Origin: Muribaculum gordoncarteri
Lineage (GTDB): Bacteria; Bacteroidota; Bacteroidia; Bacteroidales; Muribaculaceae
DNA: 64,000 nt
Direction: 5' to 3'
NCBI RefSeq assembly: GCF_004803695.1
Contig: NZ_CP039393.1
Coordinates: 434,001 to 498,000 of the forward strand
The first letter of the stretch is position 1; each line of letters starts with the position of its first letter. Below, in pieces: positions 1 to 64,000 of this stretch. Position numbers and translations under genes: made by a program. Below the pieces are notes generated by a model. That model was not told the DNA's origin, searched no databases, and saw nothing but the letters and a program-made list of their open reading frames with translations.

Positions 1-256
1 GTTCAATGTCGCGTGTCTGCTTTTGCAGTTGATATACACTGCTTTCCATCTCATCGTAGAGGGGGAAGAAACTCTCCTGTTGCTCCTTGGTGAGCTTCAG
101 CTCCTTTGTTAGGAAGTCGTGCTTGTATTGACGCAGTTCCTTGAACCACTCCTTACGCTCGACAGGACGCTGGCGTCTTTCGCCGGGCTGCTGGGCGTAG
201 CTTGAAAACGATACAAAAAGCGCTAATATTAATGAGATCAGCGTTAGACGTTTCAT
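1..256 (-). CDS. Secreted Spy/CpxP-like periplasmic protein, 3' end outside window
   Basis: Reading from ATG at 254-256, 85 codons are visible before the window edge. The product starts with a clear Sec signal peptide (MKRLTLISLILALFVSFSS, then YAQQ, a typical AXA-like cleavage site) followed by a strongly charged helical region rich in K, E, R and Q with the phrase LTKEQQESFFPLYDEM. Small periplasmic helical proteins with 'LTxEQ..fxPlYdEm' occur beside ECF sigma factors in Bacteroidetes and resemble Spy/CpxP; that assignment is inference. It lies 18 bp after the membrane protein gene at 275-673 and two genes after the sigma factor, so the three probably form one operon for an envelope response. 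Confidence 0.7.
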   Translation of the reverse strand, partial: MKRLTLISLILALFVSFSSYAQQPGERRQRPVERKEWFKELRQYKHDFLTKELKLTKEQQESFFPLYDEMESSVYQLQKQTRDIE

Positions 257-274
257 ATAACTCGATTATTGGTT

Positions 275-673
275 TTATTTTAAGTTCTCGAGGGTTACAC
301 CTTCGTTGTACATCTCTTCCATGAGGTCATACTCGTCGACATTATCGATGCTGTAGTAGTCGTAGAAGTGATCACTGCTTAGAACGCTTGCCATTACAGG
401 ATTGTTTTCAATCGACATATCTGCGGTGCGGCTGCCTATGTCGTTAAACACCTTCATCATGCACCATATTCCGGCAAACATGGCTGCAAGATATACATAG
501 GGACGGCAACGCTGCCACCAAGTGCGTGGCAGAATCTTCTTGTCGGTTGATTCAAACTCTTTTTCAGGCAGCTGCTGCATCATTTGCCGAGCAAAGTTGG
601 CAAAATAGTCATCAGGGACGGTCATTCCCGACCGCCTGTCGACTTGCTTGAGTATGTCATTGTCCGGTTTCAT
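275..673 (-). CDS. Single-pass membrane protein downstream of ECF sigma factor, possible anti-sigma factor
   Basis: 132 residues, not recognised as a named family. The N-terminal ~50 residues are soluble and charged, with PDDYFANFARQMM, a phrase common in short Bacteroidetes proteins encoded after ECF sigma factors. One hydrophobic helix (about residues 55-77, YLAAMFAGIWCMM) follows and the C-terminal ~50 residues are acidic, with repeated Y/D. The topology (cytoplasmic N-terminus, one helix, outside tail) and the position 54 bp after the sigma gene fit an anti-sigma or sensor partner, but no zinc-binding anti-sigma signature is visible, so the role is inferred from context only. Confidence 0.7.
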   Translation of the reverse strand: MKPDNDILKQVDRRSGMTVPDDYFANFARQMMQQLPEKEFESTDKKILPRTWWQRCRPYVYLAAMFAGIWCMMKVFNDIGSRTADMSIENNPVMASVLSSDHFYDYYSIDNVDEYDLMEEMYNEGVTLENLK

Positions 674-727
674 ACCTGAGTTCTTTTAAGTTATTTTAAT
701 GGTTAGACTTAGGCTGTGTCAATAGGT

Positions 728-1288
728 TTAATCATTATCGGCAAAATATTGCTCAATTTTTTTTGCAGCGAGATGATAGGATGCTTTCAGGGCACCTACC
801 GAGGTACCTAAAATCTCCGACATCTGCTCATATTTCATTTCATCGTAGTAGCGCATATTGAACACCAGCCTTTGCTTTTCGGGCAGTGAGGCGATTGCCT
901 TGCGCAGTTTCAGCGCGAGCTGGTCGCCGTCGATGTAGGTGTCGGCTTCTATGAGGTTGACAAGGTGCGACTCCTCGTCGTCGATTGAAATGTTCATCCG
1001 TTTACGCTCCTTGGCAAGGAATGTTATGCTCTCGTTGATTGCAATCTTGTAGAGCCATGTCGACAACTTGGCTTCGCCCCTGAAGTTTTCGATTGAACTC
1101 CATGCTTTCATGAATGTGTTCTGCAGCAAATCATTGGCATCGTCATGGTCCTCGACCATGCGTCGAATCTGCCAATACAGCGGTTCACTGTACCGGGCAA
1201 TCACCTTGCCGAAAGCGGTTCGGCAAGTAGAGCTGTCGCGAAGACGCTTCACGAGTTCAGGATCATCGATTGGTGTATCTTTGCTCAT
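728..1288 (-). CDS. RNA polymerase ECF sigma factor (sigma-70 family, RpoE-like)
   Basis: 186 residues, normal length for an ECF sigma. Region 2 spans roughly residues 25-95 with DANDLLQNTFMKAWSSIENF (-10 recognition and core binding) and WLYKIAINESI; region 4 spans about 128-183, with LPEKQRLVFNMRYYDEM and a helix-turn-helix around YEQMSEILGTSVGALKASYH. It should direct RNA polymerase to stress-type promoters. The promoter at 1318-1347 gives a leader of about 20 nt. The next two genes on the same strand encode a membrane protein and a secreted protein, so the set resembles a sigma/anti-sigma/envelope effector operon. The regulon is not visible here. Confidence 0.93.
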   Translation of the reverse strand: MSKDTPIDDPELVKRLRDSSTCRTAFGKVIARYSEPLYWQIRRMVEDHDDANDLLQNTFMKAWSSIENFRGEAKLSTWLYKIAINESITFLAKERKRMNISIDDEESHLVNLIEADTYIDGDQLALKLRKAIASLPEKQRLVFNMRYYDEMKYEQMSEILGTSVGALKASYHLAAKKIEQYFADND

Positions 1289-1317
1289 TCGGGGAAGAGT
1301 AATTGCTTATTGAGTGT

Positions 1318-1347
1318 CAAAAGTACATAAACTTTTTATAACTTCAA
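1318..1347 (-). promoter_or_regulatory. Bacteroidetes-type promoter of the ECF sigma operon
   Basis: On the minus strand a TTG (plus-strand CAA at 1345-1347) is separated by 19 bp from TACTTTTG (plus-strand CAAAAGTA at 1318-1325), matching the Bacteroidetes primary-sigma consensus TTG-N19/20-TAnnTTTG. It lies about 30 bp before the sigma factor ATG. Confidence 0.6.
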
Positions 1348-1386
1348 CCCCCGATAAGCTTAAATTGTTATAAAAAGAAAAATTTT

Positions 1387-2184
1387 ATGGATACGGTATT
1401 GACCACGCAAAATATTTTGACGGCCTTGCTGCTCACTCTCGTGGCCGGACTTTCGACCGGTATAGGCAGCCTCATGGCATTTTTCACAAAGACCTCCAAC
1501 ACCAAATTCCTGTCGGGCGCATTGGGCCTTTCGGCGGGTGTGATGGTCTATGTTTCATTCATGGAGCTGATGCCCGAGTCGCTTGAGGCCATGACCGATG
1601 TCTACGGCGACAAGCCCGGCACAATCTACATGCTGCTGTCGTTTTTCGGGGGCATGGGACTTATAGCGTTGATTGACTTCCTGATTCCCGAGGATGAGAA
1701 CCCTCACGAGCTTCATAATGTAAACACCGGCGGCAACCGGTTGAAACGCACTGGTATAATGCTTGCGCTCGCGATAGGAGTGCACAATTTCCCCGAAGGA
1801 ATCGCCACATTCGTGTCGGGACTTGAGGGGCTCGACATCGCGCTGCCCATCGTCATAGCTATAGCCATCCATAATATCCCCGAGGGAATTGCCGTGTCGG
1901 TGCCTATATATCACGCTACGGGGAGCCGTCGCAAGGCTTTGCTCTACTCGTTTCTCTCGGGACTTGCCGAGCCTGTAGGTGCTGTTTTCGCGTTGATATT
2001 CCTGATGCCTATATGGACTCCGCTTGTCAACTCGGTGTGCCTTGCCGCCGTGTCGGGCATCATGGTGTTTATCGCCTTTGACGAGCTGCTGCCCAGTGCC
2101 GAGGAGTATGGACACCATCATTATGCCATATCGGGTGTGATACTGGGCATGCTCGTAATGGGGTTCGGACTATTGCTGTTTTGA
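1387..2184 (+). CDS. zupT: ZIP-family zinc/divalent metal transporter ZupT
   Basis: 265 residues, the size of ZupT. Eight hydrophobic segments are visible, with the histidine/glutamate metal-site motifs HNFPEG (133-138) in the fourth helix and HNIPEG (162-167) in the fifth. These form the binuclear metal site in ZIP transporters. The loop before them carries PEDENPHELHN. The family imports Zn2+ and other divalent metals across the inner membrane. The gene is monocistronic: the upstream sigma operon diverges, and the 3' end overlaps the convergent MscS-like gene by 15 bp, so the two transcripts are antisense at their ends. Confidence 0.93.
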   Translation: MDTVLTTQNILTALLLTLVAGLSTGIGSLMAFFTKTSNTKFLSGALGLSAGVMVYVSFMELMPESLEAMTDVYGDKPGTIYMLLSFFGGMGLIALIDFLIPEDENPHELHNVNTGGNRLKRTGIMLALAIGVHNFPEGIATFVSGLEGLDIALPIVIAIAIHNIPEGIAVSVPIYHATGSRRKALLYSFLSGLAEPVGAVFALIFLMPIWTPLVNSVCLAAVSGIMVFIAFDELLPSAEEYGHHHYAISGVILGMLVMGFGLLLF

Positions 2185-3690
2185 ACCCGAGCCTGAGGCG
2201 GGTTGTGACGGAGCCGACGGCTGTGACTGCAGTTTCGGTTCCACCGGCCAATTCTCGGGGCCGACGGGCGATGATGCGTCCCTGTTGAAGAAGGGGTAGG
2301 GCATTCCGAACACTCTCTCGACTTTTCCGCCGGGGCTGAGGAAGCCGTCGATGACGGTGTCGCGGCCCGAAGGCTGCTCGAAGCAGTAGAGTCTGAATCG
2401 TGACAGCATGGCTGCGAGGTGCTCGAATATGGTGTCCTGCATGGCTTCGTAGGGCAACCATGCCGAAGTGCTTGTGAAACAGTAGATCTGGAACGGGATG
2501 CCGCCTCCTGTCTGCTGAAGTGTCGACACGAAGCAGGTGCTGTTGCTATCGACAAACTTGTTGTTGTCGAGCCACATTTTCATGTAGGCGCGGAACAAGC
2601 CGAGGTTGGTGTCGATTGTTCCGTCGGGAAGTCCCTCGGAGTTGTTCACATCCTCCACCTTTCCGGCAGCCTTCTGGGCGAGTTTGCGCGTTATGAAGTC
2701 GTCCATGAAGGGTATCTTGCGGAATTCGTCGAGCATTTCGGGAGTCAGCGGCAGCACGCTGTCGGCGTCGATCATGTAGGACCGCTGTATGCGTCGTGTG
2801 TTGCTCACCTGCATGCTGCGGTAGTTGGTGAAGCTTCCGCTGATGAGGCTGTAGGGCGGCAGCATGGTCGTGGTCTTGTCCCAGTTTTCCACCTTTACCG
2901 AGGTCAGCGTCACTTCGGTCACGGTTCCGTTGGCGTCGGTGCCGTTTACTTTTATCCAGTCGCCCACATGAAGGCTGTCGTTTTCCGAAAGCTGCACGCC
3001 GGCCACAAGACCGAGTATGCTGTCCTTGAAAATCAACATCAGCACGGCTGCAAATGCGCCGAGGCCGGCAAGCAGTGAGGCGGGCGACTTGTCGACGAGC
3101 ACGGCCACCGCTATAATTACAGCCACTATGCAGATGATTCCGCGCACGAGCTGTACGAGACCTCGCAATGGCAGATGCCTTTTGTTGCGACTCGCATTGA
3201 AGTGTGCCCATATCGCACCCACAAGTGCCGACAAGGCTATCGCCGTTACGTATATTACATATAATAATGTAAGTTTTGTGAGTAAGTTGGCGAGTGTGGA
3301 GCGTGTGTATACAAGAGTGAACTGAATCAGAATCAAAAATACTATCGCCGGAATCATGCGACAAAGCTTCAGGAAGAAGTTCTCCTGTCGCAGATATTTA
3401 TAGAGATCGCTTTGAGTGTGGTTCCCGAAATGCCTTACTGCTCCTATTATTATCCATTTTGCGATGTAGCCTACGATAAAGGCGATTGCAAACACGACAA
3501 TGGCATAGGCCCATGTTACGGCTGAAGTGCTGTGTTGAAGTCCCAGGGGGCTGAGAATCCAGTCGGATATTTTCATTGCCAGTGATGCAATGAAGTGGCT
3601 TCCATTGGTGTCGATGTTCAGTGCATTGAGAGTGCTCTCCGATATGCTTTGCGTGGTCGATGGCTCGGTGTTGGCTAAAAGATACGACAT
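2170..3690 (-). CDS. MscS-family mechanosensitive ion channel (YbdG-like)
   Basis: 506 residues. The N-terminal ~200 residues contain several transmembrane helices (for example AYAIVVFAIAFIVGYIAKWI, then FLILIQFTLVY and IICIVAVIIAVAV). The MscS core follows at roughly 212-300: a pore-lining helix rich in Gly/Ala (SLLAGLGAFAAVLMLIF) and then the beta domain with GDWIKVNGTDANGTVTEV and the phrase MLPPYSLIS. The large C-terminal cytoplasmic region is longer than in MscS itself and fits the YbdG subgroup. Such channels release solutes on hypo-osmotic shock. The last ~30 residues are a low-complexity Q/S/P tail. Confidence 0.88.
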   Translation of the reverse strand: MSYLLANTEPSTTQSISESTLNALNIDTNGSHFIASLAMKISDWILSPLGLQHSTSAVTWAYAIVVFAIAFIVGYIAKWIIIGAVRHFGNHTQSDLYKYLRQENFFLKLCRMIPAIVFLILIQFTLVYTRSTLANLLTKLTLLYVIYVTAIALSALVGAIWAHFNASRNKRHLPLRGLVQLVRGIICIVAVIIAVAVLVDKSPASLLAGLGAFAAVLMLIFKDSILGLVAGVQLSENDSLHVGDWIKVNGTDANGTVTEVTLTSVKVENWDKTTTMLPPYSLISGSFTNYRSMQVSNTRRIQRSYMIDADSVLPLTPEMLDEFRKIPFMDDFITRKLAQKAAGKVEDVNNSEGLPDGTIDTNLGLFRAYMKMWLDNNKFVDSNSTCFVSTLQQTGGGIPFQIYCFTSTSAWLPYEAMQDTIFEHLAAMLSRFRLYCFEQPSGRDTVIDGFLSPGGKVERVFGMPYPFFNRDASSPVGPENWPVEPKLQSQPSAPSQPASGSGSKQQ

Positions 3691-3805
3691 TATGTAATTT
3701 TTGGGTTAAAATGTGTTGATATTGTTTATCTAATAGACAATCGACAAGTGGAAATTGTTCTATGTCCGGAATTATGCCTGCGCTGCAACTCACTATAAAT
3801 AGTGA

Positions 3806-3836
3806 TTGCAGATGACGAAAATATGAACTAATTTTG
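3806..3836 (+). promoter_or_regulatory. Promoter of the TonB receptor/lipoprotein pair
   Basis: TTG at 3806-3808, 20-bp spacer and TAATTTTG at 3829-3836 match the Bacteroidetes TTG-N19/20-TAnnTTTG consensus. Transcription should begin at about 3841-3844, that is at or just past the upstream GTG start candidate of the receptor gene. Confidence 0.65.
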
Positions 3837-3840
3837 CACC

Positions 3841-6087
3841 GTGAGAATAAAGGGTTGTACATCATCAATGTTTTTCTTTGTCACGCTGCTTGCCGGCGTG
3901 AGCGCATTGTCGGCTTCGGCGCATAACGTTGCGGTTGAGGAGCCCGACACCATATTGTCGCTTGACGAGGTATCGGTTACGGCCATAAAGCAGTCGGCCG
4001 ATATGCGTCGTCTGCCCGTGGCCTCGACTGTCGTGGGCGCCTCAGAGGTCGAGCGGCTAAATATTGTGACGATGAAGGATGTGAGCGAGGTAGCGCCGAA
4101 TTTCTATATTCCCGACTACGGCTCGCGCATGACATCGTCGATATATGTGCGTGGCATAGGTGCGCGCATCGATCAGCCCGTGGTGGGATTGAATGTCGAT
4201 AATGTGCCGTTCATGAACAAGGACAACTATGACTTCGACCTTGTCGATATAGAGCGCATCGAAATTCTGAGAGGACCACAGAGTACGCTTTACGGACGAA
4301 ATACCATGGGCGGACTCATTAATATATATACATTGTCGCCGATGCGATATCAGGGATTGCGTGTGATGGGTGAATACGGATCCTACAACAGCGTGAAGGC
4401 TGCGGTGTCATATTATACAAAGTTAAACTCCCGCCTCGGAATGTCATGGGCCGGATACTTCACCCACACCGACGGGCATTTCACCAACATGAACAATGGC
4501 AAAAAGTGTGACCACGAAAATCAGGGCAGTCTGCGATGGAAAACAGTGTGGAACCCGATGGCCAACCTGAGCGTGGAGAACACTCTCGGAGTACAGATTT
4601 CGCGACAGGGAGGATACCCCTACGAGTTTGTCGAAACCGGCGAGATAAACTATAACGACACCTGCTTCTACAAGCGCACGGGAATAACCGACGGACTCAC
4701 TGCGCGTTGGACGCTTGACAACGTGGTGCTGTCGAGCATCACCAGTTTCCAGTATATCGACGACAACATGACCCTTGACCAGGATTTCCTTCCCGACTCC
4801 TACTTCACGTTGACTCAGAAGCGCAAGGAGTGGGCGTTGACGCAGGACTTCATAGGCCGTGGTGCAATAGGCGACTACAGTTGGCTCGGAGGCTTGTTTG
4901 CCTTTTACAAGCACACCGACATGAATGCTCCCGTTACATTCCGTGAAACAGGTATAAAGGAGCTTATCGTGGACCATCGTAACGATGCCAATCCTTACTA
5001 TCCGATTCAGTGGAATGAAGACTCGTTTGTTCTCGGCAGCGACTTCCTGAACAGTGTCTACGGAGTGGCATTGTACCATCAGAGCGCCTATGTCCTCGGG
5101 GCGTGGAATGTAGCATTGGGAATGCGCCTCGACCTTGAACACAACCGGTTGCGTTACAACAGTCGATGCAATACGAGCTACACAATATATGACATAACCA
5201 AGGATGAACCCGAGGTGTATCGCGTCGATCCCGTAAACATCGATGACGGCGGTAGGCTTTCCAAGACTTTCCTCCAATTTCTGCCTAAGCTGACGCTAAC
5301 CTATAATTTTGATGCCGGAAACATATATGGCTCGGTGGCTCGGGGATACAAGGCCGGAGGATTCAACACCCAGATGTTCAGCGATGTGCTTCAGCAGCGC
5401 ATAATGGGGCTGATGGGACTGAGCGAGAAATATGATGTGAACGAGATTATATCCTACAAGCCCGAAACGAGCTGGAACTACGAGATAGGCGCTCACTTCT
5501 CGTCGACCGACCGACGGTTTACGGCCGACATGGCGCTCTTCTACATCGACTGTCGCGACCAGCAGCTCACGGTGTTTCCCGACGGAGTGACTACGGGCCG
5601 AATCATGACCAATGCTGGCCGCACCCGTAGCTTCGGAGCCGAGCTGTCGATGAGCTTCCGTCCGGCCGACCGATGGTTGCTAAATGCAAGTTACGGATAC
5701 ACAAATGCCAAATTCAGTAAATTTAACAATGGCATAGCCGATTACTCGGGCAACTATATACCCTACGCTCCGCACAACACCGTGTTTGCCGGAGTCAACT
5801 ACACACAGCCGGTTAAGTCGAAGCTGCTCGATGCTATTGCGCTGAATGTCAACGCGCGAGGCGTGGGTGAAATCGTGTGGGACGAAGCCAACAAAGTGCG
5901 CCAGCCCTTCTACGCGCTGCTCGGAGCATCGGTGCGATTTGAAAAAAATGATTTTTCACTTACTTTTTGGGGTGAAAACATCACCGGTACACAATATGAC
6001 ACGTTTTATTTCGTTTCTATAGGGAACACATTCCTGCAGAGGGGTAAACCGCGACATATAGGAGCCACCCTCCGATTACAATTCTAA
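3841..6087 (+). CDS. TonB-dependent outer membrane receptor
   Basis: 748 residues from GTG 3841; 739 from ATG 3868. A signal peptide ends near SALSASA. A plug domain covers about residues 40-165, with IYVRGIG and RIEILRGPQSTLYGRNTMGG, the classic plug signature, and the remainder is a 22-strand barrel ending in an aromatic residue (RLQF). No CarboxypepD-like SusC extension is present, so this is a siderophore/cofactor-type rather than a SusC-type receptor; the substrate is unknown. The GTG form has the basic n-region (RIK) expected of a signal peptide, but the promoter -7 box at 3829-3836 would give a leaderless transcript for it and a ~25-nt leader for the ATG. A lipoprotein gene follows 30 bp downstream. 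Confidence 0.9.
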   Translation: MRIKGCTSSMFFFVTLLAGVSALSASAHNVAVEEPDTILSLDEVSVTAIKQSADMRRLPVASTVVGASEVERLNIVTMKDVSEVAPNFYIPDYGSRMTSSIYVRGIGARIDQPVVGLNVDNVPFMNKDNYDFDLVDIERIEILRGPQSTLYGRNTMGGLINIYTLSPMRYQGLRVMGEYGSYNSVKAAVSYYTKLNSRLGMSWAGYFTHTDGHFTNMNNGKKCDHENQGSLRWKTVWNPMANLSVENTLGVQISRQGGYPYEFVETGEINYNDTCFYKRTGITDGLTARWTLDNVVLSSITSFQYIDDNMTLDQDFLPDSYFTLTQKRKEWALTQDFIGRGAIGDYSWLGGLFAFYKHTDMNAPVTFRETGIKELIVDHRNDANPYYPIQWNEDSFVLGSDFLNSVYGVALYHQSAYVLGAWNVALGMRLDLEHNRLRYNSRCNTSYTIYDITKDEPEVYRVDPVNIDDGGRLSKTFLQFLPKLTLTYNFDAGNIYGSVARGYKAGGFNTQMFSDVLQQRIMGLMGLSEKYDVNEIISYKPETSWNYEIGAHFSSTDRRFTADMALFYIDCRDQQLTVFPDGVTTGRIMTNAGRTRSFGAELSMSFRPADRWLLNASYGYTNAKFSKFNNGIADYSGNYIPYAPHNTVFAGVNYTQPVKSKLLDAIALNVNARGVGEIVWDEANKVRQPFYALLGASVRFEKNDFSLTFWGENITGTQYDTFYFVSIGNTFLQRGKPRHIGATLRLQF

Positions 6088-6117
6088 AATAAATTAAACC
6101 TAATATTAACGACAACA

Positions 6118-6957
6118 ATGAACAAAACAAAAACGATTTTAATGTCGGCTCTCGTAGCCGTTGCAATGACAGCCTGTGACACAGACAGCAAAAACGAAAG
6201 AACATTCTCATTCCCGATGGCTAACTATGCCGCTCAAGCAGGAGGTGAAGCAGCTTTCTCAAACAGCGCTACAACTACCCGCATTGACTATGAGAACAGC
6301 CTTGGAGAAATCAATTATCCTACAATAAGCCTTCCCAACATGTCGTCGGGCAGCATGAAGATAAGCGGCCTTAAGCTTTCGTCACTCCCCAAGGGCGAGG
6401 GCCTTCAGCTTTCGGGCACCGGCGTGACTCCTGTAGTAAACGGAGCTACTTCACTCGGCTCGGCCAACGTAACCGCTTACTTCAAGGGTTATAACGGATA
6501 TTATATGATTGACTTTGCCGACGGAACTTCGGTGACCAGCTTCTCTATCCCCTTGAATTACTTCAGTACAACCACCGTTACTTCGGCTGATCAAAATCCT
6601 TATACTACAAATACTGCCGACAAGAACCGCTATTCGGTTATAATCAATGCCGAGAAGAAGACTGCCAACATCGACATCCTCGCTGCAAGTTTTGCTGAAA
6701 AGATGCCCTCGATGAGCTTGCGATTCAAGGATGTAAAGGTGTTTATGAACAAGAACTCGGTGACTCTTGAAGCCGACGAACTCATCCCCGTAACCTACAA
6801 TTCAAGCAATCTTGAGGATCCCCAGCCCAAGTACAAGATTACCAATCTTAAAGCTCACGGCACACCCGAGCATGGCATGTCGCTCACCTTTGAGTGCGCA
6901 GGAACATTCCATGTAACGGCTGCCCTCGTTGATGTGTACACCAACAATCAGCAGTAA
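6118..6957 (+). CDS. Surface/periplasmic lipoprotein paired with TonB receptor
   Basis: 279 residues, not recognised as a named family. A lipoprotein signal peptide ends in the lipobox AMTAC (Cys about residue 20), followed by DTDSKNE; the acidic residues after Cys suit export to the outer membrane or surface in Bacteroidetes. The rest alternates short beta-rich stretches with S/T/N and has no internal membrane helix. It begins 30 bp after the TonB receptor and is followed by a terminator at 7004-7050, so it is most likely the receptor's accessory, perhaps ligand-binding, subunit. That role is inferred from position. Confidence 0.8.
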   Translation: MNKTKTILMSALVAVAMTACDTDSKNERTFSFPMANYAAQAGGEAAFSNSATTTRIDYENSLGEINYPTISLPNMSSGSMKISGLKLSSLPKGEGLQLSGTGVTPVVNGATSLGSANVTAYFKGYNGYYMIDFADGTSVTSFSIPLNYFSTTTVTSADQNPYTTNTADKNRYSVIINAEKKTANIDILAASFAEKMPSMSLRFKDVKVFMNKNSVTLEADELIPVTYNSSNLEDPQPKYKITNLKAHGTPEHGMSLTFECAGTFHVTAALVDVYTNNQQ

Positions 6958-7003
6958 TCGCTAAGAAAAAGTAACTGATAAAATAGAGTTACCATCCCTA
7001 AAG

Positions 7004-7050
7004 AAAGTCCGTCGGCTTCCGTCAAAGGTTGCCGTCGGACTTCTTTTATT
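7004..7050 (+). terminator. Rho-independent terminator after the receptor/lipoprotein operon
   Basis: AAGTCCGTCGGC pairs with GCCGTCGGACTT (one T-T mismatch) around a loop of about 18 nt, followed by TTCTTTTATT. It lies about 45 bp after the lipoprotein stop codon. Confidence 0.75.
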
Positions 7051-7130
7051 GTGTCATATAGGGAGATAATTGAGGCTTTTTGGTGAAAATAAAGACAATC
7101 GCTGAGGCGTGCTATTCAAAAAAGTTTTAT

Positions 7131-7138
7131 TATATTTG
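7131..7138 (+). promoter_or_regulatory. Candidate promoter of the nuo-atp block (-7 box only)
   Basis: TATATTTG fits TAnnTTTG exactly. No TTG sits 19-20 bp upstream, so the -33 element is weak or absent. A start near 7144 would give a leader of about 245 nt before nuoA. Confidence 0.45.
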
Positions 7139-7263
7139 CATGAGATTTTTGGCAGAATTTAATAAAATGTTAACCTTGAATATTTATTTTGCTGAGAATC
7201 AATTTGTTTAATGCAGTTAAGCTACCATTGATGCAGTGCTCTATTTCAAATATTATTTTGGCT

Positions 7264-7366
7264 CCGGCTTCTCGCATTGGCGGGAAACAGGTGAACCGTG
7301 CATGCGTCGGGGAAGAAATATATGTCCGGGTCGCTGTCGGAAACTGTTCCGAAGTGGCCTTTTTTG
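7264..7366 (+). promoter_or_regulatory. Structured nuoA leader ending in a terminator-like hairpin
   Basis: Two structures can be drawn by eye. CTTCTCGCAT (7268-7277) pairs with ATGCG and GGGGAAG (7302-7315) around a 24-nt loop, with CCGG 7264-7267 able to pair with CCGG 7326-7329. A second stem pairs GGTCGCT (7329-7335) plus TCGGAA (7337-7342) with TTCCGA (7347-7352) plus AGTGGCC (7353-7359), loop ACTG, followed by seven T from about 7360. This looks like an intrinsic terminator only 24 bp before the nuoA start. It could be an attenuator for the operon or the end of a separate short RNA of about 220 nt; no known riboswitch class is recognised. Confidence 0.45.
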
Positions 7367-7389
7367 TTTGAGGAAATTAGATTAACAAT

Positions 7390-7764
7390 ATGGTATCAGT
7401 AATTTTTGGTATTCAGAATTCGACTCTTGCCGTAGTTGCCGCCCTCACCGGTGTGGCACTTGTGGCATTGGCATTGGTGACTGCCGGATTAATATCGCCG
7501 AAGTCCTACAATGCACAGAAAGGTGAAGCGTATGAGTGCGGTATCCCCACACGAGGTGTGAGCATGGCCCAGTTCAAGGTCGGCTACTATCTCTATGCAA
7601 TCCTGTTTCTTATGTTTGATGTGGAAACGGTGTTTCTGTATCTCTGGGCAGTGCGTATGCGCGAGCTCGGTGTTGAAGGATTGCTTTGTATCGCCTTGTT
7701 TTTTGGAATTTTAGTGCTGGGCCTCGTTTATGCCTGGCGGAAAGGAGCATTGGAATGGAAGTAA
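7390..7764 (+). CDS. nuoA: NADH-quinone oxidoreductase subunit A (ND3 homologue)
   Basis: 124 residues, three transmembrane helices. The second-loop signature [11 protein letters not shown]-like stretch (here [11 protein letters not shown]) and the acidic helix [17 protein letters not shown] identify NuoA, a membrane-arm subunit next to the quinone site of complex I. GAGGAAA lies upstream of the ATG at 7390. It is the first gene of a long same-strand block and its 3' end overlaps nuoB by 10 bp. Confidence 0.95.
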
Positions 7765-8360
7765 CTACAAAAGGCATGCCCTATTCCGAATGGAAGGACA
7801 ATGAATATATCGAAAAACTCGTCAAGGAGCTCAAGGACAACGGTACCAACGTTGTTGTAGGCACGCTTGACAACATAATCAACTGGGGGCGTTCCAATTC
7901 TATCTGGCCGCTCACTTTCGCCACCAGTTGTTGCGGTATCGAGTTTATCGCACTTGGAGCGGCGCGTTATGACATGGCGCGCTTTGGCTGGGAAGTGGCA
8001 CGTGCCTCACCACGTCAGGCCGACTTCATGATGGTAGCCGGAACGATCGTTCACCGCATGGCTCCGGTGGTGCGTCGTCTTTACGATCAGCTCGCCGAGC
8101 CCAAGTATGTGATTGCCTGCGGTGGATGCGCAATATCGGGCGGTCCGTTCAAGAACTCCTATCACGTAGTGAAGGGTGTCGAGGAGATAATCCCCGTCGA
8201 TGTCTACGTGCCCGGATGTCCGCCTCGTCCCGAAGCAATGATTTACGGTATAATGCAGCTCTCACGCAAAATTAAGGTAGAGAAGTTCTTCGGTGGAGTG
8301 AACCGTCAGGAAAAGCAACGCGATTTCCTTGAAAGCCATCCCATCGACGATGCGCAGTAA
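7755..8360 (+). CDS. nuoB: NADH-quinone oxidoreductase subunit B (PSST, cluster N2)
   Basis: 201 residues from ATG 7755, chosen because AAAGGAG at 7741-7747 has ideal spacing; a longer frame upstream is an overlap with nuoA. NuoB carries the terminal Fe-S cluster N2 that reduces quinone. The four ligand cysteines are visible: adjacent Cys in ATSCCGIEF, Cys in CGGCAISGG, and Cys in PGCPPRPEA. The C-terminal ~30 residues ([15 protein letters not shown]) are charged. Overlap with nuoA suggests translational coupling. Confidence 0.96.
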
Positions 8361-8411
8361 CAGAGTGACTATAAACGAATTTTAAGAATAATACCCAATA
8401 TTATCACAATT

Positions 8412-10040
8412 ATGGCAAACATTCAGGAAAAAATAGCCAAACTGTTCCCCGAAGCAACATTTGAGGAGGGCGAATGTCTGTTGGTGAATATTCCCGATGC
8501 CAAATGGCATGCTCTTGCTAAGACTTTGAAGGAGGATTCCGAGCTTAGCTACGACTATCTTGTGGCTATAGTAGGTGTCGACTGGACCGAAACACTCGGT
8601 TGCATGTACTACCTCACTTCAACCAAATACAACACCCACATATCGGTGCGCGTGTCAACTGCCGACCGTGAGAAGCCCATGCTTCACAGCATAACCGACC
8701 TTTGGGCCGTGGCCAATCTCTATGAGCGTGAAGTTTATGATTACTTCGGCATAATCTTCATCAATCACCCCGATATGCGCCGACTGTTCCTGCGCAATGA
8801 CTGGGTAGGTTACCCCTTGCGCAAGGACTACGATGCGAGTCCCGAGGTGAATCCCGTGCGTCTTGACCATGAAGAGGTCGAGGATACTTCGGTTACCTAC
8901 GTTGAGGAAGCCGACGGAACTATCGTGAAGAAGGATGTAACCATCTTCGCACCCGAGGACTTCGTTGTCAACATCGGTCCGCAGCACCCCGCAACCCACG
9001 GCGTATTGCGATTCCGCACAGCCGTCGACGGTGAAACCATCAAGAAAATCGACCTTTACCTCGGTTATATCCACCGCGGTATCGAGAAACTTTGTGAGGG
9101 ACTCGGCTATCCCCAGACCTTGCATTTCACCGACCGTCTTGACTACCTCTCGGCTCAGCAGAACCGTCATTGCCTGTGCCTGTGTATAGAGAAGGCTCTC
9201 GGAATTGAGGTGCCCCGTCGCGCTCAGGTGATACGCGTCATGATGGACGAGCTTATGCGTATATCATCGCACCTGCTGTTCATCGGCACATTCTGTATGG
9301 ACCTCGGAGCCACTACAATGCTCTTCTATGCAATGCGTGAGCGTGAACGCGTGCTCGACATATTTGAACGTACTTGCGGAGCCCGCATGACATTCAACTA
9401 CAACTGTATCGGCGGTATAATGGACGACCTCGATGCCGGATTTGTTGACGATGTCAAGGCTCTTATCGAAATAATGCCCAAGTGCCTCAAGGAGTATGAC
9501 ACCATATTCACCGGCAATGTAATCGCACACAACCGTATGGACGGGGTAGGCGTGCTGTCGCGCGAGGATGCCATATCCTATTCGGTTACCGGTCCTGCCG
9601 GCCGTGCTTCGGGTTGGGCCTGCGATGTGCGCAAGACCACTCCCTACGGCATATATTCCGAACTTGACTTCGAGGAGGTTGTGCTCCACGAGGGTGACTC
9701 GATGGCTCGCTTCAAGGCTCGTATTGAGGAGATCCGTCAGTCGATTCGCATCCTTGAGCAGCTTGTTGACAAAATCCCCGAAGGCGAAATATGTGCAAAG
9801 GTTCCCAAGATTGTCAAGTTGCCTGCCGGACACTGGTTCCAGCAGGTGGAGGCAAGTCGTGGCGCATTCGGGGTCTACATCGAGAGCACCGGCGGCACCA
9901 GCCCCATGCGCCTGAAGTTCAATTCGCCCTGCTTCAACCTTGCAGGTGTCGTTGACCACATAACCCGTGGCGGAAAGATTGCCGACCTTATCACCATTGG
10001 CGGTACGCTCGACTACGTAGTACCCGATATAGACCGATAG
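8412..10040 (+). CDS. nuoCD: NADH-quinone oxidoreductase subunit C/D fusion
   Basis: 542 residues. The N-terminal ~160 residues are NuoC (30-kDa subunit; YLTSTKYNTHISVRV, then VANLYEREVYDYFGI and MRRLFLRNDWVGYPLRKDY). After a ~20-residue linker NuoD (49-kDa subunit) begins with VVNIGPQHPATHGVLRF and continues with YLGYIHRGIEK, and the C-terminus ends PDIDR, as in NuoD. The two subunits form the quinone-binding connecting module of complex I. The fusion is shared with E. coli and is usual in many Bacteroidetes. Spacing is 51 bp from nuoB and 33 bp to nuoH. Confidence 0.96.
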   Translation: MANIQEKIAKLFPEATFEEGECLLVNIPDAKWHALAKTLKEDSELSYDYLVAIVGVDWTETLGCMYYLTSTKYNTHISVRVSTADREKPMLHSITDLWAVANLYEREVYDYFGIIFINHPDMRRLFLRNDWVGYPLRKDYDASPEVNPVRLDHEEVEDTSVTYVEEADGTIVKKDVTIFAPEDFVVNIGPQHPATHGVLRFRTAVDGETIKKIDLYLGYIHRGIEKLCEGLGYPQTLHFTDRLDYLSAQQNRHCLCLCIEKALGIEVPRRAQVIRVMMDELMRISSHLLFIGTFCMDLGATTMLFYAMRERERVLDIFERTCGARMTFNYNCIGGIMDDLDAGFVDDVKALIEIMPKCLKEYDTIFTGNVIAHNRMDGVGVLSREDAISYSVTGPAGRASGWACDVRKTTPYGIYSELDFEEVVLHEGDSMARFKARIEEIRQSIRILEQLVDKIPEGEICAKVPKIVKLPAGHWFQQVEASRGAFGVYIESTGGTSPMRLKFNSPCFNLAGVVDHITRGGKIADLITIGGTLDYVVPDIDR

Positions 10041-10073
10041 TAAGATTAAGAAAAAGTAAAGACAAAAACCGAT

Positions 10074-11150
10074 ATGTACGATTTATCAAAAGGAGCCGAC
10101 TGGCTCAACCAGTTTCTCACGACCTATATGTCGCCATGGCTTGCGGTCGTAGTGGAATGTGTCATCATAGGAGTGGTTTTACTCTTGGCTTACGCCCTGC
10201 TCGCTCTTTTCTACATCTACTTCGAGCGTAAGGTGTGTGCCGCTTTCCAGTGCCGTCTTGGCCCGAACCGCGTAGGTCCCTTCGGAATATTCCAGAGTGT
10301 TGCCGATATGTTCAAGATTCTCATCAAGGAGCTCATATCGCTCAACCACATCGACAAGTTCCTCTTCGCGCTCGCGCCCTACCTTGTAATCATTGCTTCG
10401 ATGCTCTGCTTCGCAGTGCTTCCGTGGGGCAAAGGCATTCAGGTCATTGACTTCAACATCGGTATATTCTTCCTGGTTGCCGTGTCGTCGATAGGCGTGC
10501 TCGGTATACTTCTTGCCGGATGGTCGAGTAACAATAAGTTCACACTCATCGGCGCCCTCCGTTCAGGAGCCCAGATGATAAGCTACGAGCTCTCAATCGG
10601 CTTGTCGGTAATCACGATGGTGGCTTTTGCCGGCTCGATGTCAATCTCCGATATCGTGAATCAGCAGCAGGATCTCTGGTTCATCTTCTCGGGACACATA
10701 CCCGCAATCATCGCATTTATCATCTACCTCATAGCAGGAACGGCCGAAACCAACCGTGGCCCGTTTGACCTTCCCGAGGCCGAGAGTGAGTTGACTGCAG
10801 GTTACCACACCGAATATTCAGGTATCCATTTCGGATTCTTTTATTTGGCCGAGTACTTGAACCTTTTCATCGTCGCAGGTGTTGCTTCATTGTTGTTCTT
10901 TGGAGGCTGGATGCCCCTCCACATCCCCGGATGGGACGCATTCAACCATGTTATGGACTTCATTCCGTCCATAGTGTGGTTCCTCATTAAGGCAATAGCT
11001 CTTTCATTTGTGATAATATGGTTCAAGTGGACATTCCCGCGCCTTCGCATCGACCAGCTCTTGTCATTGGAGTGGAAATATTTGCTTCCCATCAATTTGG
11101 CTAACCTCGTACTTATGGTAGTGGTAATCTGCTATGGATTGCACTTCTGA
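10074..11150 (+). CDS. nuoH: NADH-quinone oxidoreductase subunit H (ND1 homologue)
   Basis: 358 residues with eight to nine membrane helices. The conserved loop motifs [21 protein letters not shown] and [17 protein letters not shown], followed by GYHTEYSG, are diagnostic of NuoH, which shapes the quinone tunnel and starts the proton-translocation relay. The next gene is not nuoI, as in most operons, but atpD 52 bp downstream. Confidence 0.96.
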
Positions 11151-11184
11151 TAAGTCTGTTTGATAAAAATATAAATCTATATAA

Positions 11185-12705
<1,521 letters not shown>

Positions 12706-12724
12706 GTAAAAGATATTAACGACT

Positions 12725-12958
12725 ATGATACTCAAGGTTATATCGGCACAAGACATTCTCTTTCAGGGTGAGGTTGACAGCGTGACGCTTCCCGGAACCG
12801 AAGGAGAGTTCACCGTATTGCGCAATCATGCGTCACTGATCTCCACGCTCGAACCCGGCACCGTCACCTATCATCACGACGGACGAAGCGGCGAGGTGCA
12901 GGTCAACGGCGGAATCGTCGATGTCGATAACAATGTAGTGTCAGTGTGCATTTATTGA
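12725..12958 (+). CDS. atpC: ATP synthase F1 subunit epsilon, short form
   Basis: 77 residues. Only the N-terminal beta-sandwich is present (VISAQDILFQGEVDSVTLPGTEGEFTVL and NHASLISTLEPGTV). The two C-terminal helices of a full-length ~135-residue epsilon, which carry the inhibitory conformation, are absent: the frame closes at 12958 and atpB starts 1 bp later. Short epsilon subunits are usual in Bacteroidetes, so this is a family trait rather than a truncation. It should link gamma to the c-ring. Confidence 0.9.
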   Translation: MILKVISAQDILFQGEVDSVTLPGTEGEFTVLRNHASLISTLEPGTVTYHHDGRSGEVQVNGGIVDVDNNVVSVCIY

Positions 12959-12959
12959 T

Positions 12960-14350
<1,391 letters not shown>

Positions 14351-14365
14351 TATCAAGCTCTAACC

Positions 14366-14863
14366 ATGGAACTTTTCACGCCTGAATTCGGCCTGATATT
14401 CTGGATGTTTGTCGCCTTCGCGGTACTGTTCTTTATACTCGCAAAATGGGGGTGGCCGGCTATCATGAAGAGTGTCGAAGGCCGTGCCGACCTTATCGAC
14501 AAGGGTGTGGAGTACGCTCAAAATGCAAAGGAGCAGCTTGACCATGCCCGTGAAGAGGCCGACAAATACATAGACGAAGCTCGCAAGCAGCAAGCTGAAA
14601 TGCTACGCGAAGCCGACCGCATGAAGACTCAGATTATTGAGGAAGCACGCGCCGCTGCTTCAAAGGAAGCTCAAAAGGTGATGGATGCCGCAAGGATTTC
14701 CATCGAGCAGTCGCGTAAAGAGGCTGAACTGCGCTTCCGCGATGAGGTCAGCTCATTTGCCCTCGACATTGCCACCAAAGTGGTGCGCAAGCAAATGGCC
14801 GATGAGAAGGCCCAGACCCAATTAGTGAACTCACTGTTGGATGAAATTGAAAATAAAAACTAA
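14366..14863 (+). CDS. atpF: ATP synthase Fo subunit b
   Basis: 165 residues: an N-terminal membrane helix (GLIFWMFVAFAVLFFILAKW) then a long charged, Ala-rich coiled coil (EQLDHAREEADKYIDEARKQ) that forms the peripheral stalk. Ends SLLDEIENKN. Starts 16 bp after atpE and ends 6 bp before atpH. Confidence 0.95.
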   Translation: MELFTPEFGLIFWMFVAFAVLFFILAKWGWPAIMKSVEGRADLIDKGVEYAQNAKEQLDHAREEADKYIDEARKQQAEMLREADRMKTQIIEEARAAASKEAQKVMDAARISIEQSRKEAELRFRDEVSSFALDIATKVVRKQMADEKAQTQLVNSLLDEIENKN

Positions 14864-14869
14864 AACGCA

Positions 14870-15415
14870 ATGAACCAAGGTCTTATTCCATCTCGTTACG
14901 CCAAGGCGCTGTACAAGTTTGCCGTTGAAAAAGGCAAAGCCGACAGGGTCTATGTGCTGATGAAAAATCTGGAGGCGGCTTTTGCCGCACAGCCTCGACT
15001 GCAGGAGGTGATGAACAATCCCTACATCGCCGTCGACGATAAGACCCGTCTGTTGATGACTGCGGCAAAGGCCGAGAAGACCGACAGTTGCTATGTCGAC
15101 TTCCTGAAGCTTCTTGTCGAAAACAAGCGCATCGATTTTTCGAGAGGCATCGCTATCGCTTATCTCGACATATATCGTGAGGAAAACAACATCTACCTCG
15201 TGAAGCTGATTACTGCAGACGACCTGCCGCAGACCGAGATTGACAAGCTGCACGATCTCGTGAAGCGTCATCTCAACGGGGCTTCGATGGAGTTCTCGCG
15301 CACTGTCGACCCGGAGCTGATTGGCGGATTTGTCATAAACATCAACTCCGAGCGCCTCGATGCATCAATCAGTAACGAACTCAAGCAATTGCGTCTTAAA
15401 CTATTAAGCAACTAA
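14870..15415 (+). CDS. atpH: ATP synthase F1 subunit delta
   Basis: 181 residues. The N-terminal helical bundle starts with LIPSRYAKALYKFAVEKG, typical of OSCP/delta, and the C-terminal part carries DPELIGGFVININSERLDASI, the standard delta signature. It caps F1 and binds subunit b. Tightly placed between atpF (6 bp) and atpA (9 bp). Confidence 0.94.
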   Translation: MNQGLIPSRYAKALYKFAVEKGKADRVYVLMKNLEAAFAAQPRLQEVMNNPYIAVDDKTRLLMTAAKAEKTDSCYVDFLKLLVENKRIDFSRGIAIAYLDIYREENNIYLVKLITADDLPQTEIDKLHDLVKRHLNGASMEFSRTVDPELIGGFVININSERLDASISNELKQLRLKLLSN

Positions 15416-15424
15416 CACAAACTA

Positions 15425-16999
15425 ATGATTAACCCAAGCGAAATATCGGAAGTATTAAAGCAACAACTTGAGAATGTCAACAACAAGGTGTCATTCGAGG
15501 AAGTTGGAACGGTCCTTGAGGTAGGTGACGGTGTCGCCCATGTCTATGGACTTGAGAATGTACGCGCCAACGAGCTTGTAGAGTTTGAAAACGGCGTCAA
15601 GGGTGTTGCCATGAACCTTGAGGAGAGCAATGTCGGTGTGATTTTGCTTAACAACATTGACCGCGTGACTGAAAATATGACCGTCCGTCGCACCGGCGAG
15701 ATTGCTTCAATCCCCGTCGGCGAAGGCCTCTTGGGTCGCGTAATCAATGTGTTGGGTGAACCGATTGACGGTGCCGGCCCCATATCGGGCGACCTCTACC
15801 GCATGCCCTTGGAGCGAAAGGCCCCCGGAGTTATATTCCGTCAGCCTGTAAAGCAGCCGCTGCAGACCGGTATCAAGGCCGTAGACTCGATGGTGCCTAT
15901 AGGCCGCGGACAGCGTGAGTTGATTATCGGCGACCGTCAGATAGGTAAGACCGCAATCGCTATCGACACTATAATCAATCAGCGCAAGAACTACGAGGAC
16001 GGAAAGCCCGTCTATTGTATATATGTCGCTATAGGACAGAAGGCATCGTCGGTGGCCGCACTTGTGCAGACTCTCCGCGACAACGGTGCGCTTCCCTATA
16101 CCGTAGTCGTGGCCGCCAATGCGTCCGACTCGGCTGCGATGCGCTACTACTCTCCCTTTGCGGGTGTTGCTATCGGTGAGTTCTTCCGCGACACCGGCCG
16201 TGACGCGCTCATCGTCTACGACGACCTCTCGAAGCAGGCCGTGTCCTACCGCGAGATTTCGTTGATTCTTAAGCGTCCTTCGGGTCGTGAAGCCTATCCG
16301 GGTGATATCTTCTACCTCCATTCGCGTCTTCTTGAGCGCGCCGCCAAGATTATCGACAATCAGGAAGTGGCCGCTGCCATGAACGACCTCCCCGAGGTAC
16401 TGAAGGACAAGGTGAAGGGTGGTGGTTCGCTGACCGCACTTCCTATCATCGAAACTCAGGCAGGCGACGTGTCGGCCTACATCCCCACCAACGTGATTTC
16501 AATCACCGACGGACAGATATTCCTTGAAACGGCTCTGTTCAACCGTGGTATCCGTCCCGCCATCAACGTGGGTATATCGGTTTCTCGTGTGGGTGGTAAC
16601 GCTCAGATCAAATCGATGAAGAAGGTAGCCGGTACGCTGAAAATCGACCAGGCACAGTTCCGTGAGTTGGAGTCGTTCACCAAGTTTGGCGGCGACATCG
16701 ACCCCGTTACAGCCCGCGTCATCGACAAAGGCCGCAAGAATGAGCAGCTCCTTATCCAGCCTCAGTACAGCCCTATGGCCGTTGAGGAGGAAGTGGCTAT
16801 AATATTCTGCGGAACAAAGGGATTGCTCGAGAATGTACCGCTTGAGAAGGTTTCAGAATTTGAAAAACTCTTCTTGCAGTTGATTCGCGCAAAATATCAG
16901 AAGGAAGTGCTCGATGTCATCAAGGCCGGTCAGCTGACCGACGATGTTGTCGAAAAACTCACTGAATGCGCCAAGGAGATTGCAAGCCGCTATAAATAA
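15425..16999 (+). CDS. atpA: ATP synthase F1 subunit alpha
   Basis: 524 residues. The P-loop GDRQIGKTA, the segment [20 protein letters not shown], and the arginine-finger region [14 protein letters not shown] mark the non-catalytic nucleotide-binding alpha subunit. Length and ends (SASRYK-like, here EIASRYK) are normal. It lies 9 bp after atpH and 14 bp before atpG. Confidence 0.97.
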
Positions 17000-17013
17000 A
17001 CAACAATACCGAA

Positions 17014-17895
17014 ATGGCAACATTACGCGAACTTAAAGGAAGAATCGGCTCGGTGAAGTCATCTGAAAAGATCACCGGAGCCATGAAGATGATTTCATCG
17101 GCAAAGATGCACAAGGCCGAGCAGGCCCTCAAGCGTCTTCTGCCCTTCCGCGGACAGATACAGACTATCATCGGCAATCTGCTTTCGGCCGATGCCGAGT
17201 TCTCGTCGCCGTTAATCGAGAATCGCGAAGTGAAGCGCATCGGTATTGTCGTATTCGGTTCCGACGACGGTCTTTGCGGTGCCTACAACATGAATGTCTT
17301 CAAGGGACTGCTTCAGAAGTTGCACTCCATGCGTGAAAAGCACGGTCAGGATGTGGACTTCGTGATATATCCCGTAGGAGGCAAGATGTTCAAGGCCGCC
17401 CGCCGCCTGTCAGGCGCCCACATCGAGGTTCGACAGCTTGTCGAGGTCAACTCCAAGAGCTCGGGGAAGGAGATACGCAACTTCACCTTCTCCCTGCAGC
17501 AGGAGTATCTTGACGGCAATATCGACCTGCTCGAAATAATCTACATGAGCTACAAGAGCGTGAGTCGTCAGATTCTGCGCGCCGAGCAGTTGCTCCCCGT
17601 GGCTCAGGAAACACTGACCGACAACTCCATCACCGTGCAGTGTCGGCCCTACATTTTCGAGCCCGATGCCAACGCCATCTTCACCTCGGTATTGCCACTC
17701 TTCGTGCTTGCCGTGATGCAGGAAACGTTTACCGAAAACCAGGCCTCCGAGCAGGCCGCGCGTGTCATGGCGATGCAGAGCGCCAACGACAACGCGAAGA
17801 AGCTGCTTGATCAGCTGCAGCTCGAATACAACAAGCTCCGTCAGCAGGCCATCACCTCCGAGTTGCTCGACATTCTCGGCGGTCAGGTCAAGTGA
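17014..17895 (+). CDS. atpG: ATP synthase F1 subunit gamma
   Basis: 293 residues. The N-terminal coiled-coil helix MATLRELKGRIGSVKSSEKI and C-terminal SANDNAKKLLDQLQLEYNKL with RQQAITSELLDILGG are the two helices of the central rotor shaft; the GSDDGLCGAYN stretch is the conserved Rossmann-like region. It closes the ATP synthase set. The 132 bp between it and nuoI contain no recognised promoter or terminator. Confidence 0.95.
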   Translation: MATLRELKGRIGSVKSSEKITGAMKMISSAKMHKAEQALKRLLPFRGQIQTIIGNLLSADAEFSSPLIENREVKRIGIVVFGSDDGLCGAYNMNVFKGLLQKLHSMREKHGQDVDFVIYPVGGKMFKAARRLSGAHIEVRQLVEVNSKSSGKEIRNFTFSLQQEYLDGNIDLLEIIYMSYKSVSRQILRAEQLLPVAQETLTDNSITVQCRPYIFEPDANAIFTSVLPLFVLAVMQETFTENQASEQAARVMAMQSANDNAKKLLDQLQLEYNKLRQQAITSELLDILGGQVK

Positions 17896-18027
17896 CGGGT
17901 TTGAATTGGGAAAAGTAATGCGGGCGATACCGGAGGTTACACATACCGATACTCTGGTCGGCCGCGACAACGAATATATTGTCAATCGGTATGCATATTT
18001 TAAAGTAATAAAGACCAATCATAATCT

Positions 18028-18585
18028 ATGGGCAGTGTAAAAGATTATTTTTCATCACTGGGAACAGGCATTACAAGCCTATTGAAGGGTATGGGTGTCA
18101 CCGGAAAGGAGTTCTTGACCCCGAAGGTGACCGAGTCCTATCCTGACGATCGCAAGACGATACAGTACGCCGCTCCGCGTTTCCGTGCAAAGCTCGTCTT
18201 GAAGTATGACGCTGAAGGTCATCACAAGTGTATAGCATGCGGAATTTGTCAGCGCAACTGTCCCAACGGCACTATCAGCCTGACAACCAAGATGGTTGAC
18301 CTCCCCGACGGTAAAAAGAAGCGCAAACTCGATGCCTACATGTACGACCTCGGTAGCTGCACATTCTGCGAGCTCTGTGTCACCACATGTCCCCAAAATG
18401 CGCTTGAGTTCTCCAACGACTTCGAGCAGGCCGTATTCACCCGTTCGATGCTTGTCGAGAAACTTAATTATCTGCCCGAACCGGCTGAACCGGCACCGGC
18501 TCCCAAGCCCGCCGAGGCACCCAAGCCCGCCGAAGCCCCCAAGGCTCCTGAGGCTCCCGCTCAGTCTAATGTCGCTGAAAAGTAA
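18028..18585 (+). CDS. nuoI: NADH-quinone oxidoreductase subunit I (two 4Fe-4S clusters) with proline-rich tail
   Basis: 185 residues. Two ferredoxin motifs bind clusters N6a and N6b: CIACGICQRNCPNG and CTFCELCVTTCPQNA. NuoI passes electrons toward NuoB. The last ~35 residues are a low-complexity Pro/Ala/Glu/Lys tail with repeats of the type KPAEAP, not part of the NuoI fold; it may be a flexible tether to the missing peripheral module or simply an appendage. The gene resumes the nuo order after the ATP synthase genes. Confidence 0.95.
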   Translation: MGSVKDYFSSLGTGITSLLKGMGVTGKEFLTPKVTESYPDDRKTIQYAAPRFRAKLVLKYDAEGHHKCIACGICQRNCPNGTISLTTKMVDLPDGKKKRKLDAYMYDLGSCTFCELCVTTCPQNALEFSNDFEQAVFTRSMLVEKLNYLPEPAEPAPAPKPAEAPKPAEAPKAPEAPAQSNVAEK

Positions 18586-18605
18586 AAAGAAAAATCAGAT
18601 ATAAT

Positions 18606-19121
18606 ATGGAATCAGTTGGAAGTATCATTATGTATTGCGTAATCGTTGCGGCGATTATCGTATTCTCGATACTCACTGTCACCACTCGCAGGATTCTGCG
18701 TGCGGCAACCTACCTGTTGTTTGTGCTCTTCGCTACGGCGGGCATATACTTCAAGCTCGACTACGAGTTCCTGGGGGCCGTCCAGATTGCCGTATATGCG
18801 GGTGGTATCGTAGTATTGTTTGTGTTCTCAATTTTGCTCACATCCAATCCCGGCGACAGTAGTGCGAGACTTGCTTCAAAACGACGCGTCATGGGTATCA
18901 TCGCAGCCCTCCTGTCCTTTGTGGTCATGGGCTTCGCCCTGTGCCGTCACGAGTTCTGGACAGCGTTGAGCCGTCCGTTCACTACGGATCTCACTATGCA
19001 GGAAATCGGCCAAGTGCTTCTCGGCACTGAAAAGTGGCAGTACCTGCTCCCCTTTGAAGCAGTGAGTGTGTTGTTATTGGCATGTATAATCGGTGGCGTG
19101 GTAGTCGCCCGCAAGCGTTAA
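18606..19121 (+). CDS. nuoJ: NADH-quinone oxidoreductase subunit J (ND6 homologue)
   Basis: 171 residues, five membrane helices. LDYEFLGAVQIAVYAGGIVVLFVFSILL contains the conserved third-helix pi-bulge region of NuoJ. A membrane-arm subunit between NuoH/A and NuoK. ATG 18606 lies 20 bp after nuoI. Confidence 0.93.
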   Translation: MESVGSIIMYCVIVAAIIVFSILTVTTRRILRAATYLLFVLFATAGIYFKLDYEFLGAVQIAVYAGGIVVLFVFSILLTSNPGDSSARLASKRRVMGIIAALLSFVVMGFALCRHEFWTALSRPFTTDLTMQEIGQVLLGTEKWQYLLPFEAVSVLLLACIIGGVVVARKR

Positions 19122-19136
19122 TCATTGGTGCAGATT

Positions 19137-19451
19137 ATGGACAATTTATCTATGATGATGTACATTATCCCCAGCATGATTATGTTCTGCTGCGGTGTTT
19201 ACGGATTCATCACCCGTAAAAACATGATTGCGATTCTGATATCGCTTGAGTTGATGCTCAATTCGGTCGACATCAACTTTGTGGTGTTTAACCGCTTCTT
19301 GTTCCCCGGACAACTCGAAGGAATGATGTTCACCCTTTTTGCCATCGCTATTGCAGCTGCCGAAACAGCTCTTGCCATTGCAATTATAGTCAACATTTTC
19401 CGCGTTGCCCGAAATATTGATATACGCGACCTCACTAAAATGAAATTTTAA
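19137..19451 (+). CDS. nuoK: NADH-quinone oxidoreductase subunit K (ND4L homologue)
   Basis: 104 residues from ATG 19137; a TTG four codons earlier is in frame but unlikely. Three helices with the two conserved glutamates, one in LISLELMLNSVDINFVVF and one in AAAETALAIAI, which form the proton relay. Spacing is 15 bp from nuoJ and 5 bp to nuoL. Confidence 0.94.
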   Translation: MDNLSMMMYIIPSMIMFCCGVYGFITRKNMIAILISLELMLNSVDINFVVFNRFLFPGQLEGMMFTLFAIAIAAAETALAIAIIVNIFRVARNIDIRDLTKMKF

Positions 19452-19456
19452 TAGTT

Positions 19457-21484
19457 ATGGAACATATATCAATCTTCATATTAGCTATTCCTCTCTTCAT
19501 GTTCCTCTTGCTCGGCTTGCTGGGCATGAAGATGAGCCATAAGTTGGCCGGTACTCTCGGTACTCTCGGTATGGGTACCACTCTTGTACTCGCCTATACT
19601 GTTGCGTTTACCTATTTCTTCAGCGGCGACGCTCAGTTCATCAACGCTGCAGGCGAGCGTCTGCAGTCGATTCTCTGGAATGTGACATGGCTGCAGTTTA
19701 CCGACTCGCTCGTTATCCGTCTTGGATTCCTCCTCGATCCCATCTCGGCCATGCTGCTTGTGGTCATCACCACTATATCATTCATGGTGCATCTCTACAG
19801 CTTGGGTTACATGCGCGACCATCACGGAGTGTATGAGAGAGGTTTCCAGCGTTTCTACGCTTTCCTTTCATTGTTCAGCTTCTCGATGCTCGGACTCGTT
19901 GTCGCAACCAACATTTTCCAGATGTACATCTTCTGGGAGCTTGTGGGTGCTTCATCCTACCTCCTCATCGGTTTCTACTATGTGAAGCCGTCGGCTGTTT
20001 CAGCTTCAAAGAAGGCGTTTATCGTAACTCGTTTTGCCGACCTCGGATTCCTCATCGGTATCCTCGTGTTGTCCTACTTCACCGGTACGTTCAACTTCAC
20101 CGAACTCACTTCGGTTCCCGTTGACGGACTCGCCAATGTATATCAGGTGAGCGAAGCTACTGCCGAAGGTGTCAAGAACATCTTTGCAGGAAGTGCAACT
20201 CCCATGTTTATGGGCGCTTCGGTTATGACATGGGCTCTCGTGCTCATCTTCATGGGAGGTATGGGTAAGTCGGCCATGATGCCGCTCCACATCTGGCTTC
20301 CCGATGCAATGGAAGGTCCCACCCCGGTTTCTGCCCTCATCCACGCCGCTACAATGGTTGTGGCCGGTGTATATCTTGTGGCCCGTCTGTTCCCGCTCTA
20401 CTTGATGGAGATTCGTTCGCTTGAGATTGTAACTGTTGTAGGTGCCGTCACCGCACTCTATGCGGCAATGGTGGCTTGTACGCAGATCGACATCAAGCGC
20501 GTGCTCGCCTTCTCGACAATATCGCAGATTGCGTTCATGATGGTTTCGCTTGGTGTTGCCCGTCCCGAGTTCCACCACGGCATCGGTTACATGGCCGGTA
20601 TGTTCCATCTGTTCACTCATGCTATGTTCAAGGCGTTGTTGTTCCTCTGTGCAGGTGCTTTGATTCACGCCATAGGCTCCAACGACTACACAGCCATGCA
20701 CGGTCTGCGCAAGCACATGCCCATCACCCACATCACATTCCTTATTGGCTGTCTTGCTATCGCGGGTATCATCCCGTTTGCAGGATTCTTCTCCAAGGAT
20801 GAGATTCTCACCGCTTGCTTCGGCAACTCGGCTCTGTGGTATGTGTGGATGTCGCTTGTAGCCGGTCTTACCGCCTTCTACATGTTCCGCCTCTACTACC
20901 TCATCTTCTGGTGGAAGGAACACAAGGTGCCCGAAGGTCATCACGCTCCTCACGATCAGCCCTGGACTATGACACTCCCGTTGGTTATCCTTGCCGTTAT
21001 CTCATGTTTTGCCGGCTTCGTTCCCTTCGGAAACCTCGTTACATGGAATGGTCACCCGATGTTTGATCACGTTGGATTCTTCACCAACCTTGAGCATCTC
21101 GACTGGTCGGTGGCTGCAGTGTCACTTGCCGTTGCCATAATCGCAATCGCAATTGCCACCGTGATGTATAAGAAGGAGAATCCGCTTCCCGCCAAGTTCA
21201 AGAATGCACTTCCCACGCTTTGGGACTGGTGTCATCACCGTTTCTACTGGGACGAACTCTATATGTTCATCACTCACCGCATAATTTTTAACGGCATCTG
21301 CAAGCCCATCGCATGGTTTGACCGTCACATTATCGACGGTACGATGGATATGTTTGCCCGCGTTACTCAGAAGGCTTCGTTCTCAATACGCGGACTTCAG
21401 TCGGGCAACCTCCAGATGTATGTATGGGTTTACCTGATCGGCGCACTTCTGCTTGCCTCGATTACATGGGTTTGTCTTCTCTAA
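19457..21484 (+). CDS. nuoL: NADH-quinone oxidoreductase subunit L (ND5 homologue)
   Basis: 675 residues, antiporter-like proton-pumping subunit. Conserved signatures include FWELVGASSYLLIGFYY, KSAMMPLHIWLPDAMEGPTP and SALIHAATMVVAGVYL, with the lateral helix region at the C-terminus. Full length. Distal membrane arm of complex I. Confidence 0.96.
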   Translation: MEHISIFILAIPLFMFLLLGLLGMKMSHKLAGTLGTLGMGTTLVLAYTVAFTYFFSGDAQFINAAGERLQSILWNVTWLQFTDSLVIRLGFLLDPISAMLLVVITTISFMVHLYSLGYMRDHHGVYERGFQRFYAFLSLFSFSMLGLVVATNIFQMYIFWELVGASSYLLIGFYYVKPSAVSASKKAFIVTRFADLGFLIGILVLSYFTGTFNFTELTSVPVDGLANVYQVSEATAEGVKNIFAGSATPMFMGASVMTWALVLIFMGGMGKSAMMPLHIWLPDAMEGPTPVSALIHAATMVVAGVYLVARLFPLYLMEIRSLEIVTVVGAVTALYAAMVACTQIDIKRVLAFSTISQIAFMMVSLGVARPEFHHGIGYMAGMFHLFTHAMFKALLFLCAGALIHAIGSNDYTAMHGLRKHMPITHITFLIGCLAIAGIIPFAGFFSKDEILTACFGNSALWYVWMSLVAGLTAFYMFRLYYLIFWWKEHKVPEGHHAPHDQPWTMTLPLVILAVISCFAGFVPFGNLVTWNGHPMFDHVGFFTNLEHLDWSVAAVSLAVAIIAIAIATVMYKKENPLPAKFKNALPTLWDWCHHRFYWDELYMFITHRIIFNGICKPIAWFDRHIIDGTMDMFARVTQKASFSIRGLQSGNLQMYVWVYLIGALLLASITWVCLL

Positions 21485-21515
21485 TAAATAGTGCAATTAG
21501 AAAAATATAGTAATT

Positions 21516-23021
21516 ATGATATTCTCTAATATTCTGATATACTTTGTGGTCATCCCTCTGCTGATGCTTGGATGCCTGTTCCTTTGCCGGAACATGAAGC
21601 AGATACGCACGGTGGCCGTTGTTGGCTCTACTGCACTTGTGGCATTGGCCGTATATCTTGTGGTTGATTTCTGCCAACTGCGTGCTGCCGGTGCCGACGA
21701 CATCATGCTTTATCAAGGCTCGTGGATGTGGTTTGAACCGCTTAACATCCATCTTGCTGTCGGTGTCGACGGTATATCCGTTGCAATGCTGCTGCTTTCG
21801 GCAATCATCGTTTTCGCAGGCTCTTTCGCCTCGTGGAAAATCAATCCGCTGCCCAAGGACTTCTTCCTGTGGTTGATTCTGCTTTCAACCGGTGTGTTCG
21901 GATTCTTTATCTCCATCGACCTCTTTACCATGTTCATGTTCTATGAGGTGGCTCTTATCCCCATGTACCTTCTCATCGGTCTTTGGGGTACAGGTCGCAA
22001 GGAGTATTCGGCGATGAAGCTTACACTTATGCTCATGGGTGGTTCGGCATTCCTCTTGCTCGGAATCCTCGGTATATACTATCATTCGGCTCCCGCAGGA
22101 AGCCCGCTGACCATGAACCTGCTTGAGATTTCGGCCAATGACGCCATCTCGCATGACTGGCAGTACTTCCTGTTCCCCATCACCTTTGTAGGTTTTGGTG
22201 TTCTCGGTGCCATGTTCCCGTTCCACACTTGGAGCCCCGACGGTCACGCTTCAGCGCCTACCGCCGTGTCGATGCTCCATGCCGGTGTGCTCATGAAGCT
22301 TGGAGGTTACGGATGCTTCCGTGTTGCAATCTACCTGATGCCCTTCGCCGCCAATGAGCTGGCTTGGATATTCTTGATTCTTACAGGTATTTCGGTTGTT
22401 TACGGTGCGTTCAGCGCTTGTGTGCAGACCGACCTCAAATACATCAACGCCTACTCTTCGGTTAGCCACTGCGGACTCGTGCTCTTCGCGATATTGATGC
22501 TCAATACAACCGCGATGACAGGTGCCGTGATGCAGATGCTTTCCCACGGTCTTATGACGGCTCTCTTCTTCGCATTGATCGGTATGATTTACGGTCGTAC
22601 CCACACCCGCGACATCCGTCTTATGGGAGGCTTGATGAAGATTATGCCTTTCCTTGCAGTGTGCTACGTGATTGCCGGTATGGCATCGCTCGGTCTTCCC
22701 GGTCTTAGCGGTTTCGTTGCCGAAATGACCATCTTCGTTGGTTCGTTCCAGGAAGCCGACCTCTTCCACCGCACCTTCACCATCATCGCATGCTGCTCTA
22801 TTGTGATAACCGCCGTCTACATCCTCCGCGTTGTGGGCAAGCTCCTTCTCGGCCCCGTTCAGGACGAGCATCACTTGTCGTTGACCGATGCCGAGTGGTG
22901 GGAACGCCTTTCGGTTATCACGCTTATCGTGTGCGTTGCAGGCATCGGTTGCTTCCCCAACTGGATTAGCAACCTGCTCCACAACTCATTTTTACCCATC
23001 ATTGAAGTGTTGACTAAATAA
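21516..23021 (+). CDS. nuoM: NADH-quinone oxidoreductase subunit M (ND4 homologue)
   Basis: 501 residues, fourteen predicted helices. MFYEVALIPMYLLIGLWG and FPFHTWSPDGHASAPTAVSM, then LHAGVLMKLGGYG, are diagnostic of NuoM. Second antiporter-like subunit. Starts 31 bp after nuoL. Confidence 0.96.
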   Translation: MIFSNILIYFVVIPLLMLGCLFLCRNMKQIRTVAVVGSTALVALAVYLVVDFCQLRAAGADDIMLYQGSWMWFEPLNIHLAVGVDGISVAMLLLSAIIVFAGSFASWKINPLPKDFFLWLILLSTGVFGFFISIDLFTMFMFYEVALIPMYLLIGLWGTGRKEYSAMKLTLMLMGGSAFLLLGILGIYYHSAPAGSPLTMNLLEISANDAISHDWQYFLFPITFVGFGVLGAMFPFHTWSPDGHASAPTAVSMLHAGVLMKLGGYGCFRVAIYLMPFAANELAWIFLILTGISVVYGAFSACVQTDLKYINAYSSVSHCGLVLFAILMLNTTAMTGAVMQMLSHGLMTALFFALIGMIYGRTHTRDIRLMGGLMKIMPFLAVCYVIAGMASLGLPGLSGFVAEMTIFVGSFQEADLFHRTFTIIACCSIVITAVYILRVVGKLLLGPVQDEHHLSLTDAEWWERLSVITLIVCVAGIGCFPNWISNLLHNSFLPIIEVLTK

Positions 23022-23035
23022 AGGATTTATAAGAT

Positions 23036-24514
23036 ATGGATTATTCACAGTTTTTGGTCATGCATCAAGAGATAGGATTGCTGGTCCTCATCTTATTGGT
23101 CTTTTTATTTGATACATTCAGCTCGCGCCCTGCACCCAAGGGATTCACCATGTTCACTGTGTGTCTTTTCGGTTTGCTCACTGCGCTGGGCTTCGTATTC
23201 CCCATCGACAAGCAGGTAGCTTCGGCCTTTGGTGGCATGTATGTTACTTCACCCGTGATGATAGGCATCAAGAATGTCCTCAACATCGGTGTGTTCATCG
23301 TTATTCTTCAGTCAATCAAGTGGGCCGACTCCGAGTTCATGCGTGTGCGTCGCGGCGAGTTCTACGAGCTGCTGCTCATCACCCTTTTCGGTATGTACCT
23401 CATGATTTCGGCTCGTCACTTCCTGCTGTTCATCATCGGCCTCGAAACGGCTTCTCTTCCGCTTGCCGCTCTCGTGGCATTTGACAAGAACCGTTATGAG
23501 AGCCATGAGGCTGCCGTTAAGTACATCCTCACCGCTGTATTCTCGTCGGCTATCTTCATGATGGGATTGAGCTTTGTCTATGCACTTTCGGGAACTCTCT
23601 ACTTCAGCGATGTTGCCGCTTCGATTGTCGACGGCGGTGCGTTGCTCATCGTTGCCATCGCGTTTGTCATTGGCGGTATGGGATTCAAGCTCTCGCTGGT
23701 TCCCTTCCACCTTTGGACTGCCGATGTCTATCAGGGTGCTCCCACTTCGGTTACCTCCTATCTTTCGGTTATCTCAAAGGGTGCTGCCGCATTTGCATTC
23801 TTCGTGATTCTCGTGCAGGTATTCGGTCCGTTCTACAACGGCATCTGGGAGTGGATGCTCTATGCACTCATCATCCTCACTATCACAATCGGTAACCTCT
23901 TTGCTCTGCGTCAGAAGAATCTTAAGCGATTCCTCGCATTCTCCTCAATCTCCCAGGCCGGTTATATCATGCTTGGTGTGATTGCAGGAAGCGCTCAGGG
24001 TCTTGGTTCGTTGATTTTCTACATCCTTGTCTACATCTTCTCCAACCTTGCCGCATTCGGTGTCATCTCAGCCATCGAAAACAAGACCGGTCGTGTCGAC
24101 ATGGACGATTACAACAATCTCTACAGCACCAATCCCAAGCTTGCCTTCACGATGATGCTTGCCATGTTCTCGCTTGCGGGTATTCCTCCGTTTGCCGGTT
24201 TCTTCAGCAAGTTCTTCATCTTCACCTCGGCTGTCGCTCCCGGAACTCCGGCGCTCTACATCCTCGTGCTCATTGCGTTGATCAACACCATCATCTCGCT
24301 CTACTACTACTTGCTCGTGGTTAAGGCGATGTTCATCAACAATCAGCAGGAGTGTGTCATCCCCGCTTTCCGTTCGGCATCATCCGAGCGTGTTGCAATG
24401 TGGATTTGTGTTGCAGGCATTATCCTTGTTGGTGTTGTAAGCTGCATCTACAACGGACTCATCGATTCTTCGGTTGCCAATCCCGAATACATCTTCACGA
24501 TGTTTGCCAACTAA
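23036..24514 (+). CDS. nuoN: NADH-quinone oxidoreductase subunit N (ND2 homologue)
   Basis: 492 residues. LVPFHLWTADVYQGAPTSV and IGNLFALRQKNLKRFLAFSS with SISQAGYIMLG mark NuoN, the third antiporter-like subunit. It is the last gene of the block; a hairpin at 24542-24569 follows. nuoE, nuoF and nuoG, which would form the NADH-oxidising module, are absent from the block. Confidence 0.96.
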   Translation: MDYSQFLVMHQEIGLLVLILLVFLFDTFSSRPAPKGFTMFTVCLFGLLTALGFVFPIDKQVASAFGGMYVTSPVMIGIKNVLNIGVFIVILQSIKWADSEFMRVRRGEFYELLLITLFGMYLMISARHFLLFIIGLETASLPLAALVAFDKNRYESHEAAVKYILTAVFSSAIFMMGLSFVYALSGTLYFSDVAASIVDGGALLIVAIAFVIGGMGFKLSLVPFHLWTADVYQGAPTSVTSYLSVISKGAAAFAFFVILVQVFGPFYNGIWEWMLYALIILTITIGNLFALRQKNLKRFLAFSSISQAGYIMLGVIAGSAQGLGSLIFYILVYIFSNLAAFGVISAIENKTGRVDMDDYNNLYSTNPKLAFTMMLAMFSLAGIPPFAGFFSKFFIFTSAVAPGTPALYILVLIALINTIISLYYYLLVVKAMFINNQQECVIPAFRSASSERVAMWICVAGIILVGVVSCIYNGLIDSSVANPEYIFTMFAN

Positions 24515-24541
24515 TTGAAACTTAACACTCAATTTTAATAC

Positions 24542-24576
24542 GAAGGGTGGCTCGTAAGGGTCGCCCTTCACTGTTT
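24542..24576 (+). terminator. Probable terminator after nuoN
   Basis: GAAGGGTG (24542-24549) pairs with CGCCCTTC (24562-24569), one G-T pair, 12-nt loop, followed by ACTGTTTAATCTTCTT, a modest T-rich tract. Confidence 0.5.
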
Positions 24577-24587
24577 AATCTTCTTGT

Positions 24588-25094
24588 ATGATTTTTAGAA
24601 TTGCCGTTGAGTCCGACATCCCTCGCATCTGGACCATCATCAATCAGGCCAAGGCACAGATGTATCGCGAGGGCAAGCACCAGTGGAGCGAGAGTTATCC
24701 CGCGGTTGCCGACATCGAGCGTGACATCGCGTCGGGCTATGGTTATGTCCTTGACAATGGTGACGGCGTTGTCGCTTATGGGGCCGTGGTTTTTGACGGA
24801 GAGCCGGCCTATGACATGCTCGACGGCCGCTGGCTGGCCGATGTGCCTTATGTTGTCGTTCATCGCCTTGCCGTGGCCGATGAGGCGAAGCGACGCGGTG
24901 TCGCCGTAAGGTTCATGTCGTCGGTTGAGGAGCTTGCCCGTGACAGGGGTGTGACATCGTTCAGGGTCGACACCAATTACGACAATTTCTACATGCTGCG
25001 CATATTCGATAAACTCGGATTCATCTATTGCGGTGAGGTACGTTACGATTCGGGGCTGCGACGGGCCTATGAAAAGCTTCTCGCTCCTGCCTGA
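24588..25094 (+). CDS. GNAT-family N-acetyltransferase
   Basis: 168 residues. The acetyl-CoA binding region is visible as [20 protein letters not shown] (motif A, V..lAV....rrg.a..L) at about residues 92-112, followed by a beta strand [21 protein letters not shown] and GFIYCGEV, the standard C-terminal GNAT features. Substrate unknown. It starts 73 bp after nuoN behind the nuoN terminator. Confidence 0.87.
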
Positions 25095-25126
25095 ATCATG
25101 AATATTTTTTCGTAGATTTGCGTATT

Positions 25127-26443
25127 ATGATTGAATTGGATTTTTTGTGCTCGTCCGAGGCCATTATGCCTCTTGTCGGGCAGGTTGACGAATATATATT
25201 CATTGTGCGTCGCGGCGTGACGGTGCATCTGTCGGACAATGCGCTGCATCGTATGCGTCAGGTGGCGCGCATGACCGGCGCATCGGTTGTCTACTCCGAC
25301 TACTACGAGCGGCGCGACGGTCTGTTGTCGCCGCATAGGCTCATTGACTGCAGCCGTGGCGGAGTGCTTCGTGACGATTTCGATTTCGGGCATCTGATGC
25401 TCGTTGACTCTCGTGCGCTTGAAAGCGCGTTGGCTTCGGTTCAGCGTCACTATGACTATGCTGCGTTCTATGCTCTGCGGCTTGCCCTGTCGCGTCAGGG
25501 TAAAGTGGTGCATTGTCCCGAGTTGCTCTACGCCTCTGAGGGTGTGTCCGGCGGTGGTTCGCAGTTTGACTATGTTGATCCGCGCAATCGCGCCGTGCAG
25601 GTCGAGATGGAGCAGGCCTGTACCGAGCACCTCAAGGCCGTTGGCGCGTGGCTTGAACCCGAGTTCCGCAAGGTCGACCTCTCCGGAAGCTGGCCTGTTG
25701 AAGCGTCGGTGGTTATCCCCGTGCGCAATCGTGTCAGCACCGTGGCCGATGCCGTCAAGAGTGCATTGTCGCAGGAGGCTCCGTTCCGCTTCAATGTTAT
25801 AGTTGTCGACAATCACTCCACCGATGGAACTACCGAGGTCGTAGCGTCGATTGCGGCTGCCGACGACCGCGTGATTCACATCGTCCCCGAGTCGGACACT
25901 CTCGGTATTGGCGGATGCTGGAACCGTGCTTTGACCGACAGCCAATGTGGCAAGTTTGCCGTGCAGCTCGACAGCGACGATGTCTACAGCGACACTTCAG
26001 TTCTGACGCGCATCGTTGACGAGTTTTATCGCAGCAACTGCGCAATGGTGGTGGGCAGTTACATGTTGACCGATTTCGACAAAAATCCTATACCGCCCGG
26101 TGTCATCGACCATCGTGAATGGACCGATGCTAACGGGCGTAACAATGCCTTGCGTGTCAACGGGCTTGGAGCGCCTCGTGCGTTCTTCACCCCGGTTGTG
26201 CGTGACATTCTGTTCCCCGACACCTGTTACGGTGAGGATTATGCGATGGGACTTGCCGTGTCACGCGAATACCGCATAGGACGCATCTACGATGTGCTCT
26301 ATCTGTGCCGCAGGTGGGAAGGAAATTCCGATGCATCATTGTCACTCGACCGCTTGAACGCCAACAACCTCTATAAGGACACCCTGAGGTCGTGGGAACT
26401 TGAGGCGCGCATCAACCTTAACCGTGACCGACATGAAGCGTGA
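25127..26443 (+). CDS. Family 2 glycosyltransferase
   Basis: 438 residues from ATG 25127; a TTG three codons earlier is part of the promoter -7 box TAGATTTG (25113-25120), which suggests a very short leader. The GT-A domain begins at about residue 185 with [10 protein letters not shown], then [12 protein letters not shown] and the DXD-type [10 protein letters not shown], and a catalytic GEDYAMG. The first ~180 residues contain a second, degenerate GT2-like stretch ([12 protein letters not shown]). It transfers an activated sugar to an unknown acceptor. Its 3' end overlaps the next gene by 11 bp, and the third gene is an AmpG-like permease, which suggests a cell-wall or glycan role. Confidence 0.88.
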
Positions 26444-28442
26444 CGCTATTGACCGGCTGGTCGATGATCAGCTGCGTGACTGGGAGGAGGTGAGGTTGCG
26501 CACCATGTCGCTGCGCGATGTGAAGATCAAGGATGTGACGGTCGACGGTATTCCGTGGCGGGTTCAGTCCAATCCTGCACGTGTCGTAAGCACCGGTGCC
26601 AAGGTTGACAAGGCATCCATTGCCGCTCGTCCATGCTTCCTGTGCCGTGACAACCGTCCTCAGTGTCAGCATATACATCAATGGGGCGACTATGAAATTC
26701 TGGTCAATCCGTTCCCTATATTTCCCGGTCATCTCACCATTGCCTCGTGCCATCATGAGCCGCAGTCGGTCAATGGTCATGTAGGCGACATGTTGAGGCT
26801 CGCCTGTGACCTTGAAGGCTACACGGTGTTCTACAACGGGCCGCAATGCGGTGCGTCGGCTCCCGATCATCTTCACTTTCAGGCTGTTCCGTCGGAGTAT
26901 ATGCCGCTTGACAGGCGTTATCCGTTCAAGCGTCACTACTTCATTGATTCGCAGGAGCGTGTAGGCGAAGCGTTGTCTGAGTTGCTCGACTCTTTGTCGG
27001 CCTACGGTGACGAGCCCATGGTCAACATAGCCCTGCGTGCTGTCGACTCCTCGACAATCGAGGCGGTTGTAGTGCCGAGGCGTGCGCATCGTCCTCTGTG
27101 TTACGACACCGTCAAGGTGAGCCCCGGTGCCGTTGATGTGTTCGGCACTCTTATTACCGTTTCCGAGGCCGATTTCGATGCTGTCGACTCATCGTTGGCG
27201 GCTGCGATATTCAACGATGTCGCCTTTGCGTCACATGAGCTGTCGGTCAATGTCGGCATCATGTCGGCACCCGAAATACAATATGAGTTGCACGGCCCTT
27301 TTGAGGCCGATGCCGAAGGCGCTGAGTTCCGTCCGCTTTCCTCCGACTCCTATTTCACGCTAAAGGATGTCACGATAGGTGTTGACTTCCATTGGCAGCG
27401 CAAGGAGGATCAGTCATTCCTTGGCAATCTTAAATTGAAAAAGTCGGGCGACCTCACTTTGGCTTTGAACATTGTGTCAGTCGAGGACTATCTCACGAGC
27501 GTTATCTCGTCGGAGATGAGTGCCGACGCGTCGCTTGAATTGCTGAAGGCCCATGCCGTTATATCGCGCAGCTGGGTTCTGGCCCAGATTCGTCACAAGG
27601 CATCGGCTTCAGGTCATGTCGACATGCTCGACACCCCCGAAGAGCGTGTAAAGTGGTACGACCACGACGACCATGTCGACTTTGATGTGTGTGCCGACGA
27701 CCATTGCCAGCGTTATCAGGGCATAACAAGGGCGAGCCGCGCTCAGGTGCGCAGTGCCATTCTGTCGACTTGGGGCGAAGTGCTTATGCACGGCGACGAG
27801 CTGTGCGATACCCGCTTCTCAAAGTGTTGCGGAGGCGCGTTTGAAGAGTTTCAGTACTGTTGGGAGCCACGGCGGCATGACTATCTCGTGGCCGCGTGTG
27901 ACGCTGTTGACGGTGCCCCGTTGCCCGACCTGACAGTCGAGGCCAATGCCCGTGAGTGGATTCTCGGTCGTCCCGATGCTTTTTGCTCCGATGTCGACGA
28001 GTCTATTCTTGCCCAGGTGCTCAACAACTACGACCGTGAAACTGTCGACTTCTATCGCTGGACAGTCGATTACGATGTCGATGAGCTGTCGGCGATTGTG
28101 CGTGAACGGTCGGGAATTGATTTTGGTGAGATAAGTGACCTCGTTCCGCTTGCACGCGGCACATCGGGGCGCATCTATCGGTTGAAAATTGTAGGCTCCA
28201 AGCGCACTATGATTGTCGGCAAGGAGCTCGAAATAAGGAAGTGGCTGTCGCGCAGTCACCTCTACAGCTCGGCTTTCGTGGTTGAGCGCACCCTGCATGG
28301 ATTCCGTCTTCATGGCGCAGGATGGGGGCATGGAGTGGGGTTATGTCAGATAGGGGCCGCCGTGATGGGTGAGCGTGGCTTCAATTATCGTCAAATTTTG
28401 TCACATTACTTCAAAGATGCTGAAATCAGGTCAATCTATTAA
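26433..28442 (+). CDS. DUF4922 (HIT-like) - SpoIID/LytB fusion protein
   Basis: 669 residues from ATG 26433, which overlaps the preceding stop. The N-terminal ~290 residues look like the HIT-like nucleotidyltransferase/phosphorylase family DUF4922: [25 protein letters not shown] and the HIT motif region DHLHFQAV. The C-terminal ~380 residues are SpoIID/Lyt[41 protein letters not shown] and [20 protein letters not shown]. SpoIID proteins are lytic transglycosylases acting on denuded glycan strands. No signal peptide is seen, yet SpoIID normally works outside the cytoplasm. Coupling to a GT2 gene and a permease suggests recycling of cell-wall fragments. Confidence 0.88.
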
Positions 28443-29706
28443 TAGGGCGGCCAAGTGGCCGTGGATGTGGATATCCACACTCTATTTTGCTCAGGCGTTG
28501 CCCTATGTGGCTGTGATGACACTCTCGGTCATCATGTATAAGCGCATGGGGATAAGCAACACCGATATAGCCCTTTACACCTCATGGCTCTATCTGCCGT
28601 GGGTCATAAAACCATTTTGGAGCCCTCTTGTCGACCTTATACGCACCAAGCGGTGGTGGACTGTGACGATGGAGCTTTTTATCGGCATCGGGTTGGGTGC
28701 TCTCGCATTCACTTTGCCGCTGTCGTGCTTCTTTCAGGCTACATTGGCTGTGTTCTGGGTCGTGGCGTTTATGAGCGCTACCCACGACATTGCCGCCGAC
28801 GGATTCTACATGCTCGCTCTCACCGAGCATCAGCAGTCGTTCTACGTGGGAATACGCAGCACCTTCTACCGCATTGCGACCATCGTAGGGCAGGGGTTGC
28901 TCGTTATGCTCGCCGGAGTCATTGAGGAGCGCACGGGCGACATTCCGCTTGCGTGGATGGCCGTCATGCTTGCGTTGTCGCTTTTCTTCCTGCTTGTAAG
29001 CCTCTACCACGGCGTTATATTGCCTCGCCCGGCAATCGACCGTCCTGCTCCGGGCGTTACGGCACGCAACATCATGCGTGAGTTTCTGGCTACATTTGCA
29101 TCGTTCTTCAAGAAGAAGCAGGCTTGGGTGGCTATCGCATTCATGTTGCTCTACCGACTTCCCGAGGCGCAGCTTGTCAAGCTCATCAATCCGTTTCTGC
29201 TCGATTCACGCGAGGCGGGAGGACTTGGCCTCTCCACTTCGGAGGTGGGATTTGTCTACGGCACCGTAGGCATTATCGGACTTACACTCGGAGGCATCAT
29301 CGGCGGCTTCGTGGCAGCCCACGGCGGCCTCAAGAAGTGGATTTGGCCTATGGCGTGGAGCATCTCGCTCACATGCGGCACATTCTGTTATCTGGCCATT
29401 GTGCAGCCTTCCGATATGCTCTCGATCAATGCCTGTGTATTTGTCGAGCAGTTTGGCTACGGATTCGGCTTCACGGCCTATATGCTCTATCTCATCTACT
29501 TCAGTGAAGGCCCGTTCCGCACGGCTCACTATGCGATATGCACTGGCTTCATGGCTCTCGGCATGATGCTCCCCGGCATGGCCGCCGGATGGCTCCAGGA
29601 AACGATGGGTTATGTCAACTTCTTCTGGTGGGTGATGGGATGCTGCATCGTCACGATTGCCGTTACCGCCTTCATAAAGGTCCCCGCATCCTTCGGCCGC
29701 AAATAA
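28417..29706 (+). CDS. AmpG-like MFS permease
   Basis: 429 residues from ATG 28417, overlapping the preceding gene by 26 bp. Twelve membrane helices; PWVIKPFWSPLVDLIRTKRW and FMSATHDIAADGFYML match AmpG-family MFS permeases (PxxxKfxwaPlvD...Qdia.DgY), which import muropeptides or anhydro-sugars. Together with the upstream SpoIID-domain protein this suggests uptake of peptidoglycan fragments, inferred from family and context. The frame is intact to KVPASFGRK. Confidence 0.88.
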   Translation: MLKSGQSINRAAKWPWMWISTLYFAQALPYVAVMTLSVIMYKRMGISNTDIALYTSWLYLPWVIKPFWSPLVDLIRTKRWWTVTMELFIGIGLGALAFTLPLSCFFQATLAVFWVVAFMSATHDIAADGFYMLALTEHQQSFYVGIRSTFYRIATIVGQGLLVMLAGVIEERTGDIPLAWMAVMLALSLFFLLVSLYHGVILPRPAIDRPAPGVTARNIMREFLATFASFFKKKQAWVAIAFMLLYRLPEAQLVKLINPFLLDSREAGGLGLSTSEVGFVYGTVGIIGLTLGGIIGGFVAAHGGLKKWIWPMAWSISLTCGTFCYLAIVQPSDMLSINACVFVEQFGYGFGFTAYMLYLIYFSEGPFRTAHYAICTGFMALGMMLPGMAAGWLQETMGYVNFFWWVMGCCIVTIAVTAFIKVPASFGRK

Positions 29707-29934
29707 CCCCTGCGCCTCTCTCTCCCGCATTTACCCAACGCCATTCTCTCCCGACAGCTTCCCCAACCTCATAACTATCGAAATTGTTTTCGTAGTAATA
29801 TACTTTGGTTTATCTTTGCAATAGTTCCGTTTAATCTCTTAAAGAAGAAAATATTAATTTCGAGTATATAAATAGGTATGCAAGCGTGATGGAGTAAAGC
29901 TAAAAACAATTATAATGATTACCCAATAATTGAC
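29707..29934. other. Intergenic stretch at core/island transition
   Basis: No gene seen. It holds the promoter for the next gene: TATCTTTG at 29811-29818, with an imperfect inverted repeat CTATCGAAA/TTTCGTAG (29775-29795) upstream that could be an operator. Base composition shifts to AT-rich here. Confidence 0.4.
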
Positions 29935-31407
29935 ATGAACATAGATATACGTACTCTGATAGGTGAATCTACAGCCTATGACAAAAAGCAAATGCTTGAG
30001 GTCAAGCGTCCTAAAAGCTGGCTTAAAAGTGTATCTGCCTTTGCCAATGGCGAAGGGGGAATGTTGATTTTTGGCATCAGTGATGATAATCAGGTAGTAG
30101 GACTTGCAGATGCAGAAGGTGATGCAGAGAGGATTAGTGAAGAGGTAAAAAGTAAACTTGATCCGGTTCCGGCTATTAATCTTGAATACAAGGAAATAGA
30201 CGGGAAAAAGCTGGTGCAAATACAAGTGTATCCGGGACAGGAAACTCCGTATTATTACATTGGAGATAAGCAACGCATTGCATTTGTCCGTGTTGGCAAT
30301 GAATCGGTTACTGCTGACCGCATGCAACTGAAAAGTCTTGTATTAAAAGGCTCCGGTCGCACTTACGATAGTTTGCCTTCCAACTATAGATTTGAGGATA
30401 TGGCATTCTCTAAACTTAAATCAGTCCATTACAAAAGGTTACAACGCTCGTTTGAAGACAATGAGTTTGTTTCCTGGGGAATTGTTGATGAAAACGCCAA
30501 GTTGACAAATGCAGGTGCATTATTGGCTGATGAATCTCCCATACGCCAATCTCGTATATTCTGTACCCGATGGAATGGATTGGATATGACTAATGGTTTG
30601 GGCGAAGCGATTGATGATGTTGAATTGGAAGGATGTATAATCGGTCAATTACAGGATGCCGTATCTTTTGTAAGAAATAATTCTCGGAGGAAATGGTGGA
30701 AGGAAAATGATTATCGTGAAGAACTTCCGGATTATCCTGAACGTGCTGTAACGGAAGCTATAGCGAATGCAATTATTCATCGTGATTATATGCTGATGGG
30801 AAGTGAAATACACATTGATATGTATGATGACCGTTTGGAAATCTACTCTCCGGGCGGTATGTTGGATGGCAAACTCATCCAGCAGCTAAATCCGCTTACG
30901 GTGCCGTCCAAAAGAAGGAATCCGTTATTGGCTGATTTTTTCAGCCGATTGGGCCTAATGGAAAGGCGAGGTAGCGGAATGAAAAAGATAATTGATTCCT
31001 ATAAGAGGTTTGAGCGTCGATCTAATTATCATATTCCTGAATTTCAGTCAAATGCATCTGAATTTCATGTGGTGTTATGGAATTTGAATTATGTAAGCGA
31101 TAGCATAATATATGAGAAAGAGTTCCAGAAAGATGTTATAGGAATGGGAAAAGAGTTCCTAAAAGGGAATAATAAGTTCCGAAAAGAGTTCCTAAAAGCA
31201 CAGCGGATGATTTATAAAATGATTTCGGCAAATCCAGGAATCACTATTGCCGAAATGGCTGTAAATATAGGCGTTTCTGACCGACAAGTGCGTAAATACA
31301 TAAAGAGAATGACTGATATGAAGTTCATTGTTAGGGATGGAGGCCGAAAAAACGGGGTATGGAAAATAATTGACGGTGATTATGAAGACTTTTTTGATAG
31401 AATATGA
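29935..31407 (+). CDS. AlbA_2 / HATPase-like transcriptional regulator (Fic/RecG-related DNA-binding family)
   Basis: 490 residues. N-terminal AlbA_2 (Schlafen-like) domain: MLEVKRPKSW then VSAFANGEGGMLIFGISDDN, about residues 15-130. A middle GHKL/HATPase_c_4-type domain: AVTEAIANAIIHRDY and YDDRLEIYSPGGMLDG with MERRGSGMKKI, about 270-350. C-terminal winged helix: NPGITIAEMAVNIGVSDRQV. A short repeated KEFLKG/RKEFLKA stretch links the last two. Members of this family are putative regulators often found in mobile or defence regions. AT-rich relative to the genes before it, suggesting acquisition. Confidence 0.85.
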   Translation: MNIDIRTLIGESTAYDKKQMLEVKRPKSWLKSVSAFANGEGGMLIFGISDDNQVVGLADAEGDAERISEEVKSKLDPVPAINLEYKEIDGKKLVQIQVYPGQETPYYYIGDKQRIAFVRVGNESVTADRMQLKSLVLKGSGRTYDSLPSNYRFEDMAFSKLKSVHYKRLQRSFEDNEFVSWGIVDENAKLTNAGALLADESPIRQSRIFCTRWNGLDMTNGLGEAIDDVELEGCIIGQLQDAVSFVRNNSRRKWWKENDYREELPDYPERAVTEAIANAIIHRDYMLMGSEIHIDMYDDRLEIYSPGGMLDGKLIQQLNPLTVPSKRRNPLLADFFSRLGLMERRGSGMKKIIDSYKRFERRSNYHIPEFQSNASEFHVVLWNLNYVSDSIIYEKEFQKDVIGMGKEFLKGNNKFRKEFLKAQRMIYKMISANPGITIAEMAVNIGVSDRQVRKYIKRMTDMKFIVRDGGRKNGVWKIIDGDYEDFFDRI

Positions 31408-31589
31408 CCGTATTGCTCAATATTGATGCTATTGATCTGCGAAGAATCCATTACATTGCTGTATGTTCACGATAAAAAGGCGGAACACGAAGCTGTGATT
31501 GCCATGTAGCTAACATTTGTTGAGCTGTTTGCATGACAGGATGCTCTCGACTTTCGGTGAGCCGGGGGAATTGCGGGGATGTTGCGGGG

Positions 31590-32906
31590 TTAGCGGAGTA
31601 GGGATGTGCGGACGCGCTTGCCTTTGAGCTTTTCGGGGGCGATGCGCGACAGGAGCGCGGCGGCTTCGGCTGCCGGTACTGCGGCAAGTGCGCTGTGATC
31701 CTTGACGATTATGCGGCCTATCGACTCGGGCTTCATGCCTCCCTGCTTGATGAGGAATCCGGCTATGTCGCCGCGTGATATTTTCTCCTTTTTGCCTGCG
31801 TTGAAGTATATTGTGGCTGTCGATGCCTTTATGGGGTCGGTCGAAGTGCCTGTGGGCGAATAGCTACGGTCGAATGTAATGTATTCAGGCAGATTATCGG
31901 CTTCGGAAGTGATGACATATACTGTGCCCGATGCGTCGACACGTGCCGTGCGTCCGTTGCGGTGAGTCCAAGTTTCCTCGGTAAGCGGCAGGTGGTAGTG
32001 TATTATCGAGTGTACCGAGTCGATGTCGAGGCCGCGTGCGCCGAGGTCGGTCGACACGAGTATAGGTGTCGTACCGTTGTTGAGCAGGTCGATAGCCTTC
32101 TCGCGGTCGGGCTGGTCGAGAGCGCCGTGATACAGCCCCACGGGCAGTCCTGCTTTCTTAAGGTGGTCGAATACTCTCACGGCGCTTTCACGGTGGTTTA
32201 CAAAGATGATGGCTTTGCCGTTGTTGAGCGACTTAAGCAGGTCGATGAGAGTGTCGATTTTGTCGCGTGCCGGACTCTCTACTTCAACGATGGCGGTGCG
32301 TTCCCTCGGTTTTTGACCTTGTTCCAGGAAGTCGATAACCTCGGGCGACGACATATTCAGGAAGTCAGGCATGTCGACAAGTCGGGTGGCCGATGTGAGA
32401 ATGATGCGCGACAGATTGGGCATCGTGCGTATCACCTTGCGCATCTCGTCATGGAATCCCAGCTCAAGTGATTTGTCATACTCGTCGAGCACAAGCACTT
32501 TTGTCGTATAAAGGTCGACATGCTTGCGGTTGATGTGGTCGAGCAGTCGGCCCGGAGTCGCCACTATTATGTCGGGGGCCGGAGTAAGCGAATTTTTCTC
32601 GTCGGCCATCGGATGTCCTCCATAGAGTGCCACCGTCTTATAGCCGGTGGCTATTTCGCGCACTACCCGGTAAATCTGCATCACCAGCTCACGCGACGGA
32701 GCGATTACCACGGCCTTGACTTCGCCCGACGGCTTGCCGAGCGCTCGCAGCATGGCTATCGTGAACGCAATCGTTTTGCCCGACCCTGTAGGTGACAGCA
32801 GCAGGTTGTTGGCCGATGTTGATTCCGTCACGCGCTTTTGCATGGGATTGAGTTCGGCTATGCCGAGTCGTGATTTGATATTGTCGAGTATGAGCGATAG
32901 TTTCAT
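31590..32906 (-). CDS. DEAD-box RNA helicase, DbpA-like
   Basis: 438 residues. Helicase motifs: SPTGSGKT (I), PSRELVMQIY (Ia), TPGRLLDH (Ib), VLVLDEYDKS (II, DEYD rather than DEAD), LTSATRL (III), STDLGARGLDID (V) and HRNGRTARV (VI). The C-terminal ~75 residues (YFNAGKKEKISRGDIAGFLI) resemble the DbpA RNA-binding domain, which targets the enzyme to 23S rRNA. GC-rich like the core, so this gene is probably resident. A -7 box lies at 32932-32939. The DEYD variant is the only oddity. Confidence 0.9.
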   Translation of the reverse strand: MKLSLILDNIKSRLGIAELNPMQKRVTESTSANNLLLSPTGSGKTIAFTIAMLRALGKPSGEVKAVVIAPSRELVMQIYRVVREIATGYKTVALYGGHPMADEKNSLTPAPDIIVATPGRLLDHINRKHVDLYTTKVLVLDEYDKSLELGFHDEMRKVIRTMPNLSRIILTSATRLVDMPDFLNMSSPEVIDFLEQGQKPRERTAIVEVESPARDKIDTLIDLLKSLNNGKAIIFVNHRESAVRVFDHLKKAGLPVGLYHGALDQPDREKAIDLLNNGTTPILVSTDLGARGLDIDSVHSIIHYHLPLTEETWTHRNGRTARVDASGTVYVITSEADNLPEYITFDRSYSPTGTSTDPIKASTATIYFNAGKKEKISRGDIAGFLIKQGGMKPESIGRIIVKDHSALAAVPAAEAAALLSRIAPEKLKGKRVRTSLLR

Positions 32907-32931
32907 TTCGGTTATGATGTTTTTTTCGTTA

Positions 32932-32939
32932 CAAAGTTA
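32932..32939 (-). promoter_or_regulatory. -7 box of the helicase promoter
   Basis: Minus-strand TAACTTTG (plus CAAAGTTA) 26 bp before the helicase ATG; no well-spaced -33 TTG. Confidence 0.45.
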
Positions 32940-33084
32940 AGCATTAGGCGGCAAATCTGAAATATTTGCTTCCTCGCTTATAGGATATAACAACACAGAT
33001 GGGTTGATAAATGTTAAATAGTGGCAATCTGACATTATAATGAACTTTTTTTACCAAAAAATATGTTAAACATTAGTGAAATAT

Positions 33085-33116
33085 TTTGAACGTATGTGGA
33101 AAAATGTGTACATTTG
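33085..33116 (+). promoter_or_regulatory. Promoter of an orphan short transcript
   Basis: TTTG at 33085-33088, 20-bp spacer, TACATTTG at 33109-33116: an excellent match to the Bacteroidetes consensus. No protein gene follows; a perfect terminator lies about 45 bp past the expected start. Confidence 0.6.
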
Positions 33117-33121
33117 TATGT

Positions 33122-33195
33122 GTGTTTTTCATAGTATTAGATTAAGATAAAGGTTTAAACGGAAAGAGATGTCGTGAGACATCTCTTTCTTATTA
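33122..33195 (+). ncRNA. Candidate small RNA (~70 nt)
   Basis: The promoter at 33085-33116 predicts a start near 33122, and a perfect 11-bp hairpin, AAAGAGATGTC (33163-33173), loop GTGA, GACATCTCTTT (33178-33188), followed by CTTATTAT, ends it. The interval has no open frame with a ribosome binding site. It lies in a 716-bp gap between the helicase and WYL-1. A leader peptide-less sRNA is the simplest reading; a terminated remnant leader of a lost gene is the alternative. Confidence 0.45.
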
Positions 33196-33287
33196 TATCC
33201 AATCGCTCCATTCCCCAATCAATAACACATTTTCACTTAATAAAAACTATGTCTGTTTCGCTTGCGGTTCTTCATTGTAGATAAGGC

Positions 33288-33428
33288 GTGACACCGAAAT
33301 ATTATAGCGCATACTCGTTATTTGGGACTATCTTCGCAACAAAGAACAACCGCATCATCGACCTCATCAATGACAGCCTATTTCTTCAAAGTAAGTGTAA
33401 CGGCATAAATGTTTTTTTAGCGAAGTGA
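33288..33428 (+). pseudogene. Possible 46-codon gene fragment in the WYL-1 upstream gap
   Basis: A GTG-started frame gives a protein-like sequence (YYSAYSLFGTIFATKNN then RIIDLINDS), with an in-frame stop directly upstream. No ribosome binding site is obvious. It may be the end of a decayed gene. Apart from this and the small-RNA candidate, I see nothing in 33196-33562. Confidence 0.25.
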
Positions 33429-33562
33429 TGAATTGATTATATGGGCGGAATTGGGGACATCGCGATGACATGGTTTCGCCTATTTTGCAAAAATTTAGGT
33501 AGATAAAAGGCGGCAATGTGAACTGAAATAGTTTACCTTATTTTAAACTACAAAAAAGTGAA

Positions 33563-33600
33563 TGTATGAAAATCATCTTCACACATTATGGTTATCTTTG
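33563..33600 (+). promoter_or_regulatory. WYL-1 promoter with operator-like inverted repeat
   Basis: TGTATGAA (33563-33570), N7, TTCACACA (33578-33585) is an inverted repeat with one mismatch. Its centre (33574) is 19 nt before the -7 box TATCTTTG (33593-33600). The repeat would cover the -33 region, as expected for an autoregulatory site. The retron promoter downstream has a closely similar site at the same distance. Confidence 0.5.
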
Positions 33601-33622
33601 TAATCGTATAAAGTTGTGAATT

Positions 33623-34537
33623 ATGGCTGACTCGACATTACGCAAATATATCTGGCTTATTAATACCATTCTTGATGCCGGTAAATTGACCTTTAGGGAG
33701 ATCAGTGAAAAATGGGACAACTCTTCCCTGAACTATAAGGGTGTGGAATTGTCAAAGCGCACATTCCATAATCATAGGATGGCTATTCTTACGGAACTGG
33801 GGGTTGATATTCAATGCACTTCCAAGAGAGAAAACAGTCAGTATTATATCGCCAATCAGGATGAAATAGAGAAGAATGATGTTCTGAACTGGCTTACCGA
33901 CAGTATGGCTACTGAGCAGTTGCTCCTTGAAAACAAGTCAATAGCCAATAAAATTGTTCTCGAACCGATTCCCGGAGGACGCGAATGGCTGACATTGCTT
34001 TTGCAGGCGTTGAGGGACAATGTGAGAATAGTCTTCCAATATACCTCGTTTCATTCCTCGACGAAAAACGACACCAATAGAACGTTGGAGCCACTGTGCC
34101 TCAAATTGTTCAAGAGAAGGTGGTATATGCTTGGTCAAACCATTGATAGCGGCAAGCGACTGATTTTCGCGCTTGACCGAATTACGAATCTTGAACTTAC
34201 CACGGAACGATTTGAATATCCGGAGGATTTTTCGGCTAAGGATTTCTTTGCAAATTTCTATGGAATCTGTTCCGATGAATATTCGCGACCCACACGAGTG
34301 ATTTTGAAATGCTACCGAGAATTTCCCAAGTATATGAGGTCGCTGCCACTGCATCATTCACAGGAGGAACTGGAAAATGGAGAGGATTTCACTACGTTCG
34401 GCTTTTATATGTCGCCGGCATATGATTTTGTTCAGGAGATTTTAAGCCACGGGAGCGATATAGAAGTGCTTGCTCCTGTTTGGCTGCGCAATTTAATAAA
34501 AGAAAAGACCGAGGCTTTGACTGCCTTGTACAAATAG
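33623..34537 (+). CDS. WYL-domain transcriptional regulator (WYL-1)
   Basis: 304 residues. N-terminal winged helix (LRKYIWLINTILDAGKLTFREISEKW), then the WYL domain at about 120-200 (VRIVFQYTSFH, LKLFKRRWYMLG, FALDRITNLEL) and a C-terminal WCX-like extension ending near IKEKTEALTALYK. This architecture is that of ligand-sensing regulators such as BrxR/CapW that control phage-defence genes. It has a ~40% similar relative in this window (WYL-2, 58028-58930; similarity judged by eye). A palindrome follows the gene, then the retron, whose promoter shares the WYL-1 operator, so WYL-1 probably represses both. Confidence 0.9.
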   Translation: MADSTLRKYIWLINTILDAGKLTFREISEKWDNSSLNYKGVELSKRTFHNHRMAILTELGVDIQCTSKRENSQYYIANQDEIEKNDVLNWLTDSMATEQLLLENKSIANKIVLEPIPGGREWLTLLLQALRDNVRIVFQYTSFHSSTKNDTNRTLEPLCLKLFKRRWYMLGQTIDSGKRLIFALDRITNLELTTERFEYPEDFSAKDFFANFYGICSDEYSRPTRVILKCYREFPKYMRSLPLHHSQEELENGEDFTTFGFYMSPAYDFVQEILSHGSDIEVLAPVWLRNLIKEKTEALTALYK

Positions 34538-34552
34538 ATTCAGCAATTTCTG

Positions 34553-34580
34553 AAAATCGTTTCATATATGAAACGATTTT
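34553..34580. terminator. Perfect 28-bp palindrome after WYL-1
   Basis: Left half AAAATCGTTTCATA is exactly self-complementary to the right half. It lies 15 bp after the WYL-1 stop and is followed by TTCATATG, so it may act as a bidirectional terminator; it also overlaps the retron operator region, so an operator role is possible. Confidence 0.5.
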
Positions 34581-34602
34581 TCATATGTCCTCTATATTTT
34601 TG
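34565..34602 (+). promoter_or_regulatory. Retron promoter with WYL-1-type operator
   Basis: TATATGAA (34565-34572), N7, TTCATATG (34580-34587) is an inverted repeat centred at 34576, 19 nt before the -7 box TATTTTTG (34595-34602). Half-site and geometry match the WYL-1 promoter (TGTATGAA...TTCACACA). A second inverted repeat, ATGTCCTCT (34585-34593) and AGAGGACAT (34619-34627), brackets the start-site region. Confidence 0.5.
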
Positions 34603-34628
34603 CGTCATAAACAAGAAAAGAGGACATT

Positions 34629-34871
34629 GAAAACATCGGTCTAACCTTTGCAACCTGTCTGCTGCATCCGGCAGACTTCGTCCTGATTTACATCAAGACG
34701 CCACCCAATGTCAGTTACTCGGCATCGGCCCTGCACGCTGTTCACTCCAGTCGTGCATGCTCCATCACCTTCGCTTCGCTCCCGGTGATGTGAAATGCAC
34801 TCCCTCGTTCACAGCGCACATTGTCGAAGCCTCGACCATCCGGCGAACACGAAAGTAAGACCGATGTTTTC
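34629..34871 (+). ncRNA. Retron msr-msd non-coding RNA
   Basis: GAAAACATCGGTCT (34629-34642) is exactly complementary to AGACCGATGTTTTC (34858-34871), a 14-bp a1/a2 helix that closes a 243-nt RNA. Inside are an msr-like hairpin GTCTGCTG/CGGCAGAC (34657-34676, loop CATC) and an msd-like arm: CAATGT 34706-34711 with ACATTG 34818-34823, CGCTGT with ACAGCG (34736-34741/34811-34816), GTGCAT 34753-34758 with ATGCAC 34795-34800, and CATCACC 34763-34769 with GGTGATG 34784-34790. The promoter starts ~20 nt before a1, and the reverse transcriptase gene begins 26 bp after a2. The branching G was not identified with certainty. Confidence 0.75.
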
Positions 34872-34896
34872 TCTGCTCTCGCAAAATGATTGAAAT

Positions 34897-35976
34897 ATGC
34901 GAACCCAAATTGCAGATTATCTCAAGGATTTAACCATCGGTAACCGCAAGGAATTATTTGAGGTGCTGAATTTCATAGCACCGCTTGTCGACTGCTGGAG
35001 CTTGGCCGAGCCCAAATCCGGCAAGCAGATAATGCGGTATGCGTCAGCCAATGCGAGAAAATCCGCTTATGTCGAGTTTTCAATCCCCAAAAAATCCGGA
35101 GGGCAGCGCACAATCAGCGCTCCGATAAAGCCGCTAAAGGCTATCCAGTCAGCAATAAACATTCTCCTGCAATCTATATTCGTGCCCGACAACCATGCCA
35201 CCGGTTTTGTATTAGATAGAAGTGTCAAGGATAATGCATTGATACATGTCGGTCAAACCTGCATATTTAATACGGATCTTGAAAATTTCTTTCCGAGCAT
35301 AACTAAAATTATGATTCGCAAGGCGCTTCATAGGGAACTTGGTGACAAATTGCAAAGCAAAGAAGTCATCAATATTATATGCAGACTATGCACCGTTCCT
35401 AACAGTTCGGGTATCGAAGTACTTCCGCAAGGCGCTCCGACATCGCCGGCATTGTCTAATATTGTGCTGAAAAGCTTTGATAAAGATATGTCAAAGCTCG
35501 CCGAACGGATGGGGTGTAAGTATTCCCGCTATGCCGATGATATAACATTCAGCCACAGCAAATCAATTCGACGAATGAGCCTGTTCTGGCAATCAAGGAT
35601 TTATAACATCATAGCGGGATATGGATTAAAAGTGAACGAGAAGAAAACAAAGACATTAGTCCGTGGCACACGCCAAGAAGTTACCGGAGTCGTTGTAGGC
35701 GATAAAATCAACGTTCCACGCTCCTGCGTAAAACATCTGCGAGTGCTTTTGCACTTGTGGAAGAAATATGGTTATACACAGGCTCAGATTATCTTCACCC
35801 GCGACTTCTGCAAGGGCAAGGAAAAGAACCTTGTCAATGTAATAGATGGTAAAATAAACTATCTTGAAATGATCAAAGGCAAAGATGACTCGACTTATAG
35901 AAAGTTGAAAAGCTGGTTCAATCGTCTTCAATGGAAAGAGAAACAAAGGTCAAACCAAATGCAAAAAGCAATATGA
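34897..35976 (+). CDS. Retron-type reverse transcriptase
   Basis: 359 residues. All hallmarks are visible: NALIHVG (113-119, retron NAxxH motif in region X), FNTDLENFFPSI (catalytic Asp of motif A), PQGAPTSPALSN (177-188), RYADDITFS with YADD at 212-215, and VTG (262-264), the retron-specific region Y motif. No maturase/X or C-terminal effector domain follows, and there is no group II intron or DGR feature. It would reverse-transcribe the RNA at 34629-34871 into msDNA. The stop codon overlaps the ATG of a hydrolase gene by 4 bp. Retrons are phage-defence systems whose accessory gene is the effector. Confidence 0.93.
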   Translation: MRTQIADYLKDLTIGNRKELFEVLNFIAPLVDCWSLAEPKSGKQIMRYASANARKSAYVEFSIPKKSGGQRTISAPIKPLKAIQSAINILLQSIFVPDNHATGFVLDRSVKDNALIHVGQTCIFNTDLENFFPSITKIMIRKALHRELGDKLQSKEVINIICRLCTVPNSSGIEVLPQGAPTSPALSNIVLKSFDKDMSKLAERMGCKYSRYADDITFSHSKSIRRMSLFWQSRIYNIIAGYGLKVNEKKTKTLVRGTRQEVTGVVVGDKINVPRSCVKHLRVLLHLWKKYGYTQAQIIFTRDFCKGKEKNLVNVIDGKINYLEMIKGKDDSTYRKLKSWFNRLQWKEKQRSNQMQKAI

Positions 35977-36190
35977 ACATCATTTATTTACATGGACTCT
36001 CCTCATCGGGTCAGTCCAACACAGCAAAAAAGCTTCGGGAACTGCTTCCTGACGACAATGTTGTCACTCCCGACATCCCTGTCAGCCCCATTGAGGCTCT
36101 TCAATTGTTGCTGCGTCTTGCCGGAGAGTATAGGGCTGATGACACACAATCGTAGTCGGTACATCTATGGGTGCCATGTCCTGCTCTTAC
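35973..36190 (+). pseudogene. Broken alpha/beta-hydrolase (YqiA/YcfP-like) coupled to the retron RT
   Basis: ATG 35973 overlaps the RT stop (ATGA). The first 60 codons read MNIIYLHGLSSSGQSNTAK..., a YqiA-type esterase N-terminus with the HG oxyanion motif, up to RADDTQ and a stop at 36153-36155. In the +1-shifted frame the family continues at once: TIVVGTSMGAM, containing the nucleophile elbow GTSMG. After about 36178 homology ends. So one frameshift plus loss of the C-terminal two thirds. Its coupling to the RT makes it the natural candidate for an ancestral retron accessory gene. Confidence 0.65.
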
Positions 36191-36264
36191 TGAAGACGCA
36201 AATGAAGATGCTGTCCAACTTGTCTATGGCAATCGGTGGTGTCAGGCCCCCTCGGTAGAGATCT

Positions 36265-36771
36265 ATGGAGAGGGCTGAGGCTCTATTTCTCCAACGACTT
36301 GATCCTGCAATAGTGGAACTTGCAAAGAGAATCGGACGAGGAAGCGAGGATGCCGGTTGCATTTCCGGGAAATTCAAGACGGCATCGCGGAGCGATATAA
36401 GCGGTATTACAGTCGGCAATGACGAGAACCGGCTTTTTGATTTCATTTTTAAAAAGATGCCTGATAACCCACGATACCGACAATTCACTAATTCATTCAC
36501 AGGTGCTGACATATTGGTCGTTTCTGATTTTGAATGGAGTTATCTGTCTGATAAAAACAAGAAATTGATAGCCGAAGCACGTACGGAGGGTATGAAATTC
36601 TATGGTCTTGGAATTCATACAAGGGAATATGAACTCGACAAGATTGAAGACTCGAACGATAACGATTGGATTAACGGATATAGATTCCTGAAGCAGTGTG
36701 ATTATCGTTATCTGTATGAGAAAGGCAAAGTTGTTGAATATTTTGAACGACCAAATATATTATGGAACTGA
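36265..36771 (+). pseudogene. VWA/CoxE (ViaA-like) protein remnant with internal deletion
   Basis: The 168-codon frame is open but looks like two parts of a larger protein joined. Its start, FLQRLDPAIVELAKRIGR, resembles the region before the VWA domain in ViaA/CoxE-like proteins; the part from DENRLFDFIF through ADILVVSDFEWSYL and GMKFYGLGIH resembles the second half of a VWA domain. The segment that should carry the metal site DxSxS is missing at ITVGND/ENRL, and the N-terminal region is absent. The sequence 36191-36264 contains only debris. Likely non-functional, though it could be expressed. Confidence 0.5.
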
Positions 36772-36980
36772 AAATGCGACTTGAAGATGCAATGGTGTAT
36801 GTACTTGCCACTGCCGGATATGGAATGACCACCCGACGAATAGCCGAGGTTATCAACCGAGAGAAACTTCATGTGCGGACTGATGGAAATCCCGTCACCG
36901 ACAGGCAGGTTTATGCCGCTGTATACCGGAATCCGCAGACTTTTGTCAAAGAAGGCGGTCGAATACTGTTTGCCATGTGA
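36762..36980 (+). CDS. Small winged-helix protein
   Basis: 72 residues, overlapping the previous frame by 10 bp. The sequence MVYVLATAGYGMTTRRIAEVINREKLHVRTDGNPVTDRQVY (quoted in part) has the look of a HARE-HTH-type winged helix: a helix, then TTRRIAEVI as the second helix and VTDRQVYAAVYRNP as recognition helix, ending with a beta hairpin. Probably DNA-binding; target unknown. The regulated promoter at 36994-37029 starts 13 bp after its stop. Confidence 0.6.
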   Translation: MELKMRLEDAMVYVLATAGYGMTTRRIAEVINREKLHVRTDGNPVTDRQVYAAVYRNPQTFVKEGGRILFAM

Positions 36981-36993
36981 TTTTATTTTGTGC

Positions 36994-37029
36994 TGTATCG
37001 CGAGTTGCAACAGGCTGACGCTTATTTTG
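36994..37029 (+). promoter_or_regulatory. WYL-2-type operator/promoter cut off from its gene by IS insertion
   Basis: TGTATC, N7, GCAACA (36994-37012) is centred 19 nt before TTATTTTG (37022-37029, one mismatch to TAnnTTTG). The geometry equals that of four or five other promoters in this window. The expected start (about 37036) is exactly at the IS junction TACTA. The sequence on the far side of the composite element (48960 onward) continues into a gene whose family also stands behind another copy of this operator, so this was very probably its promoter. Confidence 0.5.
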
Positions 37030-37040
37030 CAACAATACTA

Positions 37041-38365
37041 CTGGTGCGATAAAATCGCGTTAGTTTAGAAATCATCAAATAAAGAGAGTTCTTTGACATT
37101 TTGATTTGAATTGGTTGACAAGTCTTGGGTGGTTAGAAGTTGTCGTAACTCGACACGTTCCAAAGCAGAGATTCTGATAAGGGTCGCCACTTCGGTTATA
37201 GAATAGCAGCTTTTATAATCGGCCTTTATTCGAGCTACCGTAAGATAGGCAATGACAGCAGTCCAAAGATGGATTTTTACCGCGTTCTCGGAAAATCCCC
37301 AAAGGGTCTTCACGACAATATTCTGTTTGATCCATTTGAAGAAAACTTCTATATCCCAGCGATGGCGGTAGAGATTGGATATTTCCAAGGCACTGATTTC
37401 AAAGTTATTGGATATGAAATCCACAATTGTGTCATTGTCCGGGTCATATACTCGTACAAACCGCATGTCATCAGGATAGAGTTTACTCGATTTATATCCG
37501 GTGACACGAATCCGAGAGTCTTCTATGATGCCGGACTTTGCATCGGGTATTTCCATTTGCCCGATTGTCATGAACTTCATGTTCTCTTTCGGACGGGATA
37601 CCCAGAATGCCTGTGACTGATGGAATCTGAACAAAGCCTTGAAATCAACATAAGCCTTGTCCATCACATAGAAGGCGAATGGTTCCGGCAACAGTATGTC
37701 AAGTTCGTTGCTGTCATGCCATTTTCCATCGGTAATATGAATGTTTGCCGGTATGCTTCCACGCAAATCAAGCAATGTGTGCATCTTTACAGCGCCTTTG
37801 CTGTATTTGCCCAATGCCCATGTCGCAAGTTTTATGCTGGTTGATATGGTTGTGGAGTCCAACGCATAGATTACGTTGTCTATGGTTATCTCGGATAGTT
37901 TAGCCTTTGAATACATGGGCCTTACCAATCCTATTAGATAAATTCCCAGTCCCTCAAAAATTCGATAGTCCCGACTTTCGTTAGCCCGCGACAAAGATGT
38001 GTGGTTGACTGTTTTCCGAAAACCGAGATGATATAGCATTTTTGAATGGGCCTCCAGACATAGACAGATGTCCCGTAGCGAATCACAGCCTGTCAGCTGT
38101 CCGAAGAGCAGATGAAGGAGGTGATTGTAACTGTTGAGATTCTTTACATGCCAGTCTCCTTTATACAGCCTTACGAGCTTATCGAACTGGTAGCGCGGTA
38201 TAAATTCGATTACTTGGGAGAAAACATACTTACCCTGATTCATAATCTTGATGTTTGGGAACAACAAGACTAATAAATCAATTTCAAATCAAAAAATCAA
38301 TGTTCTCTTGTATTTGACTAAATATTAATATTTTAATAACAGTGGTAAGATTTTTATCGCACCAC
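37041..38365 (-). mobile_element. IS4-family insertion sequence, copy 1 (1325 bp)
   Basis: Ends are inverted repeats: CTGGTGCGATAAAA at the left and, read inward, GTGGTGCGATAAAAATC at the right. Both sides are flanked by TACTA (37036-37040 and 38366-38370), a likely 5-bp target duplication. It contains one transposase gene on the minus strand. A second copy of identical length is at 47635-48959. Confidence 0.85.
37065..38267 (-). CDS. IS4-family transposase with DUF4372 N-terminus (copy 1)
   Basis: 400 residues. The N-terminal ~75 residues (GKYVFSQVIEFIPRYQFDKL, HLLFGQLTGCDSLRDI) are the DUF4372 domain. The DDE catalytic core shows ALDSTTISTSIKLATWA (first Asp), VMDKAYVDFKAL (second Asp) and the YREK motif YRHRWDIEVFFKWIKQN (Glu). 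The frame is intact. It differs from copy 2 at only about seven residues (for example FGQLTG versus FGLLTG, LLTTQDL versus LLTKQDL). Confidence 0.93.
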   Translation of the reverse strand: MLFPNIKIMNQGKYVFSQVIEFIPRYQFDKLVRLYKGDWHVKNLNSYNHLLHLLFGQLTGCDSLRDICLCLEAHSKMLYHLGFRKTVNHTSLSRANESRDYRIFEGLGIYLIGLVRPMYSKAKLSEITIDNVIYALDSTTISTSIKLATWALGKYSKGAVKMHTLLDLRGSIPANIHITDGKWHDSNELDILLPEPFAFYVMDKAYVDFKALFRFHQSQAFWVSRPKENMKFMTIGQMEIPDAKSGIIEDSRIRVTGYKSSKLYPDDMRFVRVYDPDNDTIVDFISNNFEISALEISNLYRHRWDIEVFFKWIKQNIVVKTLWGFSENAVKIHLWTAVIAYLTVARIKADYKSCYSITEVATLIRISALERVELRQLLTTQDLSTNSNQNVKELSLFDDF

Positions 38366-38602
38366 TACTAATTTAGGATATAGAATTTCATAATCAGACT
38401 CGATTAAGCAGTATGGACATAAAGGCGGGGAAACCTGCCTTTATGTATATCTAATGTACTTATAAATAATTTATAATGGACAAAGATTTTAACCACTCCA
38501 TTAAGAATAGTTTAACAGCTTATTGAGGTACAAAGTCTTCATCCTCAATTTGAATAAATTAGATATTTGCGGTTTTTGCTGTTCGGTTAAAAAAATGAAA
38601 TA
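38366..38602. other. Gap between IS copy 1 and the B12 operon
   Basis: No gene seen. A 13-bp hairpin ACATAAAGGCGGG/CCTGCCTTTATGT at 38417-38446 looks like a leftover terminator of a lost gene. The remainder is AT-rich without recognised features. Confidence 0.4.
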
Positions 38603-38634
38603 TTTGGTGGTAATGGTTATTTTTTGTATTTTTG
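38603..38634 (+). promoter_or_regulatory. Promoter of the B12 uptake operon
   Basis: TTTG at 38603-38606, 20-bp spacer, TATTTTTG at 38627-38634: a full Bacteroidetes consensus promoter, with the expected start at about 38640 just where the riboswitch begins. Confidence 0.7.
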
Positions 38635-38640
38635 CGGCTG

Positions 38641-38900
38641 AAATGGTTGCTCTGCCGTCCAAGAGTGGAGGCGTGAAGGAGCATTAAAAGGGAATGAGGT
38701 GAGATTCCTCGACAGTACCCGCTGCTGTAATTCCCGTTCTTTGACGATGTATATGCGTTATTGAACAAGGTTTTTCGCAACCTGCCACTGGTCTCCGTAA
38801 GACTGGGAAGGCGCGATTGAACCGGGATAAGTCAGAAGACCTGCCATTTTCGCCAAGTGATACCGCCTACGGGACTATGGGCTTAGGTTGTCTGACTTCT
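38641..38900 (+). promoter_or_regulatory. Cobalamin (B12) riboswitch
   Basis: The aptamer core is present: AAAAGGGAATGAGGTGAGA at 38686-38704, the B12-box-like GACAGTACCCGCTGCTGTAA after it, GCCACTGG, and the 3' half AGTCAGAAGACCTGCC at 38830-38845. The element 38829-38836 (AAGTCAGA) can alternatively pair with TCTGACTT at 38891-38898, a plausible expression platform. It precedes lipoproteins, BtuG and BtuB. By analogy, adenosylcobalamin binding would shut the operon. Confidence 0.92.
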
Positions 38901-38937
38901 TACCTCGTAAGTTGTTTTTAACGACTATAATTCTATC

Positions 38938-38987
38938 TATTCCCGTTATAGCTTCACTAAGCGTTATCGGGAATATTTATTTTTTAA
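38938..38987 (+). terminator. Terminator-like hairpin between riboswitch and first gene
   Basis: TATTCCCG (38938-38945) pairs with CGGGAATA (38968-38975) with a 22-nt loop, followed by TTTATTTTTTAAT. Lies 25 bp before the first ATG; it could be the OFF-state terminator of the riboswitch. Confidence 0.55.
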
Positions 38988-39011
38988 TATTAACTAAAAA
39001 CAACAACGAGT

Positions 39012-39965
39012 ATGAAAAAACTCCTACGTTTCGCAGCTTACGGCTTCGCTTTGGTCGTAGCTGCAACCATCACCGGGTGTTCCAATGAGGATGCCTTAGT
39101 CGATAACTTCGACGTAGCGGACGGCAAGCCGTTGAGCCGCTCAGCATCAAGTCAGGTCATAATTGACTTCGAGAATTTGATGTCCTTTGAAGATGTCGAT
39201 GTCTTGGCTGGTCCAACATCCTATGGACGCAATTATTATTCAGACTACAGTGGTACCCAGATTACGGGTATAATGAATTTGGATGGATCTTTTACATCCA
39301 TGGAAAATGAAGGCTCATGGCCTACCGGAAACCCCATTGCTCCATCCTATATGTTTGGTGGTATCGCAGTTTCGGATTGGGCAATGACTTCAAATCCTTC
39401 TTCAAACCCCAATCCCGGTAAGCCTTTCACTGATAAATGGTGGATGTCTGAATACAACCAGATGAGTGTATATAATACGGCTCGTACTGCCACCGGTAAT
39501 CGAGGCGGAGCAGGTGCTAATGGCTCGAACAACTTCGGTGTAGTTTACGGTTTTGATGACTCCTACGGTTATGCTAAAGAAGCTTCATTCGAAATTTCTT
39601 CAATGACTCTTAAATCCCTTAAGATCTGTAATACCGCTTATACTTATGGAGTTATCCAGAATGGGAATACGTGGATTGGAGAGAATGGCGTGGAAGTTAC
39701 GGCTAAATCCCTTAAAGATTCAAAAGGCTATTTTAATCTCATTATAAAGTGTTTCGATGCAAGTGGCAATATTGTTAAACGCATAGAAACTCCACTTGCG
39801 GACTATCGTAATGGCAAAAACATCTGTGTGACTACTTGGACGACAATTACGGTTAATGCCGCCAATGTAGCTAAAGTTCAGTTCGGTTTCTGGGGATCTG
39901 ACATCCATGAAGGAGGTCCTACTACCCCATGCTATGTTGCGATTGATGATATAGTATTGGAATAA
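39012..39965 (+). CDS. DUF4465 lipoprotein, possibly a BtuH-type B12-binding protein
   Basis: 317 residues. Signal peptide with lipobox TITGCSNED (Cys about residue 23). The rest resembles DUF4465: IDFENLMS at the mature start, FGGIAVSDWAMTS, NNFGVVYGFDD and a C-terminal WGSDIHEGGPTTPCYVAIDD beta-sandwich ending. Members occur in Bacteroidetes B12 loci behind cobalamin riboswitches and some bind B12 on the cell surface (BtuH); that specific assignment is from memory and not verified. First gene of the operon, 112 bp after the riboswitch. Confidence 0.8.
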   Translation: MKKLLRFAAYGFALVVAATITGCSNEDALVDNFDVADGKPLSRSASSQVIIDFENLMSFEDVDVLAGPTSYGRNYYSDYSGTQITGIMNLDGSFTSMENEGSWPTGNPIAPSYMFGGIAVSDWAMTSNPSSNPNPGKPFTDKWWMSEYNQMSVYNTARTATGNRGGAGANGSNNFGVVYGFDDSYGYAKEASFEISSMTLKSLKICNTAYTYGVIQNGNTWIGENGVEVTAKSLKDSKGYFNLIIKCFDASGNIVKRIETPLADYRNGKNICVTTWTTITVNAANVAKVQFGFWGSDIHEGGPTTPCYVAIDDIVLE

Positions 39966-39974
39966 TAATATAAA

Positions 39975-40010
39975 GAAGCTGTTTGTGATAACTTGATCAC
40001 AAACAGCTTC
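39975..40010 (+). other. Intercistronic 15-bp hairpin in the B12 operon
   Basis: GAAGCTGTTTGTGAT (39975-39989) is perfectly complementary to ATCACAAACAGCTTC (39996-40010), loop AACTTG, followed by ATTCGG rather than a T run. Likely an mRNA stabiliser or partial attenuator that makes the first lipoprotein more abundant. Confidence 0.55.
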
Positions 40011-40028
40011 ATTCGGTTGACAAAACAA

Positions 40029-41777
40029 ATGAATAGATATTTACTCGCAATTTTTATCATCTTTATTGCATTGACATCATGCAATAAAGATGATAACTTG
40101 TACGACAATAACGGGCTGCCTTCAGTAGAGTTTGACTCTGAGACAGGAATCTACACTGTTAAGCAGGGACGTTCAATTACGATAACACCGGAATATAAAA
40201 ATGTCAATAACGCCGTTTTTGCTTGGACTATTGACGGTCGGTTGGTTTCTACATCACAGTCTCTCACTTTCTCATCTGATGAAATAGGCGATTATTTCGT
40301 GACTTTGCGAGTGGATACCGAAGTCGGTTCAGTAAAAGACGAAATAAAGATTGAAGTAGTTGATCTGCTTCCACCAACAATCTCGTTCCTACTACCGCCT
40401 CAGGGTCTGAAAGTAAAAAAAGGTACAGATTATACTTTGGCTCCGGAAATCCAGAATGATGAAGATGATAATTTCGAAATCGAATGGATAATTGACAACA
40501 AAGTTGTCGGCAGAGAAAAAACTTATGTTTTCAATGAGGATAAGATTGGTGAATATACCGTCACCATCAACGCCTCAAACGATGATGGTAAGACTTCCTA
40601 TGACCTAAAAATTCAGGTTTTGGAGTCGGATCCATTTGTGGTCAGCTTCTTGAAACCTTACTATCTGGCTGAGGAAAATGTAAGATATGTTTATCCCGAT
40701 CAGTCTGTTTTCCTAAGACCTCATCTTGAATATTTCACAAATCCTACTTTCAAGTGGAGTGTGAACGGAAAGGAAATAGCGGACGCTTCCTCTCAAACAT
40801 ACGCTTTTACTCCTACATCTCCCGGCAACTACATGGTGACAGTGACCGTTACTGAAAAGTCTGAACATTCTGATGCATCAGTAAGCACAACTGTAAAGGT
40901 TGTTTGTGTGACCGGCAGTCCTGCTGATAGATTCAGGCCCCTGACAGCTTCAAGTGCAAAAAAAAGCAACAAAGTATATGAATTTTCTCCAGCTCCGGGT
41001 CAGTTTATTAATACAACTATGGGCTCCAATGGCTATACGGGAAACGAAACAACAATGGAACTGGCGTGTGCATTTGCAGAGCGTAACTTATCGAACGGAT
41101 GGTACGTTTCATTGGGAGCGTGGGGAGGGTCGTTGATAGTAGGCTTTGACCATAGTATAAAGAATCAAAAAGGAAATGAATATGACTTTGCAACTCTAGG
41201 AAATGCCTTTGGCACTTCAAATGAACCCGGAATTGTTTGGGTGATGCAGGACACCAACGGAAATGGTTTACCTGATGACGAATGGTATGAGCTCCGAGCT
41301 TCAGAAACCGGGAAAGCGACTACAATTCAGGATTACGAGGTGACTTATTTCCGTCCGGGGCCATATGCCATGGATAATTTTTGGATTGATTGCTTCGGTA
41401 AAGAAGGAAGTGTTAAAAGAAATCAGTATCATGGGCAGGAATATTATTATCCAATATGGATGCCGGAATCTTACACCGTCAGAGGAACACTCATACCCGG
41501 AACAATGAGTAATGAGGGGCATGCACCTTATCCTTGGGGGTATGTGGATAATGTTGGTAGTGATTGCGTTTGGGAGCCAATACCTGGGGTTAGCGGTGGA
41601 CAGAAGAACGGTTTTAAAATATCAAATGCTATGTATCCTGACGGAACTCCGATAAAGTTGGACTATATAGATTTTGTTAAGGTTCAGTGTGCTGTTCAGG
41701 AATATCATGTTTCATTTGGGGAAGTCTCAACCGAAGTTTTCTCAATAGAAGATAGAAATTCACTCGAAAATAAATAA
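40029..41777 (+). CDS. PKD-like domain surface lipoprotein of the B12 operon
   Basis: 582 residues from ATG 40029; the frame extends upstream to a TTG inside the hairpin, which is not a likely start. Lipobox FIALTSCNKDDN. Three PKD/Ig-like repeats of about 85 residues follow, with the recurring pattern FAWTIDGRLVS, IEWIIDNKVVG and FKWSVNGKEIA. The C-terminal ~270 residues form another domain (WYVSLGAWGGSLIVGFDHSI, VMQDTNGNGLPDDEWYELRA, DDEWYE acidic patch). Proteins of this type are common in Bacteroidetes B12 loci; a surface role in cobalamin capture is inferred. Confidence 0.8.
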   Translation: MNRYLLAIFIIFIALTSCNKDDNLYDNNGLPSVEFDSETGIYTVKQGRSITITPEYKNVNNAVFAWTIDGRLVSTSQSLTFSSDEIGDYFVTLRVDTEVGSVKDEIKIEVVDLLPPTISFLLPPQGLKVKKGTDYTLAPEIQNDEDDNFEIEWIIDNKVVGREKTYVFNEDKIGEYTVTINASNDDGKTSYDLKIQVLESDPFVVSFLKPYYLAEENVRYVYPDQSVFLRPHLEYFTNPTFKWSVNGKEIADASSQTYAFTPTSPGNYMVTVTVTEKSEHSDASVSTTVKVVCVTGSPADRFRPLTASSAKKSNKVYEFSPAPGQFINTTMGSNGYTGNETTMELACAFAERNLSNGWYVSLGAWGGSLIVGFDHSIKNQKGNEYDFATLGNAFGTSNEPGIVWVMQDTNGNGLPDDEWYELRASETGKATTIQDYEVTYFRPGPYAMDNFWIDCFGKEGSVKRNQYHGQEYYYPIWMPESYTVRGTLIPGTMSNEGHAPYPWGYVDNVGSDCVWEPIPGVSGGQKNGFKISNAMYPDGTPIKLDYIDFVKVQCAVQEYHVSFGEVSTEVFSIEDRNSLENK

Positions 41778-41799
41778 TATTAATACGATTGCATAACAA

Positions 41800-43938
41800 A
41801 TGAAAAAAGTTTGGTCTATACTTATCGTTACATTCTCGCTTTTCATAGCGGGATGTTCCGATGATGACAAAATGCCGGCAGATGCTGATGATAACTTCAT
41901 CACAACTCTGACTTTGACAAAAGACGGAAAATCATATGATGCCGTCATTGAAGGTAATGACATTGTAATGACAGTGCCATATACTGTAGATCTCAATGGT
42001 GCTACCGCATCCATGGTCTATACTCCGTCTGCGAAAATTCTTCCTAACCCCCAGACTGTCACTGACTGGGATAGCGAAATGATTTTCCGCGTCACCTCCT
42101 TCAATGGGAAAGTAAATGAATATACTTATAAAGTAATCAAGTCTGAAATAGAATCGGATGGCGATGTTGTCTTGAAATCTCAGGCTGACGTGGATGCGTT
42201 TGCCGAGACAAAAGTATCTGTCATCAAGGGCAACCTTATAATCGGCAATAATGCCGAGAATGCGGCTGCAATCAACACTCTTGAAGCGTTGTCAGGTATT
42301 AAGGAAATAACAGGTTCGCTACAGATCCTTAACAATTACAAAGGGGAAGCTCTTGATGGATTGGTTTTCACTAAAGTCGGTGGAATTCAGTTCGGTACGA
42401 AAGAGACACCATCACCATGTACTGACACTTACCGATTTCGCCTTGAGCAGCTTCAGGAAATTACAGGAAATCTGGAGCTGAACAACAATGCGGTTCAGTT
42501 TATTGAGTTTGACAATCTCACGAAAGTTGAGGGTGACATTTATATCAAAGATGATGCCCTTACTACACTCTATTTCCCGAAACTTGCAGAAGTCGGAGGA
42601 GACCTTGATATGAGCGATAACTCAGTTGTCAATCGTGAATATGGCACGAGTGATATCAAAGATACGCCATTAGCTCAGTTGGAATTCCCTGCGTTGGAAA
42701 ATGTCTCAGGCAAATTCTCAATAAATATGCCATCAGATAATTTCCAGTCCTTAAAATTACCGAAATTGCAAACCGCAGGTGAAATAGACTTTTTAGTTGG
42801 CTGGCAATTCAAAACATTGGAGATTCTTGAGATTTCAGAAGTAAACGGTAATTTATTATTATCCGGACGTTATGAATCTACTGCGTATGCTAAGTATTTA
42901 AATCAAACATTAGAGAGAATCGTAGGGTTAAATAATCTTAAACAAGTAAAAGGTACGCTGAATATCTCCAATTTTGGTGCGATATCTGAATTACCGAATT
43001 TATCCTCTCTTTCTTTGGTTGGTGGAGTTTTCATTGAAAATTTATGGGGTCTTCAAGGGAAGAGTACGGTTTGTGACTTAAGCAATGCATCTTTTCAATC
43101 ATTTAATGATGTTAATCCGTTTATACACATAGGTGGTACAGCATTCGACAAATTAAAGACGAAAGATGATTTATCCAATGTGAATATTGAAATGTCTATA
43201 ATATGCTATGCTGACAGATGTATACCGGATATCAATTTTAAAAAGGCTTCGGATTTCACATGTAAATTTGACTTTTCCAATCTTGCAGCTAACGAAAAGA
43301 ATCAGACATTTGCTTTAGAAGAAATTCTTGGTGACGCAAATTTTAGTGTAATTGCCTGCTCAGGCAAATCAGTTGATCTGTCTAATATCAAATCGGTTGA
43401 AGGAAGTTTTTCCTTTATTTGTCCAACAGCAAAGTCACTTGATATTTCCTCTTTGGAAGAAGTTGGAGGATATTTTTATTTGCAGCCTTTAATGGTTAAA
43501 AGCCCCGTGAAACTTGATAAATTAAAATCTGTGAATATGTCCAATGGTAGAGGTAGTAGAGCTATTCCGACTGAAGATAGATCTAAAGGTCTATTTATTG
43601 GAGGCTGTCATATGGATCTCAATCTCCCGGAATTAGAATCTGTGGGTGGGATATTCGGAATTATGAATTCCACCTTAATAAACTGTCCCAAACTTAAATC
43701 AGTTTCGGAAAAATTATTTATAAGTACCGCCCCCAAATGTACGCAGGTTTCTTTCCCCGTATTAAATTCTGTACCTAACATCAAAATTGAAAGTATGGGT
43801 AAACTTTCTGACTTCTCTACTTTTGCCTCAGTCATTGAAAACGGTTCAGTGACTGATGGGAATTGGGAGGTAACAGGCTGCGCATATAATCCTACATGGC
43901 AAGACATGAAGGATGGTCGTTACAAACCTGCTGAATAA
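41800..43938 (+). CDS. L-domain/leucine-rich-like surface lipoprotein of the B12 operon
   Basis: 712 residues. Lipobox LFIAGCSDDDK. An N-terminal DUF5018-like beta domain (TLTLTKDGKSYDAVIEG) precedes repeated beta-solenoid turns of the receptor-L type: IKGNLIIGNNAENAA, ITGNLELNNNAVQF, VEGDIYIKDDALTTL, VGGDLDMSDNSV, VGGYFYLQ and so on, each about 20-25 residues. No catalytic motif. Probably an extracellular binding or scaffold protein. The C-terminal half is AT-richer. A terminator-like hairpin follows before btuG. Confidence 0.72.
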   Translation: MKKVWSILIVTFSLFIAGCSDDDKMPADADDNFITTLTLTKDGKSYDAVIEGNDIVMTVPYTVDLNGATASMVYTPSAKILPNPQTVTDWDSEMIFRVTSFNGKVNEYTYKVIKSEIESDGDVVLKSQADVDAFAETKVSVIKGNLIIGNNAENAAAINTLEALSGIKEITGSLQILNNYKGEALDGLVFTKVGGIQFGTKETPSPCTDTYRFRLEQLQEITGNLELNNNAVQFIEFDNLTKVEGDIYIKDDALTTLYFPKLAEVGGDLDMSDNSVVNREYGTSDIKDTPLAQLEFPALENVSGKFSINMPSDNFQSLKLPKLQTAGEIDFLVGWQFKTLEILEISEVNGNLLLSGRYESTAYAKYLNQTLERIVGLNNLKQVKGTLNISNFGAISELPNLSSLSLVGGVFIENLWGLQGKSTVCDLSNASFQSFNDVNPFIHIGGTAFDKLKTKDDLSNVNIEMSIICYADRCIPDINFKKASDFTCKFDFSNLAANEKNQTFALEEILGDANFSVIACSGKSVDLSNIKSVEGSFSFICPTAKSLDISSLEEVGGYFYLQPLMVKSPVKLDKLKSVNMSNGRGSRAIPTEDRSKGLFIGGCHMDLNLPELESVGGIFGIMNSTLINCPKLKSVSEKLFISTAPKCTQVSFPVLNSVPNIKIESMGKLSDFSTFASVIENGSVTDGNWEVTGCAYNPTWQDMKDGRYKPAE

Positions 43939-43969
43939 AACAGCTCAAACAGTTAAAATTTTTCTGCCA

Positions 43970-44015
43970 AACCTCGGCTCGTATATTACCTTGAATAGCG
44001 GGCCGAGGTTTTTCC
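43970..44015 (+). terminator. Terminator-like hairpin before btuG
   Basis: AACCTCGGC (43970-43978) pairs with GCCGAGGTT (44002-44010), 23-nt loop, followed by TTTTCC. Only 15 bp separate it from the btuG ATG and no new promoter is visible, so it is probably a partial terminator inside the operon. Confidence 0.6.
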
Positions 44016-44025
44016 AATTATTAAA

Positions 44026-45099
44026 ATGAAATTCAAACCGAAACTCTTATATATCCTGACAACTCTGCTGTCGCTCTCATTTGCTTCCTGCATGGAGTGG
44101 GATTATGGCGATGTGGTAGAAGACTTTAATGCAACAGGCTCCGGACTTTTCATTACCAACGAGGGTAACTTCCAGTATGGCAACGCGACGCTTTCCTATT
44201 ATGATCCGGCAACGAATCAAGTTCAGAATGAGGTGTTTTTCCGTGCAAACGGTATGAGACTCGGGGACGTAGCGCAGTCCATGAGTATCTATGACAACAA
44301 AGGGTGGATAGTGGTGAACAATTCCCATGTCATCTTTGCTATCGACCTCAATACGTTCAAGGAAGTGGGGCGCATCGAGGATCTGACCTCTCCGCGTTAT
44401 ATCTACTTCCTGAGCGATGAAAAGGCTTACGTCACGCAGCTTTGGGACAACCGCATCTTCATTGTCAATCCCAAGAAATATGAAATTACGGGCTACATTC
44501 AAGTGCCTGACATGACGATGGAGAGCGGCTCAACGGAACAGATGGTGCAATACGGCAAGTATGTCTATTGCAACTGCTGGAGCTACCAGAACCGCATCAT
44601 CAAGATAGATACTGAGACGGACGAGGTGGTGGACCAGTTGACGGTGGGCATACAGCCTACATCGCTTGTCCTGGATAAAAACGACAAGATGTGGACTATC
44701 ACCGACGGCGGTTATGAAGGCTCGCCATACGGATATGAGACACCTTCGCTCTATAAGATTGATGCCTCAACTTTTACTGTTGAAAAACAGTGGAAATTCA
44801 AACTCGGTGATGCTCCGAGCGAGCTGCAGCTCAACGGCGAACGTGACAAGCTGTACTGGATCAACAATGACATCTGGAGTATGGACGTGACGGCAAACCG
44901 TGTTCCTGTCCGTCCTTTCCTCGAATACCGCGACACGAAGTATTACGGACTTACCGTAAATCCTGTGAACGGCGAAGTGTATGTAGCCGATGCCATCGAC
45001 TACCAACAGCAGGGCATGATCTACCGATACTCGCCCGAAGGAAAACTGATTGATGAATTTTATGTCGGCATAATACCCGGCGCATTCTGCTGGAAGTGA
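44026..45099 (+). CDS. btuG: Surface B12-binding beta-propeller lipoprotein BtuG
   Basis: 357 residues. Lipobox FASCMEWDYGDVV. The mature protein is made of propeller blades with YVTN-like repeats: GSGLFITNEGNFQYGNATLS, VVNNSHVIFAIDLNTFKEVG, YVTQLWDNRIFIVNPKKYE, IKIDTETDEVVDQLTVG, and YVADAIDYQQQGMIYRYSPEG. BtuG in Bacteroides is a high-affinity surface cobalamin binder that sits on BtuB. The operon ends with btuB, which supports the call. Its TGA overlaps the next ATG by two bases (TGATG). Confidence 0.9.
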   Translation: MKFKPKLLYILTTLLSLSFASCMEWDYGDVVEDFNATGSGLFITNEGNFQYGNATLSYYDPATNQVQNEVFFRANGMRLGDVAQSMSIYDNKGWIVVNNSHVIFAIDLNTFKEVGRIEDLTSPRYIYFLSDEKAYVTQLWDNRIFIVNPKKYEITGYIQVPDMTMESGSTEQMVQYGKYVYCNCWSYQNRIIKIDTETDEVVDQLTVGIQPTSLVLDKNDKMWTITDGGYEGSPYGYETPSLYKIDASTFTVEKQWKFKLGDAPSELQLNGERDKLYWINNDIWSMDVTANRVPVRPFLEYRDTKYYGLTVNPVNGEVYVADAIDYQQQGMIYRYSPEGKLIDEFYVGIIPGAFCWK

Positions 45100-45518
45100 T
45101 GGAGGCATTAGGAAACATATATCATCTGATTTTTCAGACAAGAGACTTTGGAGTTGCGATACCGCCTCTCCACAGGGATGAATTCTTTGATGCCATCGCA
45201 CTTCTCTTCAGCAACCGCCACTGCCCGGTTTATGCCGTCGGAGGAGATATGCACCATGTCCATATCCTTACAGAAATCCCGCTCCGCAAAAACGTGAAGA
45301 AGCTGATTGAGAAAATCAAAAATATCAGTTGTTTCAGGGCTGCCGGCATTCTGGATATGGAAAGATTCGGAGGATGGCTCAAAGGCTGTCTGTCCTTTAT
45401 TATCGAACGTGACCGACTGCCATTCTGGGCCGATTACATTGAACAGCAAGATACAATACACTCTAAAATAAGCTGGATGCAGGAGAAACGTCAGTTTATG
45501 AACTATAATCTTTTTTAA
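45099..45518 (+). CDS. Y1 HUH transposase-like protein (TnpA_REP/IS200-like), co-transcribed with btuG and btuB
   Basis: 139 residues from ATG 45099, coupled to the btuG stop. The HUH motif is MHHVHIL (His at 53 and 55) and the catalytic tyrosine lies in ADYIEQQ (Tyr113), as in single-domain Y1 transposases and REP-associated transposases. No flanking IS200-type ends or TnpB were noticed, and the gene sits within the operon without disturbing it, so it may be a domesticated copy. Ten bp separate it from btuB. Confidence 0.8.
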   Translation: MEALGNIYHLIFQTRDFGVAIPPLHRDEFFDAIALLFSNRHCPVYAVGGDMHHVHILTEIPLRKNVKKLIEKIKNISCFRAAGILDMERFGGWLKGCLSFIIERDRLPFWADYIEQQDTIHSKISWMQEKRQFMNYNLF

Positions 45519-45528
45519 GCCGCCAATT

Positions 45529-47622
45529 ATGAGAACAGACCGGTCATACATATATCTTTTTCTGTGCATTTTGAATTTTGCATTGTGCACCGGAACTTAC
45601 GCACAGTCTTCACAGAGAATGCACAATCTGCGTGAGGTCGTGGTGTGGGGCAAACGCCCGATGAAGGATATCGGAGTGCAGAAAACAACTTTTGATTCCA
45701 TCGCCCTCAAAGAGAATATCGCCCTCTCTATGGCGGACATCCTTACGTTCAATTCTTCAGTCTTCGTCAAGAGCTACGGTCGAGCCACACTCTCCACCGT
45801 CGCCTTCCGTGGAACCTCCCCCAGCCATACGCAGGTGACGTGGAACGGCATGCGCATTAACAATCCCATGCTCGGCATGACCGACTTCTCCACCATTCCG
45901 TCCTATTTCATAGACCAGGCATCGCTGCTCCACGGCACTTCATCAGTCAACGAGACAGGCGGCGGTCTGGGCGGTCTTGTCAAACTCGGAACGATTCCCG
46001 ATGTGGCGGAAGGTGTCAATCTGCAATATGTGCAGGGAGTGGGCTCATTCAGCACATTCGACGAGTTCGCCCGGTTTACCTATGGCAGTGAACACTGGCA
46101 CGTTTCAAGCCGTGTAGTATATTCATCTTCACCAAACGACTACAAGTACATCAACCACGACAAGAAGGTGAACATCTACGACGATGACAAGAACATAATA
46201 GGTCAGTATCATCCGACGGAACGGAACCGCAGCGGTGCCTACAAAGATTTCCATGCGCTGCAGGAGGTGTACTACAACACCAATAATGGTGACCGTTTCG
46301 GGTTCAACGCATGGTACATCAACTCCAACCGCGAACTGCCCATGCTCACCACCGACTACGGCAACGAGCGCAACTTCGAGAACCGTCAGCGTGAACAGAC
46401 CCTGCGCAGCGTCCTCTCATGGGATCATCGGCGCGATGGCTGGAAATTTGCAGCAAAAGGGGGATATATCCACACATGGATGGCGTATGACTACAAGCGT
46501 GAGGTAGCTGAAAACAACTGGTCGTCCATGACACGCTCACGAAGCAGGGTAAACACTTTCTACGGTCAGGCAGAGGGTGAGTATAATCCCACAAGGAAAT
46601 GGTATTTTACCGCCAATATTTCGGCACATCAGCATTTCGTCCGCTCCGAGGATAAGAACATTATCCTTCAGGATGGTGACAAAGCCATTGTCGGTTACGA
46701 CAAGGGGCGCATCGAACTCTCCGGCTCCGCTTCAGCTAAATGGCAGCCGATCAATCCGCTGGGCTTGTCACTCGTACTGCGTCAGGAGATGTTCGGCGAC
46801 AAATGGGCTCCCGTAATCCCGGCTTTCTTCATCGACGGTCTTCTGTCAAGGAAAGGGAACGTCATGCTGAAAGCGTCCGTATCACGCAACCACAAGTTTC
46901 CTACGCTCAATGACCTCTATTTTCTCCCCGGCGGCAATCCTGACCTGAAGAGCGAGCATGGTTGGACGTATGACGCCGGTGCATCGTTCGATGTGGGTTG
47001 GAAAGCTCCCTTCCCGGTGTCGATGGGAGGAAGTGTCACATGGTTTGACAGCCGTATCGATGACTGGATTATATGGCTTCCCACAACCAAAGGGTTCTTC
47101 TCGCCGCGCAATGTAAAGAAGGTACACGCCTACGGCATCGAGGGAAAGCTCAATATCGCTTTCGAACCTTTCAAGGGGTGGATTTTCGACCTGAACGGGT
47201 CATATTCATGGACACCCTCCATCAACGAGGGTGAAAAGATGTCACCTGCCGACCAGTCTGTAGGCAAACAGCTCCCATACGTCCCCAAGCACTCGGCTTC
47301 GCTCACGGGGCGTCTTACATGGAAGTCATGGAGCTTCCTGTATAAATGGGCTTACTATTCAGAGAGATTCACCATGTCAAGCAACGACTATACTATCACA
47401 GGGCACCTCCCTAAGTATTACATGAGCAACGTATCCCTTGAAAAAGGGCTGAAGTTCAAACCTGTCGATTTACAGCTGAAACTGGCTGTGAACAATCTCT
47501 TCAACGAGGACTATCTCTCAGTCCTCTCGCGTCCCATGCCCGGCATCAACTTCGAGTTCTTTGTCGGAATAACACCAAAGTTCGGAAAGAAAAAGACTGA
47601 ACCGAAAACAGATAATTATTGA
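45529..47622 (+). CDS. btuB: TonB-dependent cobalamin transporter BtuB
   Basis: 697 residues. Signal peptide ends near CTGTYAQS. Plug domain: LREVVVWGKRPMKDIG, then FRGTSPSHTQVTWNGMRI and SSVNETGGGLGGLVKL, about residues 25-160; the barrel follows, with NPDLKSEHGWTYDAGASF and a C-terminal strand near FEFFVGITPKF. Called BtuB from the riboswitch, btuG partner and family rather than from a unique motif. It would import B12 across the outer membrane with TonB energy. The right IS copy begins 12 bp after its stop, so no terminator of its own is left. Confidence 0.88.
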   Translation: MRTDRSYIYLFLCILNFALCTGTYAQSSQRMHNLREVVVWGKRPMKDIGVQKTTFDSIALKENIALSMADILTFNSSVFVKSYGRATLSTVAFRGTSPSHTQVTWNGMRINNPMLGMTDFSTIPSYFIDQASLLHGTSSVNETGGGLGGLVKLGTIPDVAEGVNLQYVQGVGSFSTFDEFARFTYGSEHWHVSSRVVYSSSPNDYKYINHDKKVNIYDDDKNIIGQYHPTERNRSGAYKDFHALQEVYYNTNNGDRFGFNAWYINSNRELPMLTTDYGNERNFENRQREQTLRSVLSWDHRRDGWKFAAKGGYIHTWMAYDYKREVAENNWSSMTRSRSRVNTFYGQAEGEYNPTRKWYFTANISAHQHFVRSEDKNIILQDGDKAIVGYDKGRIELSGSASAKWQPINPLGLSLVLRQEMFGDKWAPVIPAFFIDGLLSRKGNVMLKASVSRNHKFPTLNDLYFLPGGNPDLKSEHGWTYDAGASFDVGWKAPFPVSMGGSVTWFDSRIDDWIIWLPTTKGFFSPRNVKKVHAYGIEGKLNIAFEPFKGWIFDLNGSYSWTPSINEGEKMSPADQSVGKQLPYVPKHSASLTGRLTWKSWSFLYKWAYYSERFTMSSNDYTITGHLPKYYMSNVSLEKGLKFKPVDLQLKLAVNNLFNEDYLSVLSRPMPGINFEFFVGITPKFGKKKTEPKTDNY

Positions 47623-47634
47623 AACAAACTACTA

Positions 47635-48959
47635 CTGGTGCGATAAAATCGCGTTGGTTTAGAAATCATCAAATAAAGAGATATCTTTGACATTTTGATT
47701 TGAATTGGTTGACAAGTCTTGCTTGGTTAGAAGTTGTCGTAACTCGACACGTTCCAAAGCAGAGATTCTGATAAGGGTCGCCACTTCGGTTATAGAATAG
47801 CAGCTTTTATAATCGGCCTTTATTCGAGCTACCGTAAGATAGGCAATGACAGCAGTCCAAAGATGGATTTTTACCGCGTTCTCGGAAAATCCCCAAAGGG
47901 TCTTCACGACAATATTCTGTTTGATCCATTTGAAGAAAACTTCTATATCCCAGCGATGGCGGTAGAGATTGGATATTTCCAAGGCACTGATTTCAAAGTT
48001 ATTGGATATGAAATCCACAATTGTGTCATTGTCCGGGTCATATACTCGTACAAACCGCATGTCATCAGGATAGAGTTTACTCGACTTATATCCGGTTACC
48101 CGAATACGGGAGTCTTCTATGATGCCTGACTTTGCATTGGGGATTTCCATTTGCCCGATTGTCATGAACTTCATGTTCTCTTTCGGACGGGATACCCAGA
48201 ATGCCTGTGACTGATGGAATCTGAACAAAGCCTTGAAGTCAACATAAGCCTTGTCCATCACATAGAATGCGAATGGTTCCGGCGAAAGCATGTCAAGTTC
48301 GTTGCTGTCATGCCATTTTCCATCGGTAATATGAATGTTTGCCGGTATGCTTCCACGCAAATCAAGCAATGTGTGCATCTTTACAGCGCCTTTGCTGTAT
48401 TTGCCCAATGCCCATGTCGCAAGTTTTATGCTGGTTGATATGGTTGTGGAGTCCAACGCATAGATTACGTTGTCTATGGTTATCTCGGATAGTTTAGCCT
48501 TTGAATACATGGGTCTTACCAATCCTATTAGATAAATTCCCAGTCCCTCAAAAATTCGATAGTCCCGACTTTCGTTAGCCCGCGACAAAGATGTGTGGTT
48601 GACTGTTTTCCGAAAACCGAGATGATATAGCATCTTTGAATGGGCCTCCAGACATAGACAGATGTCTCGTAGCGAATCACAGCCCGTCAACAGTCCGAAG
48701 AGCAGATGAAGGAGGTGATTGTAACTGTTGAGATTCTTTACATGCCAATCTCCTTTATACAGCCTTACAAGCTTATCGAACTGGTAACGCGGTATAAATT
48801 CAATTACCTGGGAGAAAACATACTTACCCTGATTCATAATCTTGATGTTTGGGAACAACAAGACTAATAAATCAATTTCAAATCAAAAAATCAATGTTCT
48901 CTTGTATTTGACTAAATATTAATATTTTAATAACAGTGGTAAGATTTTTATCGCACCAC
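47635..48959 (-). mobile_element. IS4-family insertion sequence, copy 2 (1325 bp)
   Basis: Same length, end repeats and orientation as copy 1. TACTA flanks it at 47630-47634 and 48960-48964. It starts 12 bp after the btuB stop. Confidence 0.85.
47659..48861 (-). CDS. IS4-family transposase with DUF4372 N-terminus (copy 2)
   Basis: 400 residues, intact; DDE motifs LDSTTISTS, VMDKAYVDF and YRHRWDIEVFFKWIK as in copy 1, from which it differs at about seven positions (NELDMLSPEPF here versus NELDILLPEPF; NVKDISLF versus NVKELSLF). Confidence 0.93.
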   Translation of the reverse strand: MLFPNIKIMNQGKYVFSQVIEFIPRYQFDKLVRLYKGDWHVKNLNSYNHLLHLLFGLLTGCDSLRDICLCLEAHSKMLYHLGFRKTVNHTSLSRANESRDYRIFEGLGIYLIGLVRPMYSKAKLSEITIDNVIYALDSTTISTSIKLATWALGKYSKGAVKMHTLLDLRGSIPANIHITDGKWHDSNELDMLSPEPFAFYVMDKAYVDFKALFRFHQSQAFWVSRPKENMKFMTIGQMEIPNAKSGIIEDSRIRVTGYKSSKLYPDDMRFVRVYDPDNDTIVDFISNNFEISALEISNLYRHRWDIEVFFKWIKQNIVVKTLWGFSENAVKIHLWTAVIAYLTVARIKADYKSCYSITEVATLIRISALERVELRQLLTKQDLSTNSNQNVKDISLFDDF

Positions 48960-48985
48960 TACTATTGCAACAAAAACAATTAGAT

Positions 48986-49882
48986 ATGACTTATCAAGAC
49001 TATTTCCGCAATTCCGACTTTGAGGATATATGGATTATATTGAGCGGCTTTTACATGGAGCATGAGGCACTCAAGTCGCAATATTGTTCTCTTGTAGAGG
49101 CCCTCAAGTCATTGCCCGCCGATTCAGCACACTCCACAGCGCCCATTGAAATGTGCCTCGATTATGATAATGAAATTATGGTCAAGGGCGCGCCCGACCC
49201 CCAGGAATGGCTTCTTGGTCGTGAGGTGATGATAGATTTTTCATCGTGGAGATATGGACGAGATGAAGAAACTGCCGTCGAAACTACCGGACTCAAGACA
49301 TTCGATATGCTTTCGGGTCGGGAGAAACGGCAATTGGCACGTGAAAGCGATACGGCCACACTTGCCGCACATCTGCTTTATTGGTCAACTCTCTATGCCA
49401 TAAATACGCAGGAGCAGCATCGGCAGGACTTTTCCGCTTGGTTCGATTCTCTTATGAATGGAAAGCCCAAATATGAAATGGAAAAGGAGTATGTGTCGGA
49501 AAGTTTTCGCAGAAAGCAGTGTAAATATTGGCGAGAAACCGTGGCAAATGATTCCGCAATTGACTGGACTTGGAATCTTGGTATTCTGAAAAAGAAACTG
49601 GAATATAATATAGGATACTGGCGATATGTGCAGCGACATGTGGGCTGGGAAGAGGATGTCAACCGGATGTTGATTGCTATAAATCTTATAGAAATAGCAA
49701 GAACCGACTGGCCTGATATAAAAGATAAGCACATAAATCTTCGTACAGCCGAAAGATACACCCATGAGCACGACCATGGAGGTGACTTGCACGAGTCGTA
49801 TCTCGCTAAGTTATATCGTGACAAGGCCTTTCATATCCTCTGGAAATGGCTTGATCATAATATGAAAAATTGGTGGGATTGA
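48986..49882 (+). CDS. Uncharacterised protein, family shared with 57419-57892 (possibly DUF6557)
   Basis: 298 residues from ATG 48986 (the frame extends 7 codons into the IS-adjacent leader). The first ~150 residues (TYQDYFRNSDFEDIWIIL, KGAPDPQEWLLGREVMID, DTATLAAHLLYWSTLYA) resemble the protein at 57419-57892 (NVEGDFWKNTVGKTVV, DAELAGAILWGMTFYG) in order and spacing of motifs. The C-terminal half is helical and charged with H-rich TAERYTHEHDHGGDLHE. No membrane segment or catalytic motif. Its natural promoter appears to lie on the other side of the composite element at 36994-37029. The DUF number is recalled, not checked. Confidence 0.65.
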   Translation: MTYQDYFRNSDFEDIWIILSGFYMEHEALKSQYCSLVEALKSLPADSAHSTAPIEMCLDYDNEIMVKGAPDPQEWLLGREVMIDFSSWRYGRDEETAVETTGLKTFDMLSGREKRQLARESDTATLAAHLLYWSTLYAINTQEQHRQDFSAWFDSLMNGKPKYEMEKEYVSESFRRKQCKYWRETVANDSAIDWTWNLGILKKKLEYNIGYWRYVQRHVGWEEDVNRMLIAINLIEIARTDWPDIKDKHINLRTAERYTHEHDHGGDLHESYLAKLYRDKAFHILWKWLDHNMKNWWD

Positions 49883-49896
49883 AAAATTTTTAATCG

Positions 49897-49932
49897 TGTA
49901 TCGCAGTTTGATACAGCATGAGCATAATTTTG
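49897..49932 (+). promoter_or_regulatory. WYL-2-type operator/promoter with perfect inverted repeat
   Basis: TGTATC (49897-49902), GCAGTTT, GATACA (49910-49915): perfect inverted repeat, centre 49906, 19 nt before TAATTTTG (49925-49932). It is the best copy of the shared operator and sits before the repeat protein gene. Confidence 0.6.
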
Positions 49933-49958
49933 CAGTGTAACATTAAAATCATAACAAT

Positions 49959-50474
49959 ATGGAATCAATGACAAACAATGATTTTTTGAATTCGGTACTT
50001 GAATCCGAAGCATGGAAAGAGGTGTCAAGCCGTGAATCATTCAGCATGGAAATGATTGAAAAGTTTGCTGATAAACTCGATTGGGAAGAAGTCAGCGGCA
50101 ATCAGAGTATTCTTTGGACAGTCGACGGCATATCAAAATATGCCAACAAAATTCATTGGGAAGATTTTTCCAACTCATGTCCCGATAACATAATAACAGA
50201 AACAACTCTCAACAAATTTTCCGGCAAATGGGACTGGAAATGCCTTTCCAACCGCGATGCGCTCTACAATAACTGGAGCCTGCTCGAAAAGTTTGCCGAC
50301 AAAGTGAATTGGGGCGAAATCATCACCAACTGGAACATAGAGAAACCGGTAGAGTTCTTCGCACGTTTCCAACAGTACATACCGATGTCCAAGCTGCAGG
50401 ATTCCTCTCTATGGCGAGCCATGGTGGAGGCCCGCTCTAAAAAGATTATGCAAGAAGCAATCGGTATCAATTAA
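49959..50474 (+). CDS. Tryptophan-repeat protein of unknown function
   Basis: 171 residues made of four or five imperfect repeats of about 25 residues: EKFADKLDWEEVSG, SKYANKIHWEDFSN, NKFSGKWDWKCLSN, EKFADKVNWGEIIT. The pattern is [KE]-[FY]-[AS]-x-K-[LIW]-x-W-x-x-[ILV]-S, each starting a helix, and it is acidic with many Asn. A short helical tail follows (SKLQDSSLWRAMVEARSKK). The role is unknown; such repeats suggest a protein-interaction scaffold. It has its own WYL-2-type operator and a terminator downstream. Confidence 0.7.
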   Translation: MESMTNNDFLNSVLESEAWKEVSSRESFSMEMIEKFADKLDWEEVSGNQSILWTVDGISKYANKIHWEDFSNSCPDNIITETTLNKFSGKWDWKCLSNRDALYNNWSLLEKFADKVNWGEIITNWNIEKPVEFFARFQQYIPMSKLQDSSLWRAMVEARSKKIMQEAIGIN

Positions 50475-50532
50475 TGCTATCGGGCTAAGTCTATGGAAGT
50501 TAATGTCTAACCCACAGACTATAAGGATTAAC

Positions 50533-50575
50533 GGTCGGGAAGTGTTGCGTGAACTTCCCGACCTTCTTGTGTCCC
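50533..50575 (+). terminator. Terminator after the repeat protein gene
   Basis: GGTCGGGAAGT (50533-50543) pairs perfectly with ACTTCCCGACC (50553-50563), 9-nt loop, followed by TTCTTGTGT. Confidence 0.7.
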
Positions 50576-50671
50576 ATTGCGGCTAATCCTTATGTCACGG
50601 CATGGCATTGTGACGCTCTAATGCACTGAACTTCTTCCTCCGAAAATTTTTGTCCGCAGCTAATTATTGTC

Positions 50672-50702
50672 TTGGGCATCTCTAAACTTATTAGTAAATT
50701 TG
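50672..50702 (+). promoter_or_regulatory. Promoter of the small XRE regulator
   Basis: TTG 50672-50674, 20-bp spacer, TAAATTTG 50695-50702; consensus promoter without the WYL-type inverted repeat. Confidence 0.6.
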
Positions 50703-50725
50703 CATTAGAAGCCAATTAGTTGAAT

Positions 50726-50932
50726 ATGAAAATCGTTAAACTCAATAGGATAAAGACTATGCTTGCCGAAATTGACAAGCAAGGAAAGTGGTTGGCTCAA
50801 CAACTTGGCAAAGGCCCAGCAACGGTTTCCAAATGGTGTACCAACGCCATTCAGCCTGACTTGAAAACACTTGTCGAGATGGCCGAAATTCTTAATATAA
50901 ACATCCGAGAATTGATCGTTAATACCAAATAA
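50726..50932 (+). CDS. Small XRE/Cro-CI HTH regulator
   Basis: 68 residues from ATG 50726. A single helix-turn-helix: MLAEIDKQGKWLAQQLGKGP and ATVSKWCTNAIQPDLKTLVE, then MAEILNINIRELI, the common ending of XRE domains. It likely controls the neighbouring DUF262 genes, which start about 150 bp downstream, as in restriction-modification systems; that link is inferred. Confidence 0.85.
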   Translation: MKIVKLNRIKTMLAEIDKQGKWLAQQLGKGPATVSKWCTNAIQPDLKTLVEMAEILNINIRELIVNTK

Positions 50933-51085
50933 GCCCATGGCCAGTCATTTCACTTCCCCTCTTCTATACTTTGAAGATTTGAAAAGTAGTATAATTTGGG
51001 GGAATCATAACCTTTGAATCTGAAATTAGCTTTATAAATAGATTTTTTAGATAACGATAACGTAGTAAGAACAACAGCAAATAAT

Positions 51086-52859
51086 ATGGAACCAATAAGT
51101 GACGAACAAAAGTTGGAATTTGCGAATAGCTCATTTCCCGGCAAAACAGTAAACCTTGGCAACGGTGATTGGTGGTTTATTCAAGCTGGTAACATATTTA
51201 GGAGATAATCTTCACTATGAGTACTGGGATGGACAAGTGAGCCTTCATATTGAAGGCCCAAATTGGCGCCCATTGCGCAATTATTTATGGAGAGAAGTAT
51301 CAGATTCTCGAGTTGTTTCAAAAGAGTGGGGGCGTCAAGGTTGCTGCTGGACATTACAAAGAACCCCCTCTTCATGGGAGGAGATTCAAGAAGCTTTTTT
51401 GGAACTTAATCGCATAATGCTGCCTCACATCCTTGATTTTGAGGCTGAACAAGGTTTTGACAAGATATATGAATGTGAAGAAATGGATGTTTCCGCCCAT
51501 AAGATCAAAATAGACGATCTGCTACATTCTGAAAATCTTCATATCCCGGAGTACCAACGACCATACAGATGGACGACAAAAAATGTTGAACAACTACTTC
51601 AAGATGTAAACATCGCAAGGATATCAGGTAAATTGGATTATTTGATTGGAAGTGTCATACTCCATAGAAATATAAGTAACAAAAATGTATGTATAAACGA
51701 TATTGTTGACGGCCAACAGCGTATTACTACAATAATGTTAATAATCAAAGCCTTGGACATGTGTGTGGAGATTCCGCCACTTACCTATGGACATTCCGAC
51801 TCTTATAGGCATATACAAGAAAATTTTAAGTTTATACAAGAATGGTTTGATTTTAACTTATCGGGCTCGGAGCGCAAGGATTTTGGTAATTATTTGTTGA
51901 CTAATTGTCGTGTAGTCCGTATATCCGTGAAACGTTTGCCGGAAGCATTTCAACTATTTGAAACCCAAAACGGTCGAGGTAAAGAGTTAGAAGCCTATAA
52001 TCTACTAAAAGCCTACCATATCAGGGCTATGGCGGATGCACCCAAGAAGGATAAAATCGAATGCGATGTAAGATGGGAGGATGCCGCATTATTCATAGAC
52101 ATGGACGGCGCACGAAAAGATTTGTTGCGTCAAGTGATTAATGAACATTTGTTCCGTATCAGAAAGTGGTCGAGAGAAGGATACGCATCGACATTCAGTA
52201 AGCATGAAATTGGAGAGTTCAAGGGGCTTACGCTCGGACGCGATAATAATCTGGAATATGCGTATCAGAATATCCTTGTCCAACAACAAATTGCGTTAAG
52301 CTTCATGCAATCCATGAACAGTGGATTGTTCAAAGTGAGATACCGTTTTGAACATGGTGACCCCGACAACATCTCTCCCTTTGCATCCATTAATCAGTTG
52401 TTGGTAAATGGCCGCCCATTTTTCGAATATATAGAAACCTATGTGGAAATTTACAAACGCCTATTCTTGAACAGCAATTCATCGCAGTTATACCGCTTCA
52501 AAGATTTCTATCATGAGTACTGTAAGTATAGAGGAAGCAGGCGAAAGGGCGACACTTACATACGCCAAGTATATAAATCGGCCATAATCCTAATATTTGA
52601 CCGCTTCGGTGAGAAAGGAGTGGATTCCCTTTTCGAGGCTGTGTACGCCTGCCTATATCGCATAAGATTGGAAAAACAAAAGATTTTTCTAAACACAATG
52701 TGCGGCAAAGGCGAATCGGGATGGCTTTTTACAGCAATACAAAATGCGAAGAATCTATCCGATTTCTCCGTCATAAAAAGTCGTGCCGAAGAATTTAAAC
52801 GGAACCTGAGAGTGAATTTTGAAGTGGACGAGGTTAAATCATTCTTTAAAAATAAGTAA
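51086..52859 (+). pseudogene. DUF262 protein (GmrS-like), apparent frameshift near the N-terminus
   Basis: The best upstream start, ATG 51086, reads MEPISDEQKLEFANSSFPGK then GNGDWWF and stops at 51206-51208; the long frame that continues the protein (KLVTYLGDNLHYEYWDGQV, then SLHIEGPNWRPLRNYLW) is +1 relative to it and joins at about 51175-51185. From there 560 residues are open to 52859. The central DUF262 domain is plain: IPEYQRPYRW and DIVDGQQRITT (ParB-like DGQQR motif), plus ETQNGRGKELEAYNLLKAY. If not a real mutation, the frameshift could be a sequencing error, or translation may start at 51156. Paired with 52863-54785. Confidence 0.6.
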
Positions 52860-52862
52860 GTT

Positions 52863-54785
52863 ATGAGTAAGGTAGAACAGCTGAACAGAACCATAGAAGA
52901 AGTATGGAGGGAGCGCTATGTTGTACTATTGTATCAGCGCAATTTCGCATGGACTGAGGACCAGCTAGGACAATTGCTGCAGGACCTATATGATCACTCT
53001 CCTAACGGTTATCTCGGAAAAGGCGAGTGCGATAACTACTATCTTGGAAGCCTTGTGCTGTTGCAACGTAGGGATGGCATATGGGAAGTTATAGATGGTC
53101 AGCAACGCCTCACGGCCTTACATATAATATGCCGTTATCTTGGTATTCTTTCCTCGCCGCGCATTACATATGATTCTCGACCTTCTGTTGAACGTTTTTT
53201 AGACTGTCTTTTTAATTCCCCTTCATGGGACACCTTCAAGAGTGAATGCCAAAGGAGGACAGACGGCAAAATCGCCCGATTGACAGAATCACTTGATATT
53301 GTCGAAAGCTATGAAATACAGGCCGGCGAGATAAAATCCTCTATCACATTGAAAGGTATGTCGGATGGCGAAAAGGCTCTTCTTTCTGAGTATATACGCA
53401 ACAAAGTAATATTGGTGTGCACACCTCTGCCTGAAGATACGGATGTGGCAGCATATTTCGAAATAATGAACAACCGCGGAGAACAGTTGCAAGCACATGA
53501 GGTTATAAAGGCATTGTTGATGTCCGATCTTGGCACAAGTCAGCGTTATATTTTTTCAACAGTATGGGACGCCTGTTCCCAAATGGACATACCAATCCAA
53601 AAGACTCTCTCCAAATTGAGAAATAAGGGCTTGTTTGGGGAACAATTCGATGGTCTTAATCTTGAAATTATTGACAATGTAGATTTTGTGGGCAGCTCAA
53701 TCAAGAACGAGTATACGATTGACAGGATTCTTGACAGTGGGTTCACGTATGACAATCATGACGCAGAGGACATGAAGGAGGAAACGGACACAGATCTGAA
53801 GTCGATTATCGATTTCCCCAATTTCCTTATGCATGCCATGCGTCTGTATGCCGAGGCTGAAAAGAAGATGGTTAATGCAGTTCCGCTGAATGCAGACAAA
53901 ATGCCCGTGACGAAACCGGAATTTATTTCAGATTCAATGGACTTTATTAAAGCATTGTTAAGAATCAGAGTGCTTTTTGACCGGTATGTAGTGAAAATTC
54001 AAGGCGATGCTGATGACGAAGAAAATGACCTAAAGTGGCGTCTGCAACGTCCCTCAAAATATGAGTATAACAAGAACGGCAATACATATTTTCGAGTAGG
54101 ACTGGTTAACACTTTCTCCAACGGTACTTCCACGGATAATGACGAACGAGAAGATATCAACAATCGAATTGTTAAATTGGAGTCTATGCTTCAAGTTACT
54201 TTCAAGACTCCAAAATACAAAGAATGGCTTTATTCAGTACTCATGTGGATGTACAAAGAAACGAAGGATAACATAAACATTGAGCACGATTCATTACTCC
54301 GGGTTATTGAACAATGGTCTTTGAATTATTATGAGATGTTACAGAAAAAATGGGACAGTGAAAGCAGACCCCTCCTTGCTGCCGGCACTGATACCCCTCG
54401 TTTTTTGCTTAATTTCATTGATTATCTTTATTGGCTTGCATCAAAGCAAGAAAAGTCTATTGTGCGTTTTGCAAATAAGATAAGCGATTTCCAATTCAGA
54501 TACTATAATTCTGTGGAACATCATCTTCCTCAGTCTTACAAAAACACCGATGTAGATATGGATTCAATAGGTAATCTGTGCCTTATAAGCCGACATAAAA
54601 ACTCAAGCCTGAACGATAAAGGTCCCGAGGAGAAGGCAAAGATTGAAGAAGGGTTACAGCCCAAACGATTGATAATGTATCGTATTACAAGAGCCAAACA
54701 ACATTGGGGTAAAGTTGAAATTGAAGAACATCAAAAAGACATAGAAGATCTTCTTGATCAAATTTATAATTTACTCTCAGTCTGA
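52863..54785 (+). CDS. DUF262 - DUF1524 (HNH) protein, GmrSD-type type IV restriction subunit
   Basis: 640 residues. DUF262 domain at the N-terminus: VVLLYQRNFAWTEDQLGQLL and VIDGQQRLTALHIICRY, with EIMNNRGEQLQAHEVIKALL; the C-terminal DUF1524 HNH-like nuclease domain ends with VEHHLPQSYKN, then IGNLCLISRHKNSSLND. GmrSD enzymes cleave modified (glucosylated hydroxymethylcytosine) phage DNA in an NTP-dependent way. The two DUF262 genes are 3 bp apart (stop TAA at 52857-52859, then TTATGAG), so they act as a pair. Whether the modified-DNA specificity holds here is unknown. Confidence 0.85.
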   Translation: MSKVEQLNRTIEEVWRERYVVLLYQRNFAWTEDQLGQLLQDLYDHSPNGYLGKGECDNYYLGSLVLLQRRDGIWEVIDGQQRLTALHIICRYLGILSSPRITYDSRPSVERFLDCLFNSPSWDTFKSECQRRTDGKIARLTESLDIVESYEIQAGEIKSSITLKGMSDGEKALLSEYIRNKVILVCTPLPEDTDVAAYFEIMNNRGEQLQAHEVIKALLMSDLGTSQRYIFSTVWDACSQMDIPIQKTLSKLRNKGLFGEQFDGLNLEIIDNVDFVGSSIKNEYTIDRILDSGFTYDNHDAEDMKEETDTDLKSIIDFPNFLMHAMRLYAEAEKKMVNAVPLNADKMPVTKPEFISDSMDFIKALLRIRVLFDRYVVKIQGDADDEENDLKWRLQRPSKYEYNKNGNTYFRVGLVNTFSNGTSTDNDEREDINNRIVKLESMLQVTFKTPKYKEWLYSVLMWMYKETKDNINIEHDSLLRVIEQWSLNYYEMLQKKWDSESRPLLAAGTDTPRFLLNFIDYLYWLASKQEKSIVRFANKISDFQFRYYNSVEHHLPQSYKNTDVDMDSIGNLCLISRHKNSSLNDKGPEEKAKIEEGLQPKRLIMYRITRAKQHWGKVEIEEHQKDIEDLLDQIYNLLSV

Positions 54786-54877
54786 ATTCATATACAATAT
54801 AAACCATCATTTGATGAGGTCGCTTTTGCCACGACCTTGTCATAATGGTCTATATCTGTTATAGATTCGACTAACAT

Positions 54878-55513
54878 TTAAAATTGTCCGAGTTTAGTTT
54901 CGGATGTAATCTCAACCTCATCGTATGGTGTAATAACTACTGCACCTCTACGAACCATACGATTGTAAAATGACTCGACCATTTCTGTCAAACGCAATTT
55001 ATATCCAAGTTTCTCACACACTAAGAATATATCACTTATCAACTTTAGTCCAATATCTTGCCGTCGTAAATCTCGAGGCAAAAGAATATTCGTCATATAT
55101 ACGATCTTTTGATTTCTGAATGGCAGTAATCTGACAACGCCGTTGCTTTTAAGTTCTATTTCACGTTTGTTGCAAAATAGGAAAGGTTCTTTTATGGCAC
55201 CCTCGTTGTCAACCTGCCGTAGTGATAATGTATATTTTTCTTTGAAGTCGTAGATTATTTTCTCCAGATATTTATGAATAAACCATTCTTGCGGAAATGA
55301 TTCGGCCGGATATAGCATATCTTCATTAATATCAAAAACGAAATGATCGCCATTATCAAAAACAAAACAACGGCAAGGATTACCATTGTCTATAATATCA
55401 GAAACAAATCCACCATTGATTCGTGTACCAAGAAATTCATCGTCAATGGGCGCAAATTGTGGGTTGGCGGCATTAAATTCAATTGCTTTATTGAAACGTT
55501 CGATTACATTCAT
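54878..55513 (-). CDS. Uncharacterised protein with GNAT-like C-terminus
   Basis: 211 residues, not recognised as a whole. The last ~90 residues look like the end of an acetyltransferase fold: NILLPRDLRRQDIGLKLISD (motif A-like, R-x-x-G-x-G/L) then VCEKLGYKLRLTEMVESFYN and RMVRRGAVVITPYDEV. The first half is acidic (FAPIDDEFLGTRINGG, GNPCRCFVFDNGDHFVFDIN). A -7 box TACCTTTG lies at 55530-55537 on the minus strand, without the WYL-type repeat. Convergent with the DUF262 pair. Confidence 0.65.
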   Translation of the reverse strand: MNVIERFNKAIEFNAANPQFAPIDDEFLGTRINGGFVSDIIDNGNPCRCFVFDNGDHFVFDINEDMLYPAESFPQEWFIHKYLEKIIYDFKEKYTLSLRQVDNEGAIKEPFLFCNKREIELKSNGVVRLLPFRNQKIVYMTNILLPRDLRRQDIGLKLISDIFLVCEKLGYKLRLTEMVESFYNRMVRRGAVVITPYDEVEITSETKLGQF

Positions 55514-55816
55514 TTCGTTACCTTTTTTGCAAAGGTACTAAGTTTTTGTGAGGTATAGGTAATAATTATATTACGGTGACATTGTTATATCGTCTTTCAC
55601 CTTTGCCATTTTTGAGCCTTCGCTTATGAGTGTAGAAAGGTAGTCCAAAAATGACTTGTGGAGATGCTTCTATTTGTACACTCAACAGTGAACTTATCGA
55701 CACAATGCCACGCAACCGACAAGTGTTTTGTCGTTAGCCGGGATCGTGGATTTTTCTTGAACGTTCGTCCTTCTACACTACCTATATTTTATCCGTTACA
55801 TTGTTATATAATTCGA
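55514..55816. other. Gene-poor gap with diverged repeats
   Basis: No convincing gene. ACATTGTTATAT occurs twice in direct orientation (55579-55590 and 55798-55809), and AGTGTAGAA (55629-55637) recurs inverted as TTCTACACT at about 55771. These may be scars of a lost insertion element. Confidence 0.35.
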
Positions 55817-55942
55817 CTACGTATCTGCCGATTTTAAGACCACAAAATCGGGCGCTAATGATTGTGACATCCATTCAATCAGTTGACGGGTGTCACAGGG
55901 TGTTGATGGGAGTCGGGATTTAGTTTTGACTTTCTTTGCCAT
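55817..55942 (-). CDS. 41-residue small ORF, last in the FtsZ-like operon
   Basis: ATG at 55940-55942, 9 bp after the stop of the two-helix membrane protein. The peptide starts with basic MAKKVKTKSR and then PSTPCDTRQLIEWMSQSLAP. Placement and codon content suggest a real, perhaps truncated, gene; no family recognised. Confidence 0.4.
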   Translation of the reverse strand: MAKKVKTKSRLPSTPCDTRQLIEWMSQSLAPDFVVLKSADT

Positions 55943-55951
55943 AGATAGTTA

Positions 55952-56176
55952 TCACCGAAACATATCATCTGTAAACTCTTCGGTAATTTCATAGAGTTCT
56001 TTCAAGGCCGCAGGAAGTCTGTTCCCGAGTAACATTGCACCAATCACAATTCCTATGCCGGCTTTAATCAAACCATGGCGAGGCGGCCCGATGAATGTGG
56101 CGATTCCGCCAAGGATACCCATAAACATGGCATATTTTATAAGCCGAAGATAGACAGTGGCAATACGTTTTTTCAT
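55952..56176 (-). CDS. Small two-helix membrane protein
   Basis: 74 residues. Two hydrophobic helices, LIKYAMFMGILGGIATFIG and GLIKAGIGIVIGAMLLGN, joined by PPRH, with a basic N-terminus (MKKRIATVYLR) and an acidic tail (ELYEITEEFTDDMFR). The start ATG overlaps the TGA of the FtsZ-like gene by 4 bp, so the two are translationally coupled and are likely to act together at the membrane. No named family. Confidence 0.65.
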   Translation of the reverse strand: MKKRIATVYLRLIKYAMFMGILGGIATFIGPPRHGLIKAGIGIVIGAMLLGNRLPAALKELYEITEEFTDDMFR

Positions 56177-56895
56177 AGTTCTCGGCCTGACATAATGAAT
56201 GTCAATCTGATTATATCATCAGATAATGTATTATCAAAATTCACTCCCCAGATTACATCGATTGACTCCGGTAGACCGGAGATTATATTATTAAATGGAG
56301 CCATATCATCCATCGTTATAGCAGCTAACCTCTCACGATTGAAATATAAAAGAGCAGAAATAAATTCAATTTTATCTACGGCGACATTCTCCATCTTTCT
56401 CTGCATGTTAATGACCGCATCCTCAATGCTTTTACCATCAGCGACCAAAGTTTTTAAAAAGCGGCGGTTACGTAATGTCGTGCATAGATCATTAAAGTCG
56501 TAGCATATATAACCCATTGTTGCTAAAGGAGCAAGCAATATCCTTATTACTTCCGGAATGTTTTCACTATCTATAGCAATACTATCGTAACAAGAGATGT
56601 CGGCATCATAGACCAATCCTATGGTCAGTACGCCGGCATCATGATAGGTCTTGGCTATCGCATTGGCGAGTTCTTCGTTATCTTGTGCTACGATGATTGC
56701 CATTTTATCATCGTCCATGGGAATACAATCATCGGTAGACTTTGCGACAAGACTGCCGACGCAGTTATAACCGAAAGATTCTACTTCCTTGATTATGTCG
56801 ATTGCTCCTGTGCCAATTCCTATTACTTTGAAACTCACTGGAAACGGCTGTTGAAAATTTTCAAGAATACATGAATCAGTCATTTTTGTCATCAT
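56173..56895 (-). CDS. FtsZ/tubulin-fold protein lacking the GTP-binding signature
   Basis: 240 residues, shorter than FtsZ. The start FKVIGIGTGAIDIIKEVESF aligns with FtsZ's IKVIGVGGGGGNAV strand-loop; DKMAIIVAQDNEELANAIAK and DAGVLTIGLVYDAD follow the order of FtsZ's T4 region and H4/S5, but the GGGTGTG loop is replaced by AQDNEEL. The end, IDVIWGVNFDNTLSDDIIRL then TFIMSG, matches the FtsZ C-terminal domain (a.IifGa.iDe.l.deirvTvIatG) well. The segment DGKSIEDAVINMQRKMEN corresponds to the H7-H8 stretch. So a divergent tubulin-superfamily member. It is in a WYL-2-controlled operon, coupled to a two-helix membrane protein. Function unknown. Confidence 0.72.
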   Translation of the reverse strand: MMTKMTDSCILENFQQPFPVSFKVIGIGTGAIDIIKEVESFGYNCVGSLVAKSTDDCIPMDDDKMAIIVAQDNEELANAIAKTYHDAGVLTIGLVYDADISCYDSIAIDSENIPEVIRILLAPLATMGYICYDFNDLCTTLRNRRFLKTLVADGKSIEDAVINMQRKMENVAVDKIEFISALLYFNRERLAAITMDDMAPFNNIISGLPESIDVIWGVNFDNTLSDDIIRLTFIMSGREL

Positions 56896-57007
56896 TAATT
56901 GGTGTTTTAGATATGATTATAAACTGTAGAGCAATGTCGGCTTTAGCCTCATTGTCAACTCCTTTGATAAATGTAATCGGCGGTTTTTTGTCAAATGATT
57001 GAATCAT
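56876..57007 (-). CDS. 43-residue small ORF bridging to the FtsZ-like gene
   Basis: ATG at 57005-57007 overlaps the upstream TGA (ATGA), and the stop lies 20 bp inside the FtsZ-like gene. Peptide: MIQSFDKKPPITFIKGVDNE then ADIALQFIIISKTP. It is beta-like and hydrophobic in the middle. Double overlap is a strong sign that it is translated; role unknown. Confidence 0.45.
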   Translation of the reverse strand: MIQSFDKKPPITFIKGVDNEAKADIALQFIIISKTPINDDKND

Positions 57008-57405
57008 TGACCTAAGGTGTTGTTCTTCTTCGACCGCCAAGGGAGTCGCATCCGATGTATAAGCGACTCCTCTCCGCCGTCAAATATATCATGTAACGTG
57101 GGGAAGTAATTCATCAGCAAGTCTTCAAGATAGTTGATTCGGGAAGACAAATCAGCTACATGGGAATCTCGCCAAGTTTCGTTGATAGTGCCGGCTTTCA
57201 TTATCCGGTTCTCAAGTTGTTGGTCATAGAATCCGCATTTTTCGTGAATCGTATCAATCAGATGCTGACGCTTATCAAGGCGCTTTAGCTCGGCAATGCG
57301 ACTTTTGATACGATAAAATCTCTTACGCTTAGCGCGGTTCTGATGCTTTTCTCTATGATGAATCTGATGCCATACTTCCATAGGGAAGGCAATACCGTAA
57401 GGCAT
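57004..57405 (-). CDS. Basic coiled-coil protein, uncharacterised
   Basis: 133 residues. N-terminal half extremely basic (HREKHQNRAKRKRFYRIKSR) with IAELKRLDKRQHLIDTIHEK; second half has SSRINYLEDLLMNYFPTLHD. Mostly helical, no membrane helix or catalytic motif. The basic patch may bind nucleic acid. It lies 13 bp after the gene upstream and its stop overlaps the next ATG. No family recognised. Confidence 0.6.
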   Translation of the reverse strand: MPYGIAFPMEVWHQIHHREKHQNRAKRKRFYRIKSRIAELKRLDKRQHLIDTIHEKCGFYDQQLENRIMKAGTINETWRDSHVADLSSRINYLEDLLMNYFPTLHDIFDGGEESLIHRMRLPWRSKKNNTLGQ

Positions 57406-57418
57406 TTCCTCCTTGCTC

Positions 57419-57892
57419 TTAAGTTTGCGTTTTTTTTAGCTTGTTCCGTATATAAGGAAGATACAGTCGGCGTTTAAGTTTTTCAGCCTGTTCTCCGTAT
57501 GATGTATAGTGTTCTTCAAGTGGAGTCCAACCTGTATGTCGGGTAAAGCCATAGAAAGTCATGCCCCACAGGATTGCACCGGCTAGTTCGGCATCGGTAA
57601 AAGGATTGTCGTCCGGCTTTACTACAGTTTTTCCTACTGTGTTTTTCCAAAAATCCCCTTCTACGTTATTCGCAAGTAGTGGCAATGAGTGTGGCTCAAA
57701 CCATTCTTCCCTCGGGGTAACATCAAACGATACCTCTCCGCCTGCACCCTCAAATTCTGTCAGACAGATAGTATCAAACGCTTCCTTATAGCTTGCGACA
57801 CTTTTTATCGAACGGCAGGTGCGATGTGTATTACGCAATGCATTGAGAACATTATCGAATCCTATGGAGAGGAACAATTCTTTTACTGTCAT
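57419..57892 (-). CDS. Uncharacterised protein, first gene of the FtsZ-like operon (possibly DUF6557)
   Basis: 157 residues. TVKELFLSIGFDNVLNALRN, SYKEAFDTICLTEF, NVEGDFWKNTVGKTVVKPDD, and DAELAGAILWGMTFYGFTRH are its clearest segments. It shows the same motif order as 48986-49882 (the W-x-x-x-x-G-[KR]-x-V and the helix ...A-x-[LI]-x-[AW]...TFYG), so both probably belong to one family. The family name is from memory and uncertain. It begins the WYL-2-controlled operon whose promoter is at 57934-57941. Confidence 0.65.
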   Translation of the reverse strand: MTVKELFLSIGFDNVLNALRNTHRTCRSIKSVASYKEAFDTICLTEFEGAGGEVSFDVTPREEWFEPHSLPLLANNVEGDFWKNTVGKTVVKPDDNPFTDAELAGAILWGMTFYGFTRHTGWTPLEEHYTSYGEQAEKLKRRLYLPYIRNKLKKTQT

Positions 57893-57933
57893 GTGTGTGA
57901 TTTATTGGGTCGTGGTTGATTAGAGTTACTCTG

Positions 57934-57969
57934 CAAAGTTATACTCCTGTTGTATCGGATTTGGTGACA
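57934..57969 (-). promoter_or_regulatory. WYL-2-type operator/promoter of the FtsZ-like operon
   Basis: On the minus strand TGTCAC, N7, GATACA (plus 57951-57969, TGTATC-N7-GTGACA) is centred 19 nt before TAACTTTG (plus CAAAGTTA 57934-57941). Half-site match is 4/6 on one side and 6/6 on the other. Confidence 0.55.
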
Positions 57970-58027
57970 GAATCTGATTTTGTTCTCCGTGTGCTATCAT
58001 AACGCCGACACTGCACAGGCTGCATCG

Positions 58028-58930
58028 TCATACATTTCTATATAGTTCATACATTTCCGAAATCCAGCCTTTCATCGTCTTGCGGAGTGGTGCCGGACTT
58101 ACAACCTCAATCATCGAACCGACTTGTAGGAGTTTCATCACGAAATCGTAAGTCGGAGCGAGAAACAGCTCAAAGTCGGCATATTCGCCGCAGTCCTCGA
58201 TTTCGCGCTGGCTGGAATGTAATGGCAACGAGCGGAGATAATGTTTATGGTCTTCGTTTGCACGAATCACGATACGTTCGGGCTTTGTGCCGTCGCCTAT
58301 GACGACTCCAAAATATGTGGCGAAGAACTCGGCTGCGTCAAAATCTTTCGGAAGCTTGAACGTTGCGTCGGTGGTTAGTGTTTCTTCCAGCCGGTCAAGG
58401 CCGTAGATTTTAATCTCGCCACGGTTGTTGCGACCGAGTACGTACCATCGGTTCTCAAACAGTTTGACGCAATATGGCTCGATTGTGAATGTATAGCTGT
58501 GCGATCGTTTGAAAGGGCGGTAGGAGATTTCTACAATGCGGTTCTCCTTCATCGCCTCAAGGATTGTGGTAAGATGGTCGCGGCCCGAAGGTATTTCATC
58601 AACAAGGATTCGTCCCTTTAGCGAGAGATTCTCTCCGATGATATTGCCGACAGCAAACGAGTCGAGCATCCATTTTTTTAGCTTGTCCTCGTCGATATTT
58701 TCCGGGTTGGCTATATAGTAGAGGTATCCGCCAACCTTCTGACAGTCGATCATAATTCCGAATTGCTCGTATATTGCATCACGCCAGCGATTGAATGTGG
58801 CACGGTGGAGCGGCCTACAGTCGCTCAGATCCTTGCAGCGTTCCCATTTGTCGGACAAATCTCTGTGAGAAATTTTCCCGGCGCGACGGATTGTGTCGAT
58901 CAACCAGGTGTATTTTTGCAGTTGGTTCAT
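58028..58930 (-). CDS. WYL-domain transcriptional regulator (WYL-2)
   Basis: 300 residues with the same layout as WYL-1: winged helix (LQKYTWLIDTIRRAGKISHR and LHRATFNRWRDAIYEQFGI), WYL core (NRIVEISYRPFKRSHSYTF, YCVKLFENRWYVLGRNNRG, IYGLDRLEETL) and C-terminal part (APTYDFVMKLLQVGSMIEVV). Genes of this type regulate defence or mobile functions by sensing a ligand with the WYL fold. Its own promoter carries the TGTATC-type operator, which points to autoregulation and to WYL-2 as the regulator of the other sites. It is a paralogue of WYL-1. Confidence 0.9.
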   Translation of the reverse strand: MNQLQKYTWLIDTIRRAGKISHRDLSDKWERCKDLSDCRPLHRATFNRWRDAIYEQFGIMIDCQKVGGYLYYIANPENIDEDKLKKWMLDSFAVGNIIGENLSLKGRILVDEIPSGRDHLTTILEAMKENRIVEISYRPFKRSHSYTFTIEPYCVKLFENRWYVLGRNNRGEIKIYGLDRLEETLTTDATFKLPKDFDAAEFFATYFGVVIGDGTKPERIVIRANEDHKHYLRSLPLHSSQREIEDCGEYADFELFLAPTYDFVMKLLQVGSMIEVVSPAPLRKTMKGWISEMYELYRNV

Positions 58931-58982
58931 ATTTGTTTAATTTTTCTTTGTCATGGCAAAGCGCCAAGGGGGTTATTTATCG

Positions 58983-59018
58983 CAAAGATAATCAAAACCT
59001 GTCGCATTTAGCGATACA
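58983..59018 (-). promoter_or_regulatory. WYL-2 promoter with operator
   Basis: TGTATC (minus), N7, GCGACA: plus-strand TGTCGC-ATTTAGC-GATACA at 59000-59018, centred 19 nt before TATCTTTG (plus CAAAGATA 58983-58990). Confidence 0.6.
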
Positions 59019-59021
59019 TCT

Positions 59022-59315
59022 TCATTGGGCTGTATGAATTGAGGTCAGAATTTCCTCTTCATCAACCGATTTTTCAGTGAAAATATTAATATCATCATTA
59101 TAGCAATAAGGATCTTGCCAAGATACAACTTCGCTGACCGTTAATTTGCCGTCATTACCGGGGATGATATAATATGTTTCATATTCATCGTAGTCGAGCT
59201 GCATATAAAGAGAAATAGCATTTGTGCCAAGAGTCATTTCTATTCCCAATATGGCAAACCATTCATCTTTTTCTTTGGCAAACTCCTCCAGTGAAGTATA
59301 GGATTTTACAATCAC
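59022..59315 (-). CDS. Small acidic protein, uncharacterised
   Basis: 97 residues starting at GTG 59315 (overlaps a preceding stop). Sequence includes SYTSLEEFAKEKDEWFAILG, TNAISLYMQLDYDEYETYYI and SVDEEEILTSIHTAQ. Beta-rich and acidic; DEYETYYIIPGNDGKL resembles nothing I recognise. Third of three small frames behind the promoter at 59609-59616. Confidence 0.55.
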   Translation of the reverse strand: MIVKSYTSLEEFAKEKDEWFAILGIEMTLGTNAISLYMQLDYDEYETYYIIPGNDGKLTVSEVVSWQDPYCYNDDINIFTEKSVDEEEILTSIHTAQ

Positions 59316-59383
59316 ATTAGAAAGGAATGACGTTTGCGCATCATGGCATACCTTTCTTCCCTGGGCATATCTATCAAATTCAT
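59312..59383 (-). CDS. 23-residue small ORF
   Basis: ATG at 59381-59383; peptide MNLIDMPREERYAMMRKRHS. Its stop overlaps the GTG start of the next frame, suggesting translational coupling. Confidence 0.35.
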   Translation of the reverse strand: MNLIDMPREERYAMMRKRHSFLM

Positions 59384-59403
59384 GATTTGTAAAATTTTTC
59401 GGG

Positions 59404-59523
59404 TTAATAATTGGGGTGAGTGCTCTCTTGCGTTTTTAGACGAGCTTCAGCCGGTTCTTCAGTGGGTGGTGGAAATTCAACCACAGAAGATATTGTCAGT
59501 TCATATCCTTCTAATGTCTTCAT
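59404..59523 (-). CDS. 39-residue small ORF behind a WYL-2-type promoter
   Basis: ATG at 59521-59523, the first start after the promoter at 59609-59616, giving MKTLEGYELTISSVVEFPPP then TEEPAEARLKTQESTHPNY. The leader of about 80 nt contains no other start with good context. It could be a truncated gene. Confidence 0.4.
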   Translation of the reverse strand: MKTLEGYELTISSVVEFPPPTEEPAEARLKTQESTHPNY

Positions 59524-59608
59524 ATTTTGTGGGTTTATGATTTATGTCGGAAAGTTAGACAACCGCTACGCAACCATTCTGCACATATAATGTCTGACTT
59601 TCCTTCGA

Positions 59609-59644
59609 CAAAAGTAAAGCAGGCATGGCGCATTTTGCGATACA
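59609..59644 (-). promoter_or_regulatory. WYL-2-type operator/promoter, divergent pair, left side
   Basis: Plus-strand TGGCGC-ATTTTGC-GATACA (59626-59644); on the minus strand this is TGTATC-N7-GCGCCA, centred 19 nt before TACTTTTG (plus CAAAAGTA 59609-59616). Confidence 0.5.
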
Positions 59645-59671
59645 GGAATAAGAATATCGAAAATTTTGGAT

Positions 59672-59707
59672 TGTATCACAAATTGAGACACTTGTCGGAT
59701 ATATTTG
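59672..59707 (+). promoter_or_regulatory. WYL-2-type operator/promoter, divergent pair, right side
   Basis: TGTATC-ACAAATT-GAGACA (59672-59690), centred 19 nt before TATATTTG (59700-59707), 10 bp ahead of the small ORF at 59718. Confidence 0.55.
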
Positions 59708-59717
59708 CATTGAAATT

Positions 59718-59882
59718 ATGGAAGAGAAATATAGTAATGGAGTAGAATGGTGGTTTGCCGAGCTTGGTTCAGAAAGCGAAGTTGACAAGCGTATTGCGCT
59801 GTTTCTTGAACTTAACAGCCGGTTGCCTAAATTCGTTATCGGCTTTATTGAAATTTCCACAAATCTAAAATTGAAGAAATGA
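59718..59882 (+). CDS. 54-residue small ORF coupled to the MBL-fold gene
   Basis: ATG 59718, only 10 bp after the -7 box. Peptide MEEKYSNGVEWWFAELGSES, then EVDKRIALFLELNSRLPKFV. The stop overlaps the ATG of the next gene (ATGA). Probably a real small partner; no family recognised. Confidence 0.5.
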   Translation: MEEKYSNGVEWWFAELGSESEVDKRIALFLELNSRLPKFVIGFIEISTNLKLKK

Positions 59883-61273
59883 AGATTACAGTTTATCGCG
59901 GCAATGACCGGATTGGCGGATGCGTCACCGAGTATGAATCAAACGGCTGGAAACTGTTCGTTGATTGTGGCGAGCAGTTGTCAGGCGAGCCGGTGTTTAA
60001 TAATGCTCTTGAAATAGACGGCCTGACCTGCGGAGATCTAAGCAAAAGCGCGTTGCTGATAACTCACTATCACGGCAATCATATTGGCAAAATTGCTGAT
60101 TTAGCTCCCGAATTGCCTATATTTGTGGGCGGGATTTCCAATGAGATTGCACAGGAACTTTTGGATAATTTGAATCCGGGAAATGAGGAATCTCGTTCAA
60201 TGGCTGAGCATCTTGGCTTTGTAAAGACTTTTGTCTCGGGCGAACAATTTTCTTTTGGTGAGTTCTGTATTATGCCGATTATTGTCGACCATTATGCTTT
60301 TGACGCATACGCATTTTGTATAGATGCAGAGAACCTGAAGGTGTTCCACACCGGGAATTTTTGCGTGCATGGTTTCAGAAGCGGCAAGCTGCCGCAGCTA
60401 ATTGAAAAGTATGTAGGCAGGGTCGATTATGTGGTATGTGAGGCTACGAATGTCAATCGTCCTGCGGCAACCATAAAGTCGGAGCATGAACTTCAAAAAG
60501 AGTTCGACAGCGGGCATTGCGATATGGCAAGTCTTGACAGTCTTTTGGATATGTTGACGCCGAAAGCGATAATTTCGATACATACTGACAATCCACGCCA
60601 TTTTGCCGACATGTTCTGCGAGAAATGGCCGGTGATTTTGCTTGAAGATGGTGAATCCTTTTCAGCTATCCGAGATCCGGGGTTCGACAGGACTACAGCC
60701 TTTGTTATTGCATTTCAGACTCCAGACAATTCTTATGAGGTCATCGATAATCCTGAAAACTTACAGTGGTGGACGGTCGATAAAAAATTTCTCGGTGAAT
60801 TCTTGTGGTGGAATGACGCGGATTCTGCTCTGCATCACGTTGTGTATGCGCCAAAGCGGTTACTTGGCTATTCTATAGAATCGGATGAAGATATGGCTCC
60901 ATTTCTGTATGTTGTTTATAATCCGGACTTCACAAAACACTCGGAATATACTGAAGGCGGACATAAGCCCGACGACGAAGGCAAACAGGCAGATTGCGGA
61001 TATATCCCCGGCCAACGTGTCCTCGCCGTCATCGATGATGTGCTGCTTCCATGTGAAGTTATCGATCCGCTAACGGAGGATTTTCTGAGAAAAGACTTTA
61101 ATCAGGATGGCTCGCGGAGTGAGGAAGATTTCCAAGAATATAAGTCCGATTTATGGGATTGGGACTGGGACGAAGTCGTGGTTCATCCACTTGTAAAAAT
61201 CAAAACTGAGTTTGGCGAAATCGTTTCCGATACCACTGCAAAAAGAATCTTTATCTTCCCATATAAGGAATGA
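59879..61273 (+). CDS. Metallo-beta-lactamase fold protein with substituted metal ligands
   Basis: 464 residues. The MBL/RNase J-like N-terminal half shows THYHGNHIG (62-70), DHYAFDAYAF (about 137-146), FHTGNF (156-161) and IISIHTDNP (about 230-238). In active enzymes the first motif is HxHxDH and the second TGD; here both Asp are Asn (N67, N160). The C-terminal ~200 residues (WWTVDKKFLGEFLWWND, YIPGQRVLAVIDDVLLPCEV) form an unrelated domain. The double D-to-N change predicts weak or no metal hydrolase activity. It is coupled to a small ORF upstream and a phosphoesterase pseudogene downstream. Confidence 0.72.
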   Translation: MKITVYRGNDRIGGCVTEYESNGWKLFVDCGEQLSGEPVFNNALEIDGLTCGDLSKSALLITHYHGNHIGKIADLAPELPIFVGGISNEIAQELLDNLNPGNEESRSMAEHLGFVKTFVSGEQFSFGEFCIMPIIVDHYAFDAYAFCIDAENLKVFHTGNFCVHGFRSGKLPQLIEKYVGRVDYVVCEATNVNRPAATIKSEHELQKEFDSGHCDMASLDSLLDMLTPKAIISIHTDNPRHFADMFCEKWPVILLEDGESFSAIRDPGFDRTTAFVIAFQTPDNSYEVIDNPENLQWWTVDKKFLGEFLWWNDADSALHHVVYAPKRLLGYSIESDEDMAPFLYVVYNPDFTKHSEYTEGGHKPDDEGKQADCGYIPGQRVLAVIDDVLLPCEVIDPLTEDFLRKDFNQDGSRSEEDFQEYKSDLWDWDWDEVVVHPLVKIKTEFGEIVSDTTAKRIFIFPYKE

Positions 61274-61592
61274 AAATTTTGCATCTCTCTGACACACATA
61301 ACTGCCACCGTCGGCTCTGGGGATTTACCGGAAGCCGATGTGGTGGTACATTCGGGTGATTCCTGTATGGTTGGCACTGGATTTCCTCAACTGGTTCTGT
61401 GGCCTGCCATATCGCCACAAGGCTTTCATCGGAGGCAACCATGACGACTGTCTTTATAGAGCCAATATCGGCGGACTTGACGACAATGGCATTACCTGTG
61501 TAGTTCCGGCATTGAAATTGACGGAGTGAAATCTCGATTTTGACGATGATATCAATTACGGCTCAGAAGAAATACTTGCAAAAATCCATTGA
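61270..61592 (+). pseudogene. Metallophosphoesterase, multiply frameshifted
   Basis: ATG 61270 overlaps the MBL stop (ATGA). The start MKILHLSDTHNCHRRL is a calcineurin-type phosphoesterase N-terminus (D-T-H metal ligands). After a shift the next frame gives DLPEADVVVHSGDSCM (GD motif), and another gives DFLNWFCGLPYRHKAF with IGGNHDDCL (GNHD motif); then CSSGIEIDGVK and DDDINYGSEEILAKIH appear in other frames. At least three frameshifts, so clearly decayed. Its coupling to the MBL gene shows the two once formed one operon. Confidence 0.7.
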
Positions 61593-61609
61593 CCCATAAA
61601 TACGTATAT

Positions 61610-62008
61610 TTAGATATAAGTCTTAAGAAAATTAAGCACTCTCTCAAAACTTTGGAATACGAGAATGCCTTCATTTAGTTGATTGAATAAATCGCTTAAT
61701 ACATTATATTGTCGTTCTGATATTCTGTGTGCTATTTTAATATTTTTGATATGGATATACATTTTCTCAATTTTATCGCCTGTTGGGCTTACAAATCTGC
61801 ACAAACCACTGAACGTATTAGAGCTTGGATAATACATTCTAATTTTTTGGATACATAAGATTCCACCAGACAACTCATAGAGAAAACATTTGCCTATACC
61901 TACATTTCTATGTTCTTTATAACTTGCTTTTGTTTTGTGAGTGTGGGGTAGACAGTTCTCTAATTCTTCGTTAGTTATATGAGCCTTATTAAGAGTTTCT
62001 ATATCCAT
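61610..62008 (-). CDS. Uncharacterised protein
   Basis: 132 residues from ATG at 62006-62008 (MDIETLNKAHITNEELENCL); a frame extension upstream reads through a non-coding repeat region and is unlikely to be translated. Segments KASYKEHRNVGIGKCFLYEL and FQSFERVLNFLKTYI are the clearest. Largely helical, no recognised family. It lies on the far side of the island from the integrase. Confidence 0.5.
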   Translation of the reverse strand: MDIETLNKAHITNEELENCLPHTHKTKASYKEHRNVGIGKCFLYELSGGILCIQKIRMYYPSSNTFSGLCRFVSPTGDKIEKMYIHIKNIKIAHRISERQYNVLSDLFNQLNEGILVFQSFERVLNFLKTYI

Positions 62009-62067
62009 GATGAAACGTAATTGATAACCTGAAGTGACATTTCTTTCTTTTTGTGACCGTCCTTGGC

Positions 62068-62104
62068 AGTACACTTTCGCATTGAGTACACTTTTAGTAC
62101 ACTT
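62068..62104. repeat. Three direct copies of AGTACACTT
   Basis: AGTACACTT occurs at 62068-62076, 62085-62093 and 62096-62104. Spaced 17 and 11 bp apart, they lie just before a hairpin and tRNA-like att candidate, so they may be recombinase arm or excisionase sites. Confidence 0.5.
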
Positions 62105-62115
62105 CGGAAATAAGA

Positions 62116-62165
62116 AACCCCTTGAAAATCTGTCGATTATCAAGGGGTTGGGGTGCCCAGAACAG
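62116..62165. other. Hairpin and tRNA-like attachment-site candidate
   Basis: AACCCCTTG (62116-62124) pairs with CAAGGGGTT (62141-62149). Right after it, TGCCCAGAACAG (62154-62165) equals the reverse complement of a tRNA 3' end (CTGTTCTGGGCA), a common integration target. Lying 290 bp before the integrase gene, this may be one end of an integrated element. Confidence 0.4.
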
Positions 62166-62315
62166 AAGCAACCAAATGAAAGACTATGCAAGGATATGGA
62201 AGTGGGTTCGAGTTTTGGAAAAATTGACAAATATTTGTATATCATAATATTACAAAATTGAAATTGTAAAAATAGGTGTCATTCGCTTTCATAAAGAATC
62301 GGTAGAAATCAAATA

Positions 62316-62459
62316 GGAGGACAAAAGGAGGACAAAATATTTTGCCGTTAAAGAATTAATTGCTAACTTTGTAAATGAGGATACGGAGCGTTGATGCGGC
62401 ATAAAACGCATTTTAACACTTAATTTTTTGTCCTCTCCACCATAAAATTTTTGTCCTCC
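62316..62459. repeat. Four copies of GGAGGACAAAA around the integrase promoter
   Basis: Two tandem direct copies at 62316-62326 and 62327-62337, and two inverted copies at 62426-62435 (10 of 11 bp) and 62449-62459, the last touching the integrase ATG. They enclose the promoter. Best read as integrase arm-type or repressor sites, with possible mRNA hairpin effects on the start. Confidence 0.6.
62342..62371 (+). promoter_or_regulatory. Integrase promoter
   Basis: TTG 62342-62344, 19-bp spacer, TAACTTTG 62364-62371. Confidence 0.6.
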
Positions 62460-63824
62460 ATGGCAAGTATCAAACGTTATTTATCTTCCAAAGTGGAAGG
62501 AAATGGCAGGTCTGAAATACAATTCAGGCTTAGCCTCACCAAAGACATAAAACTCCGCCTGAAGAGCGGCATATATATCAAGCCGTCACGTTTCAATGCA
62601 GGAACGATAGTCAAGCCTCGCGCCAACCAGGAAGAGATTGCTGAATTGAAAGAACTTGAACGAAAGATTCGAGATCTTGAAGATTACATCTATGCGTTGT
62701 GCGAGGACAATCCCGTAGAGCGTCTTACCAAAGAATTTCTTACCAAGGAGATCGACCGCTTTCATCATCCCAAGCGCGAGCGCAAGCCTAAGGAGGTTGA
62801 GGAGAAGCTGCAAAAGAAGTTCATCGAGCTTGTGGAGGAATTTCCGACAAAGCGCGGACTTTCGGAGTGGCGTCACCGCAGATATGGTGTATTGAGCCGT
62901 AGCCTGCACAGGTTTGAACTTTACCGGAAAGTGAAGCGTCAGCTACCTGCAAAACTTGACTTCGAGATGTTCACAACCGACATACTGGAGGATTATGAAC
63001 GTTTCCTGCGCAACGAGCCAGAGATATTTGACAAATACCCCAGGATATTCGAGCAATACCCGGCGGAAACGAGAAAGGCGCGAAAATCACGCCGTCCGTT
63101 CCCCAAAGGCGACAATACCATAATAAACATATTCGCCTGTCTGCGCACATTCTTCCACTGGGCCATTGAGGAAGGACTTACCACCAACAATCCGTTTGTG
63201 AAATACAAAGGTAAGACCACGGAGCATTACGGCACACCTTACTACATAACTCTTGAAGAACGCGACCGCATTGCGGATTTTGACCTGTCGGCCAACAAGT
63301 CGCTTGCAGTCCAGCGTGACATCTTCATATTCCATTGCTGCATAGGCTGCCGCATATCCGACCTTATGCGCCTTACTCCGGCCAACATTATAAATGACGC
63401 GGTGGAGTATATCGCCAGCAAGACCAAGGGGGAGCGTCCTAATGTGATACGTGTGCCACTTACCCAAAGGGCAAAGGATATTCTCGAACGCTACAAGGGA
63501 GAGGACAGCGAGGGGCGGATCTTGCCGTTCATAAGCTCGCAGAAATACAACGTGGCCATCAAGAAGATATTTAAGGAGTGTGGGATAACGAGAATCGTTA
63601 CGATTCTCAACCCCACCACCGGGGAGGAGGAGCAGCGTCCTATAAACGAGATAGCAAGCAGTCACCTTGCCCGGCGCACATTCGTAGGCAACCTTTACAA
63701 GAAGGTGAAAGACCCGAATCTCGTCGGTGCGTTGAGCGGCCACAAAGAAGGCAGCAGGGCATTCTCGCGATACCGCGACATAGACGACGATATGAAGAAA
63801 GAGCTTATCGGGCTTATGGAATAA
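62460..63824 (+). CDS. Tyrosine site-specific recombinase (integrase)
   Basis: 454 residues from ATG 62460; a TTG three codons earlier lies in the repeat. N-terminal arm-binding/SAM-like region (SRFNAGTIVKPRANQEEIAE) and core-binding domain, then the catalytic domain: CRISDLMRL (Arg), TKGERPN (Lys region), HLARRTF (HxxR), GHK and RYRDID (Tyr nucleophile). It should integrate and excise the element bounded nearby. Intact. Followed by a terminator and an XRE repressor, a typical module order. Confidence 0.93.
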   Translation: MASIKRYLSSKVEGNGRSEIQFRLSLTKDIKLRLKSGIYIKPSRFNAGTIVKPRANQEEIAELKELERKIRDLEDYIYALCEDNPVERLTKEFLTKEIDRFHHPKRERKPKEVEEKLQKKFIELVEEFPTKRGLSEWRHRRYGVLSRSLHRFELYRKVKRQLPAKLDFEMFTTDILEDYERFLRNEPEIFDKYPRIFEQYPAETRKARKSRRPFPKGDNTIINIFACLRTFFHWAIEEGLTTNNPFVKYKGKTTEHYGTPYYITLEERDRIADFDLSANKSLAVQRDIFIFHCCIGCRISDLMRLTPANIINDAVEYIASKTKGERPNVIRVPLTQRAKDILERYKGEDSEGRILPFISSQKYNVAIKKIFKECGITRIVTILNPTTGEEEQRPINEIASSHLARRTFVGNLYKKVKDPNLVGALSGHKEGSRAFSRYRDIDDDMKKELIGLME

Positions 63825-63833
63825 TCGCATAGG

Positions 63834-63875
63834 GAGGGGATAATTCGCGGAATGCGAACATTTCCCCTCTTATTG
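63834..63875 (+). terminator. Terminator after the integrase
   Basis: GAGGGGA (63834-63840) pairs with TCCCCTC (63863-63869); an inner hairpin TTCGC/GCGAA sits in the loop. TTATT follows. Confidence 0.5.
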
Positions 63876-63878
63876 TGG

Positions 63879-63908
63879 TTGACAAATAAAATATATTTAC
63901 TAACTTTG
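63879..63908 (+). promoter_or_regulatory. Promoter of the XRE regulator at the window end
   Basis: TTG 63879-63881, 19-bp spacer, TAACTTTG 63901-63908. Confidence 0.6.
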
Positions 63909-63924
63909 TCAACTAAATTATAGC

Positions 63925-64000
63925 ATGGATATGAACAAGCAAGCCAACGATATATTTTCACGCCGGTTGCGTCAGGCAAGGCTGATGAAGGGATTTTCTT
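63925..64000 (+). CDS. XRE-type regulator, N-terminus only
   Basis: ATG 63925 begins MDMNKQANDIFSRRLRQARL then MKGFS at the window edge. The SRRLRQARLMKGFS stretch is the start of a Cro/CI helix-turn-helix. Likely the repressor of the integrated element whose integrase precedes it. Only 25 codons are visible. Confidence 0.6.
   Translation, partial: MDMNKQANDIFSRRLRQARLMKGFS

Follow-up and report, generated by a model that had tools for sequence, protein, structure and literature searches.

The genome of Muribaculum gordoncarteri (3.43 Mb in 3 contigs) carries a locus that we read, with a probability of roughly 0.6, as the remnant of a retron immune system with an esterase effector, an optional RavA/ViaA-like module and repression by a WYL-domain protein. 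It lies in a 64,000-nt stretch (NZ_CP039393.1, positions 434,001 to 498,000) that was analysed as a whole and is referred to here as the window. Retrons make DNA and belong to a class of elements with a known role in defence against phages. The reading builds on gene order, conservation, covariation in the RNA, the predicted esterase fold with its candidate catalytic triad, and the damage to the window copy, which retains the WYL gene, a palindrome, the RNA, the reverse transcriptase (RT), a 72-aa gene and fragments of the hydrolase and VWA genes, and has no MoxR gene. It is best read, from the sequence, as an effector-dead remnant. An earlier, sequence-only reading of this DNA had recognized the retron core and the broken hydrolase, which stand, and had not seen how large the operon is or how far it has decayed; none of the three observations that it named as refuting was made.

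The RT gene (positions 34897-35976, forward strand), defined by its open reading frame and by PADLOC and Pfam matches (RVT_1, 8.7e-21), is intact and encodes an unfused protein of 359 aa. This protein carries DNALIH, YADD and EVTG, that is, all the retron motifs that the sequence-only reading had named, and is a retron-class RT with an intact catalytic motif. Its best PADLOC model is RT-Protease_XI (313.5 bits, 7.3e-94), followed by RT-TIR_XII (275 bits), RT_XIII (253 bits) and I-C (248 bits), compared with 168 bits for the outgroup model, which places it in the retron clade. Matches among solved structures in the PDB are headed by the retrons Ec67, Ec83 and Ec86, and the top three NCBIfam models are retron models, each scoring under its curated (narrow) cut-off, with a group II maturase model at 83 bits. 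Judged by these comparisons, the window RT is a retron RT. The two nearest models, types XI (RT-protease) and XII (RT-TIR), describe single-gene fusions, whereas the window has a stand-alone RT and a separate hydrolase partner. The type XI profile aligned only up to position 328-329 of 506-510, and the protein ends at residue 359 with no C-terminal protease; the type XII alignment stops at 342-344 of 475-478, and the NCBIfam score is 240 of 600 bits, so that membership in either type was rejected. The type XI model also scored best for all 10 other Bacteroidales RTs scanned, and a top type XI score therefore assigns no type.

Just upstream of the RT gene, positions 34629-34871 of the forward strand encode a 243-nt retron ncRNA (msr-msd) whose a1 (34629-34642) and a2 (34858-34871) ends are exact 14-nt complements that close the whole RNA, as had been proposed. 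The fold of positions 34600-34896 is unusually stable (z = -5.64; none of 200 shuffles was equally stable). In an alignment of 10 RNAs (the window, L001-L005, L036, L037, L038 and L054), the consensus structure has 73 pairs, 17 of which show changes on both sides, including 3 pairs within the a1/a2 helix, for which covariation had been the suggested check. Shuffled alignments gave a mean of 3.8 such pairs and reached 17 in 0 of 500 cases, a test whose significance is overstated because the sequences are related. The number of further pair types is the weakest of the covariation measures and was reached by 10 of the 500 shuffles. Of the cells at the paired positions, 95.4% can pair, compared with 35-46% after sliding the partners, a figure favoured by construction, since the structure was derived from the same alignment; the both-side changes are the stronger part of the covariation evidence. 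Read from the alignment, the L054 RNA has a duplicated inner msd hairpin. Rfam retron families gave no match at the gathering threshold in the window and none at E <= 10 in 34540-34900, such a match not being required of a retron. By these sequence measures, the ncRNA is structured, conserved and covarying, with complementary a1/a2 ends.

The gene behind the RT encodes a YqiA-like (UPF0227) alpha/beta-hydrolase, which survives in the window as a remnant (35973-36272, forward strand) delimited by tblastn pieces against the L002 protein. Its ATG at 35973 lies within the RT stop, giving the 4-bp overlap noted earlier. Residues are numbered here as in the query of 319 aa, 4 higher than when counted from the start Met. 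Residues 2-62 match an intact relative (this first piece is 90% identical to one relative), residues 62-75 follow in another frame, residues 76-262 have no match, and residues 263-293 match again at 36180-36272; this final piece reaches into the beginning of the VWA match, which leaves the exact position of the seam uncertain. Most of the catalytic and C-terminal domains are thus lost and the frame is broken. The intact relatives have a predicted esterase fold and an invariant candidate Ser-Asp-His triad; in the window copy, the position of the candidate Ser 68 (64 when counted from the Met) is within the short piece that is out of frame, and the Asp and His belong to the part that is missing. 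These results bear out the sequence-only reading, which had called the gene frameshifted and truncated and had suggested that the copy may have lost its effector. The full-length model has middling confidence (mean pLDDT 74). The intact proteins score above the Pfam UPF0227 gathering score of 21 (35.6 bits for L002 and 47.5 bits for L005), and the NCBIfam YqiA equivalog cut-off was not reached (47 of 252 bits). YqiA relatives are esterases, with which these hydrolases share the predicted fold and the candidate catalytic triad.

A scan of genome contigs initially gave five related loci with RTs 69-84% identical to that of the window, two of them from Muribaculaceae isolates. Among 397 Muribaculaceae genomes, 41 had an RT match at E <= 1e-40, including the contigs of L001-L004; counted without duplicates, the clade comprises nine loci (the window, L001-L005, L036, L054 and G161, the last split over L038 and L086). 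The hydrolase gene lies directly 3' of the RT in all nine, as the sequence-only reading required of close relatives; it is free of disrupting stops in eight (L001-L005, L036, L054 and L086) and broken in the window. Of the seven relatives in which the junction was measured, six show a 4-bp overlap of the two genes and one, L036, a 5-bp gap. When 47 RTs were placed on a tree by their first 430 residues (L038 being partial), the nine loci formed one group (support 95/69; 96% of 200 bootstrap trees); L037 joins them in a 100/99 group, and L039 and L040 in a wider 100/100 one. No hydrolase match was found at L037, the next RT outward (RT 59% and RNA 73.6% identical), or at L039 and L040. Its absence at L037 confines the pairing to one clade, whose SH-aLRT support of 69 is modest, and weighs against our reading.

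Some YqiA-like match (E <= 1e-10) is present in 77 of the 397 genomes, and most matches outside the clade span only residues 1-187 or so; in 16 fetched loci that have the N-terminal domain alone, no RT, MoxR or VWA match was found. Both observations weigh against the preferred reading. Matches covering at least 310 of 315 residues occur in only 6 of the 397 genomes, all of which carry an RT of the clade, and the window genome combines such an RT with the hydrolase remnant. In G087, only the C-terminal domain is encoded. The hydrolase of G351 has a broken end and occurs together with MoxR and VWA, with no RT seen and with N's upstream; that of G264 is partial and lies where a contig ends, again with no RT seen. 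Both were scored as misses for RT pairing, assembly gaps or contig ends being present at each. Directly behind the hydrolase, L001 (2580-3893) and L004 (7051-8370) carry an opposite-strand gene of 437-439 aa, which in L001 matches Pfam PDDEXK_4 (3.5e-9) and PADLOC PDC-S26 (1e-16) and in L004 has no NCBIfam match and resembles the L001 gene by reading. The L054 locus comes from a human faecal record labelled Bacteriophage sp. (MT838163.1; 5606 bases, no annotation), most of which is filled by the operon, from the WYL gene through part of the VWA gene, and which may represent bacterial sequence within a virome. In the nine loci of the clade, the hydrolase is a linked partner gene of the RT, with a putative effector role.

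In four of the nine loci (L002, L005, L036 and L054), the hydrolase is followed by genes for a MoxR-type AAA+ protein and then a VWA protein; the MoxR frame of L005 is interrupted and the VWA gene of L054 runs off its contig. Full-length VWA homologues are found in L002, L005 and L036 (60 and 70% identical to that of L002). The pair is absent from the other four relatives (L001, L003, L004 and G161). In the window, a ViaA-like VWA remnant (36211-36771, forward strand; open reading frame 36265-36771) consists of residues 175-249 fused in frame to residues 366-483, the DTSGS metal-site motif (residue 300) being inside the missing part, and sequence matching found no piece of MoxR between the hydrolase and VWA remnants. 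The last gene of the operon (36762-36980, forward strand) is intact and encodes a 72-aa HARE-HTH-like protein, which scores 22.9 bits against the Pfam HARE-HTH model, under its cut-off of 25.9; in L002, L005 and L036, copies 79-83% identical to it lie where the VWA gene ends.

The resemblance to RavA-ViaA extends to the order of an AAA+ gene and a VWA gene and to protein length (471 and 483 aa, compared with 498 and 487 for the models). The NCBIfam scores (MoxR against RavA, 7.9e-99, 331.9 of 681 bits; VWA against ViaA, 2.7e-29, 102.7 of 500 bits) stay short of the equivalog cut-offs, and the MoxR protein matches RavA only over residues 4-309, the VWA protein ViaA over 196-427, so that the proteins are homologous to RavA and ViaA and not their equivalogs. 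The bpMoxR model scores 179.8 bits on the MoxR protein (cut-off 27; 4.6e-53). No Pfam beta-propeller match was found in the hydrolase, MoxR, VWA or 72-aa proteins; predicted folds were compared for the hydrolase only. A MoxR match occurs in 38 of the 397 family genomes. The neighbourhoods of the seven full-length matches with 48-64% identity were fetched and read for open reading frames of 70 aa or more. Each contains a VWA gene, split in two in L127, and the 72-aa gene is present in two of them; no RT or hydrolase like those of the retron operon was found in the stretches fetched, L130 being a 3.4-kb contig. Because such pairs live elsewhere without a retron, the MoxR-VWA-HARE cassette was probably recruited to the retron operon; their independent existence and their absence from four of the nine loci weigh against the preferred reading.

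Upstream of the retron, positions 33623-34537 of the forward strand encode a 304-aa transcriptional regulator of the WYL type (Pfam WYL 9.9e-13, WCX 4.3e-8). A homologue 77-83% identical precedes the retron in L002, L003, L004, L036 and L054, and L005 has a 36-residue end piece (61%) at its contig edge. Between this gene and the ncRNA promoter lies a perfect 28-bp palindrome, AAAATCGTTTCATATATGAAACGATTTT (34553-34580), a candidate WYL operator. Its core was found by pattern in the window, L003, L004, L036 and L054, and near forms were seen by eye in L002 and L005. Neither pattern nor eye revealed it in L037, which has no WYL match, in L038, whose WYL protein is 38% identical, or in L001, whose contig starts too late to include the regulator. 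L036 has a second copy between the RNA and the RT. The ncRNA is preceded by a TAnnTTTG-like sequence, which we take to be a promoter of the Bacteroidetes form. The WYL protein is a probable repressor of the retron operon acting through the candidate operator, as the correlation between the two suggests; BrxR, another WYL regulator, represses via inverted repeats (PMC9122601, partial text). A second WYL regulator in the window (58028-58930) is 36% identical to that of the retron.

Downstream of the operon, a probable composite transposon (37027-48973) is bounded by two IS copies, 97.6% identical and in the same orientation, the first of which has DUF4372/DDE matches in Pfam. It encloses a cobalamin riboswitch and, by reading, a series of genes that resemble those for surface proteins and TonB receptors (39012-47622). 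The 9-bp repeat TTGCAACAA is found at 37027 and 48965, only at the outer ends of the transposon. Behind it, some 12 kb from the retron, lie two forward-strand genes of 305 and 171 aa (48965-50474), whose counterparts follow the retron genes in L003 (both genes) and L005 (the second only). The transposon seems to have split an ancestral retron locus. Farther on (51156-54785), two adjacent large open reading frames of 567 and 640 aa have DGQQR motifs and are perhaps, we presume, a DUF262 or GmrSD-like defence pair.

The mechanism that we infer for the full system comprises msDNA production, sequestration of a toxic effector, a lipid target, a switch role for the accessory pair, and repression. 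The RT would make msDNA from the ncRNA, and the RT-RNA-msDNA complex would keep the YqiA-like serine esterase inactive, as in the general retron model of a toxin held by the complex (PMC12548924, partial text). A phage-induced change would release the esterase, which would then cleave an ester or thioester, most likely in a membrane lipid, and stop growth. In a subset of loci, the RavA-like AAA+ and ViaA-like VWA proteins, encoded in the same string of overlapping genes, could serve as an ATP-driven switch or a membrane adaptor. In Escherichia coli, RavA and ViaA bind inner-membrane phospholipids (PMC9489729, partial text), which by analogy favours a membrane lipid target and, for the pair, an adaptor or switch role. 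Since the esterase is kept without MoxR-VWA in four loci, it would be the minimal effector under the general model. The WYL protein would repress the operon via the palindrome next to the promoter. With the effector part broken, the window copy would make at most the RT, the RNA and, as predicted, msDNA.

Other arrangements of the same parts deserve consideration. A tentative elaboration would have the RavA/ViaA-type AAA+/VWA machine power or gate the serine-esterase effector, making this a chaperone-gated, lipid-attacking retron; equally tentatively, it would have been put together from three sources, namely the retron core, an esterase of the YqiA type that had gained a new C-terminal domain, and a MoxR-VWA-HARE cassette already resident. 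It is rather unlikely that the MoxR-VWA pair is itself the main effector machine, with the hydrolase as a processing or maturation enzyme. The pair is present in four of the nine loci, with a VWA remnant in the window, and matches the bpMoxR model (4.6e-53), and the MoxR-vWA conflict systems described in eLife in 2020 include alpha/beta-hydrolases beside caspases and have hydrolases and peptidases as linked parts (PMC7159879, partial text); however, the hydrolase is intact without the pair in L001, L003, L004 and L086. Least probable, and largely refuted, is the idea that the hydrolase is a passenger sharing the island by chance: YqiA-like genes are indeed common in the family, but the adjacency holds in nine of nine loci, mostly with 4-bp overlaps, and among the 397 genomes the full-length form occurs only with the RT clade.

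The intact RT and RNA beside a broken effector could also mean that the window copy is not decaying and has been retained as a stand-alone unit with a new job, an explanation to which we give a low probability. The RT dN/dS values between the window and L001, L002, L003 and L054 (0.08-0.09) are much like those among these four relatives themselves (0.08-0.12) and give no sign of RT decay, and L037 provides an example of an RT and a similar RNA with no hydrolase behind. However, pairwise dN/dS also reflects the period that preceded the break, comparisons with three of seven relatives are saturated, and the dS values against the other four (1.0-1.3) are near saturation. The first hydrolase piece is still 90% identical to a relative, so the loss may be recent, which also weighs against this explanation.

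The suggestion that this could be an unlisted retron type holds as far as it is testable here. At E <= 0.001, none of the hydrolase, MoxR and VWA proteins matches a model in PADLOC-DB 2.0.0, and among the literature matches listed (titles and abstract starts) there is no retron with an alpha/beta-hydrolase or RavA/ViaA partner. The examples in the available part of a 2026 preprint that divides retrons into sixteen subtypes by effector include no hydrolase (PMC13405049), and the word hydrolase is absent from the main text, as available, of a 2025 paper that describes 13 types (PMC12548924). The MoxR-vWA ternary conflict systems share with the retron operon a MoxR-VWA pair in a predicted conflict operon and hydrolases among the linked parts, but no third component is recognized in the retron operon; in the available text of that study, retrons appear only as relatives of the RTs of DGRs (PMC7159879). 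The locus is thus best read as belonging to a retron lineage unlisted in PADLOC-DB 2.0.0 and in the titles and abstract starts searched. With it, esterases would join the known kinds of retron effector, and two themes known separately, retrons and MoxR-VWA machines, would meet in one operon. The operon occurs in a full form, which has MoxR, VWA and mostly the 72-aa gene, and in a short form limited to RT and hydrolase, which makes the need for the MoxR-VWA pair directly testable; in the window copy, an RT and its RNA occur naturally with no functional effector beside them.

Among the other RTs that the analysis covered, the retron-like ones of L055 (1532-3748), L067 (415-2589) and L071 (385-2556) are joined at the C-terminus to a histidine kinase (HisKin-conflict, 1.6e-84 to 1.7e-35). 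By reading, a response-regulator-like gene lies downstream of the L055 RT, and in two Chryseobacterium plasmids the third gene after a related RT is annotated as a response regulator. The literature matches listed, at the level of titles and abstract starts, contain nothing clear on a retron of this architecture, which is possibly another unlisted kind. Six further Muribaculaceae RTs (L016, L017, L022, L023, L027 and L030) are 488-659 aa long and have C-terminal parts of approximately 120-310 aa with no Pfam match; for the five of these scanned with PADLOC, the best model is type XI, with the match ending at position 325-388 of 510.
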